Notes under the pieces: model-generated
Told to the model about the DNA's origin: nothing
The model's input: only the letters and a program-made list of their open reading frames with translations
Database searches by the model: none
DNA from: a virus
DNA length: 64,000 bases
IMG/VR virus record: IMGVR_UViG_3300028228_000176
Location: 1 to 64,000 of that record
Reading direction: 5' to 3' (one strand)
Part shown: positions 1 through 64,000 of the stretch, in pieces
Layout of the letters: each line of letters starts with the position of its first letter
Numbering within the stretch: position 1 is the stretch's first letter
Made by a program: the position numbers and the translations under genes

Positions 1-1520
1 AGCCAATCCAAGATGGTATGGATAGACCGAAAACAGAATTGGCATATAGAGTACCTGCTTCAAAGCTTACAAGAAGGAAGCTTGACTCTAATGAAAAACC
101 AGAAGATATCAAAGGATTGGATACTACGATTGACTGGAAAAACACAGGAGACAACTCTTACGATGGAGAGAAACTGAAATTACTTATACATGACGAGAGC
201 GGTAAATGGGAGAGGCCAAGCAACATCCTTAATAACTGGAGAGTTACTAAAACCTGCCTTCGATTAGGTAGTAGAATAATTGGTAAATGTATGATGGGTT
301 CAACTAGCAACTCGTTGGATAAAGGTGGTGATAATTTTAAAAAATTGTATTATGGGTCAGACGTTACAAGAAGAAACGCCAACGGACAGACTAGCTCGGG
401 ATTATATTCTTTGTTCATACCTATGGAATGGAACTACGAGGGATACATTGATTCTTATGGAATACCTGTATTCGATAAGCCTGAAGTACCCACAGAAGAC
501 CCCTACGGAACCCCGATAACTCAAGGAGTAATACAGTTTTGGAATAATGAAGTAGCGGGTTTAAAGGATGACCAAGATGGATTAAATGAGTTTTACAGAC
601 AATTCCCAAGAACAGAACAACACGCTTTTAGAGATGAAGCAAAAGAATCGTTATTTAATTTAACAAGAATATATCAGCAAATAGACCACAATGAGTCTAT
701 GGCATCAAGCTCATTGGTAACTAAAGGAAACTTTCAGTGGGAGAACGGAATTAAAGACACAAGAGTTATGTTTATGCCACACAAAGATGGTAGATTTCAT
801 ATTTCTTGGATTCCGCCTTTAGGTATGCAAAATAGAGTTGTACCAAAAAATGGTATACTTTATCCAGGGAATGAACACCTTGGGGCTTTCGGTTGTGATA
901 GTTATGACATATCAGGAACAGTGGACAAAAGGGGTTCTAATGGTTCTCTTCATGGTTTGACAAAGTTTAGTATGGAGGACGCTCCTGCAAATCATTTCTT
1001 TTTGGAATATATTGCAAGACCTCAAACAGCAGAGATATTTTTTGAGGATGTATTAATGGCTTGCGTGTTTTACGGTATGCCAATACTTGCAGAGAATAAC
1101 AAACCAAGACTTCTGTATCATTTTAAAAGAAGAGGTTATAGAGGGTTTTCTATGAATAGACCAGATAAGATATACAACAAGTTGTCAATAACGGAAAGAG
1201 ATATTGGAGGAGTTCCTAACTCTAGCCAAGATATGATACAATCTCACGCTGCCGCAATAGAAACATATATAGAGGAACTTGTTGGAGTTTTAGGTGATGA
1301 TGAGATGGGAGATGTTTACTTCCAAAGAACATTAGAAGACTGGGCTAGATTTAATATAAACAATAGAACGAAGCACGATGCGTCTATTAGTTCAGGCCTT
1401 GCAATTATGGCCTGCAACAAAAATAGATACGCACCTGTAAATAAGGTGGTAAGACAGAATATAAATTTAGGGTTGAAGAGATACGACAACTCTGGAAAGT
1501 TTTCAAAAATAATAAAGTAA
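1..1520 (+). CDS. terL: Terminase large subunit, C-terminal part (5' end cut by window)
   Basis: The reading frame is open to the window edge, so the ATG at 18 is internal and about 506 residues are visible. Counting from that Met, the hydrophobic strand plus acidic pair LLIHDE (residues 55-60) fits the Walker B of the packaging ATPase, and MGSTSN (93-98) fits the coupling motif. The Asp-rich stretch GCDSYDISGTVDKRG, near residue 295, fits the RNase H-like nuclease that cuts concatemers. The Walker A region is missing and should lie in the sequence lost between the two window ends; the N-terminus is probably the frame starting at 63816. The gene abuts the portal gene with no spacer, as in a packaging operon. 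Confidence 0.85.
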   Translation, partial: PIQDGMDRPKTELAYRVPASKLTRRKLDSNEKPEDIKGLDTTIDWKNTGDNSYDGEKLKLLIHDESGKWERPSNILNNWRVTKTCLRLGSRIIGKCMMGSTSNSLDKGGDNFKKLYYGSDVTRRNANGQTSSGLYSLFIPMEWNYEGYIDSYGIPVFDKPEVPTEDPYGTPITQGVIQFWNNEVAGLKDDQDGLNEFYRQFPRTEQHAFRDEAKESLFNLTRIYQQIDHNESMASSSLVTKGNFQWENGIKDTRVMFMPHKDGRFHISWIPPLGMQNRVVPKNGILYPGNEHLGAFGCDSYDISGTVDKRGSNGSLHGLTKFSMEDAPANHFFLEYIARPQTAEIFFEDVLMACVFYGMPILAENNKPRLLYHFKRRGYRGFSMNRPDKIYNKLSITERDIGGVPNSSQDMIQSHAAAIETYIEELVGVLGDDEMGDVYFQRTLEDWARFNINNRTKHDASISSGLAIMACNKNRYAPVNKVVRQNINLGLKRYDNSGKFSKIIK

Positions 1521-3926
1521 ATGAACGTAGGCGCAAATCCAAACAGTGTATTTCCTAGCCAAGTGGTTAGTGACACAGAAAAATCAAGCTACGAGTACGG
1601 TGTACAAGTTGGCAGGGCTATCGAGGCTGAGTGGTTCCAACAAGGAGGTAGCGGTAATAGATTTGCAACCAATCACAATAGCTTTCACACACTTAGACTT
1701 TATGCAAGAGGTGAGCAGCCAGTGCAGAAATACAAAGATGAATTAGCTATTAATGGAGATTTATCTTATTTAAATTTGGATTGGAAACCAGTACCCGTTA
1801 TATCTAAGTTTGTAGATATAGTATCAAATGGTATTACAGAAAAAGAATACGAAATAAAAGCTTACGCACAAGACCCTAAAGCATTAAAAGAAAGAACGGA
1901 CTACGCAATGAGTCTAATGGAGGACATGGTTGCTAAGGAAGAGATGATGCAGCTAGAGGCAGCTATTGGAGTAAATGGATTTAATACTGACAATCCTCAA
2001 GACTTACCTCAAGATGAAAAAGAGCTTTCTTTACATATGCAACTTGACTATAAGCAATCAATCGAAATAGCAGAAGAAGAGGCTATTAACCAAGTGCTTG
2101 CAAAGAATAAGTTTACAGAAATAAGAAAAAGATTTAATTACGATTTAACCGTATTAGGTATTGGTTCAGTAAAAACAACTTGGAATAAAGCAGAGGGAGT
2201 TGTGACAGAATATTGTGACCCAGCAAGAATGGTGTATTCTTACACCGACGACCCTAACTTTGAAGATATATACTATGTTGGAGAAGTAAAAGCTGTTTCT
2301 ATTCCAGAATTGAAAAAGCAATTTCCCAATATAACAACAGAGGAATTAAAGAAAATAGAAGAAATGCCTGGCAATCGGGAAAACATCACTGGTTGGAATG
2401 GCTACGATAAAAATACAGTTCAAGTTTTATATTTTGAATACAAGACTTACAACAATCAAGTTTGGAAAATTAAAGAAGGAGTTAATGGCTTAGAAAAGGC
2501 TTTGCAAAAAAGCGATGAATTTAATCCACCAGAAAACGATACATTTAAAAAGGTATCAAGAACGATAGAGGTTTTGTATAGTGGGGCAAAAATACTAGGT
2601 AACAATCAAATGTTACAATGGGAGCTTGGAAAAAATATGACAAGACCTTTTGCCGATACCACTAAGGTAGAAATGAATTATGTTATTTGTGCACCTAGAA
2701 TGTACAATGGTAAGATTGATTCTATTGTAAATAAGATTACAGGATTTGCTGATATGATTCAGCTAACGCACCTTAAATTACAACAAGTAATGTCAAGAAT
2801 GGTTCCTGACGGTGTGTTTTTAGATGTTGACGGACTAGCGGAAGTTGACCTAGGTAATGGAACGAGTTATAACCCAGCAGAAGCATTAAATATGTATTTC
2901 CAAACGGGTAGTGTTCTTGGTCGTTCTTTGACACAAGACGGGGACATTAACAGAGGTAAAGTTCCAATTCAAGAGTTATCTACATCAAGCGGTGGGGCCA
3001 AAATTGCCTCCTTGATTCAGACGTATCAGTACTACTTACAAATGATAAGAGACGTTACGGGACTTAACGAAGCTAGGGATGGGTCTACTCCATCTAAAGA
3101 TGCACTCGTAGGACTTCAAAAGATGGCCGCTAATCAATCTAATGTAGCAACTCGACACATACTTCAAGCTAGTTGTTATTTATCTCTTAGGGCTTGCGAA
3201 AACATCTCAAGAAGAATTGCTGATTCATTAGAGTTTGCTTTGACTGCAAATTCATTAAAGAGTAGTATTAGTGAATACAACGTTGCAACATTAAATGAGA
3301 TTAAAGACTTAAGCCTTCACGATTTTGGTATCTTCTTGGAGTTAGAGCCTGATGATGAAATAAAGGCTCAGTTAGAGCAAAACATTCAAGTAGCTCTGCA
3401 AACTGGAGGGATTGATTTAGAGGACGCAATTGATATTAGGCAAATTAAGAATCTTCAATTAGCAAATGAAATGCTAAAAAATAGAAGAAAGAAAAAGCAA
3501 ATAGCAGAGCAAAAAGCGCAACAAGAAAATATGCAAGCGCAAGCAAACGCAAATGCAGAAGCTTCAGAAAGAGCTGCTATGGCAGAAGTTCAAAAGCAAC
3601 AAGCACTTACTTCTGAAAAAGTTAGTATAGAGCAGTCTAAATCTCAATTTGAAATAGAGAGAATGCAAATGGAGGCTGAGATTAAAAGAGGGTTAATGGC
3701 TGAAGAGTTTAAATACCAAATGCAGTTAGCTCAAGCTAGAATAAAATCAGAGGCAGATAGAGAACGTCAAAACGAAGATAGAAAAGATAACAGAACAAAA
3801 ATAGCTGGAACTCAACAATCGGAAATGATTGACCAAAGAGCAAATAATTTATTACCAAAGAACTTTGAGTCTAAAGGTAACGACAACTTAGAAGGGTTTG
3901 GAACAGAACAGTTCGGCCCAAGATAA
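1521..3926 (+). CDS. Portal protein (crAss-like)
   Basis: An 801-residue protein starting immediately after the terL stop. Length, position between terL and capsid genes, and overall sequence fit the large portal proteins of crAss-like and Cellulophaga podoviruses, which form the dodecameric DNA channel at one capsid vertex. The core is mixed alpha/beta. From about residue 650 the tail is a long Gln/Glu/Ala/Lys-rich region predicted to be coiled coil, the usual barrel or crown extension. The last 40 residues are polar and probably disordered. Assignment rests on synteny and family resemblance, because portals lack a short catalytic motif. Confidence 0.8.
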   Translation: MNVGANPNSVFPSQVVSDTEKSSYEYGVQVGRAIEAEWFQQGGSGNRFATNHNSFHTLRLYARGEQPVQKYKDELAINGDLSYLNLDWKPVPVISKFVDIVSNGITEKEYEIKAYAQDPKALKERTDYAMSLMEDMVAKEEMMQLEAAIGVNGFNTDNPQDLPQDEKELSLHMQLDYKQSIEIAEEEAINQVLAKNKFTEIRKRFNYDLTVLGIGSVKTTWNKAEGVVTEYCDPARMVYSYTDDPNFEDIYYVGEVKAVSIPELKKQFPNITTEELKKIEEMPGNRENITGWNGYDKNTVQVLYFEYKTYNNQVWKIKEGVNGLEKALQKSDEFNPPENDTFKKVSRTIEVLYSGAKILGNNQMLQWELGKNMTRPFADTTKVEMNYVICAPRMYNGKIDSIVNKITGFADMIQLTHLKLQQVMSRMVPDGVFLDVDGLAEVDLGNGTSYNPAEALNMYFQTGSVLGRSLTQDGDINRGKVPIQELSTSSGGAKIASLIQTYQYYLQMIRDVTGLNEARDGSTPSKDALVGLQKMAANQSNVATRHILQASCYLSLRACENISRRIADSLEFALTANSLKSSISEYNVATLNEIKDLSLHDFGIFLELEPDDEIKAQLEQNIQVALQTGGIDLEDAIDIRQIKNLQLANEMLKNRRKKKQIAEQKAQQENMQAQANANAEASERAAMAEVQKQQALTSEKVSIEQSKSQFEIERMQMEAEIKRGLMAEEFKYQMQLAQARIKSEADRERQNEDRKDNRTKIAGTQQSEMIDQRANNLLPKNFESKGNDNLEGFGTEQFGPR

Positions 3927-3954
3927 TTTTTTTTAATTTATATTATATTATATT

Positions 3955-5118
3955 ATGTCAGAAGAAGCAACAAAAGAAGAAGGTAGTTTCAAAATAAAGA
4001 AAAAGCCTACAATGAAGAAGTTAGGGAAACCAAACGAAGTAACAAAAATCAATTTACCAAGCAAACCTCCAGTAGTGGAAACAGAAGCGACAAAGGTTGT
4101 AATACCTTCAGTGAAGGTTGAGGATAAAAAACCAGATGCAGTCGAATCGGAGGCTATTGTTGAAGATAAAAAAGAAGAAATAGTAGAAGAAGAGCAATTT
4201 ACTCAAATTCAAGAAATAACAGAAGATGAGGAAGAGGAAGTAAAAAAGGTTTCTCAAGAAATCAAAGAAGCTATAAGAGACGAACGTGTTTCTGGAAAGC
4301 CATTGCCTGAGAATGTTGAGAAGCTAATTTCTTTTATGGAAGAAGTAGGTGGAACTGTGGAAGATTATGTAAGATTAAATGCAGACTACTCTAAGGTTGA
4401 TAACAACACTCTATTAAAAGAGTATTATAAAAAGAAAAAACCTCATTTAGATGAGGAGGAAATAAATTTCCTTTTAGATGATAACTTTTCGTTTGACGAA
4501 GATTTAGATGAAGAAAGAGAAGTGCGCAAGAAAAAACTTGCGTTCAAAGAAGAGGTTGCAGAAGCAAAGAGTTTTTTAGAAGACTTAAAGGGTAGATATT
4601 ACGATGAGATTAAGTTAAGACCAGGCGTATCCCAAGAGCAGAAAAAAGCGACAGACTTTTTCAACCGACACAATGAAGAGCAAAACTTATCAAAGCAGCG
4701 AAAAGACAGGTTTAAAAAAGCCACGTCTGAACTTTTAAACGATAATTTCAAAGGTTTTGAATATAACATCGGAGAAAAGAAATTCAGATATGGCGTTAAC
4801 AACCCAACTAAAATTGCAGAGCAACAGTCAGATATGTCTAACTTTATTGGGAAGTTTCTCAATGACAAAGGAGAGGTGTCAGACCAACAAGGCTATCACA
4901 AGGCAATGTACGCTGCGGAGAATATGGACAAGATTGCAAGTCATTTTTACGAACAAGGTAAAGCAGATGCAGTTAAGGATGTTGTAAATAGTTCAAAGAA
5001 CATATCAGACACCCCAAGACAAACATCAAGCGACAGTGTTTTCATTAATGGGCTTAAAGTTAAATCTGTAAACGGTATGGATTCTTCAAAATTAAAAATT
5101 AAAAAATCACGATTTTAA
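3955..5118 (+). CDS. Putative capsid scaffold / head assembly protein
   Basis: A 387-residue, highly charged protein between portal and major capsid genes, where scaffolds usually sit. Residues 1-40 are Lys-rich, 40-110 very Glu/Asp-rich, and 110-290 are predicted helical with coiled-coil segments. A small basic C-terminus ends in KLKIKKSRF, the kind of basic tail scaffolds use to touch the capsid. No enzyme motif is visible. An A/T-only 28-bp spacer separates it from the portal gene. The role is inferred from composition and position; a minor capsid protein is the alternative. Confidence 0.5.
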   Translation: MSEEATKEEGSFKIKKKPTMKKLGKPNEVTKINLPSKPPVVETEATKVVIPSVKVEDKKPDAVESEAIVEDKKEEIVEEEQFTQIQEITEDEEEEVKKVSQEIKEAIRDERVSGKPLPENVEKLISFMEEVGGTVEDYVRLNADYSKVDNNTLLKEYYKKKKPHLDEEEINFLLDDNFSFDEDLDEEREVRKKKLAFKEEVAEAKSFLEDLKGRYYDEIKLRPGVSQEQKKATDFFNRHNEEQNLSKQRKDRFKKATSELLNDNFKGFEYNIGEKKFRYGVNNPTKIAEQQSDMSNFIGKFLNDKGEVSDQQGYHKAMYAAENMDKIASHFYEQGKADAVKDVVNSSKNISDTPRQTSSDSVFINGLKVKSVNGMDSSKLKIKKSRF

Positions 5119-5138
5119 CAATTAACAAAAACAAAAAA

Positions 5139-6614
5139 ATGGGACAATTCGGAACGGGCGACCCGCTAGGCGCTTTTAGCCTACAGCCAATGCCAACGAA
5201 AACAACGTTGACAGAAAATTATTTAAACTTTGCTGATGGAAGCGGAAACGACTTTGCACAGCAGTATTTACCAGAGCTTTACGAAGCTGAGGTAGAGCGA
5301 TACGGAAACAGAACTTTATCTGGATTTCTAAGAATGGTTGGTGCTGAGATGCCAATGACATCTGACCAAGTAGTTTGGTCTGAGCAAAATAGGTTGCACA
5401 TTGGATACGAAGATGGTGCTGGAAATCTTTCTGTAGATTTGACTGGAGCAGCTACTGCTGGTGGTTCAACAATCACATTAGGTTCTGACCACCTCATGTC
5501 TATTAGAGTAGGTAACACAATCGTTGTTGCGGATGCCGCTACTGGACTTGTAACTTTAAAATGTTACGTTTCTGCAATAAATCAAGCAGCTAGGTCTTTT
5601 ACAGTATTATCTTACACCACTGCTGATTTAACTAGCATTGGAAACGTTGCTGTAAACTTATTTGTTTATGGTTCAGAGTTTGGTAAAGGTACTGCTGGTA
5701 TGGTAGGTTCTTTAGAAGCTTCTTTTACTCAGTACAACAACAAGCCAATTATTATCAAAGACACTTATGAAGTTAGTGGTTCTGATGCATCTCAAATTGG
5801 TTGGGTTGAAGTTGCTACTGAAGATGGAGCAAGTGGATACTTATGGTATTTGAAGTCTGAAGGAGAAACAAGATTACGTTTCCAAGACTATTTAGAGATG
5901 GCTTCTGTTGAAGGAGAAACTGCAACTGCTGCATCTGGAGTTGTTGTAAACACTGCTTTAGGTACTGGCATTACAACTGCTGGAACTCAAGGTTTGTTTT
6001 CTGCTATTACGGAAAGAGGTAATGTATACCAAAACTACGCAAACGGGACTGGAACTGGCGGTGCTGGAAACAGAAGTGCTTTAGCTGATTTTGATTTTAT
6101 TTTACAAAATCTTGACAAGCAAGGAGCAATTGAAGAGAATATGTTGTTTTTAGATAGAGCTACATCTTTAGACTTTGATGATATGTTGGCTGCTCAGAAC
6201 TCTTATGGTGCTGGTGGTACTTCTTATGGAGTCTTTGAAAACTCTGCTGAAATGGCATTGAACTTAGGTTTTGATGGATTTAGAAGAGGCTCTTACGATT
6301 TCTACAAGACTGATTGGAAATATTTAAATGATGCCACTACTAGAGGTATGATTGACAATATCAAAGGTGTTATGGTTCCTGCTGGAACAAGTACAGTTTA
6401 CGACCAGCAATTAGGTACTAACATTAGACGACCATTCTTACACGTCCGATACAGAGCTTCTGAAGCTGATGACAGACGAATGAAGTCTTGGATTACTGGC
6501 TCTGTTGGAGGTGCTCAAACTTCTACTTTTGACAAAATGGAAGTTAGCTTCTTGTCTGAGAGATGTTTAGTTACTCAAGCTGCTAATAACTTCGTGTTGT
6601 TTACGGCTGCATAG
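5139..6614 (+). CDS. Major capsid protein (crAss-like, HK97-fold expected)
   Basis: A 491-residue protein with the conserved feel of crAss-like major capsid proteins: an N-terminal segment with ERYGNRTLSGFLRMVGAEMP near residue 52, a Gly/Ala/Thr-rich middle that may be an inserted surface domain (about 95-175), and a conserved C-terminus with RPFLHVRYRASEADDRRMKS and SERCLVTQAANNF. The gene is intact, well spaced (20 bp after the scaffold-like gene) and followed by a small hairpin, as expected for the most highly expressed late gene. The HK97 fold is inferred from the family. Confidence 0.85.
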   Translation: MGQFGTGDPLGAFSLQPMPTKTTLTENYLNFADGSGNDFAQQYLPELYEAEVERYGNRTLSGFLRMVGAEMPMTSDQVVWSEQNRLHIGYEDGAGNLSVDLTGAATAGGSTITLGSDHLMSIRVGNTIVVADAATGLVTLKCYVSAINQAARSFTVLSYTTADLTSIGNVAVNLFVYGSEFGKGTAGMVGSLEASFTQYNNKPIIIKDTYEVSGSDASQIGWVEVATEDGASGYLWYLKSEGETRLRFQDYLEMASVEGETATAASGVVVNTALGTGITTAGTQGLFSAITERGNVYQNYANGTGTGGAGNRSALADFDFILQNLDKQGAIEENMLFLDRATSLDFDDMLAAQNSYGAGGTSYGVFENSAEMALNLGFDGFRRGSYDFYKTDWKYLNDATTRGMIDNIKGVMVPAGTSTVYDQQLGTNIRRPFLHVRYRASEADDRRMKSWITGSVGGAQTSTFDKMEVSFLSERCLVTQAANNFVLFTAA

Positions 6615-6633
6615 TATCAATTATTGTGATAAT

Positions 6634-6658
6634 TACCCTCGTTATTCAGACGGGGGTA
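6634..6658 (+). terminator. Short hairpin downstream of the capsid gene
   Basis: An imperfect inverted repeat (TACCCTCG ... GGGGGTA) lies 20 bp after the capsid stop codon. It is followed by T-rich but not homopolymeric DNA. It could attenuate transcription or protect the capsid mRNA 3' end. The stem contains a mismatch, so a true Rho-independent terminator is doubtful. Confidence 0.35.
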
Positions 6659-6701
6659 GTTGTTACTCTTATTATTTATTTTATTTTATTTTATATTTAT
6701 T

Positions 6702-7463
6702 ATGGCAACAAAAGAAAAAACAAAAGAAACTTGGGAAGTTAAAGATAGAAGATATTTTCTAGCTAACGGCAACACCCCATTAACAATGACACTAGCAAGC
6801 AAGCATTCAAATTTGCATCCGCTAATGTATTTTGATGAAGAAAGACTTGAAGAAAGAGAGCTTAGATATGCTACGAATCAAACATCTCCGTTTGTTGATG
6901 AGCAGAAAGGCCCAGTAACAATAGCGCACATCGTGTTTAAAGATGGTGTTCTAATGGTTCCTAAGACAAAACAGTCTTTACAGAAGTTATTATCGTTATA
7001 TCATCCACAAAGAAATATAACATTTAAAGAGATTGACCAAGTTAAGGATGCAGTTGACCAATTGGATTTGATTAACTTAGAAAGAGAGGCTTTAAATTTA
7101 GCTCACGAATTAGATTTAGACCACGCAGAAGCAATCTTGAGAACAGAAATTGGAAGTGTTGTAGCTACAATGACAAGCAAGGAACTTAAAAGAGATTTGA
7201 TGTTATTGGCTAAAAACAATCCAGCTTTATTTATTAGTTTAGCGCACGATGAAAATGTAGAACTTAGAAGTTTTGGTATTAAAGCTGCTGAAAACAACAT
7301 CATTAAGTTGTCGCAAGACCAAAAAACAATATCTTGGGCTGCTAATGGAAAGAAACTTATGACAGTTCCTTTTGACGAGCATCCATATTCAGCATTAGCA
7401 AGTTGGTTTAAGACTGACGAAGGTATGCTGGCATACAAAAGTATAGAGAAAAAATTCTCTTAA
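6702..7463 (+). CDS. Structural gene downstream of the capsid, unknown function
   Basis: The ATG at 6702 is preferred over the in-frame ATG at 6660, because the upstream 14 codons would encode an implausible Leu/Phe-rich peptide read from the T-rich spacer. The protein has 253 residues and is mainly helical and charged, with no membrane segment. Its place between capsid and first ring gene matches a conserved small gene of crAss-like phages, suggesting a role at the head or head-tail interface. I recognise no domain, and function is inferred from position only. Confidence 0.6.
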   Translation: MATKEKTKETWEVKDRRYFLANGNTPLTMTLASKHSNLHPLMYFDEERLEERELRYATNQTSPFVDEQKGPVTIAHIVFKDGVLMVPKTKQSLQKLLSLYHPQRNITFKEIDQVKDAVDQLDLINLEREALNLAHELDLDHAEAILRTEIGSVVATMTSKELKRDLMLLAKNNPALFISLAHDENVELRSFGIKAAENNIIKLSQDQKTISWAANGKKLMTVPFDEHPYSALASWFKTDEGMLAYKSIEKKFS

Positions 7464-7480
7464 CAAGTAACTATATTTAT

Positions 7481-7517
7481 GAGGGGGTAAGTCAGTAATA
7501 ATCTGACCTACTCCCTA
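7481..7517. promoter_or_regulatory. Intergenic hairpin
   Basis: A stem of about 12 pairs with two mismatches (GGGGGTAAGTCAG / CTGACCTACTCCC) around a 7-nt A/T loop fills most of the gap between two structural genes. No T-run follows, so it is more likely an mRNA-stability or processing element than a terminator. It resembles the hairpin after the capsid gene in position, not in sequence. Confidence 0.45.
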
Positions 7518-7537
7518 TAAATAAAATAAAAATTACT

Positions 7538-8642
7538 ATGGCAATAAATATAGATACGGCTTATAAAACCGTACTGTTAATACTTAACAAAGAGGAAAGG
7601 GGTTATGTTACTCCAGACGAGTTTAATAAAATTGCTAATCAAGTTCAACTAGAAATATTTGAACAGTATAGTGATGACTTAAACCAGCAACTAAGAGTTC
7701 CTCAGTCAGATACTGACTATGCCAATAGAATTGAAAACATTGACGAAAAACTTTCTATATTAAAATCATTTTCAACAACAAACTACAACGCTAACGACCC
7801 TAACGATATTCATTTTGAATTAAAGAATAACGTAAGCGTTTCTCTACCAATTTACAGATTAGGGACTGTAACATACAAAGAAGAAGTCGAACTACAAAGG
7901 CTTCAAAGAATGGAATTTTATAACATACAAAGGTCTCCATTAACAAAATCCACAGAATCTTTTCCAACATACTTACTTGAGAACAACAAACTCTACGTTA
8001 AACCTAATAGCATAACTACGTCTATTGGTGTAAGTTATTTAAGAATACCAACTCAACCAAGATGGGGATACTCGATTGGTACGGTAGGTCAATTGCAATA
8101 CGATGCAAGTGTTTATAGCCCAACTTCTTTAAATGTCGGTAATGGGACTTTAACGGACGGAATTGGGTATGCTGTAACTGAAGATGCATGGACTGATGGA
8201 ACTTATACTGGTGATGTAGATAAGGTACTTAATCCAACAAATCCTTGGACATCTAACTCAGCTCAAGGTTCTGGATTAGAAATGTCTTTAACAATTCTAG
8301 GTGGAATACCAATTTCCGCAAGCGTTATAAAAGCAGGGGAAAATTATTTGTCAGGAGACGTAATAACTATTGATAGCACAGCGTTTCAGACCTCTATTAA
8401 CATTAATTTAAATGTAACCGTAACTCTTCAAGATGTTATGTTTAATGCCAATAGCACTTATGGCTCAACAGCTATGGAGCTTGATGTAACAGAGCAAACT
8501 AGTTTTGTCATTAAAACATTATTCTATTTTTGGAGTTGTGGTAAAAGACCCTCAAATTATACAAGTTGCAGCAAGACAAATTCTACAAGAAGAAAATAAC
8601 AAAAAAGCTAATAAGATATGCCAAATCCAAACGGAGGTTTAA
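7538..8642 (+). CDS. Tail ring / head-tail adaptor protein 1 (one frameshift)
   Basis: About 368 residues. The N-terminus (MAINIDTAYKTVLLILNKEE) and the following YVTPDEFN ... EIFEQYSDDLNQQLR are typical of the first ring or adaptor protein of crAss-like podoviruses. The frame as given stops at 8599, but one extra T in the run near 8530 explains this: removing it restores GVVVKDPQIIQVAARQILQE and a stop at 8642. The restored end overlaps the next start by 25 bp, normal for this operon. Residues 180-290 look like an inserted Gly/Thr/Ser-rich beta domain. Confidence 0.65.
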
Positions 8643-9778
8643 TAACCGAGAACAACGCCCAATACTACTCTGGACAACAAGGGTTTTTAGGAGATGGTGT
8701 AACAAAATCTTTTTCGTGTAGCTTTAATACAGATTTAGTTAGTGCCATATCTGGTGCTGTTAATTCTAATTTTTCAGTGAAAGTAAATGCAGTCACTGTA
8801 ACTTCTTACACAATGAGTGGGAATATCGTAACATTTACGACTGCTCCAATAGCAAACTCAACCGTATTAGTTACTTTAAACTCTGACGCTCTTATGTCAA
8901 ACTACGGAGGCTATCAGTACATTAGCCTTGTAGATGTCATAAATAACTTTATAGTGGCTTACGTCGGTGCTGGTAAGCTAATACCTAGTGTAAAAAGAAC
9001 AGATGTTATCTTTCATGCAAAAAGAGGTATGCAAGAGTTTAGCTACGATACTTTAAGGAGTGTGAAATCTCAAGAACTTAATATATCGCCAAGCCTTACT
9101 GCAATTATTCCACAAGATTATGTAAATTATATTAGAGTATTGTCAATAGATAGTCTAGGTGTTAAAAGAATAATTTACCCAAATAACAATTTAACAATAA
9201 ATCCTAACGAAGTTAATATACAAGATATTGATGGAGTTCCAATCCAAGGTGGTTTTGGAGAAAATATTGAAAGCGCTCCTGCAAGAACTGTAGATAGATG
9301 GAGAGGCGCTGACACATCAAAGATAACTGGTGGTTATACAACTGACCAATTAAACGATGGAGTAGACTCTTTTGAAAATGGATTTGACTCTGGATATTGG
9401 GGCGGAATTGATGGACAAAGATACGGACTTGAGCCACAATATACACAAGTAAATGGATTTTTTGGTATAGATGATAGGAGAGGTGTGTTTACATTCTCTA
9501 GTAACTTGAAAGGTCGCTTAGTAGTCATTGAGTACATCTCAGACGGGCTATCTTACGATTTGGACACAAGAGTGCCAAAGATGATAGAAGAGGCTATGTA
9601 CGCTCACATAATCCACGCTATACTTTCAGGTAGAATAAACCAACCAGAGTATGTTGTAAATAGATTAAAAAAAGAAAGAAGCGCAAAACTTAGGAATGCT
9701 AAGATAAGATTATCTAACATAAAAATTGAGGAGATAACTCAAGTTATGAGAGGAAAATCTAAATGGATAAAATCGTAA
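8618..9778 (+). CDS. Tail ring / tail tubular protein 2
   Basis: An intact 386-residue protein. An N-terminal beta-rich region (about 20-90) resembles the first domain of podoviral fibre-attachment proteins, followed by YISLVDVINNFIVAYVG and SYDTLRSVKSQEL, recognisable in ring proteins of Cellulophaga and crAss-like phages. The C-terminal 80 residues are basic and helical. Probably stacks under the portal with the upstream protein to form the tail collar. The role is inferred from family resemblance and gene order. Confidence 0.65.
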   Translation: MPNPNGGLITENNAQYYSGQQGFLGDGVTKSFSCSFNTDLVSAISGAVNSNFSVKVNAVTVTSYTMSGNIVTFTTAPIANSTVLVTLNSDALMSNYGGYQYISLVDVINNFIVAYVGAGKLIPSVKRTDVIFHAKRGMQEFSYDTLRSVKSQELNISPSLTAIIPQDYVNYIRVLSIDSLGVKRIIYPNNNLTINPNEVNIQDIDGVPIQGGFGENIESAPARTVDRWRGADTSKITGGYTTDQLNDGVDSFENGFDSGYWGGIDGQRYGLEPQYTQVNGFFGIDDRRGVFTFSSNLKGRLVVIEYISDGLSYDLDTRVPKMIEEAMYAHIIHAILSGRINQPEYVVNRLKKERSAKLRNAKIRLSNIKIEEITQVMRGKSKWIKS

Positions 9779-9781
9779 AAT

Positions 9782-12700
9782 ATGGCTGAGGTTAAAAATA
9801 TTTTTGTGGGGGCTAAGATGAACAAAGACCTTAACCCAAGACTTATATCAAATAACGAATACATAGATGCAAGAAATGCTTCTATAATTAACTCGGAAGG
9901 TAGCGATTCTGGAATGGTTCAAAACGTTAGTGGTAACGCATTGCTTACAGATTTTAAATTAACTGGAGTGAACTTAGAAATAATTGGATTTTATGCAGAC
10001 ACTATGAATAATAGATTGTTTGCTTTTATTACCGATTGGAACGACAGCTCCCCTAACAATATGTCAAACTTTGCAGCACCTCAGTCTCATCACTACATTT
10101 GTATGTACGATGTTCAGACTGAAACAGGTACTACTTTAGTTTCGGGAAACTTTTTAAACTTTTCTAAAACTCACGCAGTATTAGGTATAGATTTAATTGA
10201 GGAGCTTTTATTTTTTACCGACAATAGAAATCAACCTAGAAAGATAAATGTAGAAACAGCTACATCTAATAAGGATTATTACTCCGAAGAGTCAGATATT
10301 TCTGTTGCTAAATATTACCCTTGGAAAGCACCTAGGTTATCTAAAAACAATTCTTTAGGCAAGCTTCAACCTAATTCCCTACTACAGCAAGATGTTATTT
10401 TAGAAGACACTTTTGGTGGAACAAGTCCTTACATTATAGAAACTTCTCAATACACAGTTAGCCCTGCTGGTGGCTCAAACGCTACATTTAAAGTTTACAC
10501 TTCGGAAGGTTGGGTTACAAAAGTAGAAGTTGTTGATGCAGGAAGCGGATATAGCGAAGGGGATGTAATTTCTATTGACCCAGTTAATGGTCTTAGCCCC
10601 CAAGAAAACCCATTATTGTGTACGTTAACGGCAGATAATTTTCAAAAGGAATCTACAATGTTAGATGTAACTTCTGAAAACTTGCCTTTGACTCAAACCT
10701 TGCTCGTTTCTAACGATTCTGCTGCTTCTCTAACTCAGTTTAGTACACTAACTGCTGTCAACTCTAATTGGGTTGGGACTATACTTACTGTTAAAAGCAC
10801 AGATGGCGTTTCTCAAATAACTTCAGATAGGAAAATAAAAGTAACTGCCGTTGGCTCAACTAGCCCTTATTTAATTACGCACACAGAAGTATCTACTCCA
10901 ATTGTAGAATCAGATATCGTAACTCTTGGTGCTAATCCTAACTACAATTCATCGTTTATAGGAGATACAAATTTTTTATCAGATAAGTTTGTAAGATTTA
11001 GTTATAGGTTTAAATATGACGACAACGAATACTCTTTAACTGCACCATTTACTCAGATAGCTTTTATCCCAAAACAAGATGGATATTTTTTAGAGGACAA
11101 AGTTCCTACTAACATTAACGATGATGATGCTAACTCTGATGAGAATAACGCTGTTAAAAGCACAATTATAAATTTCTTTGAAAACAAAGTAAACCAAGCT
11201 GAAATAATAATTCCAATGCCAGAAGGCGTTTCCTCAGTCAACGAATTGCAATCAAAATTAAAGGTTTCCGAGATAGAGGTGTTGTACAAGGAATCCGATA
11301 AAGTAGCAATACAATCATTAGGGTTTATTTCAAGTTCTGATTTAGAAGCAGAAACTGGTTCTGAGTATGTATACAGATATTCTTCTCAATCTCCAATTAA
11401 AACGTTACCAGAAAAAGAGACAACAAGGACTTCGGATAAAGTTCCAATAAGGGCTAAGGCTCAAGAAATCACTGGCAATAGAGTTATATATGGAAACTAC
11501 TTAGTAAGAACTACTAGACCTCCTGAATTATCTTACACTTCGTTTATTAGTGAGAAATCACAACAAGGACAGTTAAACTCTGTAAATGAAATAGAATATC
11601 CTAATCACGTTTTAAAACAAAACAGGTCTTATAGAACTGGGATTGTATTGGTTGATAAATTTGGAAGACAATCAGACGTAATAACATCGAAAAACTCTAC
11701 GGTGTATTGCCCTTACAACGAAGCTACTGGTAGCTTTATAAGAGACGAGGATGTTTATAGAGGTAGTTCTTTAAAAATCTTATTTAATAGCAGAATACCT
11801 TCTGAGTTAGATATTCCAGGATATGCAGGATTGTATAGCGAAACAAACCCTAACGGTTGGTATAGTTATAAAGTTGTTGTTCAACAAAAAGAACAAGACT
11901 ACTACAATGTTTTTTTACCAACAGCTTTAAATAACTATCCTAAGTATACTCCTACTGGAGCTGGAGTGGTATCTCAAAGCACTGCTTTTATAACTTTGTT
12001 TTCGGACAACGTAAATAAAGTTCCTAGAGATTTAAAAGAAGTTGGTGCTCAAGATTTGCAGTTTTCAAGTTCCGCTAACTTATATGGTAGGGTATTTAAC
12101 ACAACATTTGAGGATGATACCCCAACAAATTCTCAATTTATTCCTAGCACTACTCCAGACAAGGTTGTATCAATAGGCCTAAGGGACGAAATTGGAATGA
12201 ATCGAGATGCGGATGGAGTATTCTACGCAACGTCTCCTTTTTATAGTATCCCTAGTGTATTTCGAGAGACTCCAGAAGAAGCGGATACTAATAATACTGG
12301 AAGCAATCCTTATATTGCAAAAGTTGCTACTAAAAAAGCTATTGGTTCTGTTGGTGGAAACTTACATACAATTACAGCGTCTAAGGAGCAAGTTACGTTT
12401 AAAAATGTAAGGCTTAATGTATACGAAACAGAACCTTTTAATTCTAACTTAGATATATTCTACGAAACAAGTACTTCTGGATTAATTTCGGAGTTAAACG
12501 ACCAGATAAATATAGGTACTGGAGATTCAGTTCCTTTTGCAATTAGCGGTTGGTCTTTTAGTTTGAGTGAATCAGATGAGCCTGAGTCTTATGTTACGAC
12601 TGCACCATTTGACATATTAAATGCTCAAGGACAATCTTTGACTTTGCAAATAGCTGGTCTACCTGAACCTAATATTACTGCAAGGATACTTTCAGTAAAA

Positions 12701-13636
12701 ACAAGGGATGGTCAAAATATTATTCAATCAGGTAGCTTAAACCCTGTTTTTATATTAGAGCAGAATACTTCGTATAGAACTTGGAGTATAAAAACAACTG
12801 CATCTCAATATTTTACATATACTTGGGGTAGCGTTAGTAGAGGCAAAGATGTTTTCCAATTCGAATTTGAGTTTACAAATACAGTTTCAGAGGATGGAGT
12901 TGATGTAGAGTATGTTTCAATAATTGACCAAAAGGATTTGTCAAATTCATTAACAAACGAAGAACCAATAGAGACCACTGTTTTTTACAGAGGCCCTAAT
13001 AAAACATTGCCTTTCCCCAAAAAAACTTTGCCGTTGTTCCCTTATTATGGACAAACCTCAATTAACCAACCAAGAGAATGGATAGGGTTTGAGTCTGGTA
13101 AAACAGAATTAAGTTGGGGGATGGTATCAAAAAATAAAAACAATAATAACCTATACACTGTTGACCAAGGCTGGAGAGATTTGCATGGTTTTAATTTCGA
13201 GAATGGCTCAATAAATCCATTAAGCTCAATAAGGAAGTATGGATTAGAGTTAGAAATAACAGATGTATGGATTTGGAATGAAAAAATTGATATTCCATTT
13301 ATACAAGGAACAAATTATTCTAAATGGGTTTCCCTAAAGTATGAGCAATACCTTTATGAATATTATATTTATGTTGGCCCAATGGATAATTTATTTAGAC
13401 TAAGAAATAATTCTACAACAAATTTTAATGAAATTTTGCAAATTAATCTTGACAATATTAGATATATTAAAACAAACAGTCAAGGGCCAGGAACTATACA
13501 AGCGCCTCTCGATGACGCAACCAAGTACAAAGTATTTATGAACGTAAAAGATGCTAATCAAGGTCAAGGATTTAAGCAAATCAGGACATTCTCTATTGAC
13601 GTTAGCTTAACCAATGTATTAAATATAGATAATTAA
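9782..13636 (+). CDS. Large tail protein (muzzle / tail stabilisation-like)
   Basis: An intact 1,284-residue beta-rich protein starting three bases after the previous stop. Its N-terminal motif FVGAKMNKDLNPRLISNNEY (residues 8-27) is a hallmark of large distal tail proteins of Bacteroidota podoviruses, where such proteins form the nozzle or muzzle below the rings. It has no transmembrane segment or enzymatic motif. Residues 220-360 contain an inserted domain with Gly/Ser-rich repeats similar in tone to the insertion of ring protein 1. The exact place in the tail is inferred. Confidence 0.65.
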   Translation: MAEVKNIFVGAKMNKDLNPRLISNNEYIDARNASIINSEGSDSGMVQNVSGNALLTDFKLTGVNLEIIGFYADTMNNRLFAFITDWNDSSPNNMSNFAAPQSHHYICMYDVQTETGTTLVSGNFLNFSKTHAVLGIDLIEELLFFTDNRNQPRKINVETATSNKDYYSEESDISVAKYYPWKAPRLSKNNSLGKLQPNSLLQQDVILEDTFGGTSPYIIETSQYTVSPAGGSNATFKVYTSEGWVTKVEVVDAGSGYSEGDVISIDPVNGLSPQENPLLCTLTADNFQKESTMLDVTSENLPLTQTLLVSNDSAASLTQFSTLTAVNSNWVGTILTVKSTDGVSQITSDRKIKVTAVGSTSPYLITHTEVSTPIVESDIVTLGANPNYNSSFIGDTNFLSDKFVRFSYRFKYDDNEYSLTAPFTQIAFIPKQDGYFLEDKVPTNINDDDANSDENNAVKSTIINFFENKVNQAEIIIPMPEGVSSVNELQSKLKVSEIEVLYKESDKVAIQSLGFISSSDLEAETGSEYVYRYSSQSPIKTLPEKETTRTSDKVPIRAKAQEITGNRVIYGNYLVRTTRPPELSYTSFISEKSQQGQLNSVNEIEYPNHVLKQNRSYRTGIVLVDKFGRQSDVITSKNSTVYCPYNEATGSFIRDEDVYRGSSLKILFNSRIPSELDIPGYAGLYSETNPNGWYSYKVVVQQKEQDYYNVFLPTALNNYPKYTPTGAGVVSQSTAFITLFSDNVNKVPRDLKEVGAQDLQFSSSANLYGRVFNTTFEDDTPTNSQFIPSTTPDKVVSIGLRDEIGMNRDADGVFYATSPFYSIPSVFRETPEEADTNNTGSNPYIAKVATKKAIGSVGGNLHTITASKEQVTFKNVRLNVYETEPFNSNLDIFYETSTSGLISELNDQINIGTGDSVPFAISGWSFSLSESDEPESYVTTAPFDILNAQGQSLTLQIAGLPEPNITARILSVKTRDGQNIIQSGSLNPVFILEQNTSYRTWSIKTTASQYFTYTWGSVSRGKDVFQFEFEFTNTVSEDGVDVEYVSIIDQKDLSNSLTNEEPIETTVFYRGPNKTLPFPKKTLPLFPYYGQTSINQPREWIGFESGKTELSWGMVSKNKNNNNLYTVDQGWRDLHGFNFENGSINPLSSIRKYGLELEITDVWIWNEKIDIPFIQGTNYSKWVSLKYEQYLYEYYIYVGPMDNLFRLRNNSTTNFNEILQINLDNIRYIKTNSQGPGTIQAPLDDATKYKVFMNVKDANQGQGFKQIRTFSIDVSLTNVLNIDN

Positions 13637-13641
13637 TTAAA

Positions 13642-15357
13642 ATGGCTGTAACTAAAGAAATAACATATTTCAACTCTTTTCTAGTAAAGAAGGTTATTCA
13701 AAAAACTGGAGCATCTACTGGGTATCCTACTGTTAGTGACAAAGCAGCAACTTGGCCAGCTCTGCCTTGGAATCCAGAGGGGTATCCGTTGTTCCCTCTA
13801 CTTGCTGACACTGATACTAGTGCAAACTCTTCTTGTTGGTACATAGAAGAATCAAGAATTAGAGGTGGGTATAATAACAAACAAATAGATTTTGGAGTAA
13901 AAGCCTACTTAACAGAAGATGAAGACAAGGCTTTGACATTGATTAATGGTTTAATATATTCGGGGCTTTATAATCTTAGAACTGGGATAAACCAAACAAA
14001 CGTATTTTCTACGGGAGAGAATATAACGAAAGAACTAGACCCTAGTTACGGAGCCATTCAAAAACTATTTGCATCGGATACAAACTTAATAATATTCCAA
14101 GAAGACAAAGTAAGTAACGCTTTAATTGACAAAGATGCAATCTACACAGCAGATGGCAATCCTTCTCTTACAGCAACGCAACTTGTTTTAGGACAGATAA
14201 GTCAGTATTCAGGAGAATATGGCATTAGCGACAACCCAGAGTCGTTTGCTTTCAAAGGATATAGAATGTATTTCACCGACAAAAATAGAGGTGCTGTAAT
14301 GAGGTTATCTAGAGATGGTCTTACCGAGATTAGTTCTTATGGAATGAGGGATTATTTTAGAGATAAAATGTCTGACATTTCAAAAACCCCTCAAGCAACA
14401 GAGATAGAATTGAATTTAGCAGAGCCTCAAAACCAAGTATTAGGAAATGTGTTAAGTTTGTTAGATTCTACTTCAAACTTATTTAGTGATATAGAATATG
14501 GTATGACTATTTTTGGTGGGGCAATTAGCCCTAACGGTTTGTACGTTATTGATATAAATTCAAGCAATAGTACTGTAACATTAAATGCAGACATTGTTAG
14601 CTTTAACAATTCTCCCACTACAACTCAACTTTACAAGTCTAAGATAGATAGAATAGTAGGGTCTTACGACAATTACAATGATAAGTACGTAGTGTCAATG
14701 CAGAATGTTAATGCTTCTGAATACAACACATTATCTTTTAATGAATCAAATAATGGATGGACTAGCTTTTGGGACTACGACCCAAGTTTTGGTGGTACTT
14801 TAAATAACACATACTACACTTGTAAGTTAGACGGAATATGGAAACATTACGAAGAATCAGTGATTAATAATAATAGAGGGAATTTCTATGGTACTTACTA
14901 CCCAACATTGGTTCAATTGTCTTTCAATCCAAACGTTTCTTTTTCTAAAAACTTCCAAACAGTGAACTACGAAGGAAGTAACGGATGGCAAGTAGATTCA
15001 TTCCTATCAGACCCAACGGGAGCTTTGCTACCAAGCAGTTTGAATAATAGCTACAAAGACTCAACATCTTCTGTTTTAAGTTACAACGAAGGGGCTTATA
15101 TTGAAGCAGGAACTACTTATAGAGCTGGCTTTAACTTGAGAGAAAATAAATACTATGCTAATTTAGTTAATGTTGGAACAACAGCAAATGGGGATGGGTT
15201 AATTTTACAAGGTATGCCAGGACAAGTGCTCCCAAATACTAGCGTTAGCGGAATAAAAGGATTCTTTGCGACAGTAACAATAAGCACTGACAAAACGACA
15301 GATATAGGTGGGCAGAAAACATTGTTTGCAGTGTCATCAAATTACACAAAATCTTAA
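13642..15357 (+). CDS. Tail stabilisation-like protein
   Basis: A 571-residue protein. Conserved blocks include IEESRIRGGYNNKQIDFGV near residue 69, NALIDKDAIYTADGN near residue 155, and AFKGYRMYFTDKNRGAVMRL near residue 201. These resemble the beta-propeller-like C-terminal part of crAss-like stabilisation proteins. It follows the 1,284-residue gene by 5 bp, so the two probably act as one module; in some related phages the parts may be joined. Function is inferred from family and synteny. Confidence 0.6.
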   Translation: MAVTKEITYFNSFLVKKVIQKTGASTGYPTVSDKAATWPALPWNPEGYPLFPLLADTDTSANSSCWYIEESRIRGGYNNKQIDFGVKAYLTEDEDKALTLINGLIYSGLYNLRTGINQTNVFSTGENITKELDPSYGAIQKLFASDTNLIIFQEDKVSNALIDKDAIYTADGNPSLTATQLVLGQISQYSGEYGISDNPESFAFKGYRMYFTDKNRGAVMRLSRDGLTEISSYGMRDYFRDKMSDISKTPQATEIELNLAEPQNQVLGNVLSLLDSTSNLFSDIEYGMTIFGGAISPNGLYVIDINSSNSTVTLNADIVSFNNSPTTTQLYKSKIDRIVGSYDNYNDKYVVSMQNVNASEYNTLSFNESNNGWTSFWDYDPSFGGTLNNTYYTCKLDGIWKHYEESVINNNRGNFYGTYYPTLVQLSFNPNVSFSKNFQTVNYEGSNGWQVDSFLSDPTGALLPSSLNNSYKDSTSSVLSYNEGAYIEAGTTYRAGFNLRENKYYANLVNVGTTANGDGLILQGMPGQVLPNTSVSGIKGFFATVTISTDKTTDIGGQKTLFAVSSNYTKS

Positions 15358-15367
15358 AAAATAAAAC

Positions 15368-16048
15368 ATGATAGGAGCAATTCTGCAGGTAGGTGCAATT
15401 GGAATGAAGGTGGTTGGAGCAGTAAAAAGTTACAACGCATTAAAAGACCAAGCACAGAAAGATAAATTCAATATGAATAGGCAACAAGATTTGCTTAGAG
15501 ACCTTGAAAACTCAAGACAAACATTGACAAACCCTTACGCTAATTTAGGTGTTGCTACACAAGCAGCCGAAATGGAAATAGAGCAAGCAGATATTGCGTT
15601 GGCAAACACCCTTGATACTATTAGAGCTACTGGTGGAGCAGCAGGTGGTGCTACGGCATTGGCTCAAGCAGCGTTGCAAAGCAAAAAAGGTGTTGCAGCT
15701 AGCATTGAAAAGCAAGAGGCTAACAATCAGCAAATGCAAGCTAGAGGAAAAGAAAGAATGCTTATTATGCAAGAAGATAGAGAGAACATGGGTCTTGACA
15801 GACAAGCGGCATTAGCTGACCAAGCTGCGAATCAAAGTAGGGCTTCTGATACTAACCAAATATTAGCACAGCAAGCGTTGTTTGACTTAGGTGGAGATGC
15901 ACTACAAGCTGGTGCTTACGCAGCAAGTTTAGGTGGTGGAACTCAGACTAACCCTTACGATGGTTCGGCAACAGTAGGAGGCGTAGGCGATTCAAGTACA
16001 GGTTTTGGAAGCGGAAATATTTCCAAAGGCTTTGGAGGTAAAGGTTAG
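15368..16048 (+). CDS. Small internal virion protein
   Basis: 226 residues: a hydrophobic N-terminal segment (residues 1-22), then a long helical Ala/Gln/Glu-rich region (30-175), then a Gly/Ser-rich tail. This architecture and its position before two very large genes match T7 gp14-like ejection proteins, which leave the capsid with the DNA and enter the host envelope. No enzymatic motif. Assigned by architecture and context. Confidence 0.5.
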   Translation: MIGAILQVGAIGMKVVGAVKSYNALKDQAQKDKFNMNRQQDLLRDLENSRQTLTNPYANLGVATQAAEMEIEQADIALANTLDTIRATGGAAGGATALAQAALQSKKGVAASIEKQEANNQQMQARGKERMLIMQEDRENMGLDRQAALADQAANQSRASDTNQILAQQALFDLGGDALQAGAYAASLGGGTQTNPYDGSATVGGVGDSSTGFGSGNISKGFGGKG

Positions 16049-16064
16049 TAAATAAAATAAAAAC

Positions 16065-18079
16065 ATGAGTTATAGAAACCCAAGAGTAGTTATAGATAAT
16101 AGATTAGGTGAAGCTTTCATTCAAAATACTAAAGATTTTGGAGAGAGTTTGACAACAAGTGCTATTAGTGTAGGAAAGCAAGTTCAAGCCCGTAGAGAAA
16201 TTAACGCAAAGATTGTTAATGATATAAATAATTATCAATCAAAAGTAGATGATAACTTAGTAAAAGTTGCAATCGAAAACAAGACCGATGTTAATAGTTT
16301 TATTAATGGGACAAAAGACATGGCTAAGTTATTTAAGCAAGCAAAGTTTAGAAAACTAAAGAACCAAGGGTCTTATGAGGGGATGGATGAAGATGAGGAC
16401 TTAATTAGGTCTTATAGTACATACGTTCAATCTGCTGGTAGTTATATGGCTGCAATGTCTTCTGCAAGCGAAGAGTATTCTACCACATTGGATTCTAAAG
16501 GAATGGGTAAAGCTCCAGGACAAATAAGTTCAGATAGCGACTCTAGGTGGATTATTGCTAATAACTTAGCTAGGAGTGGTAATAATTCTTCTGGCAAAAT
16601 AGAATACAAAACCGTTTATGGCGGGCCTGCTTCTGGAGTACAATTAATGATGGTTGTCTCTGGAGAATCTATCAAGAAAGCTAATGAAGAGTTAGCGGAA
16701 AGAACTGGAGACAGTAGTTATCTTGAATCTGGAGACACTTACACATTGTCTGCAAATGATTTGGCAAGCAGAAACACTGGAAGTAACGCTAGTCCTTTTT
16801 CTAAAGGGCCTTATTCTATTAACCCAGACATGATTGGTTCAGGAGAAGAAGGTTCTACTGGAGTTTTAAAAGATTTTATTGCAAATAAAGTTATAGGTAA
16901 AAATAGGAATTTGACAGATGAGTATATGTCTCAACCAGAAACTGTTATTAGAAGTGTTATAATTGATGGTCAAACAAAAAAATATTATGTGGACGGCAAG
17001 ACTCCAAACACAAAGAAAATCGAAGAAGACATTAAGTCAAGCACAAATAGTTACATTAATTCTACAGCTAGACTAGGTGGAAATGCGATGAATAATTTGT
17101 TAAATGGTATAGCTAAATCAAGAAAAACTGCGAGTGGAGAAGTAGAGCTTTATTACAATCCTGCATTAAGAAACGAAGATGGACAGCCACAGAGAGATGA
17201 AAGCGGTAAGGTTTTGTTTGGCCCTGAAGTAATACTTAGTGACGATGGGACTTTAGAAACAGATTACAACGATGAAACATCGGGTACATTTGGGTACACT
17301 CCAGAGGTTATGAATAAATTAAAAGATTTTGCTCTTCATTTTGCTGTTGAGAATGTTGGTGGATTTAACGACCCTACTGAAACAGAAAACACAAAGAAAC
17401 AATTTATTAAAGAAGAAAACCAGAGAAACCAGACACTCCTCGTACTTTAACTTCAGGAGAAAGAAGAGATGTTTCCACTACTAATCTAATAGATACAAAC
17501 CTATTAAAAATATCTACTAAAATAAAAGACGGATTGCTTTCAGAAATAGACTTATCTGGATTAGATGGACTAAAAAGCGGGTATCAGTTTATTAGCGACC
17601 CTGACGATATGGGATGGGTTACAGCTCAAGGCCCAAAAACTGCGAAAGGGGATGCTGGAGAAAAAGTTAGACTAGATTTTAGAACAGAATCAGCAACAGA
17701 AGAATCAAGACAAAAACTTTACAACTTACTTCTTTCCGAAACCAAGGTAGTACCTCAAAACGAAAAGCAGAGCGAAAATCCAGATATGGAACCATTGATT
17801 CAGACAATAAGCAGAATGAGTGATGGGATTGAAGATGATGAATTTATCGGTCTTTTAGAAAAGCAAAATTATGGAGGAAAGTCCTATAAGGAATTTTTAA
17901 GCCAATACGGAATAGAATTGAATTATAGTGCGTTTGATGGTAAAGATATATTAGATGTAACGAGTGGAGGGAAAACGTATGCTGTAAATTTAAAGGATGC
18001 TAACTGGAAGAAAAACCTTAGTAACATATTTAAAAAAGCCGTTGGGAATAAGACGTTTTTGGAAGTCCAACATAATTAA
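16065..18079 (+). CDS. Internal virion / cargo-type protein (one frameshift)
   Basis: About 671 residues when joined. The first frame ends at 17450, but the protein continues in the -1 frame from about 17415 (EEKPEKPDTPRTLTSGERRD), consistent with one A missing from a short A-run. The N-terminal half is helical and charged, the rest mixed, with no recognised catalytic motif. It lies between a gp14-like gene and a giant polyvalent gene, so a cargo or ejection role is likely. The next gene starts 26 bp after its stop. Confidence 0.55.
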
Positions 18080-18105
18080 TAAGAAACATTTGTAATAAAT
18101 AAAAT

Positions 18106-21100
18106 ATGGAATCAGGCGATAAAGACGTTAAAATCTAAGTTATATAAGCAATACTTAGATGCCAACATAATAGGAAAGGCTACTACTAAGGAAATGTTCT
18201 ACTCAATGAATGATGAGCAAGCTGAGGTTTTATTTAAACAAGGTAGAGATGCTAAAATCATAGGCGATGCCACAGATTTAAATATGTTTATTGGAGGAGT
18301 GAGGGGTGACACTTCGGGAAAGCAAAGTGCTGTTGTGGAACAAAAGGTTGCAAGCACAACAGCAGATGTTTCTCAGGCAGCAGATACGGAATTGTCATTG
18401 GAAGACACTTCTTTGGAATCATTAGAAGTCTCTAGCAAAGAAAAACCTACGTTGGTTGAAAGAGCTTTTGGAAAGAATGAAGTAACTGATTTTTTTGGCG
18501 ATATATATAGAGCAGGTTCTCAAGGTTACTTGCAATCAGAATTAGTTGACCCTAGCATTGATGTTTTGAACTCAGGAGCAGAATCTTCTGACCAAGAAAT
18601 ATTAAGATTTATAGAGACGCAAAGTAAAATATCAGAAAACAGTTCTCAATCTGACGAGATGAAATCTTTTGATAAAGCTTATGACGAAGAAGGTGGTGGG
18701 TTTTTTGGTTTATTGCAGGAGTTATTGAAAGTCCAACAGTTTTGCCTAGCTTGCTTGTTAGTTCTTTATCTACCCAAGTAGGTTCTCTCAGGTCTGATGA
18801 AGTAGTTACCGCTACGGCTGTTGGTGCAGGTGGAGGAGCAGTAATTGGTAGTGTTGTCCCAGGAATAGGTACTGCTACTGGAGCTATTTCTGGAGCGTTT
18901 GCTGCTGGAGCCGCAACGATGGAAGCTGGTTTAACATTTGCCGAATTACTACAAGAGAAAATACAAGGAGAGATGACTATTGAGTCAGTTAGGGCTATTC
19001 TTGATAGTCCAGAAGAAGTGGAAGATTTAAAGAATAAAGCTATCAGTAGAGGAGTTGCTATTGGACTTGTAGAAGGTCTTACTGCTGGCCTTGCAAAAGG
19101 GGCTACTGGGGCTATTTCTAAGACCGTTAAGACATCAAAGACCGTAGCTGGCAGAACTGCTAGCAAAGTTGCAGCAGGTGCAGCAGGTGGAGCCATAGAG
19201 GTTGTAGGTGGTGGTGGTGGAGAAGTCGCTGGAAGGTTAGCTGCTGGACAAGAAATGGACGCTAAGGAGATAGGATTTGAGGCGGTGGTTGGGTTATCAA
19301 CAGCACCCGTAACTGTTTTACCAACGTTAGCTAAAATAAAGACAGTTAGCGAAAGAGTTAAGTTGACTAATGAAGCAAAGAGAGGTGGATATAATACAGT
19401 TCATTCTGCATTCAAGCCCGATAGCAAGATTGACGAAACTACTTTAGACTTGGCTTCATCAAAAAACTCGTCTAACCTTGTTGATGAGCAAGTGGAAATA
19501 GAGGTTGCTAATAAAAGAATGAGTCAAGAAGAAGCTGACGCAATTAAGATTACGTTTAGAGAAACTCAGTCAGCTGTCAATACGGTAAACAAACAAGATA
19601 GACTTAAAGGGGATTCTAAAATTGAAGCCGTAGAACTTTTAAAAGAAGGTGATAGATTAGAAAAGAAAATAAAAGATATCGACAATAGCAGTTTAAGTGC
19701 TACTGAATCAAATAGACTTGCCGAAATAAAAATAAAATTAGAGTCTTTGGTAAATGGGGAGACAATAGCTGAGACAGAAAAACCATCCCCAATTGTTAGT
19801 GAAGATAATATATTTACAGACCCCACTGACGAACAATACGCTAGTATTAACAGAAACGATGGAAAGGGAAACCAAACAATATCTAAAGCTGAATACGATG
19901 CTATTATTATTGAACAAGAATCTAATAACACAAATGATTCCGAAGTGGTTTCCGAAGAAGCTATTTCGGATGGTTCTGTAGTTGAAGAAGATGCCGAACA
20001 AGAGTTGGGGTCATTGAAAGATTCAAACCCTAAGAAAAGTCAAATCTATTTAGACAGGAAGATTAAAGTTCAGGAGAAGTTTAAAAATTAATAGCGATAG
20101 CTAAAAGAAAGTATTCGTCTAATAAGAACTCTACTGCCGTAAGCGATTTAGAGCAAAAACGAGATGAAGCCTTGGCTGATTTAAGTAATAAAGAAGACGC
20201 TGAGAGTAATAAATCTAAAGGAAAGGTTGAGAAATTGACAAATACGCCTCTTGTTGAGGAAGATAATGACGACATAAACCAAGACGATTTAGATGATTTA
20301 GATATATCTATCAACGAGATGGAGGATTCAAGACCTGAATTAGTTGGTAAAAACACCATTGATGACGGGGGGAGACTTTCGAGATATTTTCTATTCAGAA
20401 GAAAAAAGACGGCACCTACGTAGTGAAAGCTAAGCAACGTCTGACTACTTCTCAGCAAAATAAAAGAGGTAAAGGTAAATCTGGAACCATAAAGAGATAT
20501 AGTGGTCAAGATGCAGAAAGAATAGTAAAGGACTCTCAGTTAGGGGTCTTTTCTGAGAGAGCTCGGCCCGCAGGGAAAGAAAAAGTAAAGACTAAAGGGA
20601 AGTCTAAACCTTTAGCTCCATCAAGCAAGACAACTTATCCTTCAAGGGAAAAGCCTACAATTGTTGTAAAGTCTGGAGAGGAGATAGAGTCAGAATTAGA
20701 GGCAGAGATAGCTAAAATAGAAGCCGAAGTTGTTGGATTTGAAGAAGCCGTAGTTGATGAGTTAGCTTCTAAGGATGCTACTAGAGATTTAGTTACGTTT
20801 AATGGCAATATATACCAAGTAACAGAAAAACCTAATGGGGAATTTGCAGTATCAAAGATGCGCTCTCCTGACGGGAAACTCGTAAACTTAGGAAAAGATA
20901 CTATCGAGAGAAAAAAAGCAATATCTCAATACAAAAGAAAAAAAACAATCAAGTCTAAGGAGTCAATGACTGAAGCCGAGCAGCTACTTGATGATTACAA
21001 AAAACAAAGTACAAGACCGAATTGAGAAAGCCTTAGATAACGCTATTGAGGCTCTGGCTTTAGGGAAACTTAGAGGCAGATGAACGACGTAACCACTGTG

Positions 21101-24100
21101 TTGGGTACAGTTGTGGCTAATGGTCTATTAAGGGCTGTTAGGGTTAGTTATAAATTAGGAATGACCCTCGTTCAAGCTGTTGACTACCATTACGTCACAA
21201 TTAAAGACTCTGGAGTATCTAAAAAGGAGTTTTTATAGGTTCGTAAAAAGATTCAATAAATTCTTACTCAGCAAAAAACAAAGTAAATGATACCTCAAAA
21301 TCTAGTAAGGGTAACGTTGAAGAATCGGCTGTTGTTAGCAAGCCCACTGTAGATACGGTAAAGGGTATGAAGAAAAAGCCAGCTCCAAAAGACGTAAAAA
21401 CAGAAACGGAAGGGCTGACTCTTTCCGAGCAAGTTAATCAAGGGTTGGAAGAATTGCTCGCAGCGAATAAAGAAAAGAATCAAGTAAAAAAAGCTGCTGC
21501 AATTGAAAAGTCTAAAGCTAATTTAGAAAAAGCCAAAAAATCATTAAAAGCAAGAATAAGTAAGCTTAAAAACAACAACGAAGCTAGGAAAATATTATCT
21601 ACTGAAGCTAAAAAATAATTAAAGAGTCTAAGCTTAGTGAATTTTCTAAGGGTACTATTAATAAAATAATTACAAACGTAAACAAAGCCAATACTAGCAA
21701 CTTGCTAAAGATGGTGGACGAGATTGCGGATGTTGTTAATAGAGACATAAGTAGAAAAGATAGGCTTAAAAGAATCAAAGATAGAGGTAGGGCTATTAAG
21801 AACATAAGAAATCTTGGGGACATTAGAAAGGTGCTAAAAGACGATATAAAAACTTTACTGGGTTAAATCATAAGTATTTATCTCCTGATGCTTTAATTAA
21901 ATACGATGAAGTAATATCTAACTTAGTCCCTAAAGGCAAGGTTCTTTCTAATGAAAATTATCAGAGTTAATTAAGGAAGTTAATTCCTCTTTTAAAAGCG
22001 ACTTGCTAGATGCAGAGGCTTTAATAGATAGGATAGAAATAGACGAAAGCAAATCATTTACAGAAAACTTAAAGGCTTTTATTAAAAAACAAAGAAATAA
22101 AAAAAGAGCAATACGATTTACTTCTTAGGTTCAAAGACTTAATGTTAGACACAAAAGAAGACCCTACTGACGGTATGACCAAAGAGGAGATTGATGCCAT
22201 CAAAGGAGAGAAAGATGCCGCTAAAAAGGAAAGCTGCTGAAGATGATTTTTCTGAGGCAATGTTTGAAACCAAAAACCCAATAAGAGAACCAAACGAAAA
22301 TGAAAAGATTGCAATAAAAACAGCAAAGTCTTTAACTTTAGTGGATACCGAAGGTATGAATATATCTCAATTGAGGAAGCTAAATTCAGGACTGGAACTA
22401 CTAAATAGCGGAATGGTGGGTAGTGATTTGTTTGAGTCTTTAGAAATTGTATACGGGTTAAGGGACAAAAGGTCTATTCCAACAACCGAAATATCGGAAT
22501 CAGGTGTTATTGATAAAACTTTATCTAAAGTTAGAAGTGGTGTTAAAAACATATTTATATCTGATAAAAACAAAAAAGAAATATCTATTAAAAATAGACT
22601 AAGGTCTGCTCCTATTATAAACATAGAGCAAGTGTTAAAGACCCAATCTAAGAAGTTTAAGTCAACTAATATCTACCAAGCTTTATTTAGACCTAGTGCG
22701 GTTGCATTTGCTAACGTGGAGGACAAGCTTAACGACAACGAAAAAACTCTTAAAGCAGCAGAATCTTTATTATCTAGCAATCAAAAACAAAAAGTTTTGA
22801 ACAAAAAGTCTAGAATTATGATTTTTCAAATACAAAAAGAATTTGAAAGCAATCCAGACAATAAGGAAGTAACACCAGCCGCTGCTTGGATTAATTTTAC
22901 AATAAAATCTAAAGAAAGTATTTATGACGAAAGCGAGTTGGCTATATTGCAAGAAATACTAGACAAGTACTCGGTGGATGGAGAAATTGATTTGGCTTCA
23001 ATAGAAAATAGCTTTACGGATAAAGAAAATAAATCTAAAAAATTAATAAGAAATGTATATTTAGGTTTTCAGGATTTAGCAAAAATGGATGCAGAAAGAC
23101 AAGGCTTGCCCTTTGTTTTAAGGGAGAATTATGTCCACTTGCCAGAAGATAGTAACAAAAGAAATGAAGTTACTGAGTCTTTGGATGATTTAAAAACTTC
23201 ATTTACAAAGCCCTCTGTAAAAAGCAAGTTGTTAATACAACGTAATGGGAAAGCACACTTAATATCTTTTGACCCAATACAAAACGCATACTCTGCTTCA
23301 AGAAAGACTATAACTAGCTTTTATATGTCCCCAGTCATAAAGAGGGCAAAGGTCGCTTTTCGGGCGTTAAAAAAAGAAGTGGAAGGAACTAAAAATTCGG
23401 ATTTAGTTCAATCATTAGAAGAAGTGTATGATGACATACTAAGGTTTGAATACCAAAACGTAACCAAAAACAAAGCTCTAATAGAGTCTGTAATAGACGT
23501 AATTGGCAAAGCAGGGTACATCGCTCAGTTGGCTGGCCCAGTAAAGGCAAGTTTTGAGCTTGCTTCTAACGCAACGCATGCAGTACTCTCAAGACCTCTT
23601 GCCTTTATTTCAGGGGTAAATGCTTTATCTGATTCAAATGTTAGTAGAGCTGAATACGACAGAGCCATAAAGGCTTTGCCTACAACTCAAAAAGCAAGAA
23701 TATCTGGAGATGCAGACTTGTCCAGCAAGGAAGTTGAGTCAAGACTTACTTCGGAGAAGAACTTATTTAAATCAGGAAAAACCACTTCGGAAGGAAGAGC
23801 TTTCTTGAAACAAGGACTTAGTTTTCTATCAAAACCTCTAAAGGCTTCTTATAAGTTTAACGAAAGTTTGATTGCAAGGCCAGATACTACAATTGCAAGA
23901 CCATTATTTGTTGGCGCTTTTAATGAATCTTTTAAAAAATATACAGGCAAAAACCCAGATTGGAAGAAATTATCTTCAGACGCTTCGTATAGAGATGAAT
24001 TTAGCGAAGCTATCGAACAAGCAACGCTTAGTGGAGATAGAGCTGTGACAGATTCCGTTGCTTCCAATAATCCATTTGAAGGTATCTCGAAAAACATTAA

Positions 24101-24851
24101 GGACAAAGATGCTTCGTCCATAAGACAAGCCATACAGATGGCAAATAGATACATGACTAGGTTTAGGGTTTTTGAATACTATTCTGCTGTAAAGGGAGTT
24201 GAAAACTTACTTGGGAAAGGAGAAATATCAAGGGTTGAAGCTGGAATGCTACTAACTGCAACCGTTGCTCGTATGACTATGTATAAAATGGGTATTGATA
24301 TAACTATGTCATTAATTTACCAAGCTATGGGTATTGATGACGAAGAGGATGAAATAGATTTAGACAAAGACCTCACTAAGTCAGTCCTTTCTGCTATAGT
24401 TACATTGTCAATGGGTAGAAACATTGGAAACTTAGCTCAAATGCCTTTTAATTACGGTGTAGAATGGCTGAATAAGTCTTATGGAGATGGGTTTACTAGA
24501 GAAGGAGAGTACAATTCTTTCAAGGATGGTGTTGTGTGGAATAAAATACCTTTAGACGACAACATTCAAGACGACATTTTGTCTGATATGTTAATATCTT
24601 CTTTAGGGCCATTCAATCCTATGGCTAAGACTATTTTTAGAGGCTCCACTTTGGCTGGAAGAACCGTAAAGTCAAAGAAAGAAGAAACACGAGAAAGAAA
24701 TATGAACGAGCTTCTTACTAGAATACCTTTCGAGGTTGTTGGGAATTTAGGGATTATTCCAGCTTATAAGGATTTAAGAAAGATATACTTGAAGTCTTTG
24801 TTTAACGATAGGGACAAGAAGGATAATAAAAAAATCTACATCCAAAGGTAG
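18106..24851 (+). CDS. Giant polyvalent internal virion protein (LPD38-like C-terminus), many frameshifts
   Basis: The short frames across this interval join into one gene of about 2,240 codons starting MESGDKDVKSKLY. Breaks are seen near 18132, 18700, 20080, 20355-20400, 20990-21080, 21230-21290, 21615, 21865, 21960, 22100 and 22220, nearly all at or beside A, T or G runs, and the sense continues in the new frame each time. Order: a Gly/Ala-rich hydrophobic region (about residues 215-430) fit for membrane insertion; a very charged middle; an intact 886-codon C-terminal block (22191-24851) resembling the LPD38 region of large polyvalent proteins. Likely ejected with the DNA. No polymerase motif was found. 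Confidence 0.55.
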
Positions 24852-24886
24852 CTTGATGGGAGATTAATTAACATAAAACAATAAAC

Positions 24887-25390
24887 ATGAAGTATAAAAT
24901 GAATGGTTTCCCTCAAATGGGAAACGGAATGGAAACGGAAACGGAAATGAAGAAGAAGAGCAATCTCAAGGAATGAGAGACTTAAATTCGTTAAGAGATT
25001 CAAGGACAATCGACACCACTGCCAATTCTTCTAGTTTAGTTATGTTTGATGAAAATTTAGATGGAGGAGAATGGTATTATCCAGCTAGGGCGACTCCAGC
25101 CGCACCTACAGTTGAGCCGTCAAGTTCTGCTACAAAACGCATTTCAAAAAACCTATGCGTAAATCAATGGATAAGATGGAATCTAAAGATTATAATTTAA
25201 AAAGTAAAAAACAACATCTTCGATAAAGACTCCACCAAAAGCAAAAGTTAAATACAATTTATATTCTTCTGCAAGTCAACTTGGTAAACAAGGCAAATCG
25301 GTTGGGTACACAGAGACTTCTGTGCCTGGAGCAAAGAAAGTGTTAAGGCAAAATATGTCAATGGCCACATACGAAAATAGGTTGAAATAA
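24887..25390 (+). CDS. Small late protein (three frameshifts)
   Basis: About 165 residues when joined. It begins MKYKMNGFPQMGNG, passes through an acidic segment and GGEWYYPARATPAAPTVEP, and ends in a basic region finishing MSMATYENRLK. The frame breaks near 24940, 25130 and 25205 are at or beside A-runs. It is the last rightward gene before the convergent terminator. Unknown function; virion association is likely from position. Confidence 0.45.
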
Positions 25391-25453
25391 AAATAGTTAA
25401 ACAAAGGGACACGACAAATAGGCGTACCATACCTAAAGTTCCTGCAACCAAAG

Positions 25454-25486
25454 AACGCCAGTAATTAATTTTACTGGCGTTTTTTA
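25454..25486. terminator. Strong Rho-independent terminator at the convergent junction
   Basis: A perfect 10-bp stem (AACGCCAGTA / TACTGGCGTT) with an 8-nt loop, followed by a T-run on the plus strand. It sits between the last rightward late gene and the last leftward early gene. The opposite strand has a shorter T-rich stretch, so it may work in both directions. Confidence 0.85.
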
Positions 25487-25488
25487 TT

Positions 25489-25695
25489 TTACTTTTCTAT
25501 TTTCTTAACCAGCTTTTTCATAGCTGCAAATTGTCCCCAAGTTAATTGAAACCTTGCATTTAATTTACTTACTATTTCAACATCAAACCCTTCTCCGTTT
25601 TTCCAGTCAGTGACTTCTATGAAGTCGTGTTCGTCAGCGAGATGGTCGTTATTTTTTAAATTGCTAAACACTGCTTTTCTATTGTACTTATCCAT
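25489..25695 (-). CDS. Conserved-type small phage protein, unknown function
   Basis: 68 residues (MDKYNRKAVFSNLKNNDH ...), soluble, with a charged C-terminal helix KKLVKKIEK. The ATG follows an A/T-rich leader. It is the last gene of the leftward region and its stop lies just before the bidirectional terminator. An attC-like hairpin lies directly upstream, so it may be the last gene of a cassette group or the native gene next to it. Confidence 0.55.
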   Translation of the reverse strand: MDKYNRKAVFSNLKNNDHLADEHDFIEVTDWKNGEGFDVEIVSKLNARFQLTWGQFAAMKKLVKKIEK

Positions 25696-25716
25696 AATTT
25701 TTATTTTTATTTATTT

Positions 25717-25854
25717 AACCAACGCTTAAAATATAAAATGAATAGCCCCAGACACAAGCGGTTTACACATTCGATTGTGAACCATTAAACTTAAACCAAG
25801 TGCTTGCTTGCGGTCTGTTCCGCTTGGGCTACTCATCTTATACAATTGTTATGT
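25717..25854 (-). repeat. attC-like hairpin, long form
   Basis: On the minus (gene) strand it starts with ACATAAC and ends with GTTGGTT, near the integron R''/R' consensus. Inside, TATAAGATGAGTAGCCC pairs with GGGCTATTCATTTTATA as a second stem, and a third pairing (AAGCGG / CCGCTT) closes the arm. At 138 bp it is at the upper size of known attC sites. Imperfect pairing and the two-box layout fit a single-strand recombination site better than a terminator. Confidence 0.6.
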
Positions 25855-25952
25855 GGCATTTGTTTCAATCTTCCAATACATACTGCAATAATCAGAGAAG
25901 TTATTCCCTCAGTTATTCCCTCAGTTATTCCCTCATTGTATCGGAAATCCAT
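25833..25952 (-). CDS. Possible 39-residue cassette peptide
   Basis: A short frame starting MDFRYNEGIT contains three exact EGIT repeats encoded by a 12-bp tandem repeat at 25900-25935, then a hydrophobic stretch SLIIAVCIG. It ends with a TGA inside the long attC-like hairpin. It may be a small cassette gene or just repeat-derived non-coding DNA; no ribosome-binding context supports it clearly. Confidence 0.25.
   Translation of the reverse strand: MDFRYNEGITEGITEGITSLIIAVCIGRLKQMPHNNCIR
25900..25935. repeat. 12-bp tandem repeat, three copies
   Basis: Three exact adjacent copies of GTTATTCCCTCA between an 86-residue gene and an attC-like hairpin. Copy number could vary between isolates by slippage. 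Confidence 0.8.
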
Positions 25953-25956
25953 TACG

Positions 25957-26217
25957 TTATATGTGGTTAAAAAAGTTATTTATAACTTCTTCTCGTTCTT
26001 CATCATTACAATTAACTGCTACACTTTCTTCATCAAAGTACTTCCACCACTTCTTTAACAGTTCACGTTGTTGGCTAACATCGGGTATAGTTAATAAATC
26101 TAATTCGTTTACATAATCAAGCAGTTTGTAATATTCATTAAGTGCTAACGAGCGTTGGTAGGTGTTTAATTTTACACCCATCATTTGATGTTTTAAGTTT
26201 TCTATTTGTATTTTCAT
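25957..26217 (-). CDS. Small cassette protein, unknown function
   Basis: 86 residues, mostly helical (MKIQIENLKHQMMGVKL ... INNFFNHI), with no motif I recognise. Its stop codon TAA falls in the string CATATAACG, resembling the R'' box of an attC-like site. A short attC-like site also lies upstream at 26247. The gene is leftward like its neighbours. Confidence 0.55.
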   Translation of the reverse strand: MKIQIENLKHQMMGVKLNTYQRSLALNEYYKLLDYVNELDLLTIPDVSQQRELLKKWWKYFDEESVAVNCNDEEREEVINNFFNHI

Positions 26218-26246
26218 TTTAATAATATTTTATCGTTATTAAATCT

Positions 26247-26272
26247 CACTAACCATATACTCAACGTTATGC
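26247..26272 (-). repeat. Short attC-like site
   Basis: Gene strand GCATAACGTTGAGTATATGG followed by TTAGTG: an R''-like box GCATAAC and an R'-like box GTTAGTG with almost no variable middle. The TAA stop of the upstream gene lies inside the first box. It is very short for an attC, so it may be a reduced or damaged site. Confidence 0.45.
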
Positions 26273-26498
26273 CTCATTATACTCATTCGGAAACCCATCT
26301 TCTAAAAGAATAGGCTTATTAGCGCACTCTTTCATTTTTTCTAACACCCAATATATACCTTCTATACTTTCAGCCCCTACGCTCACCCCATTTGCAGTGT
26401 AACCATTTGGTTTACCTTTTTATCATAGTAAACTTCGTGTATCTGAAAAACATTTCATCCCCATCTTTGTGCGCTAATACTCTGTGATTCCATTTCAT
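26267..26498 (-). CDS. Conserved small cassette protein (two frameshifts)
   Basis: A gene starting MKWNHRVLAHKDGDEMFF and, after two missing bases in homopolymers (near 26445-26460 and 26420), continuing QIHEVYYDKKGKPNGYTAN and ESIEGIYWVLEKM to a stop embedded in the attC-like site at 26267. About 77 residues. Restored, it strongly resembles a widespread family of short uncharacterised bacterial and phage proteins. Function unknown. Confidence 0.5.
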
Positions 26499-26542
26499 TT
26501 TCTATATATGTTTTTAAAACGTGTATACTTAATTCTTTATAT

Positions 26543-26655
26543 CTATACATAAGCAATAGGGCGGGCTGCAAATGAACTTGGATACCTCCCAAGAGCGATA
26601 CTCGTTCGTCAACTTTCTCGGATTGCGTGTAACATTCCCTACCACTCGTGTATAG
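26543..26655. repeat. Imperfect inverted repeat between cassette genes
   Basis: Arms of 19 bp (CTATACATAAGCAATAGGG at 26543 and CCCTACCACTCGTGTATAG at 26637) pair with about five mismatches around a 75-nt loop. It separates the methyltransferase at 26662-27598 from the next cassette gene. The R''/R' boxes are not clear here, so it is listed as an attC-like relic, not a good site. Confidence 0.4.
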
Positions 26656-26661
26656 CATAAC

Positions 26662-27598
26662 TTATTGATTAAAGATTATCCCTTTAAATATATGCTCAAT
26701 TACATCTACTGTCCAGCCGTTTCCAAGCATTTTATAACGTTGGCTATTGCTTACGTGGTTTGTGTAATTGTCTGGCACAGTTTGCAACCTCTCGCATTCA
26801 ATAGGCGATAATTTTCTAAATCCATTTATAAAAACTGCGTAATTATCTTTTTGAACAGTTGTGATAGTGTTTGTTTTGCCATCGTATCTAATTTCTATTC
26901 TTTGTTTTGTTAAGCCTTTAGTTTTCATTTTTCCGTCTTGTCTTTTGCCAGCAACAATATAACGCCCACGCATTGCACCGCAAAAAACCAATTGCCTTCT
27001 ACTTTTTTAAAGTATTGGTTAAGGTTTCCTCCTTTCGCATAATTAGCATCTATGCAATAAGACTTATTTCGGTCAACAATGCCGTTTTCAATAATATCTG
27101 CTAAATAAATTTCTTTATTTTTGGTGGTATTACGCTTGGTATGTTAGTCCAATAAAGCCTAACTCTATTTTGAGCAGAAACCAAAGAACTATTTATAATT
27201 ACAGGTTCGCAACCTAAATAACTGCTAATAACATCTTGGTATTCCTTTTTCATTTTTACATTCTCCATAAGGAAATACTTTGGTTTCAATTCGTTTTTAA
27301 GCCTAACAAACTCAAAAAACAATTTACTTCTTTCATCTTGGAAGTTCAGTTGTTTCCCTGCAAAACTAAACCCTTGACATGGGCTACCCCCAATTAGCAA
27401 ATCAATTTCGTGGTTAAGCATTCCCTTGTTTACAAACTCAACGCTTCCTAATTGTATAGTATTTGGATAGTTTTCCATAGTTACCTTTATTGCGTATTTA
27501 TCTATCTCGCTTGCAAAATACTTATCTACTTTAATCCCTAATTTATCTAGGGCAATTTGTCCGCAACTCATTCCATCGAATAAACTTAATACATTCAT
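26662..27598 (-). CDS. C5-cytosine DNA methyltransferase (two frameshifts)
   Basis: Joined, about 313 residues. It starts MNVLSLFDGMSCGQIAL (SAM-binding motif I), has GGSPCQGFSFAG (motif IV with the catalytic Cys, near residue 74), FLMENVKMKK (motif VI, ENV) and QNRVRLYW (motif VIII), and ends with ECERLQTVPDNYT and KMLGNGWTVDVIEHIF (motifs IX-X). Breaks near 27120 and 27010 are at A-runs. It methylates cytosine in a sequence set by its target-recognition domain, probably to hide phage DNA from host restriction. No partner endonuclease is nearby. Confidence 0.75.
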
Positions 27599-27661
27599 AA
27601 TTATTATTTTTTATAAGCATCCAGCCTTATAAGTGTACAATATAAGATTACTGCCTTATTA

Positions 27662-27871
27662 TTAATCGCACTCGTCATCTATTAATACATAATTAACTTC
27701 GTACTTTGCTATTTTATATTTCTCCTTGTCATCAAACATTCCATGGCAATTAGCTTTTCTGGCGCTATCGACGCTACTAAAATCGTATTCGTTATGGCAG
27801 GCTCTGCTGTAACTCCCTACGGCATCGTTTGTGCTTCTGTCTATTATTCTATAAACTTCTTTCTTACTCAT
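27662..27871 (-). CDS. Small protein, unknown function
   Basis: 69 residues (MSKKEVYRIIDRSTNDAVGS ... VLIDDECD), soluble, with two internal Cys-containing positions and an acidic end. An attC-like inverted repeat lies just upstream and the methyltransferase gene downstream, so it is probably a cassette gene. No domain recognised. Confidence 0.55.
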   Translation of the reverse strand: MSKKEVYRIIDRSTNDAVGSYSRACHNEYDFSSVDSARKANCHGMFDDKEKYKIAKYEVNYVLIDDECD

Positions 27872-27886
27872 AATTTAAATTTTTAA

Positions 27887-27978
27887 AATAACAGTGCTGG
27901 TTGCTGAGTTTTTAGCTATGTATAAGATAAGGCGGCATCATGCTGATTCCCTATCGCGCTAGTACGAACACTGTTATT
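27887..27978 (-). repeat. attC-like inverted repeat after the ribonucleotide reductase gene
   Basis: Perfect outer arms of 10 bp (AATAACAGTG / CACTGTTATT) enclose about 72 nt, with weaker inner pairing (ACTAGC / GCTAAA). The outer boxes resemble R''/R' ends (AATAAC, GTTATT). It marks the border between the replication operon and the 25.7-27.9 kb cassette group. The sequence TATATTTG next to it, near 27992, could be a leftward -7 box. Confidence 0.5.
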
Positions 27979-28010
27979 TATTTACATTAAAAATCAAATA
28001 TAAGCATTAT

Positions 28011-30779
28011 TTATTTAACTTCACAAGAGCCACCTCCTCCACAAGCAATCTCTCCTGCTAAATTAGTATCGTCATCCACCTCTATTATGTTAATCAAATC
28101 AACATCAACTAAATGCTTCATTCTTTCGTGATAGTCAGCTTCCGAGATGTCCTCAAATGGGGCTTGGATATAAGTTCCTCCATCATAAGGAAGTACAGAC
28201 AACCCATTGTAATGGTTTCTGTTAGCCCACATCCACTCGCCTGCTCTATCCCATTCGTCTGCTTTCAAAGAAACAGTGGCTGAAACATTATGTGTATTAG
28301 AACCTTTCCTATGTCCTGGAACCACCCACTCTTGAGCAACTTTTTTAATTCTTTCTAACAAATCAAAAGGAGACTCATCTCTCAAGATAGAACCTTTAGG
28401 CGCTTTTTGAGGTATACTAATTACAGCCGTATCGTGTGGTCTGAAATATTCGTCTTCGACTAACTCTGGATGATTTTTACTCAAGTACTGGTACATTGAT
28501 TCATTCTTCCCTACACGTATTCTACGGATGTAATAATCGTTATGCCAAGCGTGAATACCAGAAGAAGTTCCAAGAGCAAGAGAGGTCGTCCCAGCAGGCT
28601 TTACTGTTGTTGTTCTAGCCGCTGCATTAATGCCGATTAATTTTGCAACTCTAGAGTTCTCTTTGTTCACAACCTCGGCTGCTTCTGTCATATCGTAATT
28701 AAGGACTGCTCCAGAACCAATCCCAGTCATTGATACACCAATTAAAGCGTCTTTCTCAGTAGTTTCTCTCCATATGCTTCTTAGGTAATGGAACTCTGTA
28801 TATCCCGCTTGTAATGTACCTATGAATGCAGCGTGTTTAACTCTGTTATTTAGGTCTTCTTGAGACTCAATGTTAGATGCGTTTACTTCGCATAGGTTAC
28901 AAAACTGAAAAGGTCTTAAAGCAATTTCGCAGTTATGAACAAGAACTCCGCTAGAGTTAAGATAGTTGTCGTCGTCTGTCTTAGTTAGTATATAAAAGTT
29001 TTCGTTATCTTCAACGGTGAGGTCATAAACATCTTCTTTTTCTCCAGTGTAAACTAATTCCGTAACATAAACAGCTTCTGATAAATCAACGTTTATATCT
29101 TCTTTAGCATACGAGTCGTATTCTTCTTTGTGTTTGCGGTTCCAATCAATTAGAGTTTTTTCTATTTTGTCGGTACTCCAACCCCATCTTTTCCCGTTTG
29201 CCGCTATACTATTCCTAGACCCTATCAATTGACGGTGTCTCTTGTTTAGTTTGTGAACTGGATTTCCCATCCCATTCATATTCAATGCCCTCTTTTTTAA
29301 GTTGTCCTTCGCTAGTATCAACTCAAGATTTTCTAGTTTATCATTTGTTGAGTCTTCGTCAATATGGTCTATGTTTCTGCTGTTGTTATAACTTCCATTG
29401 TGAAACTCCCACATCATTCTATACTGCTTAGAATAGCCATTGGATTTAGAGTTTATATGTCGGTATGACTTTTTATTATTCTTGTTGCTAAAAGAAAAGA
29501 ATTTCTCCAGCTCCAATCCTACAGAATCTTTTGCTTCAACCCAACCTCCTGAAGGTAATGCTAACCTATGGTCGTCAGTACACTTAAACTTTGATCCATC
29601 CGAAAGACAAACCTCAACAGTTTCTTTGTAACCATTGTGATAAGCAACCGCTTGTTTTATCTCTGACTTCCAACCTTGGAATTTATTGTCATAAACAAAT
29701 ATTTTATTCGTATATTTTTCTCTTGCTGAATAAACAGGAAACGACTCCTTCCCTTGAGACTCTTCCGCCAACTGAGCTATTGTAACTCCGTTTCTTCCAT
29801 CAGCAGTAGCGACTATTGTATCTCCTGAAAAACAACAAGGATTTGTTCCCCAATCTTTGTCGTTGTTAAAATAAATTCCTGGCTCCCCAGCATTGCTAAG
29901 TTCAACACGTTTCCATAAATTCATAAAGAACTCTTCAGTAACTTTGTGTCTCATTAATACAGCAGAGTTGTTTGCTCTACCTCTTTGCGGATTTGATTCC
30001 CACCAACTGCCAGACTTACAACTAATCATATCATCATCATCAGCAGAAAACAAAGCAATTAATGCAGCTCTTCTTATGCCTCCAGCTAAGACTGCATCGG
30101 CAATATGACAAACAATATCGTGAGTTTCTACGGTAGTTAAATTCTCTCCATCTTTTTTAGAGTCAAGAACTGCTGTGATATTGAACACGCATTCTTTTAA
30201 TGGCTGAGGGCCTGGAGCTTTGCCGCCTGACGTAACTAGCTGTGCACCCTTTGGTCTAATGTCTGAGTAATCAAAGTCAACTTTAGAGTTTCTTTTGTCA
30301 CCCATATAAGACTTCATTAATACTTTTATGGCATCGGCCCAGCCTTCAATTGAATCTCCAATTAAAAACCTTTTAGTTCTTTTAGAATGAGGTTTGCTTA
30401 TAGAAGGTAGTTGGCTAACGTGATGATTTTGCACTGAGTACCCTACTCCAGTTCCACCAAGAAGTAGAAACATAATCTCATTGAAGGAATCGACACTATC
30501 AATAGGTAGGTATGCGCAATTATAAACTCTGTTAGGAGATATCTCTATCGACTTACCTCCAAATTGTAACGACCTCATTGAAGGTAGAATTTTTTTGTCG
30601 TATACTAACTCGTAAGCTTCGTCAATTTGTTTTTCTAATTTTGGGTACTTCTTAACGTGCATTGCTTTGTTGCGGTCAACAAGTTCTGACCACGTTTCTC
30701 TTCTGTTTAACTCTGGCACAAATTTAGCATATTTCATGTATACTGTAATATCTGACAGGATTTTATTTGATTTCTCCAT
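28011..30779 (-). CDS. nrdJ: B12-dependent (class II, monomeric-type) ribonucleotide reductase with intein
   Basis: 922 residues including a 301-residue intein; the spliced enzyme would be about 621. Extein features: LLLGGTGVGYSV (residues 105-116), NPC/CEIALRPFQFCNLCEVN across the splice site, PAGTTS (728-733), and a C-terminal redox pair in IACGGGGSCEVK. These fit the adenosylcobalamin-dependent RTPR family, which makes deoxynucleotides in one polypeptide without NrdB. The enzyme would raise dNTP supply during replication. The gene overlaps the upstream membrane-peptide gene by one base (TAATG), indicating translational coupling. Confidence 0.8.
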   Translation of the reverse strand: MEKSNKILSDITVYMKYAKFVPELNRRETWSELVDRNKAMHVKKYPKLEKQIDEAYELVYDKKILPSMRSLQFGGKSIEISPNRVYNCAYLPIDSVDSFNEIMFLLLGGTGVGYSVQNHHVSQLPSISKPHSKRTKRFLIGDSIEGWADAIKVLMKSYMGDKRNSKVDFDYSDIRPKGAQLVTSGGKAPGPQPLKECVFNITAVLDSKKDGENLTTVETHDIVCHIADAVLAGGIRRAALIALFSADDDDMISCKSGSWWESNPQRGRANNSAVLMRHKVTEEFFMNLWKRVELSNAGEPGIYFNNDKDWGTNPCCFSGDTIVATADGRNGVTIAQLAEESQGKESFPVYSAREKYTNKIFVYDNKFQGWKSEIKQAVAYHNGYKETVEVCLSDGSKFKCTDDHRLALPSGGWVEAKDSVGLELEKFFSFSNKNNKKSYRHINSKSNGYSKQYRMMWEFHNGSYNNSRNIDHIDEDSTNDKLENLELILAKDNLKKRALNMNGMGNPVHKLNKRHRQLIGSRNSIAANGKRWGWSTDKIEKTLIDWNRKHKEEYDSYAKEDINVDLSEAVYVTELVYTGEKEDVYDLTVEDNENFYILTKTDDDNYLNSSGVLVHNCEIALRPFQFCNLCEVNASNIESQEDLNNRVKHAAFIGTLQAGYTEFHYLRSIWRETTEKDALIGVSMTGIGSGAVLNYDMTEAAEVVNKENSRVAKLIGINAAARTTTVKPAGTTSLALGTSSGIHAWHNDYYIRRIRVGKNESMYQYLSKNHPELVEDEYFRPHDTAVISIPQKAPKGSILRDESPFDLLERIKKVAQEWVVPGHRKGSNTHNVSATVSLKADEWDRAGEWMWANRNHYNGLSVLPYDGGTYIQAPFEDISEADYHERMKHLVDVDLINIIEVDDDTNLAGEIACGGGGSCEVK
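28932..29834 (-). other. Intein with HNH homing endonuclease inside nrdJ
   Basis: Residues 316-616 of the precursor. The N-terminal splicing block starts CFSGDTIV, block B is near residues 398-405 (KCTDDHRL), and the C-terminal block ends GVLVHN followed by Cys617 of the extein. The middle carries RNIDHIDEDSTNDKLENLEL (469-488), an HNH-type endonuclease core. Insertion lies in the conserved active-site segment NPC/CEI, a typical intein site. All residues for splicing (Cys1, His-Asn, Cys+1) are present, so it is probably active. Confidence 0.85.
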
Positions 30780-30916
30780 TATGTTCTTTGTGTTATCTCT
30801 TTAGTTATTTCTTTAATATTATCTTTAATCTCTTTTCTAAAAGTAAGGAATGTGATTAGTAAACCTACAATAGCTATTAGTGATGTACTAGCTATCAATA
30901 TAAGTAAGTCGTACAT
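30779..30916 (-). CDS. Small membrane peptide upstream of nrdJ
   Basis: 45 residues: MYDLLILIASTSLIAIVG and the following residues form one transmembrane helix (about 3-27), then a charged helix rich in Lys/Glu. The stop TAA overlaps the nrdJ ATG (TAATG), so both are likely translated together. Function unknown; possibly an envelope-located early protein. Confidence 0.55.
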   Translation of the reverse strand: MYDLLILIASTSLIAIVGLLITFLTFRKEIKDNIKEITKEITQRT

Positions 30917-30917
30917 T

Positions 30918-31385
30918 TTATTTTATAACAAATTCGTGACCTATTAAATTAACTAATTCTTTGTGCGTGTATGTTGGTGTATTTATAACCCAATCCCCGT
31001 TATCAAATAGAAATTTTAGGGATAAACTTTCCAAACTATAAGAAGCACCTTTAAGAACTCCTCCGATATAAAAATAATTATTAAAATCAAACCCTCTTCT
31101 TTTTGCTTCCTTAACTAGGGCTTCTTTTACTTCCGATGTAGTTGCTAATTCCCAATCAAACCATGGTTTACTTATTCTTATTGTTTTGCAATCCCCATTG
31201 TAAAATCCTCGGCATAATCCGTAACCTGCACCCAAGCCATTTTTTAAAACATCTTTAATATACCACAGAGTATCTATTTCATTACATTTATACCAAGAAT
31301 TAACTATTATCTCAGCTTTTACATTTGCTAAACGTTTCTGCCATTTATCTATTTCACTTTCGCATTCTGATTTTAAATATTTCAT
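30918..31385 (-). CDS. Hypothetical early protein
   Basis: 155 residues, soluble, with a helical N-terminus and an alpha/beta remainder rich in aromatic residues (SKPWFDWEL, FNNYFYIGG). No recognised motif. It starts directly after the preceding gene and is followed at 2 bp by the membrane-peptide gene, so it belongs to the nrdJ operon. Confidence 0.6.
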   Translation of the reverse strand: MKYLKSECESEIDKWQKRLANVKAEIIVNSWYKCNEIDTLWYIKDVLKNGLGAGYGLCRGFYNGDCKTIRISKPWFDWELATTSEVKEALVKEAKRRGFDFNNYFYIGGVLKGASYSLESLSLKFLFDNGDWVINTPTYTHKELVNLIGHEFVIK

Positions 31386-31386
31386 T

Positions 31387-31635
31387 TTATTTAGTATTAT
31401 CGTTATCAGTCTCCCAAGACTTATCTTTACTTTCTTTTTGTTCTTCTTTTTCTAAGTTCGCTTTAAGCTTCTCTAGTGCTAAATCATATCCTGGCATTAG
31501 CTTAATTGTTTCAAAGGTTCCAATTGACAAGTCCTTCATATTGCCAATCTCATCCATCAATCCTTGTATAACATTAACTAATGCTTTAATCTTTTTCTCT
31601 ACGAGGTCTACCCTACTTGCTTTTTGTGATTTCAT
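31387..31635 (-). CDS. Coiled-coil early protein
   Basis: 82 residues, almost all helical and charged (KKIKALVNVIQGLMDEIGN, then KLKANLEKEEQKESKD), predicted to form a coiled coil. The stop lies 1 bp from the next start. No function can be assigned. Confidence 0.55.
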   Translation of the reverse strand: MKSQKASRVDLVEKKIKALVNVIQGLMDEIGNMKDLSIGTFETIKLMPGYDLALEKLKANLEKEEQKESKDKSWETDNDNTK

Positions 31636-31640
31636 ATTTT

Positions 31641-31791
31641 TTATTTATTAGTGTAAATTGATAATCCTATTTCTATAAATGGTATATATAGAACGTGCAT
31701 TAAGTGACTGTCTTGGTCGTAAGTTCTAAACCCTAGAAGTATTCCAGGATACAATCCCAACTCCAAAGTCCAAGTTTTTTATTTTTTTCAT
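31641..31791 (-). CDS. Small hydrophobic protein (one frameshift)
   Basis: About 50 residues when one missing A near 31773 is restored: it starts MKKIKKTWTLELGLYPG and continues LLGFRTYDQD to a stop at 31641. The sequence is coherent and hydrophobic and sits between two early genes. No function recognised. Confidence 0.4.
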
Positions 31792-31963
31792 AATCTTTGT
31801 TTATTAAATTAAATTCTTTTTGTTTTGTCAGTATATCTTTAAATAAGACTTGTCCAGTATTAGTGATACTCCATTTAACCCACTTGTCAAACTGCCTCTC
31901 ACCGTATCTCTTTCTTGCTACATCTTTCTGGAATCGAGTATCAACTCTATTGTCTGGTCGCAT
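31733..31963 (-). CDS. Small basic early protein (3' end uncertain)
   Basis: Starts MRPDNRVDTRFQKDVARKRY inside the end of the upstream endonuclease gene (46-bp overlap). The conserved-looking part, KWVKWSITNTGQVLFKDILT, may be a small DNA-binding fold. The last dozen residues overlap the hydrophobic protein frame and are doubtful, because an A-run near 31780 may be miscounted and the true stop may come earlier. Confidence 0.45.
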   Translation of the reverse strand: MRPDNRVDTRFQKDVARKRYGERQFDKWVKWSITNTGQVLFKDILTKQKEFNLINKDYEKNKKLGLWSWDCILEYF

Positions 31964-32409
31964 TGTTTTTGATTTTCTAAAATTAGCTGAACTGTCTCAT
32001 CACACTCGGCTCTATTTTGTGGTTTATATAATGTTATAGATGGTTCTGTCATTGATAACAACGCCTTAAACAACTTGTATCTCAAAGGAAAAGAATCGTT
32101 AGCTCTACCTTTTGTTTCAATAATGAAATCAGAACCTTCAAAGTCAGGCGTATATTTTATACCTAAAACTTTCTTGTTGCCTCTATCTTTGTAATCTCCT
32201 TTGCCGTTGGCTTGTCTTTCGTAGGACGCTTGATTGAACTCGAACGAAGGTAGTAACTGAAAAGTTCTAAACTCATATCCAAACTCTATGTCTGCTTTCT
32301 GAAGTGCAATATACATATATTTTTCCAAACCAGATGCAAAATTAACACCATCGTATGTAACTTTTTTAGATTGCACTGGGCCTTTTTTTCTCTTAAATGT
32401 TTTCTTCAT
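31918..32409 (-). CDS. PD-(D/E)XK endonuclease (DUF1064 / T7 endonuclease I-like)
   Basis: 163 residues. The N-terminal KKVTYDGVNFASGLEKYMY carries the conserved Glu, and YTPDFEGSDFIIETKG (about 98-113) supplies the D...ExK nuclease core. These are typical of the phage DUF1064 / Holliday-junction-resolvase-like family. Probably resolves branched DNA made during recombination and packaging, in line with the nearby recombination genes. Confidence 0.65.
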   Translation of the reverse strand: MKKTFKRKKGPVQSKKVTYDGVNFASGLEKYMYIALQKADIEFGYEFRTFQLLPSFEFNQASYERQANGKGDYKDRGNKKVLGIKYTPDFEGSDFIIETKGRANDSFPLRYKLFKALLSMTEPSITLYKPQNRAECDETVQLILENQKQCDQTIELILDSRKM

Positions 32410-32464
32410 TTTATTTATTAAGGGGTTCTATTATACTCACTTGTTTTTGTAATTAGATACATAA

Positions 32465-32647
32465 TTATTTATATTTTACAACTACGTTTTTTAATTTTAA
32501 ATCTTTTTCCAAAGTGTACAACAAGCTATCTAAGGTGTAGAATATGTCAACAAGCTCTCCATTAAGGAGGTATTCTATTGAATCTAATCTGCCATCCCAA
32601 GCGTAGTTGTGTGTTACTTCTACTATATTCTCTTCTATTGTTTCCAT
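32465..32647 (-). CDS. Very small early protein
   Basis: 60 residues (METIEENIVEVTHNYAWDGR ... LKNVVVKYK), acidic N-terminus, basic C-terminus. It lies 3 bp after the metallophosphoesterase gene. No family recognised. Confidence 0.5.
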   Translation of the reverse strand: METIEENIVEVTHNYAWDGRLDSIEYLLNGELVDIFYTLDSLLYTLEKDLKLKNVVVKYK

Positions 32648-32650
32648 AAT

Positions 32651-33837
32651 TTAAAAAAAATGAGTTAATCTCGCTACTTGACCTTCTGTTTTGCTATGTA
32701 TAAATCCCTCAACAGCCGCCTTGTTTACATAGCCGTTTCGGTGATGCCAAGAATCTGCTGGACTAGGGCTTCTTAGGCTCTCGACTGTCACAGAAATGTA
32801 ATCTTTTGCAGTCTTATGATGAACGTGGTGAGTATAGAAATACCTATGCTCCGATGTAGCCCAATACTCTTTTGCTTCAATAGACATTAGCTGCCCTAAA
32901 TCAACTTGCTTTGCTCCATCTCCATGAGTTGTTCCGATTATAGAGTTTCCGTACACAGAGTACTTACGGTGAGCAATGCTAGTGTTAAACGTAATGTTTT
33001 TAGACAATCTAAAATGGGTTTTAACAACGTCAGCTAACATAAAACCAGTCATGTAGTCGTGATTAGAAGGGTTAAAAACAAATTCAACATCCGCAATACT
33101 TATCAACATTTCCAATATATCTACATAAAGCTTTTTAGCAGTTAGAAAGTTTTCGTACCACATACCGTCAGTGTCTTGTGGAGTTCCAGAGGTTGTTTTT
33201 CTGGAAGGCACGTCTGTGTGAAGTATGTCGTTACCGCCAATGAATATAATTTTATCAATATTAAACCCACTTGCTTTGTTAAGTATTCCTTGAACACCTT
33301 CTTTAACACGCATAACTGCTATTTGGGAATCGTAATCAACCCCAGTTTCAAATGATGTACAAAGTTTACCAATATGGATATCTGCTGGGTCTAAAACCAA
33401 GCAATACCCATCTGACAATGTACTTCTTGTTAGCTTTGGATAGCTTGGAGAATACGCTTTCAAGTCTTGAACTATATTGTCTTTAAACTTCTCGTACATA
33501 TCGAAGTCGTTGACTTTTTTCTTAGCGTATTGAACCCACTGCTGACCAGTTGTTTTAGAAGTTGAAACTTTAATTATCTCAAAATCTTCAGGGACTTCTA
33601 TTGGTTCAGATTGTAACTTCTCAATAGTAGAAATAACGTCACCTGCTTTGTCGTACTTTTTTGTATCTCAACAAACTTTCTTTCTTTTGATTCGCTCCGA
33701 CTTACTTGTATGTTATCCCAATCTTTGTGAGTAACTGAGTACCTAGCTTTTCTTCTAAATTTCTCGGGAGCCTTTAAATCAAAACCCAATATTAAAGCTT
33801 CGTCCTCAGACAAATATCTTGTTTTAGTATTTTTCAT
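32651..33837 (-). CDS. Calcineurin-like metallophosphoesterase (one frameshift)
   Basis: About 396 residues. The start MKNTKTRYLSEDEALILGF opens a basic N-terminal part, and one missing A near 33660 must be restored to continue as KKYDKAGDVISTIEKLQ. The catalytic domain has DPADIHIGK, GGNDILHTD, NPSNHD, THGDG and HHVHH, the metal-ligand signature of calcineurin-like phosphoesterases. Phage members near primase and nuclease genes are thought to process DNA ends or nucleotides. Substrate not known. Confidence 0.65.
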
Positions 33838-33838
33838 T

Positions 33839-34198
33839 TTATTTATTATTAGTTTCTAAATGAACTTGAAGCGCAGCTAATGCCCTCCAAGCTACTTTTG
33901 CTAAATGCAATTCATCGTCTTCGTCATAATAGGATACCGAGTGGTCTATAAGATGCCTTGATAGAGCGTCCAGGTGGTCGTTTGATTTGTCTCTATCCCA
34001 ATGCATCTCTTTGTCTGGGTGATGCTGCTGAGTCGCTTTATACGACACCTTAGATACTTCCTTTATTGCGTCAGGGAAGAAAGATAATACTCCTTTAAAT
34101 ACTGGTGTTTGTTTTCTTGTCGATAAGAAAGATTCTATAGGTGTAAAAGGGTATTCTCTTAAATAATCATCGTACTCTTCTTTTCTTGTTCTGCACAT
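33839..34198 (-). CDS. DUF5664-like protein (dATP/dGTP diphosphohydrolase N-domain family)
   Basis: 119 residues. The pattern MHWDRDKSNDHLDALSRHLI followed by LHLAKVAWRALAALQ resembles the HxxR..HxxDH..HLA layout of the DUF5664 family, some members of which (MazZ) remove dATP and dGTP in phages using 2-aminoadenine. No purZ or datZ companion is seen, so a general nucleotide or unknown role is as likely. Identification is from memory of the pattern. Confidence 0.45.
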   Translation of the reverse strand: MCRTRKEEYDDYLREYPFTPIESFLSTRKQTPVFKGVLSFFPDAIKEVSKVSYKATQQHHPDKEMHWDRDKSNDHLDALSRHLIDHSVSYYDEDDELHLAKVAWRALAALQVHLETNNK

Positions 34199-34226
34199 TT
34201 TATTTAGTTTTTGTAAATATAAGTAT

Positions 34227-34472
34227 TTAAACGGATGTGTTTTTTCTAACTAAATTTATCATCTGTTCAGCATCAGATTTTTCTTTTATAGCCATGCTTC
34301 CAAAATCAAAAATCTCAATACACCAATCATCGGCATCGTTATTTTCGCCACTAATAAAACAAATATCTCCAATATCTAATGTGTAGTAATACCAATCTTT
34401 ATCGCATCCTGAGCTTTCTGCTGTTTCTTGTTGTTTCTTGAATTTTAAATCTACTAAGTCTTGTTCTTTCAT
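34227..34472 (-). CDS. Small acidic early protein
   Basis: The ATG at 34472 (MKEQDLVDLKFKKQQETAES) is preferred to the longer frame from 34571, which overlaps the upstream gene. 81 residues, acidic, with aromatic-rich DWYYYTLDIGDICFISGE. No family recognised. Confidence 0.5.
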   Translation of the reverse strand: MKEQDLVDLKFKKQQETAESSGCDKDWYYYTLDIGDICFISGENNDADDWCIEIFDFGSMAIKEKSDAEQMINLVRKNTSV

Positions 34473-34476
34473 AATT

Positions 34477-34725
34477 TTATTTTTTATCGTAATAATATCG
34501 GTAATACTCGTGTAACTTTTGCCAAACAATATTCTTTGGATATATGTGAGGCGACCTATGTACGTTACCATTTATGTCAATTTCTAACCACCACTGTCCA
34601 ACTGACTTAGCTACTGGATAAACAGTTATGCTGTTCTTCAAGCACCAAGCGGAAGCTAAGTAATCTTTAGGGGTAACGTAATACACTCCCATATCCCAAG
34701 GGTCTTTGCTTTTAATGTTAGGCAA
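34477..34725 (-). CDS. Small early protein (start uncertain)
   Basis: About 82 residues: KDPWDMGVYYVTPKDYLASA then QWWLEIDINGNVHRSPHIYP. No good ATG is in frame at the start. Either TTG at 34725 is used, or the ATG at 34740 with one base miscounted (giving MIDASLPNIKSKDPWD). Aromatic-rich and soluble, unknown function. Confidence 0.45.
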   Translation of the reverse strand: MPNIKSKDPWDMGVYYVTPKDYLASAWCLKNSITVYPVAKSVGQWWLEIDINGNVHRSPHIYPKNIVWQKLHEYYRYYYDKK

Positions 34726-34726
34726 A

Positions 34727-34878
34727 CTAAGCGTCTATCATTTTAATTAAAATTTCATTAACGGAAGCTCTGTACTCTTTCAGAACTTCGTTTCGACCCC
34801 ACCCAGTTTTTTGTTGAAGTTTTTTCTCAAACAATTTATCTATTTTTTAAGCATTTTAACTTTTTTACTATTTCCCAT
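34727..34878 (-). CDS. Very small helical protein (one frameshift)
   Basis: About 50 residues: MGNSKKVKMLKKIDKLFEKK then KTGWGRNEVLKEYRASVNEI, requiring one extra A in the run near 34845. Basic, helical and leftward. Its end overlaps the possible start of the next gene. Unknown function. Confidence 0.35.
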
Positions 34879-34940
34879 AATATTTATTATTTATTAATTA
34901 TTTAAAGTGGTGTAATTCGACCACTTTGGATTTGTATTTA

Positions 34941-36657
34941 TTATTCCCAAGGCATTTTTTCATCCTTCATTGTGTCTGCAACGTGAGGTATATAACAACC
35001 AGAGTTTGGCTCCCAAGTAAAGTGAGATTCAGCCCCATTGTCTCCAAGGTTTTGGAACTTAACCTTCAGTACTTTAACCTTTACAGTTCTTTCCTCGTAG
35101 TTTCTATGAACCAGCAAGCCATGATAACTTGCATCGTACCATTCTCCACCACCTTTAATGTTATACATTGTAGGTTCCTCTGTCTTTCCGCTATTGTCTT
35201 TATACATCTTAGTTGGATGCGCCACAATAAAAACAAGGACATCGTACTTCTTAGCAAACACCTCTATCTTCATAAGGTACTCCATTGTATACCTATTTAC
35301 ATCGTCACTATTGCAGTCTACATCTCTAACTTTATTAAATGGGTCAATTACTAAACACTTAATACCTTTTCGTTTCACTAATTCTGCACCTTTACGAAGA
35401 ACCGATTCAAGTGTGTAGCGCTCCATATCTATGTGGTAGTAATTGCTATTGCAATGTTCCGCTATGGTGTTCCACTTTTCTCCGCCAATATCCTCCTTGG
35501 ATGGCATACCCTCCCAAGTCTTACGCATTAGCTTATGTGCATGCAGATAAGTTGGTGCATTCTCAGGCGAAGAAAATGCTGTTTTCCAACCATAGTTTTT
35601 ATTGTATCCAACAACCATTTGGTCAACAAAATCCGACTTGCCACTTGAAGGGATGCCAGTAACAGTAATAAACTGACCAGTATAAGTTGAGAATATGTTG
35701 TCAAAGTTATCAAGACCAATCTGAAATCCCTTTTTAAAACCATTGCGAACGAAATCTGTAATGTCGTCTTCAATATCTCTAAATGTAACAACATTTTCGA
35801 GTGGTACGGGTTTTGCGTTTTTAATTCTTGATGCAAGTTTTTCTTTGCCATGCTTTATTAGATATTCATTAGCATCTTTGCAGTCCTCGAATGTAGCTAA
35901 AAAGCAAACCTCTGAACCAAGCCTTCTAATCAACTCCGCTTGCAACGCTTGCCCTGCATCGTCAGAGTCAACTGCTAAAATTATTTTTTCTTTGTCCTCG
36001 AAATAGTCAATGCAATTATCTAAGTAATCCAGATTGTTGCTATTAAGAGTTGCTCCATTAGGTACAGAAACAACGTTCTTAACACCTGCTTCGTGAAATG
36101 CTAAGACATCCATCTCTCCTTCAACAATAATGCAGTGGTCGTATCCTACTGTGCTATTTATGTTGTAAAACACTTTTTCAGCACCCTTGAATAACTTAAA
36201 ATTCTTTCGTCCATCACGATACTTTACATTGACAAGAGTGTCACCCATAAAGTAATTAAATTGTATTGTATTTTCTTCTTTGCGTGTTTGAGGCATCCAC
36301 TCAACGCCCTCAGATATTCTCATATCCGTCAAGGTATCTTTAGATATACCCCTGGTCATAAACCAATCCTCTACTTTAGTATTGTTTACCACTACAACTT
36401 CTTGCAATTCAGGTCTAACGTAAACCTTCTCCGAATTACCTTTTCTTTTGTATGTATGCAACTGAAAACTATTGCTACAGTTGTGACAAGTGCCTATCCC
36501 TCGCTCCCAATCATAAGAAGCGCAGTTGGTTTTTTATTCTCTTGTTTCCTATCGGAAGAACACAAGGGACAAGTCCCCTGCGTTTTACCTTCTGATAGGC
36601 CATATTGATTAAACTCATCTATTAAGAATCCGTTTATTTCTGATTTCTCTACGTTCA
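34941..36657 (-). CDS. Bifunctional primase-helicase, T7 gp4 / Twinkle type (one frameshift)
   Basis: About 571 residues when one missing A near 36532 is restored. The N-terminal zinc ribbon (CPLC ... CHNC) lies before the break and the rest after it. The TOPRIM domain has CIIVEGEMDVLAFHEAG and ILAVDSDDAGQ. The RecA-type helicase has Walker A GIPSSGKSD, Walker B CLVIDPFNK and the sensor VFIVAHPTKM. It would unwind DNA at the fork and make primers. No DNA polymerase is encoded nearby, so it probably works with the host replisome. Confidence 0.8.
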
Positions 36658-36680
36658 TAGGTTATGTGTTTGCGTGTTAC

Positions 36681-36991
36681 TTAAAAAGGGAGGTCATCGG
36701 CAGGCTGTTTCTGCTTATTTGGGGCTTGCTGTTGCTGACCATCTTTTGGTGCTGCTGCTACATTGTCCCCATTAGTCCATACAACCTTTATATTACCTAA
36801 GTAAACCTTCGTTGCTTTGCTATCTCTCTCTTCTTTTGATTGAGTTAACGTCACTGGGCCTTGATTCCCGAACTGGTCTGTCTCGTCGTTAATCACGATT
36901 GTAATAGGTAGGTACTTACCTTTTTACCTTGAATAATTTTTGTCTTATCAATACTGTCAAGATTGATACTTGTGTTAATAATTGATGCCAT
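36681..36991 (-). CDS. Single-stranded DNA-binding protein candidate (one frameshift)
   Basis: About 104 residues: MASIINTSINLDSIDKTKII, then (after one base restored near 36915) YLPITIVINDETDQFGNQGP, a beta-barrel-like core, a Gln/Pro-rich linker, and the acidic-hydrophobic tail ADDLPF. That tail is the classic SSB partner-binding tip. Position between helicase-primase and exonuclease genes supports the call. The body is short and diverged. Confidence 0.6.
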
Positions 36992-37010
36992 AATTAATTG
37001 TTTTTGTGTA

Positions 37011-37742
37011 CTATAATGTACGGTTTATAAAAAATTGTTTAGAATTAAAACCTTCTGTCTTGTAAAACATATCGTATATCTCTGTTGCCTTCTTGACTTT
37101 ATCTGCGCCTCTATCGTAGAACTCCTCTGAGCAGTCGAATAAGCCTATCTGCTGCGTTCCTTTATCTATAACTACGAATAGCATATCGTATCCAAACATC
37201 TTGCGGTATATGTAAGCTTGACTGTCGTAATTATATTTCTTAGCAGAAAAGTTAAAACCGTTTATATCGGATGTTGTTTTCAAGTCAACTATAAGTTTCT
37301 TGTCGTGATTGATAATATCCGCTTTACCCTTCCACATATTACCCTCAAGTCCAACTATATTTGGAACCTCGTATTCTACGTTACCTCCATTAATCAAGTC
37401 GCTGCAAGTGTCGTTTTCCAATAGAGTCTTTACGAGGTCATCAACTTTATCTGCTTCGTGTTTAAGCAAGCACATTTCTTCTCCCGACTCTTCTCGGTAA
37501 ATTTTAGTGTTACGAGTTGAGGCATCCACCACCTTGAAGTTTTTTAACTTTTCTGGCTCCAGTATTGCTGTATGAAAGTAACCACCTACAATCATTGCTG
37601 AGGTTGGCTCTGTCTTTTCTTTTAGCATCAAAGGATTGCTGAATAGCGTACCTATATTTGAATTGCTTAGGTATTGTTGACCAAACTCTCCATAGTAGTC
37701 TTCATCAATTTTTAATCTCTCTAGTATTTCTTTCTTGTCCAT
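37011..37742 (-). CDS. PD-(D/E)XK exonuclease, RecE / DUF3799-like
   Basis: 243 residues. YFHTAILEPEKL (about 55-66) and the catalytic stretch GKADII ... KLIVDLKTTSD followed by YDSQAYIYRKMFG match phage RecE-like and DUF3799 exonucleases. It would resect double-stranded ends to make substrate for the Erf annealing protein encoded just upstream (3-bp gap). Confidence 0.75.
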   Translation of the reverse strand: MDKKEILERLKIDEDYYGEFGQQYLSNSNIGTLFSNPLMLKEKTEPTSAMIVGGYFHTAILEPEKLKNFKVVDASTRNTKIYREESGEEMCLLKHEADKVDDLVKTLLENDTCSDLINGGNVEYEVPNIVGLEGNMWKGKADIINHDKKLIVDLKTTSDINGFNFSAKKYNYDSQAYIYRKMFGYDMLFVVIDKGTQQIGLFDCSEEFYDRGADKVKKATEIYDMFYKTEGFNSKQFFINRTL

Positions 37743-37745
37743 ATC

Positions 37746-38285
37746 TTAAAGTGTTGTTAATTTAGTTTCTACGTCTTTCGTTAAGGTATACTTTCCTTTG
37801 ATGTCATCAATACTACCACCTTTTTTAATATACTCTTTAGCTTTGTTGAAGCTATCGCTATCTGACACTAAGGCTTTCTTAGGGGTTGATTTGTCGTGGG
37901 TGTTACTTGCGTCGCTGTCTGCTGTGTCGTCTATTAAAAATAGATTCCCAAGAGCATACTTCTTACCGTAACTTGAAGAGGAACCAAACTTCTGTGGCAT
38001 CTGCATACCCTTTTGCTCAAGGTCAACGCCAACTATACTATTTGCGTGTATAGCATTCTCTCCATCTGAGATAGTGGCAGTCATTTCCATAATAGGGAAT
38101 GGCTCTGTACTTAATAGCTTCTCTTTCACTGTAACTGTTACTCCTAATTCAATGAGGAAAGGCTTGGTAGCTTCTAGGATATCTTCTGCACTACGGAAGT
38201 AGTACTTACCGAAGGCGTTGAACCTACTCTTTTTTGATTTGAATTGTGTCTGGATTATTGCCAGCTTGTCGTTAATTGTTTTCAT
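37746..38285 (-). CDS. erf: Erf-family single-strand annealing protein
   Basis: 179 residues. The block KFGSSSSYGKKYALGNLFLI (about 99-118) and the basic N-terminal NAFGKYYFRSAEDIL are typical of the ERF superfamily. With the adjacent exonuclease and SSB it forms a phage recombination module for concatemer formation and repair. It is the first gene of this transcription unit: a promoter-like -7 box lies 20 bp upstream inside a perfect palindrome. Confidence 0.75.
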   Translation of the reverse strand: MKTINDKLAIIQTQFKSKKSRFNAFGKYYFRSAEDILEATKPFLIELGVTVTVKEKLLSTEPFPIMEMTATISDGENAIHANSIVGVDLEQKGMQMPQKFGSSSSYGKKYALGNLFLIDDTADSDASNTHDKSTPKKALVSDSDSFNKAKEYIKKGGSIDDIKGKYTLTKDVETKLTTL

Positions 38286-38298
38286 AGTGTTTATTTAT

Positions 38299-38329
38299 TT
38301 GTCACAAATATAGGTTTAATTTGTGACAA
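38299..38329 (-). promoter_or_regulatory. Promoter with palindromic operator before erf
   Basis: The minus-strand sequence TATATTTG at 38305-38312 matches the Bacteroidota -7 box TAnnTTTG, 20 bp before the ATG. It is embedded in a perfect inverted repeat with 11-bp arms (TTGTCACAAAT / ATTTGTGACAA) and a 9-bp spacer. A protein bound to this palindrome would cover the -7 box, so this is a likely repressor operator. Confidence 0.7.
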
Positions 38330-38354
38330 TTGTTGTTTAAAATAATAAATTAAT

Positions 38355-38389
38355 GGTTCAATTTTTTGAATGTTTCTTATAACATTGTT
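38355..38389 (-). repeat. 35-bp dispersed repeat, copy 1
   Basis: Minus strand begins AACAATGTTATAAGAAACAT and ends with a small palindrome (TTCAAAAAATTGAA) plus CC. Nearly identical copies are at 42620-42654 and 48514-48548. The first ten bases overlap the right end of an attC-like site, so the repeat marks the downstream border of a cassette block. Confidence 0.85.
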
Positions 38390-38426
38390 AGGTTTAATAT
38401 TTTAAAAAAGCCCACCACTGTTATGT
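38377..38426 (-). repeat. attC-like hairpin after the PP-loop gene
   Basis: On the gene strand it runs from ACATAAC to GTTATAA. ATAACAGTGGTGGGCTTT pairs with AAACCTAACAATGTTAT with few mismatches around an A/T-rich loop. It has the RYYYAAC/GTTRRRY layout and lies directly 3' of a single gene, as in an integron cassette. Confidence 0.55.
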
Positions 38427-38432
38427 GCTTAC

Positions 38433-39402
38433 TCATTCTCCACAATCTGAAAAAACTTCACAACTCTCTGTTTCGTCAAAAAGAGATTCTTGAAAATTAG
38501 TATCAATACTATCGTCTTTAACTATTTTATCAAACCCTTTACTCATTTCAATCATTTCTTTTACACTTACAAAGTTCCTAAAAAACACATTTTTATATTC
38601 TTCTGTTGGTACTTTTTCCATTTCATATCCTGTAATAGTTTCTCCAAATTCATCTTTATATTCGTAATAAACTTTTTCAGGAACTCTACCATTAGGATTT
38701 CCGTATTTATTTTCAAGGTAATCTAAAAATTCAAAATAATTAATATCATCTTTTACCATTTGCATCAACTTATTGTTACTCTTCTTATAACAAGCACCAC
38801 AATTACCCTGATACCCTTTTAAAATCAATCTAAATTTTTGTTGATCCCAACCTAAAAATTTATATGCTTTTTTTGTCATTGGTTGCATATTTTTTTGAAT
38901 TAAAGGGTAAACTAATCTTAATTCGTCTTTTTTTAGCGTTCATCCTATCTATTTCGTCAATTCTAATACCTAATGCTAAATAATATTTTTCCTTACCCCA
39001 AATACTTTTTGCATAGTTTTTAATAGGATTCATTTTTAATTCCCTTGTACAATGTAAACGAGAATGATTTGGTATTCCATACTTCTTTACAACTTCTTCA
39101 AAAGGTGTATCTGTTGTATTTTTCCAATCTGTATTTCTTGTAGCAGAATTATAATCAACTATTTTAAAACCTGTACTTTTTCTTTGATTATGGTAAACTT
39201 TGGCTTCAATCCATTTAATGTCCAACCCAAATTCTTTTTCGCATTTATGTACAAACTCTAAAGTTTCGTTACTTTCAACACCTGTGTTAGCAAAAACAAA
39301 AAGCATCTCATATTCGTTTTGCATTTTTTTATTTAACCAATTCCCCATAAAAGCAGAAGTTTCTCCTCCGCTAAATGTAACTAATAATTTTTTCTTACTC
39401 AT
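38433..39402 (-). CDS. PP-loop ATP-pyrophosphatase, PAPS reductase-like (one frameshift)
   Basis: About 322 residues when one extra A near 38943 is removed. The N-terminal TFSGGETSAF is the PP-loop, with FVFANTGVESNET and HCTREL as in PAPS-reductase / DndC-like proteins. After the break come YPLIQKNMQPMTKKAYKFLG and a Cys pair in GNCGACYKKSNN that may bind a cluster or zinc. Phage members may act in sulfur transfer or base modification. The exact reaction is not known. A single-gene cassette with attC-like DNA on both sides. Confidence 0.6.
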
Positions 39403-39421
39403 ATCTTATATCTTTGTTCGT

Positions 39422-39457
39422 GCCTCACAACGCTGTTTATAGCCAAACCATTAGCTA
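39422..39457 (-). repeat. Short attC-like hairpin
   Basis: Gene strand TAGCTAATGGTTTGGCTATA then AACAGCGTTGTGAGGC. The word GGTTTGGCTAT recurs in the site at 47508-47574, and the right end resembles GTTRRRY. The middle is almost absent. It separates the sigma-factor gene from the PP-loop gene. Confidence 0.45.
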
Positions 39458-39482
39458 CAATGGGGCGAACCCGCATTTTTAT

Positions 39483-40238
39483 TTACAAATAATCTAATAC
39501 TTGGTTGCTGTCTACATTTTCTACTAATGTATCTACTGCTTGTTTCTTCAACTCCGAAACTCTAACGTGCCTACTCACACCTTGTATATCCATTATATCG
39601 GCTATCTGCAAGGCTGAGTGTTTATCACAATCCAATCCATAAGACAACCTCAAGACTTCATACTCTCTATTATCAAGGTGCTTACTCATTAACCCTTTTA
39701 AATAAGCGTTAAGGAAAGCTATGTTATAAGGCTCAGAGTTGTCAATAATCTGCTGATACATTGTTTCTCCATCTTCATCTTGAGCTACATTATCGAGAGA
39801 CAAGAATATAGAATTAAAAAACAACTGCACCATTTTTTTGTCATCAGGATTCTTTCGCATCTTATTTCGTTTCTCTTCAGGTATTCTCATAGAGCCACTA
39901 TTCATATCAATCCTTCGTCTAATAGCACCCTTGATTCTTTTACTAAGAAAAGATTTTAAAGTTTTGTCGATGTCTTCTGACTCATATAATCTAACAAAGT
40001 CTACTCTATCTACTGCTCTAACTAAAGCCTCAGCACCTATCTGTATGAGGTCGTTGATTGTTAGTATCCCAATAGCTTGTTCTGAACTTGCAAACTTCCT
40101 GGATAAGTTCTCCACTAACGGGAGGAATCTAACTATTAATTCATCCCTACTATATTCAGCGTATGGCTTATCTTCTGGCATAGATGATTTAACATCATTC
40201 TTATACCGAACGTAACTCTCTACATTATACTTTTTCAT
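39483..40238 (-). CDS. Sigma-70 family RNA polymerase sigma factor
   Basis: 251 residues. Region 2: FLPLVENLSRKFASSEQ through INDLIQIGAEALVRAVDRVD. Region 3: KSFLSKRIKGAIRRRIDMN. Region 4: LDNREYEVLRLSYGLDCDKH followed by QIADIMDIQGVSRHVRVSEL (helix-turn-helix). It would redirect host RNA polymerase, probably to phage late promoters, since no phage RNA polymerase is seen. It is transcribed with the HTH protein gene just upstream. Confidence 0.75.
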   Translation of the reverse strand: MKKYNVESYVRYKNDVKSSMPEDKPYAEYSRDELIVRFLPLVENLSRKFASSEQAIGILTINDLIQIGAEALVRAVDRVDFVRLYESEDIDKTLKSFLSKRIKGAIRRRIDMNSGSMRIPEEKRNKMRKNPDDKKMVQLFFNSIFLSLDNVAQDEDGETMYQQIIDNSEPYNIAFLNAYLKGLMSKHLDNREYEVLRLSYGLDCDKHSALQIADIMDIQGVSRHVRVSELKKQAVDTLVENVDSNQVLDYL

Positions 40239-40265
40239 ATTTCATTGGTTAAATTACCAATGTGT

Positions 40266-40982
40266 TCATATTACATCATTGAGAGTGTCAATCTCATTCT
40301 TCAATTCATCTCCGATATTCCTTGCAATAGTTTTTCTGTTGCAAGATAGCATCGTGGCTATTCTCGTAATCGTTATCTTTTCATTCCCTTCGTTAATAGA
40401 CAACATACAATCGTATATGTTATCTTTTGTTACCACTGTACTTCTACCTATCACCGAGCCAACTATCCTTAGTTTTTCTACTTTAGTAAGGCCACACATT
40501 GGCTTAAATATTACTTTCCTAGACTTGTTTGGCGGCTGAGTTGTCATCTCTCGGTTCCCGATGTCTTCAATTGTAAACTCTATTAACGAACTTCTTAGGG
40601 CAAAGGTAGTAAAACCATTTGACTTATTACAGATAAACTTTGCAATTGTATCAAATTTTTCTTGACCCATATTTTTATTTAAGTATCTAAGGACAAACAA
40701 GTGCCATCTAAGAGACTTTAGTGTATTGATTTTATTAGGGGTTGCAAATAGCTGGAAGCATTGCATCGTACCATCTTTATAGTACCATCCCCATTCATAA
40801 GATTGTGTCGGCTCATCTGTTGTTGGCAAGCTCCTATATATAACTTGCCTTTTGTGCAAGTATTCTATTTTTCTTTCGTGCGACATTAGCTTGTTAATTA
40901 ATATACTTAATAGCCTAATGTCACATCCGCAACAAGTGAAGCCGTTTGCTATATTTTTTAAATAAAAAAATGTTTGTTTCAT
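40266..40982 (-). CDS. Helix-turn-helix protein, replication or regulatory
   Basis: 238 residues, or 206 if translation starts at the ATG at 40886. A C-terminal helix-turn-helix is likely (ITITRIATMLSCNRKTIARN, about 205-224), and the N-terminal part carries a Trp-rich fold (YEWGWYYKDGTMQCFQL). A palindromic element found at two other places overlaps codons 20-35 and the alternative start, suggesting autoregulation or a replication-initiator role. I do not recognise the family. Confidence 0.5.
   Translation of the reverse strand: MKQTFFYLKNIANGFTCCGCDIRLLSILINKLMSHERKIEYLHKRQVIYRSLPTTDEPTQSYEWGWYYKDGTMQCFQLFATPNKINTLKSLRWHLFVLRYLNKNMGQEKFDTIAKFICNKSNGFTTFALRSSLIEFTIEDIGNREMTTQPPNKSRKVIFKPMCGLTKVEKLRIVGSVIGRSTVVTKDNIYDCMLSINEGNEKITITRIATMLSCNRKTIARNIGDELKNEIDTLNDVI
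40879..40925. promoter_or_regulatory. Palindromic element, copy 1
   Basis: Arms TGCGACATTAGC and GCCTAATGTCACA (near-complementary) around a 22-bp A/T-rich centre. The same design occurs at 49362-49410 and 53107-53154, the former matching this copy (read on the minus strand) at about 40 of 49 bases. It overlaps the possible start codon at 40886. Confidence 0.65.
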
Positions 40983-41068
40983 TTACATTTAAATCAAGGG
41001 CATCGTTAAGTATGTTGTACTTCAAAAAGTATATCATACTAGCGGTGTACCTTATGTGCCTTATAACT

Positions 41069-41404
41069 CTAAAAGTCTTCATCTATTCTACGTTTTAGTT
41101 CTTCAATAGTTTTCTTTAATGTGTCAGCCACTTCGTAATGCTCCAAGTCTTCTTGATGAAACAATTCCTTTTGCAAGTCTTTTATTTTCTGCAAGTAAAT
41201 CTCTTTTTGAGATGGCTTCTCTGTTTCTTCTATTTCTTCTGGATGGAATACCACTTGTATCATATCCTCTTTTTCATGCTCTGACATTTGCTTAATAAAG
41301 GCATCGTCAATTTCCTGCTGTCTAAATAATAGTCTTTCCACTATCGACTCTAATAGTCTTCCCGCTATCATCTCTGTTAGCACTTCCATTTCTTTTTTTG
41401 TCAT
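41069..41404 (-). CDS. Coiled-coil early protein
   Basis: The ATG at 41404 (MTKKEMEVLTEMIAGRLLES) is used; the upstream eight codons read through the previous gene's end. 111 residues, highly charged and helical, with a C-terminal coiled coil (KKTIEELKRRIDEDF) resembling a UvrB/UvrC-like helical pair in spacing only. Unknown function; part of the replication/regulation operon. Confidence 0.5.
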   Translation of the reverse strand: MTKKEMEVLTEMIAGRLLESIVERLLFRQQEIDDAFIKQMSEHEKEDMIQVVFHPEEIEETEKPSQKEIYLQKIKDLQKELFHQEDLEHYEVADTLKKTIEELKRRIDEDF

Positions 41405-41408
41405 AGTT

Positions 41409-41675
41409 TTATTTATTAAAATTAGCATCTATTATTCTATGCAACTTGCCCGTCAGCTCTCTACTTCTCCTTAATGTTGGGTGCTTTAACGGATACCCTT
41501 CTCTATCTAGCAACAGGTCGTGTAATGCTTCTATTGTGGCTATATCTGAATCCAATATTGTAATATCGTCCAACCTCTCCGTTAAGTTCCTTCTACGTTC
41601 TGCATCACTGTGGCTACATACTATCTTTTTAAACGTATATCGGTCTATTCTTTGTATAAATTCCAGTGCTGTCAT
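41409..41675 (-). CDS. Small basic early protein
   Basis: 88 residues, helical, Arg-rich (DAERRRNLTERLDDITILDS; HPTLRRSRELTGKLHRII). It could bind nucleic acid. The stop lies 4 bp before the next start, so translation is coupled. No family recognised. Confidence 0.5.
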   Translation of the reverse strand: MTALEFIQRIDRYTFKKIVCSHSDAERRRNLTERLDDITILDSDIATIEALHDLLLDREGYPLKHPTLRRSRELTGKLHRIIDANFNK

Positions 41676-41712
41676 ATCTTTAGTGCTTTGTTATTATTTA
41701 ATTGTAATCTTT

Positions 41713-42366
41713 TTATTTTCTTATTGATACATAAGCTGCATCTATTAAATTCATTAGTGAACTCTTAAAAGCTATTGACGAAGACTTACCTCCAATACTC
41801 CATACATTCAACTCGCTAATAGTATACTCCCTATCGTAAGTTTTCCAATCGTATATCGTGTAGTAATAATCCCCAAATCTTACAATCCATTCAACGCTAC
41901 TCTTCTCTCCTTCCTCAAACGTCTGCGTGGGCTGTCCTAGCGCCTCTACTAACTCAAAATACTTAACACCTCTTAGTGTATCAACCTTGCTGCTACCCTT
42001 CCACATATCGCTTGTAATTTCGTCCTGTAATATAGTCTTTATATTGAAAATATAATTATTGATATTACATAGCTCAGGGTTCGTTTCTACAATGGTTTCA
42101 ATATCGTGTCTCATCTCTCTATCTGTCTCACACAAGTCTTTCATTTTTGAAATGTTATTTATCACTGAAGAATGGTTCCTACTAAGGTAAACACCCATCA
42201 TTTTTAATGTTGACCTTGTGTATGTTCTTGCTAAGGTACAAAACATTTGCCTGGCTGTAACTAATTCTCTACTTCTGTTTGGCGATAGTACTTCGTTTTT
42301 ATTAAGACCGTAGTATTTACATACTATTGTCATTATGCTGTCTAATGATTCTAATTCTCTACTCAT
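41713..42366 (-). CDS. DnaA domain IV-containing protein
   Basis: 217 residues. The first 80 match the DNA-binding domain IV of DnaA: VCKYYGLNKNEVLSPNRSRE, LVTARQMFCTLARTYT and YLSRNHSSVINNISKM, the last corresponding to the signature GRDHSTV. The AAA+ ATPase domain is absent. The second half (about 125-217) is a separate beta-rich domain with KSSVEWIVRFGDYYYTIYDW. It probably binds the phage origin, perhaps the 20-bp iterons at 52.9 kb, and recruits host replication proteins. Confidence 0.65.
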   Translation of the reverse strand: MSRELESLDSIMTIVCKYYGLNKNEVLSPNRSRELVTARQMFCTLARTYTRSTLKMMGVYLSRNHSSVINNISKMKDLCETDREMRHDIETIVETNPELCNINNYIFNIKTILQDEITSDMWKGSSKVDTLRGVKYFELVEALGQPTQTFEEGEKSSVEWIVRFGDYYYTIYDWKTYDREYTISELNVWSIGGKSSSIAFKSSLMNLIDAAYVSIRK

Positions 42367-42381
42367 AATTTTGTTTTTATT

Positions 42382-42618
42382 TTAAAAAGGTAATTTGTTT
42401 TTCGTGTATCCATCATAATGAATCTTTATCCCGCAGAATAGGAAGTGATGCCTATTGTTTTTAGCTCCATTGAAAGATATAGAATGATGCTTTGCATATT
42501 TAGATGTTGTTTTTAATTCTAATTCTTGTTCAATTAAATGAACTAAGTTTTCTAATTCTCTAGGTGTTGGTTTGTGGTTACAAATGTCTATAATCACCGC
42601 CTTTATTGATTCTGTCAT
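42382..42618 (-). CDS. Small early protein next to the cassette array border
   Basis: 78 residues (MTESIKAVIIDICNHKPTPR ... GYTKNKLPF). The frame is open upstream through the 35-bp repeat (encoding NNVIRNIQKIEP), but the ATG at 42618 is the first. A His-rich centre (KHHSISFNGAKNNRHHF). Unknown function. It is the first gene after the large cassette array. Confidence 0.5.
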   Translation of the reverse strand: MTESIKAVIIDICNHKPTPRELENLVHLIEQELELKTTSKYAKHHSISFNGAKNNRHHFLFCGIKIHYDGYTKNKLPF

Positions 42619-42619
42619 T

Positions 42620-42654
42620 GGTTCAATTTTTTGAATGTTTCTTATAACGTTGTT
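42620..42654 (-). repeat. 35-bp dispersed repeat, copy 2
   Basis: Differs by one base from copy 1 (38355). It follows directly the last cassette of the large array; its left part GTAACAACGTTATAA can act as a minimal R''/R' junction. With copy 3 at 48514 it flanks the array as a direct repeat. Confidence 0.85.
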
Positions 42655-42664
42655 ACAGGCAATA

Positions 42665-43567
42665 CTACATTAGTCCTCCGAAAATGTGAGCAATTACATT
42701 TACAGTCCATCCATTGCCGAGCATCTTATACCTATCTGTATTTGATACTCCTTCTGTATATTTATCAGGTACGGTTTGTAATCTCTCACATTCAACAACT
42801 GTAAGTCTATGTATATTTTCATCTCTGTCTTTTGTGAAAGTAGATTTTTGTCCTTTGTGCATATTTGAAGTTAAGCAACTTGCTTTTCCATCAGCATACC
42901 ACAACTGTTCTAATCTTGTTTTATTTCCAAATTTACCAAGCAACCAGTTTGGGTAATTATTATGAAACATAGGTGTTTGTAAAATATCATATACTACTGT
43001 TTTATTCTCTTTTGGTAATTCATTTAAAGGAATATTAGTCCAATAAATTCTCGGTCTGTTGTGTGCTGAAAATAGATTTGAGTTTATTCGTATTGGCTCA
43101 ACTCCCAACGCTTCTGTAATAATATCTTCCCACTCTTTTTTCATTACTACATTTTCAAGTAAAAAGTATCTTGGTTTTACTTCATTCAGAACTCTTACAA
43201 ATTCCCAAAACAAACCACTTTTACCATCAAATCCTTTCCCATTTCCAAAAGAACTAAAACTTTGGCAAGGACTACCACCGAAAAGCAAATCTATTTTTGG
43301 CAAATCACTACCTTTTAATTCCGTAACGTTTCCAATTTGTTTTGTGTTTGGAAAGTTTTTTTGTGTTATAAAAATTGCTTTCTCATCAATCTCCGAAGCA
43401 AAGTAGTTATTCACCTTTAACCCTGCTTTCTGCAAAGCTAATTGTCCACAACTCATCCCATCAAAAAGGGATAGTGCGTTAATCCCGTACTGCCTGTAAC
43501 ACGTGCTATAATCAATAGCGGATTCTGTACTATCCGAAAGTTTCTGCTGTTTATTATCTTTTGTCAT
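42665..43567 (-). CDS. C5-cytosine DNA methyltransferase, second copy
   Basis: The ATG at 43567 (MTKDNKQQKLSDSTES) is chosen because the longer frame reads through the cassette boundary. 300 residues. Motif I NALSLFDGMSCGQLAL, motif IV FGGSPCQSFSSFG with catalytic Cys, motif VI FLLENVVMKK, motif VIII NRPRIYW, motifs IX-X VVECERLQTVPDKYT and KMLGNGWTVNVIAHIFGG. The same subfamily as the methyltransferase at 26662-27598, but clearly diverged in the target-recognition part, so it probably has a different specificity. Frame intact. Confidence 0.85.
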   Translation of the reverse strand: MTKDNKQQKLSDSTESAIDYSTCYRQYGINALSLFDGMSCGQLALQKAGLKVNNYFASEIDEKAIFITQKNFPNTKQIGNVTELKGSDLPKIDLLFGGSPCQSFSSFGNGKGFDGKSGLFWEFVRVLNEVKPRYFLLENVVMKKEWEDIITEALGVEPIRINSNLFSAHNRPRIYWTNIPLNELPKENKTVVYDILQTPMFHNNYPNWLLGKFGNKTRLEQLWYADGKASCLTSNMHKGQKSTFTKDRDENIHRLTVVECERLQTVPDKYTEGVSNTDRYKMLGNGWTVNVIAHIFGGLM

Positions 43568-43592
43568 AAATTTAAAGTTTTGTGTTATTAAT

Positions 43593-43623
43593 CCGCTACT
43601 ACTCATAGCACCATCGTTAGCGG
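43593..43623 (-). repeat. Reduced attC-like hairpin
   Basis: Gene strand CCGCTAACGATGGTGCTATG then AGTAGTAGCGG: six perfectly paired end bases and an R'' box CGCTAAC that contains the stop codon of the upstream gene. A clear GTTRRRY box is missing, so the site is degenerate. Confidence 0.45.
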
Positions 43624-43952
43624 TTATTAAGGTAGTCCCATAATTTACCACTATCAGAAAAATCAATATTCTTTCCTTTATCTGTAATCATTCCATCTTT
43701 ATATTTTACTCCAAAATCCAATTCAAAACAAAAATATTCAATCCAACTTTGACCGTGTTCGCAAAGTTCTAAGTCATTATTCTCAACTTGTAAAACTTTC
43801 ATCAAAGCGTTATTTATAAGATGATTTTCGGGTAATAAATTTGCTTCAAAAGCATTTGTAAATACTTCCGATAATTTTTTAGCAAATTCATTATCATATT
43901 CATATTGTTTTCTTAATGCTTCAATGCTTTCAATAAATAATTCTCGTGTCAT
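43617..43952 (-). CDS. Small cassette protein, unknown function
   Basis: 111 residues, acidic (MTRELFIESIEALRKQYEYD; QSWIEYFCFELDFGVKYKDG). It resembles a widespread type of short protein found in phages and mobile elements, with no known role. The stop TAA is inside CGCTAAC of the downstream attC-like site; another such site lies upstream at 43971, so this is a one-gene cassette. Confidence 0.6.
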   Translation of the reverse strand: MTRELFIESIEALRKQYEYDNEFAKKLSEVFTNAFEANLLPENHLINNALMKVLQVENNDLELCEHGQSWIEYFCFELDFGVKYKDGMITDKGKNIDFSDSGKLWDYLNNR

Positions 43953-43970
43953 AATTTTTAATTAAACAAC

Positions 43971-44066
43971 CGCTAACACACGGTATAGTTAAAAAGCCTA
44001 TTAAAATTTGTATTTGAATTGCAAGGTAGTGGTTAGGCTTTCAAACCATACCGCAATTCGTTAGGT
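43971..44066 (-). repeat. attC-like site, best example
   Basis: On the gene strand it starts ACCTAAC (fits RYYYAAC) and ends GTTAGCG. After a short unpaired spacer, CGGTATGGTTTGAAAGCC pairs with GGCTTTTTAACTATACCG (15 of 18), then a variable loop follows. 96 bp. The R box, spacer, L stem and variable terminal loop are the standard attC architecture. The stop codon of the preceding methyltransferase is inside the R'' box. Confidence 0.75.
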
Positions 44067-44621
44067 GTAATATTCACTAAGGCAAATGCTATTATCAACC
44101 TCATTGCCAAAAACCGCCCAGCCTTTTCGATCACGTCTTGCAAACATTTCCAGTCGGGGTTCTTCGCTTACCGTTTCAATTAAGTCTTGGAAAAATTCAG
44201 GCTTTTTGCTATGTCGTTTTTGCCTTTTGTGTTCCCACCAAGTACTATCTATCCTTTTTACTTTCGGCATCTTACCACGCCTTGCAAGTATCAAAAACTC
44301 GGTCGTAGGGCAGTAAACCCCTCCTTGCCCTGTACCCATAGGTTTTTTGCACCAAGTTAATGTTTGGCAATACTTCAACCCCCACGCACTTAATACGGCA
44401 AAAGCATCAGGTAAATATTTTTGAGTAGTCCATAAGTAAACCTCACAGTTACCATCACAAAGGCTTTTTACTGGTAGTGCCTTTATATCTTCTACCGTCA
44501 TCCATTCGTAAGGTAGTGGTGCAGGTTTATTTGCTTCTCCTTGCACCAAAGCCTTTTTACTTCCGCTACCCCAAATGCCGTATTTCCAAGGCGGGTCTAT
44601 TACTATCGTTTTATATTTCAT
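44061..44621 (-). CDS. MT-A70-type adenine DNA methyltransferase
   Basis: 186 residues. The catalytic motif DPPW at residues 9-12 (TIVIDPPWKYGIWGSG), YLWTTQKYLPDAFAVL, GQGGVYCPTTEFLILARRG, and the C-terminal KPEFFQDLIETVSEEPRLEM with ARRDRKGWAVFGNE fit the MT-A70 family of N6-adenine methyltransferases. Likely protects phage DNA. Single-gene cassette with stop codon in ACCTAAC. Confidence 0.8.
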   Translation of the reverse strand: MKYKTIVIDPPWKYGIWGSGSKKALVQGEANKPAPLPYEWMTVEDIKALPVKSLCDGNCEVYLWTTQKYLPDAFAVLSAWGLKYCQTLTWCKKPMGTGQGGVYCPTTEFLILARRGKMPKVKRIDSTWWEHKRQKRHSKKPEFFQDLIETVSEEPRLEMFARRDRKGWAVFGNEVDNSICLSEYYT

Positions 44622-44650
44622 CTTTCGTTATTTTAATCCGTTCATACTAC

Positions 44651-44705
44651 ACCTAACACTGTATAAAAGCCATAGAAAAAACGGCTCATATACTAAACGT
44701 TAGTA
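44651..44705 (-). repeat. attC-like site
   Basis: Gene strand from TACTAAC to GTTAGGT (perfect GTTRRRY). An inner stem AGTATATGAGCC / GGCTTTTATAC with a T-rich loop. 55 bp. The R'' box includes the stop codon of the upstream gene. Similar in sequence to the site at 45513-45568: both contain GCCGTTTTTTCTATGGC on the gene strand. Confidence 0.75.
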
Positions 44706-45453
44706 ACAATTATTTTTTTGCCCCACTCTTGCGTGACCAATCTCTACGGCTTTTTCTGATATGTCGCAACCTATAAAATTTCTATTTAAGTCTTTGCAAA
44801 CTTCTGCCGTTGTAAAAGAGCCACCGTAAAAATCAGCTACTAAATCACCTTTATTACTACTTGCTTTTATTATTCGTTCAAGTAGTGTTTTTGGCTTTTG
44901 TGTTGCGTATCCTGTATAGTCTTTGTGTTGTGAACTTAACATAGGTTTTAAATCATCCCACCAATCAATAGGTAAAGATTTGTCGTAATTATAAGTAACT
45001 CCGTTTAATACTTTTTATAAGAACCTCCGTTTTTGTTATCAATATAAAGCTCATCTAAATTAAATTTATACTCTTTAGTTTTAGAGTACCAAAATATATT
45101 GTCGTGCTTATTGCTAATACTTTTTTGCTTTTACCTCCGCTTCTGTAACACCAAATTATTTCATTCAAAATCTATCATAACCAAATACATCATCCAAAAT
45201 ACACCTTACCCAGTGGCTTATCTTTGTGTCCATTTGTAAATATATACTTCCAGTATCTTTTAAAATACGGTGCATTTCTTTTATTCTTGGTATGTAGTGT
45301 TCTTCTATTATTTCTCGTTTAGGTTTTAAAATCTTGGTAGTCTTTGAATTTTCTACCTGTTCCATAAAGTATATCGCAGTAAATTAAATCTACTGTACTA
45401 TCTTTTATTTCTGCCATTAACTCTAAATTATCACTTAATCTTATATCAATCAT
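44700..45453 (-). CDS. N4/N6 amino DNA methyltransferase (about five frameshifts)
   Basis: Joined, about 252 residues: MIDIRLSDNLELMAEIKDST, IYCDILYGTGRKFKDYQDF (catalytic region, a variant of D/NPPY), REIIEEHYIPRIKEMHRILK, then NEIIWCYRSGG, IFWYSKT, TGYATQKPKTLLERIIKAS and the SAM motif VADFYGGSFTTAEV. One base is missing near 45320, 45165, 45120, 45105 and 45018, mostly in A or T runs. The order of motifs (catalytic before SAM) is that of the beta class. Stop codon in the attC-like R'' box. Confidence 0.65.
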
Positions 45454-45512
45454 CTTTATAAATATTTTAATTCGTACCTCATTAATTTGCCAACGCTCTG
45501 AAAAATAACAGT

Positions 45513-45568
45513 AACTAACAATGTATAAAAGCCATAGAAAAAACGGCTCTTATACCCAACCGTTAGCC
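45513..45568 (-). repeat. attC-like site
   Basis: Gene strand GGCTAAC to GTTAGTT with inner stem GGTATAAGAGCC / GGCTTTTATAC. 56 bp. The loop GTTTTTTCTAT is identical to that of the site at 44651-44705, suggesting the two were copied from one another or acquired from the same source. Confidence 0.7.
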
Positions 45569-46207
45569 ACAAGCTGCTACATTATCGCTTTTAATGAAGT
45601 TTCCCCATTGTTCAGCCATAGCTTTTGCAATTCCGCTAAAAGTTTTACTGCTTTCCTTTTGGCTTATGTTCTTAAATTGATATTTCTGCCCTCGTTTTTT
45701 GCCCCCTGTATTACTTGGTAAGTACGGCTTATATTCGCTTACTATTTTGGTTGGGCTTAATAGTGGTAAATTTTTAATCCACAGCAGAGTTCTTTTACTA
45801 TAAGGGTGTCCGTATTCATAAGGTTGCACCGCTTGGCTTTGTTTAGGCAATCCAACTACTTTTAACGATGTTGGGTTCTCAACAGCAATATAAGGTATAG
45901 GAGCGTTCAATAATTTCATAAACAAATCCTTCGCTTCCATTGCTTTATTAAATCTTTCTTGGCTTAAATTTCCTGCTGTTGGGTACATCCATCTTGCACC
46001 AGCTCTACTAATATAAGTGCAAGGTGGGTGCGCTATCATAAGGTCATATTTACCACTATACGCTTCTACAACTGCATCACCTACAATATGCCATTCAGGT
46101 TTACCACGACTACATTCTTGCATATCGCAACTATAAGCCTCAAATCCTATTTCTCGGAAAGCCTTACAAACTTCTTGGCTCTCCTCACAAGCTATTAATA
46201 TTTTCAT
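45563..46207 (-). CDS. DNA cytosine methylase-like protein
   Basis: 214 residues. MKILIACEESQEVCKAFREI (motif I region), CDMQECSRGKPEWHIVGDAV, the catalytic-type IAHPPCTYISRAGARW (Pro-Cys, near residue 60), and AVENPTSLKV (ENP instead of ENV). It belongs to a short methylase-like family common in phages and often in mobile cassettes. Target and activity are not established. Stop codon TAA lies in GGCTAAC of the downstream attC-like site. Confidence 0.65.
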   Translation of the reverse strand: MKILIACEESQEVCKAFREIGFEAYSCDMQECSRGKPEWHIVGDAVVEAYSGKYDLMIAHPPCTYISRAGARWMYPTAGNLSQERFNKAMEAKDLFMKLLNAPIPYIAVENPTSLKVVGLPKQSQAVQPYEYGHPYSKRTLLWIKNLPLLSPTKIVSEYKPYLPSNTGGKKRGQKYQFKNISQKESSKTFSGIAKAMAEQWGNFIKSDNVAACG

Positions 46208-46246
46208 TCTATTTAATTTTAGTTCTTAATTTACCACAGCCAGATG

Positions 46247-46308
46247 GCTAACACGGTATATAAAACAGCTTCCTATCGTCAGCCGATTTCATATACAAAC
46301 CGTTAGGC
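46247..46308 (-). repeat. attC-like site
   Basis: Gene strand GCCTAAC (perfect RYYYAAC) to GTTAGCC. GTATATGAAA pairs with TTTTATATAC as the L stem, with further pairing near GGCTGACG. 62 bp. The stop codon of the upstream gene, when its frame is restored, falls exactly in GCCTAAC. Confidence 0.75.
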
Positions 46309-47149
46309 ACAATATTTTATTAATTTTTGCCAACGCTCTTTTGGTTTTTCAAACCAATTGTGGTATTTGCTCTCGTAAGAATAAATAAACCTCTTCCTGT
46401 GTTATATAAGGTGTAGAAATCACATTGCTTCTATCCCCGTAATAATCTTCAAATTTATCATTGAATATTTGTTTTATTGTTGGGATTAAAGTTTTATCTT
46501 CAATTACTATCTTATAGTTTCTTAATGTTTGTTTTTCATTAAGCACCTTCCACACCTTGCTCCCCATCCTGCATATCCTAAAATCTTCTTGCAATGGTAA
46601 ATATTTTTTACTCCTTTTATCATCCGCAACAACTAAAATGCTATTTAATTTAAACTGTTTTCTTTTATTTAGCTTGCCACTTACTGGTCTTTTGTAAATA
46701 TTCAAACAGCATCGTAATTCCCTGTCAGTATATACTCTATTCCCCAAATCTTCACTATGTATTAAATCAAACTTAAATAAAGAGCGTGTTTTGTTTAGTA
46801 GTTTTATGCTCCCAATAAAAGCTATGTAATCTCCTTGCTCAACTGCTTTATTGTAAAAACTTCTGAATAAGTTGCCACTATCACCAAATGGGGGGTTTCC
46901 AATAACACACCTACCTTTAAAGTATGGCAAATCTAATTCAAGGTAGTTCTTTTGTTCAATGTTTTCTGCTTCTGGTTCAATATCAAATGCAAGGTAGTTG
47001 TTATCTAAATATGGTAAAAACACTCCTGCTCCTGCACTTGGTTCAAGCCATTCAGTTATGTTTTCAACTCCAATTACTTCTTTTGTTTTCTTTACACAAT
47101 ACTCTGCTAAATCAGAAGGTGTGTAGTATTTGTCTAAATTTATTTTCAT
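46303..47149 (-). CDS. Adenine-specific DNA methyltransferase, NPPF type (one frameshift near the end)
   Basis: About 282 residues. MKINLDKYYTPSDLAEYCVK, LEPSAGAGVFLPYL (SAM motif I), FDIEP, CVIGNPPFGDSGNLFRSFY (catalytic NPPF, near residue 85). The frame as given stops at 46349, but one indel near 46380 restores SKYHNWFEKPKERWQKLIKY with a stop at 46303 inside GCCTAAC of the attC-like site. It probably methylates adenine in host-type restriction sites. Confidence 0.7.
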
Positions 47150-47204
47150 ATTCTTATATTATTAAATTAAAAAAATCCCTCCCTAAAAATTAAAAAATAC
47201 AGAT

Positions 47205-47268
47205 GCCTAACACTGTGTCATACGTAAGTTTGTGAAAAACAAACCAACGCATACACTTAACGTTATGC
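47205..47268 (-). repeat. attC-like site
   Basis: Gene strand GCATAAC to GTTAGGC (perfect GTTRRRY). AAGTGTATGCGTTGGTTTGT pairs with ACAAACTTACGTATGACACA with a few mismatches. 64 bp. It lies 5 bp after a small gene. Confidence 0.7.
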
Positions 47269-47272
47269 ACCA

Positions 47273-47482
47273 TTAAAGTGCTTCGAACTCAATTTTGTGG
47301 TTAAATGAATCACCATTACCGCTTGCATGAATTGCCCATAAATTACCTTGTTTATCCATACCTTCGGCATAAGTTCCGTCAGTTAGTGTAATATCAAGTT
47401 CACAATATTCATGTAACCACTCTTGCATAGTCTGCTCATTATCGTTGTGAGCATATTCTGTATTCCAAATAAATGTTTCCAT
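47273..47482 (-). CDS. Small acidic cassette protein
   Basis: The ATG at 47482 (METFIWNTEYAHNDNEQTMQ) is used, because the longer frame begins in the attC-like site. 69 residues, acidic, ending DSFNHKIEFEAL. Unknown function. Bounded on both sides by attC-like hairpins, so it is a one-gene cassette. Confidence 0.6.
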   Translation of the reverse strand: METFIWNTEYAHNDNEQTMQEWLHEYCELDITLTDGTYAEGMDKQGNLWAIHASGNGDSFNHKIEFEAL

Positions 47483-47507
47483 AGTTAAATTAATTAAAAT
47501 TAACGGT

Positions 47508-47574
47508 GCATAACAACACCTATAAATCATATTTTTCGTTCCTCAAAATCCGCTTCATAGCCAAACCGTTAGGT
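47508..47574 (-). repeat. attC-like site, first of the large array
   Basis: Gene strand ACCTAAC (perfect RYYYAAC) to GTTATGC. GGCTATGAAGC lies opposite ATGATTTATAGG as an imperfect L stem. 67 bp. It follows a terminator hairpin, so the array starts just after a transcription stop. Confidence 0.65.
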
Positions 47575-47582
47575 GTAATATT

Positions 47583-47604
47583 AAAAAAGGCACTGTGCTG
47601 TGCC
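47583..47604 (-). terminator. Leftward Rho-independent terminator
   Basis: On the minus strand GGCACAGCACAGTGCC (5-bp stem) is followed by six T. It ends transcription of the 47633-47944 gene just before the large cassette array, so the array may need read-through or its own promoter. Confidence 0.65.
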
Positions 47605-47632
47605 AAATAATACCTTGTTTTGTGTTTATTTA

Positions 47633-47944
47633 TTAATATTTGTTTCCAAGTTGAACCATTGATTCATCCCTTCCATGTAAGCCCTTTCTTTTCTCTCCCG
47701 TATACATCAAGTCTCCATTGTGAACCAAGTTCGTTAAAGCTCTCCTAATGGATGTTATTGGTGTTTTTAGGAACGCATCAAGAGTTCCTAAGACAGACGC
47801 AGATGTAGTAAACATTTTCCCCTTTGTTGTTAAAGCCGATTGAGCGTAATTCATAGCTTCCATTATCACCTGCTTTTGAGTTAATGCTTTCTTTTTGTAT
47901 TCCTTTAACTTTTCTCCGCTTTCGTTTGTTGTGTTATAATACAT
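47633..47944 (-). CDS. Small winged-helix-like protein
   Basis: 103 residues. Basic N-terminus (EKLKEYKKKALTQKQVIMEA) then a possible winged helix: FLKTPITSIRRALTNLVHNG followed by DLMYTGEKRKGLHG as the wing. Could be a transcription regulator or DNA-binding protein. It is followed by a clear terminator. The family is unknown to me. Confidence 0.55.
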   Translation of the reverse strand: MYYNTTNESGEKLKEYKKKALTQKQVIMEAMNYAQSALTTKGKMFTTSASVLGTLDAFLKTPITSIRRALTNLVHNGDLMYTGEKRKGLHGRDESMVQLGNKY

Positions 47945-47946
47945 AG

Positions 47947-48126
47947 TTATATATTTTTAATTTGTTTAATTGCTTCAGACCTTAATTCGTCTGCTGAAGT
48001 TTTACCGTTTAATTTTTCATAAGAGTGTATCCAATCCAGGACTTTAAAAACTTGGTCGTGACTTTCACAAATTCTTATCTTATTAACGATGTTGTTGTAT
48101 TCTATTTGATTCCTACCTCTTCGCAT
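47947..48126 (-). CDS. Very small helical protein
   Basis: 59 residues (MRRGRNQIEYNNIVNKIRIC ... SEAIKQIKNI). It overlaps the end of the upstream gene by 14 bp and ends 2 bp before the next gene, so it fits an operon. Basic N-terminus, helical. Unknown function. Confidence 0.5.
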   Translation of the reverse strand: MRRGRNQIEYNNIVNKIRICESHDQVFKVLDWIHSYEKLNGKTSADELRSEAIKQIKNI

Positions 48127-48370
48127 TGTCTATGTTTTCGTTAATAACTTCCGTTAGTTCTTCGTAATTAACGCAAGACAAAAAAGACTTTGCGTACAAT
48201 TCAACTAAATCAAAATCCTCAGTTTTGTTTTTAAAAAGAGATTCTCTAGTAATTTGCTGAATGTCGTTTGAATTTACTTTGTCTTTAAATTCTCGAAACC
48301 TTAGTATGTCAGTCCATACGCACCACGTTTCGTAATTAAGGTGCTCGATGTTAGCTCTTACTTCTTCCAT
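48113..48370 (-). CDS. Small acidic early protein
   Basis: 85 residues (MEEVRANIEHLNYETWCVWT ... INENIDNAKR), helical and acidic. Overlaps the next gene. No family recognised. Confidence 0.5.
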   Translation of the reverse strand: MEEVRANIEHLNYETWCVWTDILRFREFKDKVNSNDIQQITRESLFKNKTEDFDLVELYAKSFLSCVNYEELTEVINENIDNAKR

Positions 48371-48473
48371 AATGTTTATTTATTAGGTTTTAATGTGTTT
48401 ATCTTTGGTAAATGTAAGCATTTTATATTAAATAAGATGTATATATTTACATTAATGTGTTCATAGTGTTATT

Positions 48474-48692
48474 TTAAACTCGGCAGCCTTTATTGGTTGT
48501 CGGGTTTTTTTGTGGTTTAATTTTTTGAATGTTTCTTATAACATTGTTGTATTCCATAATAATTTTTTTCGCCTTCAACACGTGCTCACTTAATACGTCT
48601 TGTATGTAGTTTTTTAAGTCTTTATTTGCTTTAACCGCTAATATCTTTAACGGTTGCACATCTTCTATTTTTATATCTATAAGTTTTTTCAT
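48474..48692 (-). CDS. Small ribbon-helix-helix / antitoxin-like protein
   Basis: 72 residues as read. The first 44 (MKKLIDIKIEDVQPLKILAV and KDLKNYIQDVLSEHVLKAKK) look like the short helical proteins often annotated as antitoxin-like. The rest is translated from the 35-bp repeat and a hairpin and may not be real coding; one indel in the A-run near 48565 would end the protein earlier. No toxin partner seen. Confidence 0.45.
   Translation of the reverse strand: MKKLIDIKIEDVQPLKILAVKANKDLKNYIQDVLSEHVLKAKKIIMEYNNVIRNIQKIKPQKNPTTNKGCRV
48514..48548 (-). repeat. 35-bp dispersed repeat, copy 3
   Basis: Two mismatches to copy 2. Unlike the other copies it is not next to an attC-like site, so it may be an unoccupied target or the upstream border of the array. 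Next to it a plus-strand hairpin (CTCGGCAGCC / GGTTGTCGGG) followed by seven T at 48480-48511 looks like a terminator. Confidence 0.8.
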
Positions 48693-48943
48693 AATCTAAA
48701 GTTTAATCCTAATCTTAAATCTTCGTTTGCTTTTTTAATATCTTCTAATTGTGCTTTTTTTGTTTTGTAAACTTTTACTAATGCACCAAAAACTTTTACA
48801 ACTTTATTTTTTAATAAGAACTTATTTTTTAATTCGTATGCTTCATCTTCGTTTTTAGTTACTAATAAAACTTTTTTATAAGTGTTGTTTACTACTATTG
48901 TAAAACCTTCTTTTCTTAAATCTTGTGCTTCTTGAATTGTCAT
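48689..48943 (-). CDS. Small early protein
   Basis: The start at 48943 (MTIQEAQDLRKEGFTIVVNN) is chosen because a promoter-like -7 box lies 29 bp upstream, inside the longer frame from 49000. 84 residues, basic, alpha/beta (KKVLLVTKNEDEAYELKNKF). Unknown function. The stop overlaps the next gene's start. Confidence 0.55.
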   Translation of the reverse strand: MTIQEAQDLRKEGFTIVVNNTYKKVLLVTKNEDEAYELKNKFLLKNKVVKVFGALVKVYKTKKAQLEDIKKANEDLRLGLNFRL

Positions 48944-48971
48944 AATTTCTAACGCTTTAATTATTATACTG

Positions 48972-48979
48972 CAAATATA
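48972..48979 (-). promoter_or_regulatory. Leftward promoter, -7 box
   Basis: TATATTTG on the minus strand matches the Bacteroidota -7 consensus TAnnTTTG, with TTG about 20 bp further upstream as a possible -33 element. Confidence 0.6.
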
Positions 48980-49057
48980 CATTGTATATATTATATACAC
49001 AAGTATTATATAATAATAATTATAAATGTTTTGTTTTTATTTATACGTGTACAGCAT

Positions 49058-49282
49058 TCAGTTTAATACTTGTAAGTAAAGATACGACACTTTGTTAAAC
49101 TCAGTGTTAAATACCCTAAAGTCCTTCATGCTTGCAATAGCACTTGATACGCTATCAAATCCCAGGTCTTTAGCAAACCTTAGTTTTCTCATATAGTAGC
49201 TGAATGCTATAATATCTTTTAGTTGTTTAGACTTGTGGTCATAGTTGTCGATCCCTTCGTCTCTTTTGTTTGTCTTTTTCAT
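49058..49282 (-). CDS. Small helical early protein
   Basis: 74 residues (MKKTNKRDEGIDNYDHKSKQ ... VSYLYLQVLN), helical and basic. The 168 bp upstream hold a palindromic element (49362-49410), so expression may be controlled by it. Unknown function. Confidence 0.5.
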   Translation of the reverse strand: MKKTNKRDEGIDNYDHKSKQLKDIIAFSYYMRKLRFAKDLGFDSVSSAIASMKDFRVFNTEFNKVSYLYLQVLN

Positions 49283-49361
49283 AATAGTTTCTTATTTGGT
49301 AGCCTTGTGTTTCCTTTAGGGCTGTATTAATTTTTTATAAAAAAATAAAGGTTTTCCAATA

Positions 49362-49410
49362 GTGGGACAATAGGGTATTAAGTTATATAATTAACAAGCT
49401 AATGTCGCAC
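49362..49410. promoter_or_regulatory. Palindromic element, copy 2
   Basis: GTGGGACAATAGGG ... GCTAATGTCGCAC around an A/T-rich centre, about 40 of 49 bases like copy 1 read on its minus strand. It lies in the intergenic space between two leftward genes. Confidence 0.65.
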
Positions 49411-49450
49411 TATTTTTACAATGATATTAGCATCGTAAAAAGGAGGTATT

Positions 49451-49687
49451 TTATTTTTTAAGTTTAACGACAAAGGAATTAAACCCCCTTGCTATAAATG
49501 TTTCTTCTTCCATCGAAAGTAACTTAACTCTAAATACTTCGTCATTTAGATAGCTTACTTCGTCAATTTTTGGGTATTTTTTCGTGGTATCCCATTCCGC
49601 ACCTATTGGTATAGTTCCGCTTCCGTCTCTTTTTATGAAACTTATAAAATCTAATTTTTTGCCTTTCTTTTTCATGTTATTTGTCAA
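49451..49687 (-). CDS. Small early protein
   Basis: 78 residues, basic N-terminus (MTNNMKKKGKKLDFISFIKR), then a beta-rich part (DEVSYLNDEVFRVKLLSMEE). It overlaps the upstream gene by 11 bp. Looks like a small single-domain protein; family unknown. Confidence 0.5.
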   Translation of the reverse strand: MTNNMKKKGKKLDFISFIKRDGSGTIPIGAEWDTTKKYPKIDEVSYLNDEVFRVKLLSMEEETFIARGFNSFVVKLKK

Positions 49688-49901
49688 TTAATATAAAACC
49701 ATACTTTTCTTTGTAATCATCCTGGTCATGCTCACCGTAAAATTCTTTAGTAACGCCACCAAAGGAAACGTCTGACGAGCTTTCGACTTCTATTGATAGT
49801 GTTCCCTCAAAGCAGCCTCTGTACTTCGTTAGATGACACGTATCGACATTAATTATTTTATTGTGGTATAGTATTTCGTCGGTTATTTTTATATGTACCA
49901 T
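49677..49901 (-). CDS. Small early protein
   Basis: 74 residues, beta-rich (MVHIKITDEILYHNKIINVD; GCFEGTLSIEVESSSDVSFG), acidic. The end overlaps the next gene. No recognised family. Confidence 0.5.
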   Translation of the reverse strand: MVHIKITDEILYHNKIINVDTCHLTKYRGCFEGTLSIEVESSSDVSFGGVTKEFYGEHDQDDYKEKYGFILIDK

Positions 49902-49922
49902 AATTGTATTTGTTAAGTTTTT

Positions 49923-50171
49923 TTAATAAAGTTCATCAATCATTTTTAAATACTTTTTCGGCAACTTGTCGTAAGATATAATTGACTGGGTGCTTCTCTG
50001 GCTGTTAATATAAACTTCTTTTATTACAAAGTTGTTTAAAGTATTGCTTGCATCGAATAAAATTAAATCGCCTAGAGTTAAAACGCCTTCCCTTAGCAAA
50101 AGAAACTCACCTCCTTTACTTATGTATCTTTGTATTAATTCGTCTAATTTTGAACAACTTATTGTTTTCAT
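49923..50171 (-). CDS. Small early protein
   Basis: 82 residues (MKTISCSKLDELIQRYISKG ... KYLKMIDELY), mixed alpha/beta. Unknown function; operon gene. Confidence 0.5.
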   Translation of the reverse strand: MKTISCSKLDELIQRYISKGGEFLLLREGVLTLGDLILFDASNTLNNFVIKEVYINSQRSTQSIISYDKLPKKYLKMIDELY

Positions 50172-50190
50172 AATTTCTATTTTTTAAGTG

Positions 50191-50499
50191 TTAATAAGCT
50201 GAAAATTGATGCGTTTCAAAATGTAGGTCTTGATATTTGTCTTTTAGTTCGTGGTATTCGTTTTCTATAAAATCCTCAAAATCGTGAAAATATTCGTTCC
50301 AGTCTAGACCGTTTCTTTTTTCCCATTCGTTAAACTCTTGTTTTTTAGCTTCAGAATTTACTACTGCTAACCAGTCTTTATGGATTGTCACTAATTTGTT
50401 AATTCCTTTAATTAAGCTATCTAAATTTTGATAGTTTACGGCATTTTTAACGCTTTCAATTTTCTTTTTGTATTCGCTTTGGATGTTTAAATTTTTCAT
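50191..50499 (-). CDS. Helical early protein
   Basis: The ATG at 50499 (MKNLNIQSEYKKKIESVKNA) is chosen, since the 16 codons before it are a Lys/Thr-only run from the leader. 102 residues, helical, acidic (NEYFHDFEDFIENEYHELKD). Unknown function. Confidence 0.5.
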   Translation of the reverse strand: MKNLNIQSEYKKKIESVKNAVNYQNLDSLIKGINKLVTIHKDWLAVVNSEAKKQEFNEWEKRNGLDWNEYFHDFEDFIENEYHELKDKYQDLHFETHQFSAY

Positions 50500-50530
50500 T
50501 TTCTTAGTTTTTATTTTTGTGTTTTGTGTT

Positions 50531-50776
50531 TTAGTTTTTTCTGTCATGTTTAGCCTTTTTGACTATGTTATCAATATTGGCGTTAAAAACATCTTTTGCA
50601 CTTTGGATTTTGCTGTTAAGAGACTCTTCAAATTGCTTTTTTATGCCTTCTTTTGTTAATTGGTAGTCCCTTAGATTGCAGCTAACTTCCAACAATAAGC
50701 AGTCAAAAGAATAGCTATCCAGTATAGCTTGTGAGGTTTCGTAATTACTATTTAAATTTACGTTTGAATAATCCAT
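50531..50776 (-). CDS. Helical early protein
   Basis: 81 residues (MDYSNVNLNSNYETSQAILD; FEESLNSKIQSAKDVFNANI), probably a helical bundle or short coiled coil. A GTGTTT microsatellite lies 15 bp before its start. Unknown function. Confidence 0.5.
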   Translation of the reverse strand: MDYSNVNLNSNYETSQAILDSYSFDCLLLEVSCNLRDYQLTKEGIKKQFEESLNSKIQSAKDVFNANIDNIVKKAKHDRKN

Positions 50777-50790
50777 CTTTTTAGTTTTTA

Positions 50791-50820
50791 GTGTTTGTGT
50801 TTGTGTTTGTGTTTGTGTTT
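50791..50820. repeat. Hexanucleotide microsatellite
   Basis: Five perfect GTGTTT units between two leftward genes, ending right at the upstream gene's stop. Slippage could change spacing of the leader before the 50531-50776 gene. Confidence 0.85.
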
Positions 50821-51195
50821 TTAAATTATGTTTATCGCTCCTGAATTATCGCTTTTAACTAAACCGTTTTCCTTCATACCTGCTTCGCTGCTTGCCGTCT
50901 TGAAAATTGCCGCTTTAAGCTCCTCATTTTCTTCTTTGCTTAGTTGTATTGTTACTAATTTATCAAAGCTCAGGTGCATGAAGTAAGAACCTCCTGGGCG
51001 ACTTTTGCTCAATTCGATTAAACCGATTTCGGGGTTGAAAATTCCTATTCTTTTACTGCTTTGAATTTTTACGGTTTTGTCTTCTTTGCTTATTGGATAG
51101 CAGACAAAATTTTGCTCACCTCTATGTCCTTTCGCTTTTAAGTCAAATTGAATGGTTCCCATTATTGACTTTTTTATATTTGTAATTATTTCCAT
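50821..51195 (-). CDS. Early protein, unknown function
   Basis: 124 residues (MEIITNIKKSIMGTIQFDLK), a beta-rich core (GEQNFVCYPISKEDKTVKIQ; RIGIFNPEIGLIELSKSRPG) and a helical end. An alternative start is the ATG at 51162. Starts 4 bp after the upstream stop. No family recognised. Confidence 0.55.
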   Translation of the reverse strand: MEIITNIKKSIMGTIQFDLKAKGHRGEQNFVCYPISKEDKTVKIQSSKRIGIFNPEIGLIELSKSRPGGSYFMHLSFDKLVTIQLSKEENEELKAAIFKTASSEAGMKENGLVKSDNSGAINII

Positions 51196-51199
51196 GTTT

Positions 51200-51365
51200 C
51201 TAGTTTTTAGTGTTACTTCTTTCGTACATTCCTATTCCTTTTATGGTCAAATCATCATCGTATAAATTTATCCAATGCCAGGCAACATTTACTGAATTAA
51301 TACTTGCTTCCTTCCATTGTCCATTTTGGATTGTAAAGAATTTTTTATTTTAGTTTCTTTTTCAT
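51200..51365 (-). CDS. Very small protein (one frameshift)
   Basis: About 55 residues: KKFFTIQNGQWKEASINSVN followed by VAWHWINLYDDDLTIKGIGM, after a start at MKK with one base missing in the A-run near 51355. The sequence is coherent to the TAG at 51200. Unknown function. Confidence 0.4.
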
Positions 51366-51384
51366 CTTTTTATTTTTATTGTTA

Positions 51385-51594
51385 TCAATTGTAATCATTT
51401 TTTAAAAGTTTATTTAGTTTGTTTTCAAATGGTGTGAATGATTTTGATATATGTACAATTTCACCGTTCAGCCATATTTTAAAAGTTAGTAAGTATTCAC
51501 CTGGATACCTGCCAAATTCGACTAATAAAATTCTGTTTTCGTTACTAAAGTCGATGTTTTCCCCTTTAATTAGTCTGTTTTTTAAATCTTTCAT
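51385..51594 (-). CDS. Small early protein
   Basis: 69 residues (MKDLKNRLIKGENIDFSNEN; EYLLTFKIWLNGEIVHISKS), beta-rich, basic end. Leader TAAAAACTAAAC-like before ATG as in neighbours. Unknown function. Confidence 0.45.
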   Translation of the reverse strand: MKDLKNRLIKGENIDFSNENRILLVEFGRYPGEYLLTFKIWLNGEIVHISKSFTPFENKLNKLLKNDYN

Positions 51595-51606
51595 TTTGTT
51601 TAGTTT

Positions 51607-51879
51607 TTAAAAGTTTTGTTTTATGGATTCTTCAAAATTGAAGTTGTATACTTCTTCTTCATTAGCTTCATTTTCTAGTTCTGTTAAGTCTGAATCATTC
51701 CAGTAGAAAACAGTAATACTATTAAAAAACTCAATAAAAGATTCTGTTTTTTCACCTTGAAATTCACTCATAATGCATTCTATTATATTTTCAAGTTCGT
51801 AAATTGTAGAAACCTCTAATGCGTGGCAATAGTTACCGTTTCTGCTTTCTAATATTTTATTTAAAATTACGTTTTTCAT
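51607..51879 (-). CDS. Small acidic early protein
   Basis: 90 residues, very acidic (FYWNDSDLTELENEANEEEV), helical. Unknown function; such acidic early proteins are sometimes DNA mimics, but nothing here proves it. Confidence 0.5.
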   Translation of the reverse strand: MKNVILNKILESRNGNYCHALEVSTIYELENIIECIMSEFQGEKTESFIEFFNSITVFYWNDSDLTELENEANEEEVYNFNFEESIKQNF

Positions 51880-51895
51880 CTTTTTAGTTTTTAAA

Positions 51896-51991
51896 TTATG
51901 ACTTTGTCAATATTATAGTTATTGTAATTATATCGAATATAATTATTGATAAAAATAATGTTTTTAATATCTTAAATGTTAATTTTTTCAT
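51896..51991 (-). CDS. 31-residue membrane peptide
   Basis: MKKLTFKILKTLFLSIIIFD followed by IITITIILTKS: one transmembrane helix after a Lys-rich start. It has the same type of A-rich leader as the neighbouring genes and fits between two of them. Unknown function. Confidence 0.4.
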   Translation of the reverse strand: MKKLTFKILKTLFLSIIIFDIITITIILTKS

Positions 51992-51995
51992 CTTT

Positions 51996-52169
51996 TCAAC
52001 TTGTTATTGTTCCATTTACATTAATTGTCACGCTGAAGTCTCCATCTTTATCACTGCATATAACCCCAATAGATTTGTCAGAATAAAAACCATAATCCCC
52101 AACTTTTAAAAGGCAAAAATTGTTTTTTAAATTATACAAGGCTTCTATTTGTTTTGAATTTAATTTCAT
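51996..52169 (-). CDS. First leftward early gene, small protein
   Basis: 57 residues (MKLNSKQIEALYNLKNNFCL; DKDGDFSVTINVNGTITS), alpha then beta. It directly follows the promoter-like sequence at 52209-52216, so it is probably the first gene of the leftward early operon. Unknown function. Confidence 0.5.
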   Translation of the reverse strand: MKLNSKQIEALYNLKNNFCLLKVGDYGFYSDKSIGVICSDKDGDFSVTINVNGTITS

Positions 52170-52208
52170 AATTTTTTAAATTTAATTTTATACTTTTTTT
52201 GTTCGAGG

Positions 52209-52216
52209 CAAAGATA
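52209..52216 (-). promoter_or_regulatory. Leftward early promoter, -7 box
   Basis: TATCTTTG on the minus strand fits TAnnTTTG and lies 40 bp before the first leftward gene. A TTG lies about 23 bp further upstream. No other clear -7 box exists between here and the divergent region's iterons, so this is the best candidate for the main early promoter. Confidence 0.55.
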
Positions 52217-52860
52217 GTACAAAAGAAATGTAATTGATTCAATTATTAGACTAACGGCTAAATATCTTCGACCAATGATATAATTTTGTCGACAAACGAC
52301 GTTTTGGTCCTTCGTTAGTAAATTATAGTACTATGTAATGCACAGTAATGACAAACGTAATGGAATGGAGTATTACCTGCATTGGGGCCTTCATAAAGTA
52401 TATTAAAGTGAATTAATATAACATAAACAGAAAATACAACTTGTATAAACATACCAAGGTAGACGTTTGGGCTGTTATTATAACAAGGCAAACAAGACAT
52501 AAAACAATAGACATGCTAGCCAGGGAATGAAGCAGCCCGGAAACTTAGATATGTTAACAGGTTTTACAACTTCAGTAACAGTAAAAAGTGCTGGTTAATT
52601 AGTAGGGTTAAAAGTTAGTCAGGAAGGTAGTTTGAGTATCCCCTCCCTCAGCCCTGTCATACCGTACGTTACAAAGCATCACTTAAAGTATTACTTTAGG
52701 TAAAAGGTAGATAGTATGGAGGAAAAAGGTGAATATATTGGTGTAATATATAAAAAGGTAAAAATAATATTCCTTTTTTTGTAAAACACTATGGGGGGTT
52801 TGATTTGGAAAACGTTTTCGGTTTTAGTTTGCGTATTGTTTAGCGTAGTATAACCCCCAA

Positions 52861-52960
52861 TCCCTATATATCTAACACAATCCCTATATATCTAACACAA
52901 CCCCTATATATCTGACGTAATCTGTAAATATATCACATAATCCATACATATATGGAAAGA
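52861..52960. repeat. 20-bp iterons
   Basis: Five head-to-tail units of exactly 20 bp: two identical (TCCCTATATATCTAACACAA), a third with three changes, and two more diverged units. The two-turn period places each unit on the same DNA face, as in origins bound by initiator proteins. The DnaA domain IV protein or HTH protein of this phage are candidate binders. Confidence 0.8.
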
Positions 52961-53106
52961 GTTTCTATAAAGGCTACCCCATGTTGTTTTAGGGGGGTAT
53001 CTTATGACGATGCTTAGTGTGTGGTGTTATGCATTAGGGGGTATAAATTTTTTATTAAAAATAAATAGTGGATAAATCAGTGTTATATGCCACTGCATTT
53101 CAAATA

Positions 53107-53154
53107 GTGCGACATTAGCCTATTTAGATTATATTGCACAACCTAATGTCCCAC
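53107..53154. promoter_or_regulatory. Palindromic element, copy 3
   Basis: GTGCGACATTAGCC ... ACCTAATGTCCCAC around a 20-bp centre, next to the iterons and upstream of the rightward genes. It shares arms with the elements at 40879-40925 and 49362-49410. Confidence 0.65.
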
Positions 53155-53270
53155 TTTATGAGTTTGATATTAGGTGTTAGTTTTACAACTTGGATTACAT
53201 TGTATTTTGGTAATTAATTAGTATTATGTGTAAGTATATAAGTAGTAATATCGACATTAAAATAGTATGT

Positions 53271-53516
53271 ATGCGTAAACAGAAACTAAGTGCTGAGGCA
53301 TCGGCAAAGAAAGCTACTCGTGACCTTGCTATTGCTAAGACACCTGCAAGAAGGGAGAAGAAGAGGGAGAATCAGGTTAAGCGTAGAGAAGTTATAAAAG
53401 AAAGGGGTAAGTTGTTTTTAGTTGGTAAGGACTATGACCACAAGGATGGTAAGTTTAAGTCTGTTAAAGCAAATAGAGGGAATGATGGGAATGGTACTAA
53501 GAAAGAAAAGAAATAG
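53271..53516 (+). CDS. Small very basic protein
   Basis: The ATG at 53271 (MRKQKLSAEASAKKATRDLA) is preferred; the upstream frame from 53226 reads through an unlikely leader. 81 residues, about one third Lys/Arg, ending KKEKK. First gene of the rightward unit. Possibly DNA- or capsid-associated; no family assigned. Confidence 0.5.
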   Translation: MRKQKLSAEASAKKATRDLAIAKTPARREKKRENQVKRREVIKERGKLFLVGKDYDHKDGKFKSVKANRGNDGNGTKKEKK

Positions 53517-53518
53517 TT

Positions 53519-53704
53519 ATGAAGGGAGTTGCACACTATAAGAAAGATGGTACGATTTACAAAGGTAAGGGTACACATAAAGACGCTAAAGGTAAGTTAA
53601 TGTCTGGTAAGAAACACGCAGCGTCTAGTAAGTTCTTGTTTCATATGGAGGAGTTACCAAAGGCTGTGCAAGCAAAAACTAAAAAAGAAATAAAACAAAC
53701 ATAA
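53519..53704 (+). CDS. Small basic late protein
   Basis: 61 residues: MKGVAHYKKDGTIYKGKGTH then LMSGKKHAASSKFLFHMEEL. This HYKKDG ... GTHKD...SGKKH pattern is familiar from short basic proteins of crAss-like phages. Probably a minor virion protein. Starts 2 bp after the previous stop. Confidence 0.5.
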   Translation: MKGVAHYKKDGTIYKGKGTHKDAKGKLMSGKKHAASSKFLFHMEELPKAVQAKTKKEIKQT

Positions 53705-53705
53705 A

Positions 53706-54578
53706 ATGGCATTAAATTATACATATCCAGTAAAGGGTACACCATCGTCAAATGATGAGATATTAATTATAGATAGTCAATCACCAAACATTAACGCAAC
53801 TAAGAAAGTTAGTGTTGCAAGTGTATTGGCTCTTGGTACTGGAGAAGACCCAGGAGTTCAGACATTCCAAGCTACAAATAGTACCTTTATTACATACACA
53901 CCTAATACAGCATCGACAGGTTCTGTTACATTAACTGGTGCTCTTTCAGCTACTGGTACAGCAGGTGCTACAACGTTCCTTAGAGGGGATAATACTTGGT
54001 CTACTGCTATTACCGCAGTTAGTGCTTCCATAGGCTCACCTATTAGTGTATCTACTACAAGTGGAGTTGCTACAGTAGGGTTTACTGGAGCGTTGGCTAT
54101 TGCTAATGGTGGTACAGCTTTAACAAGTGTAGGTACAAGTGGTCAAGTACTTGTTTCTAACGGTACTGCATTGGCTTATGGCACACCAACAGATACTACT
54201 AAGCTACCTTTAGCTGGTGGAGCAATGACTGGTGCTGTTACAGGTAATCAGGCAGTGACTGCGTTTAGACCATATGCAACTATTGCTGGAACATCTGTTA
54301 CATTGACAGACGCAGAGATAGGTAAATTACTTATTACATCTAGTTCAAGTACTGTAACATTGACAATACCAGCAGATGCAGCATCAACAACATTCCCTTT
54401 AGGTACTGAGATGGATTTCTTTCAGAATGGTTCAGGTACAGTTAGTGTAGTAGGTGCAGCAGGTGTTTCTATTAATGGAGTTACCGCAGGAGTTGGTGTA
54501 ACAATAACAGCCAGATATGGTGGATTATCAATAAAAACTATAGCAGCCAATACTTGGATTGCAGTAGGTAAGATATAA
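53706..54578 (+). CDS. Tail fibre / head-fibre-like protein
   Basis: 290 residues rich in Thr/Ser/Gly/Ala. Contains GTAGATTFLRGDNTWSTAIT (about 83-102) and GGTALTSVGTSGQVLVSNGT, repeat types found in many phage fibre proteins, and a C-terminal beta domain ending WIAVGKI. Likely a trimeric fibre shaft with a small head. Exact attachment (capsid or tail) is unknown. Confidence 0.6.
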   Translation: MALNYTYPVKGTPSSNDEILIIDSQSPNINATKKVSVASVLALGTGEDPGVQTFQATNSTFITYTPNTASTGSVTLTGALSATGTAGATTFLRGDNTWSTAITAVSASIGSPISVSTTSGVATVGFTGALAIANGGTALTSVGTSGQVLVSNGTALAYGTPTDTTKLPLAGGAMTGAVTGNQAVTAFRPYATIAGTSVTLTDAEIGKLLITSSSSTVTLTIPADAASTTFPLGTEMDFFQNGSGTVSVVGAAGVSINGVTAGVGVTITARYGGLSIKTIAANTWIAVGKI

Positions 54579-54588
54579 ATATAAATAT

Positions 54589-55364
54589 ATGTTTGGAGCA
54601 GGATTTGGAAATGCAGCAAGTGGTACGCCTATAAATGCCATACTTGCTTACAGCCCACACAACGTTTGGGATTCAGAACACATAACACAAGGTGGTGGAG
54701 TATTTGAACTTAGTGACTACAATATCGTAGGTACTAAGATTAACTTGAAAGCAGATACAGCTTTAAGTATACCAGAAATTAGTAACTGGGCAGCAAAGTC
54801 TGGTGTGCCATCTGTTATATTTAATGGTACTGGAAACATGGTGTATAATACAGGTATTGAGGCAGCAGAGTTTAGAGAAAGCGATAGCACTGGTGTATAT
54901 GTTTCTGTATTTAAAAGATTAGATACAGGTACAAATAGAAATTTATTTTTATTAACATCGACAAATGGAGACATCACCAATAAATCAATAAACCAAACAA
55001 TAAACGCATCTTCTGATTCATTTGAGCAGCAGTTTAAAGATGCTTCTGCTAGTAGAGATAACGTTTCTTTTGGTTCGTCTACGGTAGTAAAAATGATGCA
55101 AATGTTTTCGCTGTTTCCTTTGACGGAGATGGAGTCTACAAGTTTAATGTAAATGGTTCTAATGATACACCTATAACAGTTACTACTGAGTCAAGATGGT
55201 TTAATTCAGTTTTAGATAAGAATAACGTAGCGATTGGTGGATTGATTGGTTCATCTAATTTATATGCAAATATAGAATGGTGCTTTACAGGGTACTTTCC
55301 TTATGTAAGCGATGACACTACATTAGAAATAATATCAGTATTAAAAAGCAAATACGGAGTTTAA
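54589..55364 (+). CDS. Lectin-like adhesin 1 (one frameshift)
   Basis: About 258 residues. AILAYSPHNVWDSEHITQGG then GTKINLKADTALSIPEISNW resemble the N-terminal part of the paralogue at 55730-56508. The frame breaks near 55090 (A-run); restored, it runs DANVFAVSFDGDGVYKFNVN to SVLKSKYGV. The fold is probably a concanavalin/LamG-like jelly roll, suiting a receptor-binding protein. Confidence 0.5.
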
Positions 55365-55430
55365 GGTAAAGAACTATTTGCGGTTGTTTATTCTGAAAAT
55401 TAAAAACAAAAAACAAATAAATAAATAAAA

Positions 55431-55730
55431 ATGGCAAACTCAAGCAAGGGTGTAAACCCTAGTAGATTAATCGGTATATTTGGTTCTAAATATCTAAATG
55501 TAGCAGAACACACGTCAGTAAATGCTTACGCTTTTATTGCTCAAGAAGACACTGAGTTAAGCGTACTTCTTGGTGGTGATGCAAGTACTGCAATAGCAAC
55601 AGATGATTACTTAACAGCAATGTCGCTAGGTAGTGTTACGTTAAAACAAGGGGCGTTAATACAAGCGCCACAAGGGGAATTGTTCCAGTCTATTACAATA
55701 GATTATGGAGCGTTAATCGTTTATAAATAA
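55431..55730 (+). CDS. Small structural protein between two adhesins
   Basis: 99 residues, beta-rich (NAYAFIAQEDTELSVLLGGD; TLKQGALIQAPQGELFQSIT), no membrane segment. Its last base overlaps the start of the next gene. May be a capsid decoration or fibre-connector protein; inferred from place and composition. Confidence 0.5.
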   Translation: MANSSKGVNPSRLIGIFGSKYLNVAEHTSVNAYAFIAQEDTELSVLLGGDASTAIATDDYLTAMSLGSVTLKQGALIQAPQGELFQSITIDYGALIVYK

Positions 55731-56508
55731 TGCCGTTTATATCAGCATCGGCAATAACCCCATATAACAGTATAAGGGGAGGAGCCGCAGGAGAAGCACT
55801 TGACCCTATACTTGCATACTCCCCTTATAATGTTTGGGATTCCGAACACGTTACGATAGATGGGGATGTTACAACTGTATTAGATTACAATAATGTCGGG
55901 GCAAAATTAAATATGGTTAACCCTTCCGCTGCAACTCAGCCCGAACTCATAACAAACGATTCGTCTTTTAATAATAAACCATTTTTAAGGTTTAGTGGAA
56001 CTGATTATTTAGAAAATTCAATCATTAATTATAGAAGTTCTGACAGTACTGGTATTGTTGCAGGAGTAATGAGAGTGAATAGCGGTTCTGGCATTTACCC
56101 ATTAACAAGCAGTTCATCCACAGTATCAAACGCATATTGGGGTAGAACAATAAAAACCTCCAATAAATTTTCGGTTTTAGCATACAACACAATATCTGAG
56201 AGGTCTTACGTTCAAGACAATGAAATTATACCCAATGGTGTTTTTCTTTTTGCTATGGTGTGGATGGCTCTGATACATTTATTATACTAAACGCAATAAA
56301 TAATGGTGTTACTTATATTCAAGAAATACCATCAGGAAATACATCTGCTTGGTTAGATAGTGTAGATGCAAGAGATGACCTTAAAATTGGGGCATTAGGC
56401 ACTGATGGAAGTAATGTAGACATAGCAAATGTAGGGTATTACCCATACACAAGCATTGCTGACGCTATAAGTTTATCTAATGTTTTAAAAACCAAATACG
56501 GAATATGA
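55730..56508 (+). CDS. Lectin-like adhesin 2 (one frameshift)
   Basis: About 259 residues. DPILAYSPYNVWDSEHVTID and YNNVGAKLN match the paralogue at 54589. The frame breaks near 56250 in a T-run; restored, it reads CYGVDGSDTFIILNAINNGV and ends VLKTKYGI. The two genes look like diverged copies of one adhesin, possibly giving two receptor specificities. Confidence 0.5.
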
Positions 56509-56738
56509 TGAATAAAATTAACGGTTGGATATTACCAACAATAGAAAAGTACGAAGAAAAGCAGTTGGAGTTGGGTTTGCGTTATAATATTAACTCAGCA
56601 AGATATGCGGGAAGGCTAATCAATGGAGCAACAGTTCCAGATGTTGAATTAGTAAAAGGTGGGTTTTTTATGCGAGATATTAGAAACTTAGGAACTGACG
56701 ATATTTTATTATCAGATATAAAGCAATCGCCAGAGTAA
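56505..56738 (+). CDS. Small protein downstream of adhesins
   Basis: 77 residues (MMNKINGWILPTIEKYEEKQ; PDVELVKGGFFMRDIRNLGT). Overlaps the adhesin stop by 4 bp (ATGA), so it may be a fibre-assembly helper. No family recognised. Confidence 0.45.
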   Translation: MMNKINGWILPTIEKYEEKQLELGLRYNINSARYAGRLINGATVPDVELVKGGFFMRDIRNLGTDDILLSDIKQSPE

Positions 56739-56795
56739 ATATAAAAACAATCTATCTAATCTAATTTACTCTATGACATAACTAAAAAAACACAC

Positions 56796-57068
56796 ATGGA
56801 TAGCGAAAACATTATATTAGTAGTAGTTGGATTAGCTAGTGCGTTTGGAATTAAAGAAATTTGGAGTATTGTAAAAAAGAAAATGGATATAAACCATTCT
56901 ATTTCGTCAAGCCAAAGTAATTACAAGCAGAAAAGAATTGAGGAATTAGAAGACGAGCTGAAAGAGGCGAATAAAACTATACTTGAATTAACGGTTAGGG
57001 TATCTAAATTAGAAGAAAGAATGCTTCACGTTGCAAAGAATAGAGTAAAAAACAGTTCTAACGAGTAA
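56796..57068 (+). CDS. Membrane-anchored coiled-coil protein
   Basis: 90 residues: an N-terminal transmembrane helix (about residues 5-24, IILVVVGLASAFGIKEIWSI) and a C-terminal coiled coil (KRIEELEDELKEANKTILEL). The design resembles i-spanin (Rz)-type proteins or small envelope proteins, but no lysis neighbours are adjacent. Role undecided. Confidence 0.45.
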   Translation: MDSENIILVVVGLASAFGIKEIWSIVKKKMDINHSISSSQSNYKQKRIEELEDELKEANKTILELTVRVSKLEERMLHVAKNRVKNSSNE

Positions 57069-57107
57069 TAATAATATAAACAACGAAACAAACAAAAACA
57101 ATTAAAA

Positions 57108-57365
57108 ATGGGTAACGAGGTAATTAATTTAAAAACGGTATTTAGTGGTTTCAATTCTGGAACTGACCTACAACCAAAGAATACAAGAACAAACAACCAA
57201 GGAGTGAAAGTTGAAGATATTGCAGGATTTATTAAAATTGTAGCAACAGTGCCAGAAGTTTCAACTTTAATAAAAGGAGATATGTTCTTAGCATTAGATA
57301 CTAATAGATTAACAATATGCACAGTATCGGCAGAGACAGTAATACAATTTAGCAAAGACGCATAA
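57108..57365 (+). CDS. Small late protein
   Basis: 85 residues, beta-rich (VKVEDIAGFIKIVATVPEVS; DMFLALDTNRLTICTVSAET). Unknown function. Directly upstream of the chaperonin pair, separated by a 55-bp leader. Confidence 0.45.
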   Translation: MGNEVINLKTVFSGFNSGTDLQPKNTRTNNQGVKVEDIAGFIKIVATVPEVSTLIKGDMFLALDTNRLTICTVSAETVIQFSKDA

Positions 57366-57420
57366 ATCCTTTCTCTAGGCTAAAAGAGTAACATTATAAT
57401 CTAATTAAATTTAATACAGT

Positions 57421-58959
57421 ATGTCTAACGGAATCGTTAAGAATCTAAACTTCGGAGACGAAGGTAAAAATAAAGTGTTTGAGGGTATCTCAAAGTTAAC
57501 ACAAGCCGTTAGTTCCACATTAGGAGCTAGCGGTAAGTGTGTAATGCTAGAGGACGGCTCAGGCAAACCATTAATTACAAAGGATGGTGTAACAGTGGCT
57601 AATGCAGTTATACTCTTAGACCCAGTAGAAAATATGGGTGCAACGCTGTTAAAAGAAGCGGCAAGGCAAACAGTTATTGAAGCAGGCGACGGAACAACAA
57701 CAGCTACGGTATTAGCACACGCAATACTAGAAGAGGCTTTTAAAAACAAAAACTATAACTCAAGAGAGATTCGCAATGGTATAAATTCTGCCGTTGACAA
57801 AGTAGTTACATACTTAGAAAGTATCTCACATAGCGTCACTGGTTCTATGTTAACTGAAGTTGCTACAATATCATCTAACAATGACGTAGAGCTTGGAGCT
57901 TTAATTGCTAAGGCTTTTGAAGACGTTGGCGAGAATGGTGTAGTTAGTATGGAAATATCTAACGACGAAGAAACATCAGTAGACATTGTAGATGGCGCTT
58001 CTATTGATAAGGGGTTAAAGAATGACCACTTTATTAATAACAAAGAAAAAGGTACTTGCGAACTTAACAATCCACTTGTATTAATTGTAGAAAGCAAAAT
58101 ACCTAATGTAAGAAAAGTTCAAGGAATTTTAGAATACGTTATTAAGAATAACAAAGAATTACTTATTATTGGAGAAGCAGATGAACAGTTAGTGACTGCT
58201 TTATCAATGAATGTAAATAAAGGTAACATCAAAGCCAATATTATTGATTCCCCAGACTTTGGAATTAATAGGAAAGAAACGCTTCAAGATTTTGCTGCCT
58301 TAACTGGCGCTACAGTGATTAACGAAGACTTGGGTGACGATATAGACCTAATTGATGTTAGCCACTTAGGTACGTGCTTAAAAGCCGTTACAACAAGAGA
58401 AGATACTGTCATTCAAGTTGAAGGCACTAACGATGCTGTTGTTGGTTTAATTAAGCAAATAAAAAAGCAGATTAAAGAAACAAAGATTAACGGAAAGAAG
58501 CACCAATTAGAAAGAAGGCTATCAAGGCTTGCTGGAAAGGTTGGTGTAATAAAAGTTGGGGCTAATTCAGAGGTTGAACTCAAAGAAAAAAGCGATAGAG
58601 TTGAAGATGCAATATGTGCAACTAAAGCAGCTATAAAAGAAGGTATTGTTCCAGGAGGAGGAATTGCTTTACTCAACGCTAGTACGATTGTTTTAGGCTT
58701 AAATGCAGGTGAAGACATTTTGCTAAAAGCTATTCAGTCTCCATTCAATGTTATTATGAAAAATGCAGGGATGGAAGACTTTGAAAAACCAACCGAAGAA
58801 GGTGTAGGATATGATGTAGTAACAGGTAAAATGGTGGAGATGATTAAGTTTGGAATTATAGACCCACTACTCGTAACTAAAAGTGCTTTGAAGAATGCTG
58901 CATCTGTAGCCAATACTATTCTTGCAACTGATTGTGTAATTAATAATCTAAGAGCATGA
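57421..58959 (+). CDS. groEL: Phage-encoded GroEL-type chaperonin
   Basis: 512 residues, slightly shorter than bacterial GroEL (about 545). Contains LITKDGVTVANAV, the ATP motif GDGTTTATV (near residue 80), a GroEL-like apical domain, and VEDAICATKAAIKEGIVPGG with the conserved catalytic Asp. The C-terminal GGM tail is absent. Probably folds the phage capsid or other virion proteins, or replaces host GroEL during infection. Overlaps the co-chaperonin gene by 4 bp. Confidence 0.9.
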   Translation: MSNGIVKNLNFGDEGKNKVFEGISKLTQAVSSTLGASGKCVMLEDGSGKPLITKDGVTVANAVILLDPVENMGATLLKEAARQTVIEAGDGTTTATVLAHAILEEAFKNKNYNSREIRNGINSAVDKVVTYLESISHSVTGSMLTEVATISSNNDVELGALIAKAFEDVGENGVVSMEISNDEETSVDIVDGASIDKGLKNDHFINNKEKGTCELNNPLVLIVESKIPNVRKVQGILEYVIKNNKELLIIGEADEQLVTALSMNVNKGNIKANIIDSPDFGINRKETLQDFAALTGATVINEDLGDDIDLIDVSHLGTCLKAVTTREDTVIQVEGTNDAVVGLIKQIKKQIKETKINGKKHQLERRLSRLAGKVGVIKVGANSEVELKEKSDRVEDAICATKAAIKEGIVPGGGIALLNASTIVLGLNAGEDILLKAIQSPFNVIMKNAGMEDFEKPTEEGVGYDVVTGKMVEMIKFGIIDPLLVTKSALKNAASVANTILATDCVINNLRA

Positions 58960-59216
58960 AAGCAGTAGGGAAATACATATTAATAGAGCCTGCGAAGGAG
59001 AAGGAGTTTTCTACCAAAGGTGGGTTAATTTTAGGTGAGAACCATAGAGAAGATATAAGGTACAGAGAAGCCACCGTAAAGACAATTGGTACTATGGTAG
59101 CTGGAGTTAAAGACGAAGATGTTATCTATTACGATAGACACGCAGGGTTTGATATGGAAGTAGACAAAGTGATATATAAGGTAATAAAAGAATCAGACGT
59201 TGTAGTTGTTTTATGA
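58956..59216 (+). CDS. groES: Phage-encoded GroES-like co-chaperonin
   Basis: 86 residues. MKAVGKYILIEPAKEKEFST followed by KGGLILGENH has the mobile-loop layout of GroES, and DVIYYDRHAGFDMEVDKVIY the second strand pair, ending ESDVVVVL. It should cap the phage GroEL. The ATG overlaps the groEL stop (ATGA). Confidence 0.75.
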   Translation: MKAVGKYILIEPAKEKEFSTKGGLILGENHREDIRYREATVKTIGTMVAGVKDEDVIYYDRHAGFDMEVDKVIYKVIKESDVVVVL

Positions 59217-59660
59217 AACGTTTTAGAAGCCGATGACATAAAGGATTTAAGTCTACTAAAGCACTATAGGATAATACGCCAATGGGCTTGCAAAAACAAT
59301 GGACTAACTAACGCAGATTTAGAGTTATTAATTTACCTAGACTGCATCGGCCTCTTTAACCGACTTGATTTTATAGATGGAGTTTACTCATATAGCTGGG
59401 ATACCAGAAGGTGGTCTAAGCTAAGAGATAATGATTGGATAACGGTATTTGCTAAAAGAAATAAAACTACAACAAAGAGCAATGTGTACAAAGTTTCATT
59501 TAAAGGGAAACACTTAATTAAAAGAATGTACAAGATAATGCTTGGAGAGGAGGATATACCTACTAGTGAAAAAAGAAACGTTATAATGAAGGGGGGTAGT
59601 TACTCTCACAAAGTTTTATCAAAATCAATTAAGAACGTAAATAACGACAAAACAATATAA
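59213..59660 (+). CDS. Winged-helix-like protein (one frameshift at the start)
   Basis: About 149 residues. The start ATG at 59213 overlaps the groES stop; one missing T near 59224 joins MKRF to LEADDIKDLSLLKHYRII. Then ACKNNGLTNADLELLIYLD and SYSWDTRRWSKLRDNDWITV suggest a MarR-like winged helix with a basic C-terminus. Possibly a DNA-binding regulator of late genes. Confidence 0.5.
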
Positions 59661-59663
59661 ATT

Positions 59664-60107
59664 ATGTACAATAATAAAAAATCGCCTTTCTCTATGAAGG
59701 GAAGTTATGCTTCTGCACCTAAAATGGTTTCTCCAAACACAAAAGTTCCTATGGAACCTATGGAGGAAACAGAACAAGATAGGGCTGACAAAGAAGTTAT
59801 GTCTAGAGGAAAAGATGCTTTTGAAAAAGCTAGGACTAGAGGAGATATAGCTAAAGAAGTTAGCTTTGACTTAACAACCGCTACTTCTAAAGGAGATATG
59901 ATGGGTGCTACTATTGCAAACTTGGTAAATAAATCAAGAGCAGTTAGTGCAGCAATGCCAAAAGAAACAGAAGAATCAGTTACGGGAGAATCTTCTCTTG
60001 TAAATCTTAATAAAAAGGATAACAAAAAATCTTTTAGTTCAGGAAGAATGAACAAATCTAACTTAGTAAAATCAGATGTAAAGGTTGGTGATTTTAAAAA
60101 ATTATAA
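59664..60107 (+). CDS. Late protein, low complexity
   Basis: 147 residues, Met/Ser/Lys-rich and probably disordered (MYNNKKSPFSMKGSYASAPK; DKEVMSRGKDAFEKARTRGD). Such proteins are common in crAss-like late regions. Unknown function. Confidence 0.5.
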   Translation: MYNNKKSPFSMKGSYASAPKMVSPNTKVPMEPMEETEQDRADKEVMSRGKDAFEKARTRGDIAKEVSFDLTTATSKGDMMGATIANLVNKSRAVSAAMPKETEESVTGESSLVNLNKKDNKKSFSSGRMNKSNLVKSDVKVGDFKKL

Positions 60108-60114
60108 AATAATT

Positions 60115-60360
60115 ATGAAGAACATATTAAATCAATTAGGCTCAACTCCATTCAATGATGCTATCGACCCAATTACTGGTGCGTCAAATAAAGCAATTGG
60201 AGCAATAGAGCCAATTCAAAGACAAGTTGCAGACCCAACTGTTTCATTAGGAGAAGGTGGTTTACCAATAGAAAACCCAACTGACCTGAACTTTAACAAC
60301 GGAGCAAGAGAAATGGGTGTTATGATGTATGGTGGAAATAAAGCAAGAGGAATAAAATAA
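60115..60360 (+). CDS. Small late protein
   Basis: The ATG at 60115 (MKNILNQLGSTPFNDAIDPI) follows an A-rich leader, and the frame before it is just leader DNA. 81 residues, Gly/Asn/Pro-rich, ending GGNKARGIK. Probably disordered virion protein. Confidence 0.45.
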   Translation: MKNILNQLGSTPFNDAIDPITGASNKAIGAIEPIQRQVADPTVSLGEGGLPIENPTDLNFNNGAREMGVMMYGGNKARGIK

Positions 60361-60371
60361 AAACTATAACT

Positions 60372-60593
60372 ATGAAAAGCAATAAAATGGTGAAAACCAA
60401 AAGAATGTATGCTCCACAATCAGGACAAAATGCAATATGGGATGGCCCATTAAATGTAGATATTATGCCAAGAGGGTATGGTTCTAGTAGTGGATGCAAA
60501 GGTATTCAGTTGTTAGCTAAGAATATGCCAGCTTATATTCCAGGCCCTATCTCGCAGATAGCAAAAGGGAAGTACGGTGAAGGGATGGATTAA
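60372..60593 (+). CDS. Small late protein
   Basis: 73 residues (MKSNKMVKTKRMYAPQSGQN; CKGIQLLAKNMPAYIPGPIS). Unknown; similar in tone to the previous gene. A small Gly/Ser-rich virion protein is likely. Confidence 0.45.
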   Translation: MKSNKMVKTKRMYAPQSGQNAIWDGPLNVDIMPRGYGSSSGCKGIQLLAKNMPAYIPGPISQIAKGKYGEGMD

Positions 60594-60600
60594 CCCAATG

Positions 60601-60762
60601 GAGGACTTGAAACTTTACATTACCAATGGATTGGTAGTAATGGTAACTATGTCGGACATAGAGGTCATTTTAAAAATACTTCTATTAATAGTAACGATAG
60701 GTTACACTGCTTTTAAGTGGTATTCCTTGTTAAAAAAATATAGAAATGAAAAACATAAGTAA
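60601..60762 (+). CDS. Small membrane protein, holin candidate
   Basis: 53 residues (start ATG at 60601 is chosen because the earlier ATG at 60577 is inside the previous gene). One transmembrane helix around IEVILKILLLIVTIGYTAF, then a basic tail YRNEKHK. Its end overlaps the peptidase gene by 17 bp, which suggests a lysis role. Confidence 0.45.
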   Translation, partial: EDLKLYITNGLVVMVTMSDIEVILKILLLIVTIGYTAFKWYSLLKKYRNEKHK

Positions 60763-61207
60763 ACATTTATCTCACAAAGAAGGTGTTCGCAGTTCAACCG
60801 CAGCAAGATTAAACATAGATAACGAGCCACAAGAGACTGAATTGGAAAATATGCGTACCATATCCGAAAAGATATTTGAGCCTCTTAGAGTGCACGTGAA
60901 TGGCCCTATAAGAGTTAATAGCTTCTTTAGAAGTGTCGAGTTAAACAAAGCAGTTGGTGGGAGTTCTACTTCTCAGCATTGCAAAGGTCAAGCTTTTGAT
61001 TTAGATGACTCATACGGTAACGCTACAAATGCCGAGATGTTTGCTTTTATTAGAGAGAACTTAGACTTTGACCAAATGATTTGGGAGTTTGGGGACAATA
61101 AAAATCCTAATTGGGTTCACGTTTCGTATGTGTCTCCTAATAAGAATAGAGGTAGATGCTTAAAAGCTTACAAGGAGCATGGTAGAACTAGGTACACGAT
61201 AATATAA
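60746..61207 (+). CDS. Endolysin-type peptidase M15 (D-Ala-D-Ala / L-Ala-D-Glu class)
   Basis: 153 residues. RVNSFFRSVELNKAVGGSST then QHCKGQAFDLDDS (His and Asp zinc ligands, near residue 73) and NPNWVHVSYVS (second His) form the M15_3 zinc peptidase core. It would cut peptide bonds of peptidoglycan at lysis. No signal peptide is seen, so it needs a holin; a candidate is encoded just upstream. Confidence 0.75.
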   Translation: MKNISKHLSHKEGVRSSTAARLNIDNEPQETELENMRTISEKIFEPLRVHVNGPIRVNSFFRSVELNKAVGGSSTSQHCKGQAFDLDDSYGNATNAEMFAFIRENLDFDQMIWEFGDNKNPNWVHVSYVSPNKNRGRCLKAYKEHGRTRYTII

Positions 61208-61452
61208 TGGCATACACGCAATTTAATTCTCCATTCTTAATGACTTCTAACGAGAAGAAATCAGGAATGACATCTGCCGAGAAAGCTAAGTATAAAAGGG
61301 AAACTGGAGGGACTTTGAAGAGACCTCAGCCAGAAGGTGGCGCTAGAAAAAAATCTTATTGTGCAAGGTCGGCAGGAATTAAAAAATGCAAAACCCCAGA
61401 CGAGAAAGGTATGTGTCCTAATGACTACTCAAGAAGAAAATGGAAATGTTAA
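61207..61452 (+). CDS. Small Cys-rich protein (DUF6321-like)
   Basis: 81 residues. GMTSAEKAKYKRETGGTLKR, SYCARSAGIKKC and the end YSRRKWKC resemble the short Cys/Arg family listed as DUF6321 in several marine phages. It may bind zinc. No function known. Confidence 0.5.
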   Translation: MAYTQFNSPFLMTSNEKKSGMTSAEKAKYKRETGGTLKRPQPEGGARKKSYCARSAGIKKCKTPDEKGMCPNDYSRRKWKC

Positions 61453-61468
61453 CAGTAATAAATAAGAA

Positions 61469-61675
61469 ATGAAAAAATCAGAAAAGTACGATATTAAAGA
61501 AGCAAGCAACCAAGACTTAACTGCTTCTGCTAGAAAAAATTATTCAGAGAACGCTGAGGCTGGCTTGAAAATGATGGGTGGAACTTCAATGGGTTCTAGC
61601 TTAAAACCTATGATGAATAGTGGTTTAAAAATGTGCGGAAGTCAAGTTAGTAAACACATGAAAGCTAGCAAATAA
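61469..61675 (+). CDS. Small late protein
   Basis: 68 residues (MKKSEKYDIKEASNQDLTAS; LKPMMNSGLKMCGSQVSKHM). Met/Ser/Lys-rich and probably disordered. The next gene starts one base after the stop. Confidence 0.45.
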   Translation: MKKSEKYDIKEASNQDLTASARKNYSENAEAGLKMMGGTSMGSSLKPMMNSGLKMCGSQVSKHMKASK

Positions 61676-61676
61676 A

Positions 61677-62027
61677 ATGCCTTTTAAGTTAAATAGTGCG
61701 CCATATAATAAAGATGCTACACCTATATATGAATCAGACTTAGGGGCAGGTATTCTTGGTCAAAGCAATAACAATGGAACTATCTTAATAAACAATAAGT
61801 TAGACCCAAAGTTTCACGATGAGGTTATTAAACACGAAGAAGTTCATATTAATCAAATGTCAAGAGGAGACTTAGACTACGACGAAAAAAATATTTACTG
61901 GAAAGGAAAGGCTTACTCAAAAAGTAATGCTAAGATAGCAATGGCTAGTCCTAAAACATCTCCTTGGGAAGCTGAGGCGTATAAGAAATCAGGTACTAAA
62001 TATAAAGATAAAAAATACAATGTCTAA
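61677..62027 (+). CDS. HExxH-containing putative metallopeptidase-like protein
   Basis: 116 residues. DEVIKHEEVHINQ carries HEEVH (near residue 52), and SPWEAEAYKK downstream provides a possible third ligand (Glu). This is the layout of small zinc peptidases, but the protein is much shorter than most. It may act on cell wall or virion proteins. Stop overlaps the next start. Confidence 0.45.
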   Translation: MPFKLNSAPYNKDATPIYESDLGAGILGQSNNNGTILINNKLDPKFHDEVIKHEEVHINQMSRGDLDYDEKNIYWKGKAYSKSNAKIAMASPKTSPWEAEAYKKSGTKYKDKKYNV

Positions 62028-62465
62028 GAAATTTAAAGATACAAAGCTAGGTGTTTTTCTAGGTAAGACGGCTCCTCATATTTTAACAATAGCAGGTGAT
62101 TTATTACCCGATGCAGGAGTTCTAGGAATAGTTAAAAACTTAATTGAAACAGACAAGACTATTAGCCCTAAAGATAAAGCCGAAGCACTTAGCCAAGCTA
62201 AAGAGATGTATCAGTTAGAAATAGCGGATAGGGACTCTGCAAGAAGCAGAGAGGTTGAAGTAAAAAAGCAGGTAGCAAAGATATTATGATGGTAGCTACT
62301 GGTCTTGTAGGTTTGTTATCTTTTATTTTTATTATCTATGCCGTAGTGTACGAACCTTCGGTTATGGAAAATGATTTATTTGTTCACTTAATGGGTATGA
62401 TAGAAGGTGTTGTTATCAGCAACATATTTGCTTATTACTATGGCACAAGTTCGGACAAACAATAA
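62020..62465 (+). CDS. Holin-like protein, GTA_holin_3TM type (one frameshift)
   Basis: About 148 residues. Helical N-terminal region (MSKKFKDTKLGVFLGKTAPH), then EMYQLEIADRDSARSREVEV. The frame stops at 62289, but one indel near 62280 joins it to VATGLVGLLSFIFIIYAVVY and VISNIFAYYYGTSSDKQ. Two to three membrane segments and the last motif are typical of the GTA_holin_3TM family. Probably forms the lysis pore. Confidence 0.6.
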
Positions 62466-62512
62466 AACATAGGTAATAATATTAGTAAGATAATCTAATC
62501 AAATTTAATGCA

Positions 62513-62755
62513 ATGAGAATAACTGACGAGGAACTAGAAGAAATCAGAGAGCAGCAAACTAAAATATCCCAAATTAAACAGGATTTAGGAACGCTAGAGA
62601 TAAGAAAACACGAAATAATGGGTGTGTTAATGAATATTGACAAAGAAGTTGAAGAAACCAAAACTATCCTTGAGGACAAGTATGGTCGTGTTAACATCAA
62701 TCTTGACGACGGTTCTTATACGGACGTTGAGGGTGAGGAATTAAAATCTAAGTAA
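62513..62755 (+). CDS. Small coiled-coil late protein
   Basis: 80 residues: a coiled coil (LEEIREQQTKISQIKQDLGT; NIDKEVEETKTILEDKYGR) and a short beta end. Unknown role. Overlaps the next gene by one base. Confidence 0.5.
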   Translation: MRITDEELEEIREQQTKISQIKQDLGTLEIRKHEIMGVLMNIDKEVEETKTILEDKYGRVNINLDDGSYTDVEGEELKSK

Positions 62756-62985
62756 TGAGTAGTGTTATAAGAAAAATCAGCATAGGTTCTGATTACAAAA
62801 ATGATGCAATGCACTACGCTGTAAGTCAGCAAGTGTACGGAGGTCACGAAATATCTAACATTCTCTTTGATGAGAAAGATAATTCTTATAACATCTACAT
62901 CATAAAAAACGATGAGGTTCTTCCTTGGAAAAAGTTTAATAGCAATATGGCGGTGTCCATAGAGTACGATTTGCAGTATAGGTAG
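62755..62985 (+). CDS. Small late protein
   Basis: 76 residues (MSSVIRKISIGSDYKNDAMH; NSYNIYIIKNDEVLPWKKFN). This short alpha/beta protein type recurs upstream of terminase genes in related Bacteroidota phages. Function unknown. Confidence 0.5.
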   Translation: MSSVIRKISIGSDYKNDAMHYAVSQQVYGGHEISNILFDEKDNSYNIYIIKNDEVLPWKKFNSNMAVSIEYDLQYR

Positions 62986-62988
62986 CGT

Positions 62989-63585
62989 ATGAAGAGTGTT
63001 TATGATTTTATTGTAAAACCAGTCAACGGAAGATACGACAACGTTAAGAAAGTTGGAGATGTTGACCTTATAGTAAATACTAGAATTGAAGAATATAAAA
63101 GCATTAGCAAAGTTGCAGAAGTTGTAGCTTTGCCAATGTCTATTAAGACAGATATAAAAGTTGGAGATATTGTTGTTATACATCACAACATATTTAGAAG
63201 GTTTTACGATATAAGGGGTAATGAAAAAAATAGTAGAGCTTTTATTAAAGAAGATATGTACGCTTGCCCTCCAGAACAGATTTATATGTACGGAGACAAT
63301 ATACCTCATTTGGATTATTGTTTTGTTAAGCCTTTAGTAAGCCACGATATATTTTCAATTGACAAAGAAAAGCCTCTTGTTGGCATATTGAAGTTTGGAA
63401 ACAAACAACTATCAAAATTAGGTATAGAAAAAGAAGATTTAGTTTCGTTTAGACCAACATCAGAATTTGAGTTTGTTATTGACGAAGAACTATTATATTG
63501 TATGAAATTAATTAACATTGTTGCGAAACATGGACGTAAAGGAAACGAAGAGGAATATAATCCTAGCTGGGCAAGCAGCAGTTGA
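62989..63585 (+). CDS. Late protein, GroES-like fold suspected
   Basis: 198 residues. A central beta segment KVGDIVVIHHNIFRRFYDIR recalls the Cpn10 fold but lacks a mobile loop. CPPEQIYMYGDNIP and FVKPLVSHDIFSIDKEKPLV follow. The last 20 residues overlap the next gene and may be altered by an indel. Function unknown; it precedes the terminase genes. Confidence 0.45.
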   Translation: MKSVYDFIVKPVNGRYDNVKKVGDVDLIVNTRIEEYKSISKVAEVVALPMSIKTDIKVGDIVVIHHNIFRRFYDIRGNEKNSRAFIKEDMYACPPEQIYMYGDNIPHLDYCFVKPLVSHDIFSIDKEKPLVGILKFGNKQLSKLGIEKEDLVSFRPTSEFEFVIDEELLYCMKLINIVAKHGRKGNEEEYNPSWASSS

Positions 63586-63814
63586 GGAATTAATAAAAGT
63601 AGCTAAAGAGCCTATTCTCGATGAAGAAGATGACTTAACAGCAGACAAGTTGAAGAATGCAGCAGCCACAAAGAAACTAGCTATATTCGACGCTTTTGAA
63701 ATTCTAAATAGAATTAAGGAAGAAGAGGATATGTTGGATGACAAACCAAAAGAAGAGACTGACAAGAAAAGTAATTTCAAGGGTTTTGCTGAAGGTAGGG
63801 CTAAATTTAATTAA
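63530..63814 (+). CDS. terS: Terminase small subunit candidate
   Basis: 94 residues from the ATG at 63530 (MDVKETKRNIILAGQAAVEE). Helical, with a charged C-terminus ending FKGFAEGRAKFN. It lies 1 bp before the start of terL, the normal place of the small terminase that recognises packaging sites. No HTH is certain, so the call rests on position and size. Confidence 0.5.
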   Translation: MDVKETKRNIILAGQAAVEELIKVAKEPILDEEDDLTADKLKNAAATKKLAIFDAFEILNRIKEEEDMLDDKPKEETDKKSNFKGFAEGRAKFN

Positions 63815-63815
63815 T

Positions 63816-64000
63816 ATGTACGAACAAACTTTATACAAAGTTCTCGACAATTACATTAAGGCAGCTACAATAAAAAAGAAGAACAGACACAAAACGTGGA
63901 AGTATGGTTACGATGCTGACCACGATATGGTTGTTATAAGTAAAACAGGTAAGATAGGAGAGATTTACGAAATACAAAATCTTAAAATAGCATTACCTGC
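63816..64000 (+). CDS. terL: Terminase large subunit, N-terminal part (3' end cut by window)
   Basis: 61 complete codons are visible: MYEQTLYKVLDNYIKAATIK then KTWKYGYDADHDMVVISKTG and GEIYEIQNLKIALP. This N-terminal segment is typical of large terminases of Bacteroidota podoviruses. With the C-terminal part at the start of the window it should make one gene, lacking roughly 200 codons (ATPase Walker A region) that fall between the window ends. Confidence 0.6.
   Translation, partial: MYEQTLYKVLDNYIKAATIKKKNRHKTWKYGYDADHDMVVISKTGKIGEIYEIQNLKIALP

What the first reader, a model, noticed from the sequence alone, without database searches (positions are those of the whole stretch)
43617..46308. 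Stop codons supplied by the attC R'' box
The TAA stop of the genes ending at 43617, 44061, 44700, 45563 and (after restoring its frame) 46303 is the TAA of the R'' box (CGCTAAC, ACCTAAC, TACTAAC, GGCTAAC, GCCTAAC). A sixth case is at 26267 (GCATAAC). This tight link between coding end and site is hard to explain unless gene and hairpin move as one unit.
Basis: seen in the sequence. Interest (0 to 1): 0.72.

Follow-up and report, generated by a model that had tools for sequence, protein, structure and literature searches.

The report
Inverted integron cassettes in a phage
This phage of (probably) marine Bacteroidota bacteria carries a row of swappable gene units, mostly DNA methyltransferases, whose stop codons abut the exact point where units are cut and joined; near-identical phages differ by whole units, so viruses appear to trade anti-restriction genes by an integron-like mechanism although they carry no integrase.

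Summary
In detail: at 43617, 44061, 44700 and 45563 (and at 46303 if that broken gene is read in the end frame) the stop codon is the TAA of an NNNTAAC box. The sixth case (26267) is weak. Two of the seven units in the array (stops 47273, 42665) do not do this; across 75 related phage sites 21 do.
The array is a set of integron-type cassettes: sister phages (98-99.8% identical elsewhere) and near-identical Flavobacterium phage isolates differ by whole cassettes, with many junctions exactly at TAA^C. But the hairpin next to a stop codon belongs to the next unit: each gene travels with the hairpin upstream of it.
Phage attC sites, methyltransferase cargo and recombination by IntI1 were published (Qi 2023). 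The inverted arrangement, the attI-like element and natural cassette gain and loss are not in the papers I could search. No recombinase is encoded; host IntI acting in trans is inferred.

The parts
47508..47574 (-). attC-like site 1 (box ACCTAAC, inner hairpin, start box GTTATGC); left end of the array
   Evidence: CM R1 26.9 bits, E 0.0024, not in the training set; left breakpoint against sister phage L001
47263..47568 (-). cassette 1: ^C-hairpin-GTTATGCACC-gene (stop at 47273)-GGTGCATAA^
   Evidence: own-end/own-start inverted repeat of 10 bp (sequence; under-counted as 3 because of a shifted GTT)
47205..47268 (-). attC-like site 2
   Evidence: CM R1 48.1 bits (training sequence)
46303..47262 (-). 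cassette 2: gene with interrupted frame; would end in GCCTAAC
   Evidence: sequence; 8-bp own inverted repeat; L001 shares its last 122 bp up to the box, then joins the attI-like element
46246..46308 (-). attC-like site 3
   Evidence: CM R1 55 bits (training sequence); shared with L002
45563..46302 (-). cassette 3: DNA methyltransferase 45563-46207 (phrog_757), stop = box TAA
   Evidence: unit shared at 99.6% DNA identity with L002 and bounded by boxes
45513..45568 (-). attC-like site 4
   Evidence: CM R1 69.3 bits
44700..45562 (-). cassette 4: N6_N4 DNA methyltransferase with interrupted frame, stop = box TAA
   Evidence: Pfam PF01555; about 85% DNA identity to methyltransferases of Flavobacterium and Cellulophaga phages
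44651..44705 (-). attC-like site 5
   Evidence: CM R1 70 bits
44061..44699 (-). cassette 5: MT-A70 methyltransferase 44061-44621, stop = box TAA
   Evidence: PF05063 E 4.5e-22
43971..44066 (-). attC-like site 6 (long loop)
   Evidence: regex and stem scan, best score in the window
43617..44060 (-). cassette 6: unknown 111-aa gene 43617-43952, stop = box TAA
   Evidence: own inverted repeat 10 bp
43494..43622 (-). attC-like site 7 (long loop)
   Evidence: CM R1 E 0.0095, not in the training set; its start box GTTACAGGCA is complementary to the cassette 7 end TGCCTGTAAC
42653..43616 (-). cassette 7: C5 cytosine methyltransferase (ORF 42665-43666), stop TAG before the box
   Evidence: PF00145; own inverted repeat 10 bp
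42620..42655 (-). attI-like element (TAACAACGTTATAAGAAACATTCAAAAAATTGAACC), right end of the array
   Evidence: 3 copies in the window, 0 expected; right breakpoint against L001
38355..38390 (-). second attI-like element; L001 has one extra methyltransferase cassette inserted exactly here
48514..48549 (-). third attI-like element, apparently empty, inside ORF 48474-48692
38433..39402 (-). gene before the second attI-like element: PAPS reductase-like, interrupted frame in the window; probably also a cassette, with a half site near 39455
   Evidence: PF01507; sequence
26262..26271 (-). isolated box GCATAAC ending a 39-codon ORF; no complete site

Best explanation
The region is an array of seven integron-type gene cassettes in an early-gene operon of a Bacteroidota phage. 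Each cassette is, in gene direction, ^C - hairpin - GTTNNN - gene - NNNTAA^. The hairpin is an attC-type site whose crossover (G^TT on the strand opposite the genes) lies directly after the TAA. The genes are therefore inverted relative to the attC sites, compared with bacterial arrays of the same site family. Upstream phage transcription presumably reads through the genes towards a short phage element (TTATAAC-ATT-G^TT on the other strand) that looks like an attI core and marks where cassettes are joined. Where a gene's own end was lost or trimmed to the cassette boundary, the TAA of the box serves as stop codon. Shown: exact units, cassette gain and loss between near-identical phages, inverted orientation, folding, no recombinase of the tested families. 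Inferred: the enzyme is an integron integrase (IntI) supplied by the host or a co-resident element, acting on the folded coding strand; the benefit is exchange of methyltransferases against host restriction.
For: Sister phage L001 gains or loses whole cassettes with ends at TAAC. Flavobacterium phage isolates with 99.8-100% identical backbones do the same; 17 of 30 distinct right edges and 15 of 26 left edges of shared blocks lie within 10 nt of TAAC, against 9.3% of random positions. Polaribacter P12002L/S likewise. Each cassette's end matches its own start (8-10 bp in six of seven) and not its neighbour's; only the true assignment of the 5040 reaches the observed sum. Hairpins covary: 175 double-change cells against 82 in shuffles and 14-57 in slid versions. 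Genes lie on the model strand at 72/77 (upstream) and 69/73 (downstream) phage sites but 8/31 and 3/26 bacterial sites; Fisher 2.6e-12 and 2.0e-15. The coding strand folds better in 70/76 phage sites; the opposite strand in 12/12 bacterial sites. IntI models exceed the cut-off in 84/296 sampled genomes of the phylum of a Mariniphaga MAG. PMC9892861 reports IntI1 recombination of a P12002L site.
Against: No recombinase has been seen acting; no IntI gene is in any of these phage records, and the host of the window phage is unknown. The attI-like element is defined only by sequence and two insertion points, found in this phage and L001 only. The muminvirus-group sites are not matched by model R1; I call them attC-like by eye (long loops). 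Some block edges are not at boxes. The orientation statistics count sites that are partly related to each other.
Confidence: 0.77

Rival explanations
1. Short-homology recombination: the phage's own annealing protein (an Erf-like gene is at 37746-38285) joins modules at conserved linkers such as TAACGTT, and the hairpins are terminators or linkers.
For: Erf-like protein present; no site-specific recombinase of the tested families in the records; boxes give 4-8 nt of common sequence at junctions; some edges run a few bases beyond the box or lie elsewhere.
Against: It predicts neither the 8-10 bp match between a cassette's own two ends, nor covarying stems, nor the strand bias of folding, nor insertion of a complete cassette exactly at the attI-like element. 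Exchange at the equally conserved inner boxes (GTT at gene starts) is not seen.
Confidence: 0.14
2. Ordinary integron cassettes in the usual orientation (gene followed by its own attC).
For: L004 keeps a similar downstream hairpin with a 92% identical gene; boxes and hairpins resemble attC in both directions.
Against: Junction comparisons with L001, L002 and the isolates put the hairpin upstream of its gene. Bacterial sites of the same family have the opposite gene orientation and the opposite strand folds better. The downstream hairpin in L004 is a very common hairpin of the family (42 viral stretches).
Confidence: 0.05
3. The stop-in-box pattern is chance plus compact genomes.
For: TAA is the commonest stop in this AT-rich genome; a gene open to the box meets its TAA in frame one time in three.
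Against: 21 of 75 genes stop at exactly distance 0 and 55 within 30 nt, with exact exchange junctions at the same base.
Confidence: 0.04

Closest known systems
CALINs and attC sites in virulent phages (Qi et al. 2023, PMC9892861), including Polaribacter phage P12002L
   Same: attC sites without integrase in phages, methyltransferase cargo, sites recombined by IntI1 in E. coli; P12002L carries sites of this family.
   Different: That paper describes the usual orientation (or 'divergent' sites for P12002L), suggests incorporation by off-target homologous or illegitimate recombination, and in the passages read does not report cassette gain and loss between sister phages, attI-like elements of this kind, the inverted arrangement or the stop abutting the crossover.
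Chromosomal integrons of Bacteroidota (e.g. locus L148, genome G267, with intI)
   Same: Boxes, short spacer 3 / long spacer 6, hairpin, G^TT crossover; same site family found at low frequency.
   Different: Genes lie in the opposite direction relative to attC; intI over the cut-off in 84 of 296 genomes; the exact 21-nt hairpin occurs in 42 viral stretches but only one real site in 84,980 genomes.
Core-site stop for ORF-11 in class 1 integrons (review PMC8876359)
   Same: A recombination core site supplies a stop codon.
   Different: There it ends a short leader ORF in attI1; here it ends the cassette's own gene, on the strand opposite the attC top strand.
Variable methyltransferase content of Baltic Flavobacterium phages (Nilsson et al. 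2020, PMC7077304)
   Same: The same isolates; the paper links absence of one methyltransferase to reduced plating on strain LMO6.
   Different: No mention of integrons or cassettes (0 occurrences); the exchange junctions were not described.

Membership tests
attC-type cassette site | Outer boxes RYYYAAC / GTTRRRY around an inner imperfect stem | tested here: met
   Seven sites in the array, six found by the covariance model (four strong; the two weak ones not in training) plus one by stem scan; covariation
attC-type cassette site | Crossover at G^TT of one outer box | tested here: met
   Sister-phage junctions at TAA^C = G^TTA on the other strand; resolution 1-4 nt because the bases around the box are shared
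attC-type cassette site | The recombining (bottom) strand folds more stably | tested here: met
   70/76 phage sites, but here it is the coding strand; 12/12 bacterial sites the other strand
integron gene cassette | One gene followed by its own attC in the same direction | tested here: not met
   Hairpin travels upstream of the gene; gene orientation inverted
integron gene cassette | Ends of one cassette complementary to each other, as in a closed circle | tested here: met
   10, 8, 8, 6, 10, 10, 10 bp (the first read from the second GTT of site 1); 1 of 5040 assignments (and sequence)
complete integron | intI gene for an integron integrase | tested here: not met
   No PF00589 in the 64.6-kb record, in the L001-L003 and L077 records, or in 28 of 29 further attC-bearing phage records, seven of them isolates
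complete integron | attI site | tested here: inconclusive
   Repeated element with core TTATAAC-ATT-G^TT at two insertion points; resemblance to the attI1 core is from memory; function untested
integron gene cassette | Recombination by IntI, excised circle | not testable with these tools
   Published for one P12002L site with IntI1 (PMC9892861); not done for this phage
CALIN | At least two attC sites without integrase, called by IntegronFinder models | not tested
   IntegronFinder's attC model is not available here; own model used

The most novel reading that the evidence does not exclude
Phages of Bacteroidota maintain their own integrase-less integron system: dedicated attI-like sites in the early operon, a phage-restricted pool of attC sites whose genes are inverted so that they read with the phage operon and end at the crossover, and use of host IntI in trans to swap anti-restriction methyltransferases between co-infecting phages.
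Probability: 0.5. Interest if true: 0.85.

Novelty: new variant of a known kind. Interest (0 to 1): 0.7.

Why it matters
Integrons are known as bacterial devices for trading genes such as antibiotic resistance. Here virulent phages seem to have their own branch of that trade, with inverted cassettes and mostly methyltransferase cargo, and it is fast enough to distinguish isolates that are otherwise 99-100% identical. That offers a concrete route by which phages acquire anti-restriction genes, gives natural sister pairs for studying where cassettes come from (a long-standing open question), and makes a clear prediction: exchange depends on the host's integrase.

Tried and rejected
(1) Rfam and tRNA search: nothing. 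(2) Phage-encoded recombinases: tyrosine, serine and HUH Y1 families absent, except a lysogeny-type integrase in phi13:2 and one in the record of L102. (4) The second bacterial hit of the 21-nt hairpin (L115) is chance: no boxes around it. (5) Pattern search for the attI-like element found only L001's contig. (7) Model R1 does not see the muminvirus-group sites, so orientation statistics rest on R1-type phages only.

Full report
WHAT WAS CHECKED. The finding says that stop codons of genes at 43.6-46.3 kb are supplied by a box of an attC-like site. Reading the sequence confirms it for the genes ending at 43617, 44061, 44700 and 45563. The case at 46303 depends on an interrupted gene, and the one at 26267 ends an ORF of 39 codons without a complete site. 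In the same array the genes ending at 47273 and 42665 stop about 10-12 nt before their boxes.

SETTING. The window is most of a 64,636-base virus record at 35% GC: a tailed phage with terminase, portal, primase/helicase, Erf-like annealing protein, sigma factor and ribonucleotide reductase. No tRNA or Rfam match. DNA relatives of the cargo are Flavobacterium, Cellulophaga and Polaribacter phages, so a Bacteroidota host is likely but not shown.

THE ARRAY. Between 47568 and 42653 seven units follow each other on the minus strand. In gene direction each reads ^C - hairpin - GTTNNN - gene - NNNTAA^. A covariance model from 18 sites of window and relatives finds four strong sites and, outside the training set, sites at 47508-47574 (E 0.0024) and 43494-43622 (E 0.0095); a seventh with a long loop (43971-44066) came from a stem scan. 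A cassette's end is complementary to its own start (8-10 bp in six of seven), while the two sides of one site match over 3-5 bp only; of 5040 assignments of starts to ends only the true one reaches the observed sum (cassette 1 was under-counted there because of a shifted GTT). Cargo in the window: MT-A70, N6_N4 and C5 methyltransferases and the methyltransferase family phrog_757. Of 67 genes downstream of related sites 21 match N6_N4_Mtase, with further MT-A70, D12, C5 and Dam methyltransferases and a Mom protein.

EXCHANGE BETWEEN SISTER PHAGES. L001, a 17-kb contig about 95-99.8% identical to the window in its aligned blocks (98.5-99.8% around the array), differs at these sites. At the main site the window has seven cassettes and L001 one; the left flank ends in ATTACACCTAAC in both and the right flank begins with AACGTTATAAGAAACATTC in both. 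At 38390 L001 has one extra cassette...AAACCTAA^C-hairpin-GTTAGGCAC-methyltransferase-GTGCCTAA^CAATGTTATAAG..., next to the repeated element. L002, from a 73.7-kb virus record, shares 99.6% DNA with the window only over 758 bp: hairpin, gene, box. Nine Baltic Flavobacterium phage isolates with backbones up to 100% identical differ by methyltransferase and small-ORF units whose ends again lie at TAAC; so do P12002L and P12002S. Counted over all sets, 17/30 right and 15/26 left edges of shared blocks lie within 10 nt of TAAC, against 9.3% of random positions; several others end a few bases further along the same linker, and some lie outside the arrays.

DIRECTION. The own-end match does not tell which hairpin belongs to which gene; the junctions do: the hairpin upstream of a gene travels with it, and the crossover is directly after TAA. 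Two further tests agree. First, the strand-specific model places genes on the model strand at 72/77 (upstream) and 69/73 (downstream) phage sites, but at only 8/31 and 3/26 sites in Bacteroidota genomes (Fisher 2.6e-12 and 2.0e-15). Second, the coding strand is the more stable fold in 70 of 76 phage sites, the non-coding strand in 12 of 12 bacterial sites. In known integrons the bottom strand, which folds better, is the one recombined (established knowledge; see also PMC9892861); here that is the coding strand.

HOW TIGHT IS THE STOP-BOX LINK. In 75 distinct phage sites with an upstream gene of at least 60 codons, 21 stop exactly at the box TAA, 55 within 30 nt. For the gene ending at 45563, the homologues with at least 89% protein identity all end ...ACG* in GTGGCTAAC; the more distant ones mostly end at other places without such a tail. 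It refutes only the pairing of gene and downstream hairpin.

THE ENZYME. No tyrosine recombinase in the window record, in four other virus records, or in 28 of 29 further attC-bearing phage records, seven of them isolates; no serine recombinase or HUH Y1 transposase in nine of these. IntI exceeds its cut-off in 84 of 296 sampled genomes of the phylum of the Mariniphaga MAG. IntI1 recombines a P12002L site (PMC9892861). Host IntI in trans is therefore the best guess; recombination by the phage's annealing protein at short linkers is the main rival.

DISTRIBUTION. The exact 21-nt hairpin GAGCCGTTTTTTCTATGGCTT occurs in 42 stretches of viral contigs and in two genome contigs, one of them chance. 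The phage-type model hits 16 of 296 (E up to 0.01) and 15 of 345 genomes (E up to 0.001).

KNOWN AND NEW. Phage-borne attC sites, methyltransferase cargo and IntI1 activity are published (PMC9892861). Nilsson et al. (PMC7077304) report that muminviruses lacking one methyltransferase plate less well on LMO6, without mention of cassettes. I found no paper in the open library on inverted cassette orientation in phages or natural cassette exchange between sister phages; subscription papers and preprints were not searchable.

Noticed in passing
L001 7055-8942 (against window 41705-41718): A 1.9-kb insert with two methyltransferase genes, one internal attC-like site and a fourth copy of the attI-like element, flanked by a 14-bp direct repeat AAATAAAAAGATTA; its left end is not at a box.
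   Followed up: partly
28011-30779 (-): Ribonucleotide reductase of 922 aa with an HNH-endonuclease stretch in the middle (residues about 433-555): probably an intein or inserted homing endonuclease.
   Followed up: no
40878-40925, 49363-49410, 53102-53133: A roughly 48-bp sequence (GTGCGACATTAGCTTGTTAATTA...) repeated in both orientations between genes; function unknown.
   Followed up: no
52838-52957: Head-to-tail 20-bp repeats CAATCCCTATATATCTAACA in a gene-poor stretch; possible replication or regulatory region.
   Followed up: no
26662-27598 (-): A second C5 methyltransferase-like gene split by an interrupted frame, outside the main array. Several methyltransferase genes here have interrupted frames (assembly error or decay not told apart).
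   Followed up: no
57421-58959 and 58956-59216 (+): By eye these look like GroEL and GroES chaperonin genes; not tested with a tool.
   Followed up: no
L117 12003-14401 (Cellulophaga phage phi13:2): A cassette with the same hairpin followed 300 bp later by a tyrosine recombinase of lysogeny type (gp038).
   Followed up: partly
L070-L072, L118-L123 (Flavobacterium phage isolates): Cassette content differs between otherwise near-identical isolates whose plating on LMO6 is reported to depend on a methyltransferase (PMC7077304): a ready test system.
   Followed up: partly

What the first reader, a model, noticed from the sequence alone, without database searches (positions are those of the whole stretch)
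52861..52960. Iteron-type origin with a phage DnaA domain IV protein
Five tandem 20-bp units lie in a 1-kb divergent intergenic region. The phage encodes a DnaA DNA-binding domain without an ATPase (41713-42366) and no DNA polymerase. An origin where a DnaA-like binder recruits the host replisome is plausible and not known to me in this group.
Basis: partly seen in the sequence, partly recalled or inferred. Interest (0 to 1): 0.68.

Follow-up and report, generated by a model that had tools for sequence, protein, structure and literature searches.

The report
Conserved phage control site, possible origin
Five short repeats in a phage genome turn out to be a local expansion of a DNA element that many related, mostly uncultured phages carry once each between their two opposed gene blocks; it may be where they start copying their DNA, but the phage DnaA-like protein proposed as its partner is missing from most of these phages.

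Summary
The repeat array is real: five 20-bp units at 52858-52957, three nearly identical and two degraded, far beyond chance. The 41713-42366 protein carries a DnaA DNA-binding domain; no DnaA ATPase match was found, nor a DNA polymerase in the families that could be tested.

The proposed pairing fails. The array is the end of a ~130-bp composite element found once per genome in 22 of 23 related contigs and in 32 of 50 long contigs chosen by another gene. Only 3 of those 50 encode a DnaA domain, so 29 of 32 element carriers lack it. The element has no DnaA boxes, and 38 of 47 relatives have just one unit. GC skew follows gene strand, so the skew minimum is not evidence.

Best reading: a single-copy cis element at the divide between opposed gene blocks, most likely the replication origin (about 0.5), used by an unidentified initiator; a transcription control site is the main rival. 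A repeated palindrome beside it marks a regulon tied to an HTH protein (75 of 80 loci). No function is shown.

The parts
52752..52880 (+). Conserved core element: A-tract box (52752-52764), G-tract (52793-52798), GTTTTC box (52814-52819), TATAACCCC (52849-52857), first unit
   Evidence: nhmmer profile of relatives: 52752-52880, E 1.2e-19, one copy; positions of boxes; alignments
52858..52917 (+). Units 1-3 of the 20-bp array
   Evidence: profile scores 20.7, 20.7, 23.6 against a threshold of 8.67
52918..52957 (+). Degenerate units 4-5
   Evidence: 14/20 and 13/20 identity to unit 1; reached in 0.0000 and 0.0015 of 2000 shuffles of the downstream stretch; below the unit-profile threshold
53045..53068 (+). 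A/T-rich run downstream of the array, possible unwinding region
   Evidence: position; not exceptional in duplex stability: 13.6% of random stretches are as unstable at 30 bp
53107..53154 (.). Palindrome GTGCGACATTAGCC-N20-ACCTAATGTCCCAC before the first plus-strand gene; candidate operator
   Evidence: 36 of 47 element loci have one here
49362..49410 (.). Second copy of the palindrome, intergenic in the leftward block
40878..40926 (.). Third copy of the palindrome, at the start of the 40266-40889 gene
   Evidence: 75 of 80 relatives have one at the start of this gene
40266..40889 (-). 207-residue protein with a C-terminal helix-turn-helix (the ORF is open up to 40982); likely cognate of the palindrome
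   Evidence: alignment; model pLDDT 86.9; residues 150-206 match HTH regulators at Z 5-6
52209..52242 (-). Host-type promoter (TTG-N-TATCTTTG) for the leftward genes
   Evidence: (motif from recall), position
41713..42366 (-). 217-residue protein: DnaA domain IV (residues 9-74) plus a C-terminal domain; not linked to the element by distribution
34941..36461 (-). Primase/helicase (Toprim plus DnaB-like); an N-terminal part lies in another frame at 36494-36658
53226..53516 (+). First gene of the rightward block
   Evidence: its cluster has members in 16 contigs

Best explanation
The five units are a local expansion of a binding site that ends a ~130-bp composite element present once per genome. 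The element is most likely the replication origin of this group of phages. Proposed steps: an initiator (not identified; not, as a rule, the DnaA-domain protein) binds the unit or units and the upstream boxes; an A/T-rich stretch beside them opens; the phage primase/helicase loads; a host DNA polymerase extends. Shown here: the array, the conserved element, its single copy, its position and orientation, the primase/helicase gene, and no polymerase match in families A, C and B (PF00136). Inferred: that replication starts here, that a protein binds the units, that the A/T-rich stretch melts, and that host polymerase is used. Extra units in this phage would add binding sites; why it has them is unknown.
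For: One copy per genome in 22 of 23 contigs at E below 1e-13, nothing else above the inclusion threshold. It lies at the divergent junction in the contigs that hold both sides. In 80 loci chosen by another gene, 24 show the element, one each, all in the same orientation; in 50 long contigs 32 do, of which 31 have one match. Box spacing is nearly gap-free, and there is no consensus RNA structure on either strand. An A/T homopolymer of 6 or more follows the unit in 39 of 47, against 170 of 900 random intergenic stretches of the 22-contig set. The unit occurs two or three times in 8 of 47. Host-type promoters lie elsewhere in this phage, and 36 of 47 have a separate palindrome before the first rightward gene, so the element is less needed as a promoter. 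Weak left-half matches lie at the junctions of Cellulophaga phage phi18:3 (E 0.0099) and Flavobacterium phage elemoF (E 0.32).
Against: No measurement of replication. A single unit suffices in 38 of 47 relatives, unlike classical iteron origins. The A/T run is not within the tested span in this window, and duplex stability there is ordinary. GC skew gives no support. No initiator gene is identified. In G011 neither a plus-strand host-type -7 motif nor a palindrome was found between the element and the first rightward gene, so the element may carry a promoter there. 18 of 50 long contigs gave no element match, and MW202828 and Panino gave none of note. In the 20 loci part of the element was selected for by the search pattern.
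Confidence: 0.5

Rival explanations
1. The element is a transcription control site: a single promoter or activator site for the rightward block, read by the phage sigma-like protein (39483-40238) or another phage factor; tandem units are activator or sigma sites.
For: Fixed orientation toward the rightward block. A sigma-like protein is found in 8 of 23 contigs. G011 has its first rightward gene 82 bp after TATAACCCC, with no plus-strand host-type -7 motif and no palindrome in between. Some relatives' units contain TATATTTG, like the host -7 box.
Against: The sigma-like match is absent from G009 (56 kb) and G018, which carry the element, though those contigs may be incomplete. Single copy. 36 of 47 relatives have a separate palindrome before the first rightward gene. 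The box spacing does not fit a usual promoter (inference).
Confidence: 0.33
2. One reading: the DnaA domain IV protein binds the 20-bp units and brings the host replisome.
For: Protein and array occur together here; the recognition helix resembles DnaA (RNHSSV against RDHTTV in Salmonella DnaA); in Leeuwenhoekiella phage Arctus_1 a DnaA-domain gene follows a gene annotated DNA replication protein.
Against: 29 of 32 element-bearing long contigs lack the domain; G015 lacks it; no DnaA box in or near the units.
Confidence: 0.06
3. The DnaA-domain protein acts at the host's own DnaA boxes, hindering host initiation or freeing replisome parts, and has no role at the array. This concerns the protein, so it can hold together with the leading explanation.
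For: A DNA-binding domain without ATPase and a patchy distribution, as for an accessory gene; one DnaA box in this genome where 8.8 are expected.
Against: Over 27 genomes or records the box deficit (94 observed, 160.2 expected, ratio 0.59) is within the spread of permuted words (mean 1.00, sd 0.30, minimum 0.46). No direct evidence.
Confidence: 0.3
4. The element serves DNA packaging or another structural role.
For: A unique site in each genome.
Against: It lies about 10.9 kb from the terminase gene, at a junction of opposed gene blocks; there are no genome-end data.
Confidence: 0.06

Closest known systems
Iteron origins of plasmids and phage lambda ori
   Same: Tandem direct repeats of about 20 bp at one site, A/T-rich stretch nearby in most relatives
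   Different: One unit in 38 of 47 relatives; no initiator identified; an upstream set of boxes with nearly fixed spacing
RepA_N origin of the Vibrio satellite PLE (PMC7145576, passages read)
   Same: Repeats in a noncoding region of a phage-related element that depends on other replication proteins
   Different: There the initiator RepA and its binding to a repeat were shown; here nothing is shown and no such initiator was identified
Bacterial oriC with DnaA
   Same: A DnaA domain IV protein is encoded in this phage
   Different: No DnaA boxes at the element, no ATPase domain, and most element carriers lack the protein
Elemovirus, Baltivirus phi18:3 and Maribacter phage Panino
   Same: Related portal proteins in elemo phages and Panino, primase/helicase genes in elemoF and Panino; weak left-half element in phi18:3 and elemoF
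   Different: Panino has a DNA polymerase and a gene annotated replication initiation protein; no clear element in Panino or MW202828

Membership tests
Iteron-type replication origin | Tandem direct repeats at one site | tested here: met
   Five units in this window, three strong; but one unit in 38 of 47 relatives
Iteron-type replication origin | Repeats bound by a cognate initiator, usually encoded by the same replicon | not testable with these tools
   Binding cannot be tested; the proposed DnaA-domain partner fails co-occurrence
Iteron-type replication origin | Adjacent A/T-rich unwinding region | tested here: inconclusive
   39 of 47 relatives have an A/T run after the unit; stability not exceptional in this window
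Iteron-type replication origin | Replication starts at the site | not testable with these tools
   No read data; GC skew follows the coding strand
DnaA-dependent origin | Cluster of DnaA boxes | tested here: not met
   No TTWTNCACA (recalled motif) within 900 bp left and 420 bp right of the element in this phage; one in the genome
DnaA-dependent origin | DnaA with AAA+ domain encoded by the phage | tested here: not met
   PF00308 in 0 of 5 records searched, the own record among them; 13 of 14 controls rang
DnaA domain IV (PF08299) | Profile match above the curated cut-off | tested here: met
   63 bits against a cut-off of 31.5
Bacteroidota housekeeping promoter | TTG and TAnnTTTG boxes (recalled motif) inside the element | tested here: not met
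   None within the core in this phage; one at 52209-52242 on the minus strand
Structured RNA | Conserved, covarying base pairs | tested here: not met
   0 predicted pairs on both strands for 19 sequences; no Rfam match at 48000-54000

The most novel reading that the evidence does not exclude
A widespread group of Bacteroidota podophages starts replication at a conserved composite origin (A-tract, G-tract, GTTTTC, TATAACCCC, one or more units) read by an undescribed initiator that is neither DnaA nor one of the DnaA-domain proteins, and that origin gains or loses units like iterons.
Probability: 0.35. Interest if true: 0.62.

Novelty: new variant of a known kind. Interest (0 to 1): 0.45.

Why it matters
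In these phages no DNA polymerase was found in the families that could be tested, and no obvious initiator, so how they begin replication is open. A single-copy element conserved over many genomes gives a short, testable target for origin or early/late switch experiments. It also cautions against pairing an array with whichever DNA-binding gene the same phage carries. In nine literature searches of PMC open papers no listing described this element; I opened passages of one paper only, so this is weak evidence of absence.

Tried and rejected
GC skew as evidence for an origin: cumulative skew is lowest near 52 kb, but third-position skew is small (0.04 to 0.07 in the three well-filled classes; the fourth class, 14 minus-strand ORFs right of the element, is -0.136 and includes doubtful ORFs, and these ORFs kept positive plus-strand skew, 0.170), and inverted genes in elemoF (-0.29) and phi18:3 (-0.23) flip with gene strand. 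Rejected as uninformative.

DnaA-box depletion: not beyond permuted words. Duplex stability: not exceptional in most genomes. Conserved RNA: none. Pairing of the G-tract with AACCCC: the G-tract is a C-tract in G009, G012 and G018, against it.

PDB Foldseek had no match at E 0.001 or below; one viral match, A0A516MIB4, without a name. Only the C-terminal HTH was placed; its N-terminal part was not searched alone.

DNA polymerase family PF03175: no control rang, so no conclusion.

Full report
What was checked. The window is bases 1-64000 of a 64636-base virus record whose two ends share an identical 127 bases, so it is probably a complete circular assembly. The portal protein places it near Bacteroidota podophages: 51% to MW202828, 45% to Maribacter phage Panino, 41% to Flavobacterium elemo phages. 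Rightward genes run from 53226 through the end and on to about 25 kb; leftward genes fill roughly 25 to 52 kb.

The array. Five 20-bp units lie at 52858-52957. Unit 2 is identical to unit 1; units 3, 4 and 5 share 17, 14 and 13 of 20 bases with it. Period-20 matching reaches 63 of 80 positions, against a maximum of 43 in 300 shuffles. A near-identical contig (L003/G001, blastn 95.8%) has one unit fewer, so the number varies.

The element. Comparing the region with contigs fetched by the GroEL protein showed that some relatives keep only one unit, preceded by the same boxes. A pattern scan gave 20 stretches. A profile of the 134-bp core then found exactly one hit in each of 22 of 23 contigs and none in G022, whose junction seems not to be held (inference). 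The 22 include the loci the profile was made from. The pattern itself fixed about 18 bases of the right part, so those bases are conserved by the choice of loci; the A-tract, G-tract and GTTTTC boxes were not in the pattern, and G003 was found without it. Where a contig holds both sides, minus-strand genes lie left and plus-strand genes right, apart from small overlapping ORFs; G005, G014, G017, G019 and G021 hold under 1.3 kb of the left side and G001 little of the right.

A sample not chosen by the element. The 207-residue HTH protein (40266-40889) has 277 relatives in IMG/VR, of which 80 loci were kept. In those 80 loci, which reach at most 10 kb on each side, 24 show the core, one each and all in the same orientation. 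Of the 80, I searched whole contigs for 50: those of 50 kb or more except three already examined (G004, G010, G022), plus L137. In these, 32 of 50 have a core match; 31 have one and G061 has one strong and two weak. The same 50 gave 3 with the DnaA domain, two above the cut-off, all three among the 32. So 29 of 32 element carriers show no DnaA domain. Of the three left out, G004 has both, G010 the element only, G022 neither; with them it is 30 of 34. Contigs may be incomplete, but these are genome-sized, and G015, with identical ends, also lacks the domain.

The DnaA-domain protein. Residues 9-74 match PF08299. The recognition helix reads RNHSSV against RDHTTV in Salmonella DnaA, so DNA binding is plausible. 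Its C-terminal part aligns with a separate protein of G020. It sits near a C5 methylase gene here, one ORF between; in phi18:3 the two are adjacent. Its targets are unknown. With no DnaA boxes at the element and this distribution, I do not link it to the array.

Skew. The cumulative skew minimum coincides with the gene switch, but inverted genes flip skew with their own strand in elemoF and phi18:3.

Promoters and palindrome. A host-type promoter lies on the minus strand at 52209-52242, 640 bp left of TATAACCCC. A palindrome with 14-bp arms occurs three times here, at 53107, 49362 and 40878. In 75 of 80 HTH-protein loci a palindrome lies within -120 to +20 of that gene's start, most at -41 to -29; shuffled loci gave none. 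The protein family was found in G000, G001, G004, G010, G011, G013, G015 and G022, and each has at least two palindromes, G022's weaker one scoring 20.2 and G015's weakest 19.4. It was not found in G020, G006, G009, G012 or G018, whose best palindrome scores are 16.9 to 20.0 with other spacings. Other contigs with palindromes, such as G007 and G008, gave no match to the protein; they are short (21 and 23 kb). Inference: the HTH protein binds the palindrome. Its C-terminal 57 residues fold like HTH regulators, at modest Z of 5-6. 36 of 47 element loci have a palindrome 41 to 258 bp after TATAACCCC.

A/T run and units. I took 50 element loci from two sets (22 contigs and 28 of the 30 loci; L204 left out as the same contig as G015, L230 as a likely false hit) and dropped 3 near-duplicates, leaving 47. 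Of these, 39 have an A/T run of 6 or more at +24 to +75; random intergenic stretches of the 22-contig set show it in 170 of 900. Within the 22 contigs the count is 15 of 22, and this window is among the seven without. Unit counts in the 47, plus orientation: none above threshold in 1, one in 38, two in 7, three in 1, the last being this phage.

Replication genes. A primase/helicase is present. Polymerase family A matched in 0 of 23 and 0 of 50 records; families C and B (PF00136) matched in 0 of 5. Use of host polymerase is therefore inferred.

Verdict. The element is probably an origin, with a transcription control site as a close rival. From PMC7145576 I read passages only: it shows how depth and repeat-binding tests can settle such a question.

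Noticed in passing
40878-40926, 49362-49410, 53107-53154; L121-L200: A repeated palindrome tied to an HTH protein gene family: 75 of 80 loci have it at that gene's start. A candidate phage regulon.
   Followed up: partly
34941-36658, minus strand: The primase/helicase reading frame changes near its N-terminus compared with the near-identical contig G001; real or an assembly error.
   Followed up: partly
28011-30779, minus strand: Ribonucleotide reductase with intein-splicing and HNH endonuclease matches inside it.
   Followed up: no
57421-58959 and 62989-63585: Phage GroEL-like and GroES-like proteins.
   Followed up: no
41713-42366: The DnaA-domain protein carries a C-terminal domain that is a separate protein in G020.
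   Followed up: no
MW202828 51012-51335 and 60107-60676; G009 and G012: Some relatives carry two DnaA-domain genes.
   Followed up: no
13642-15357: C-terminal match to the crAss-like phage muzzle protein domain.
   Followed up: no
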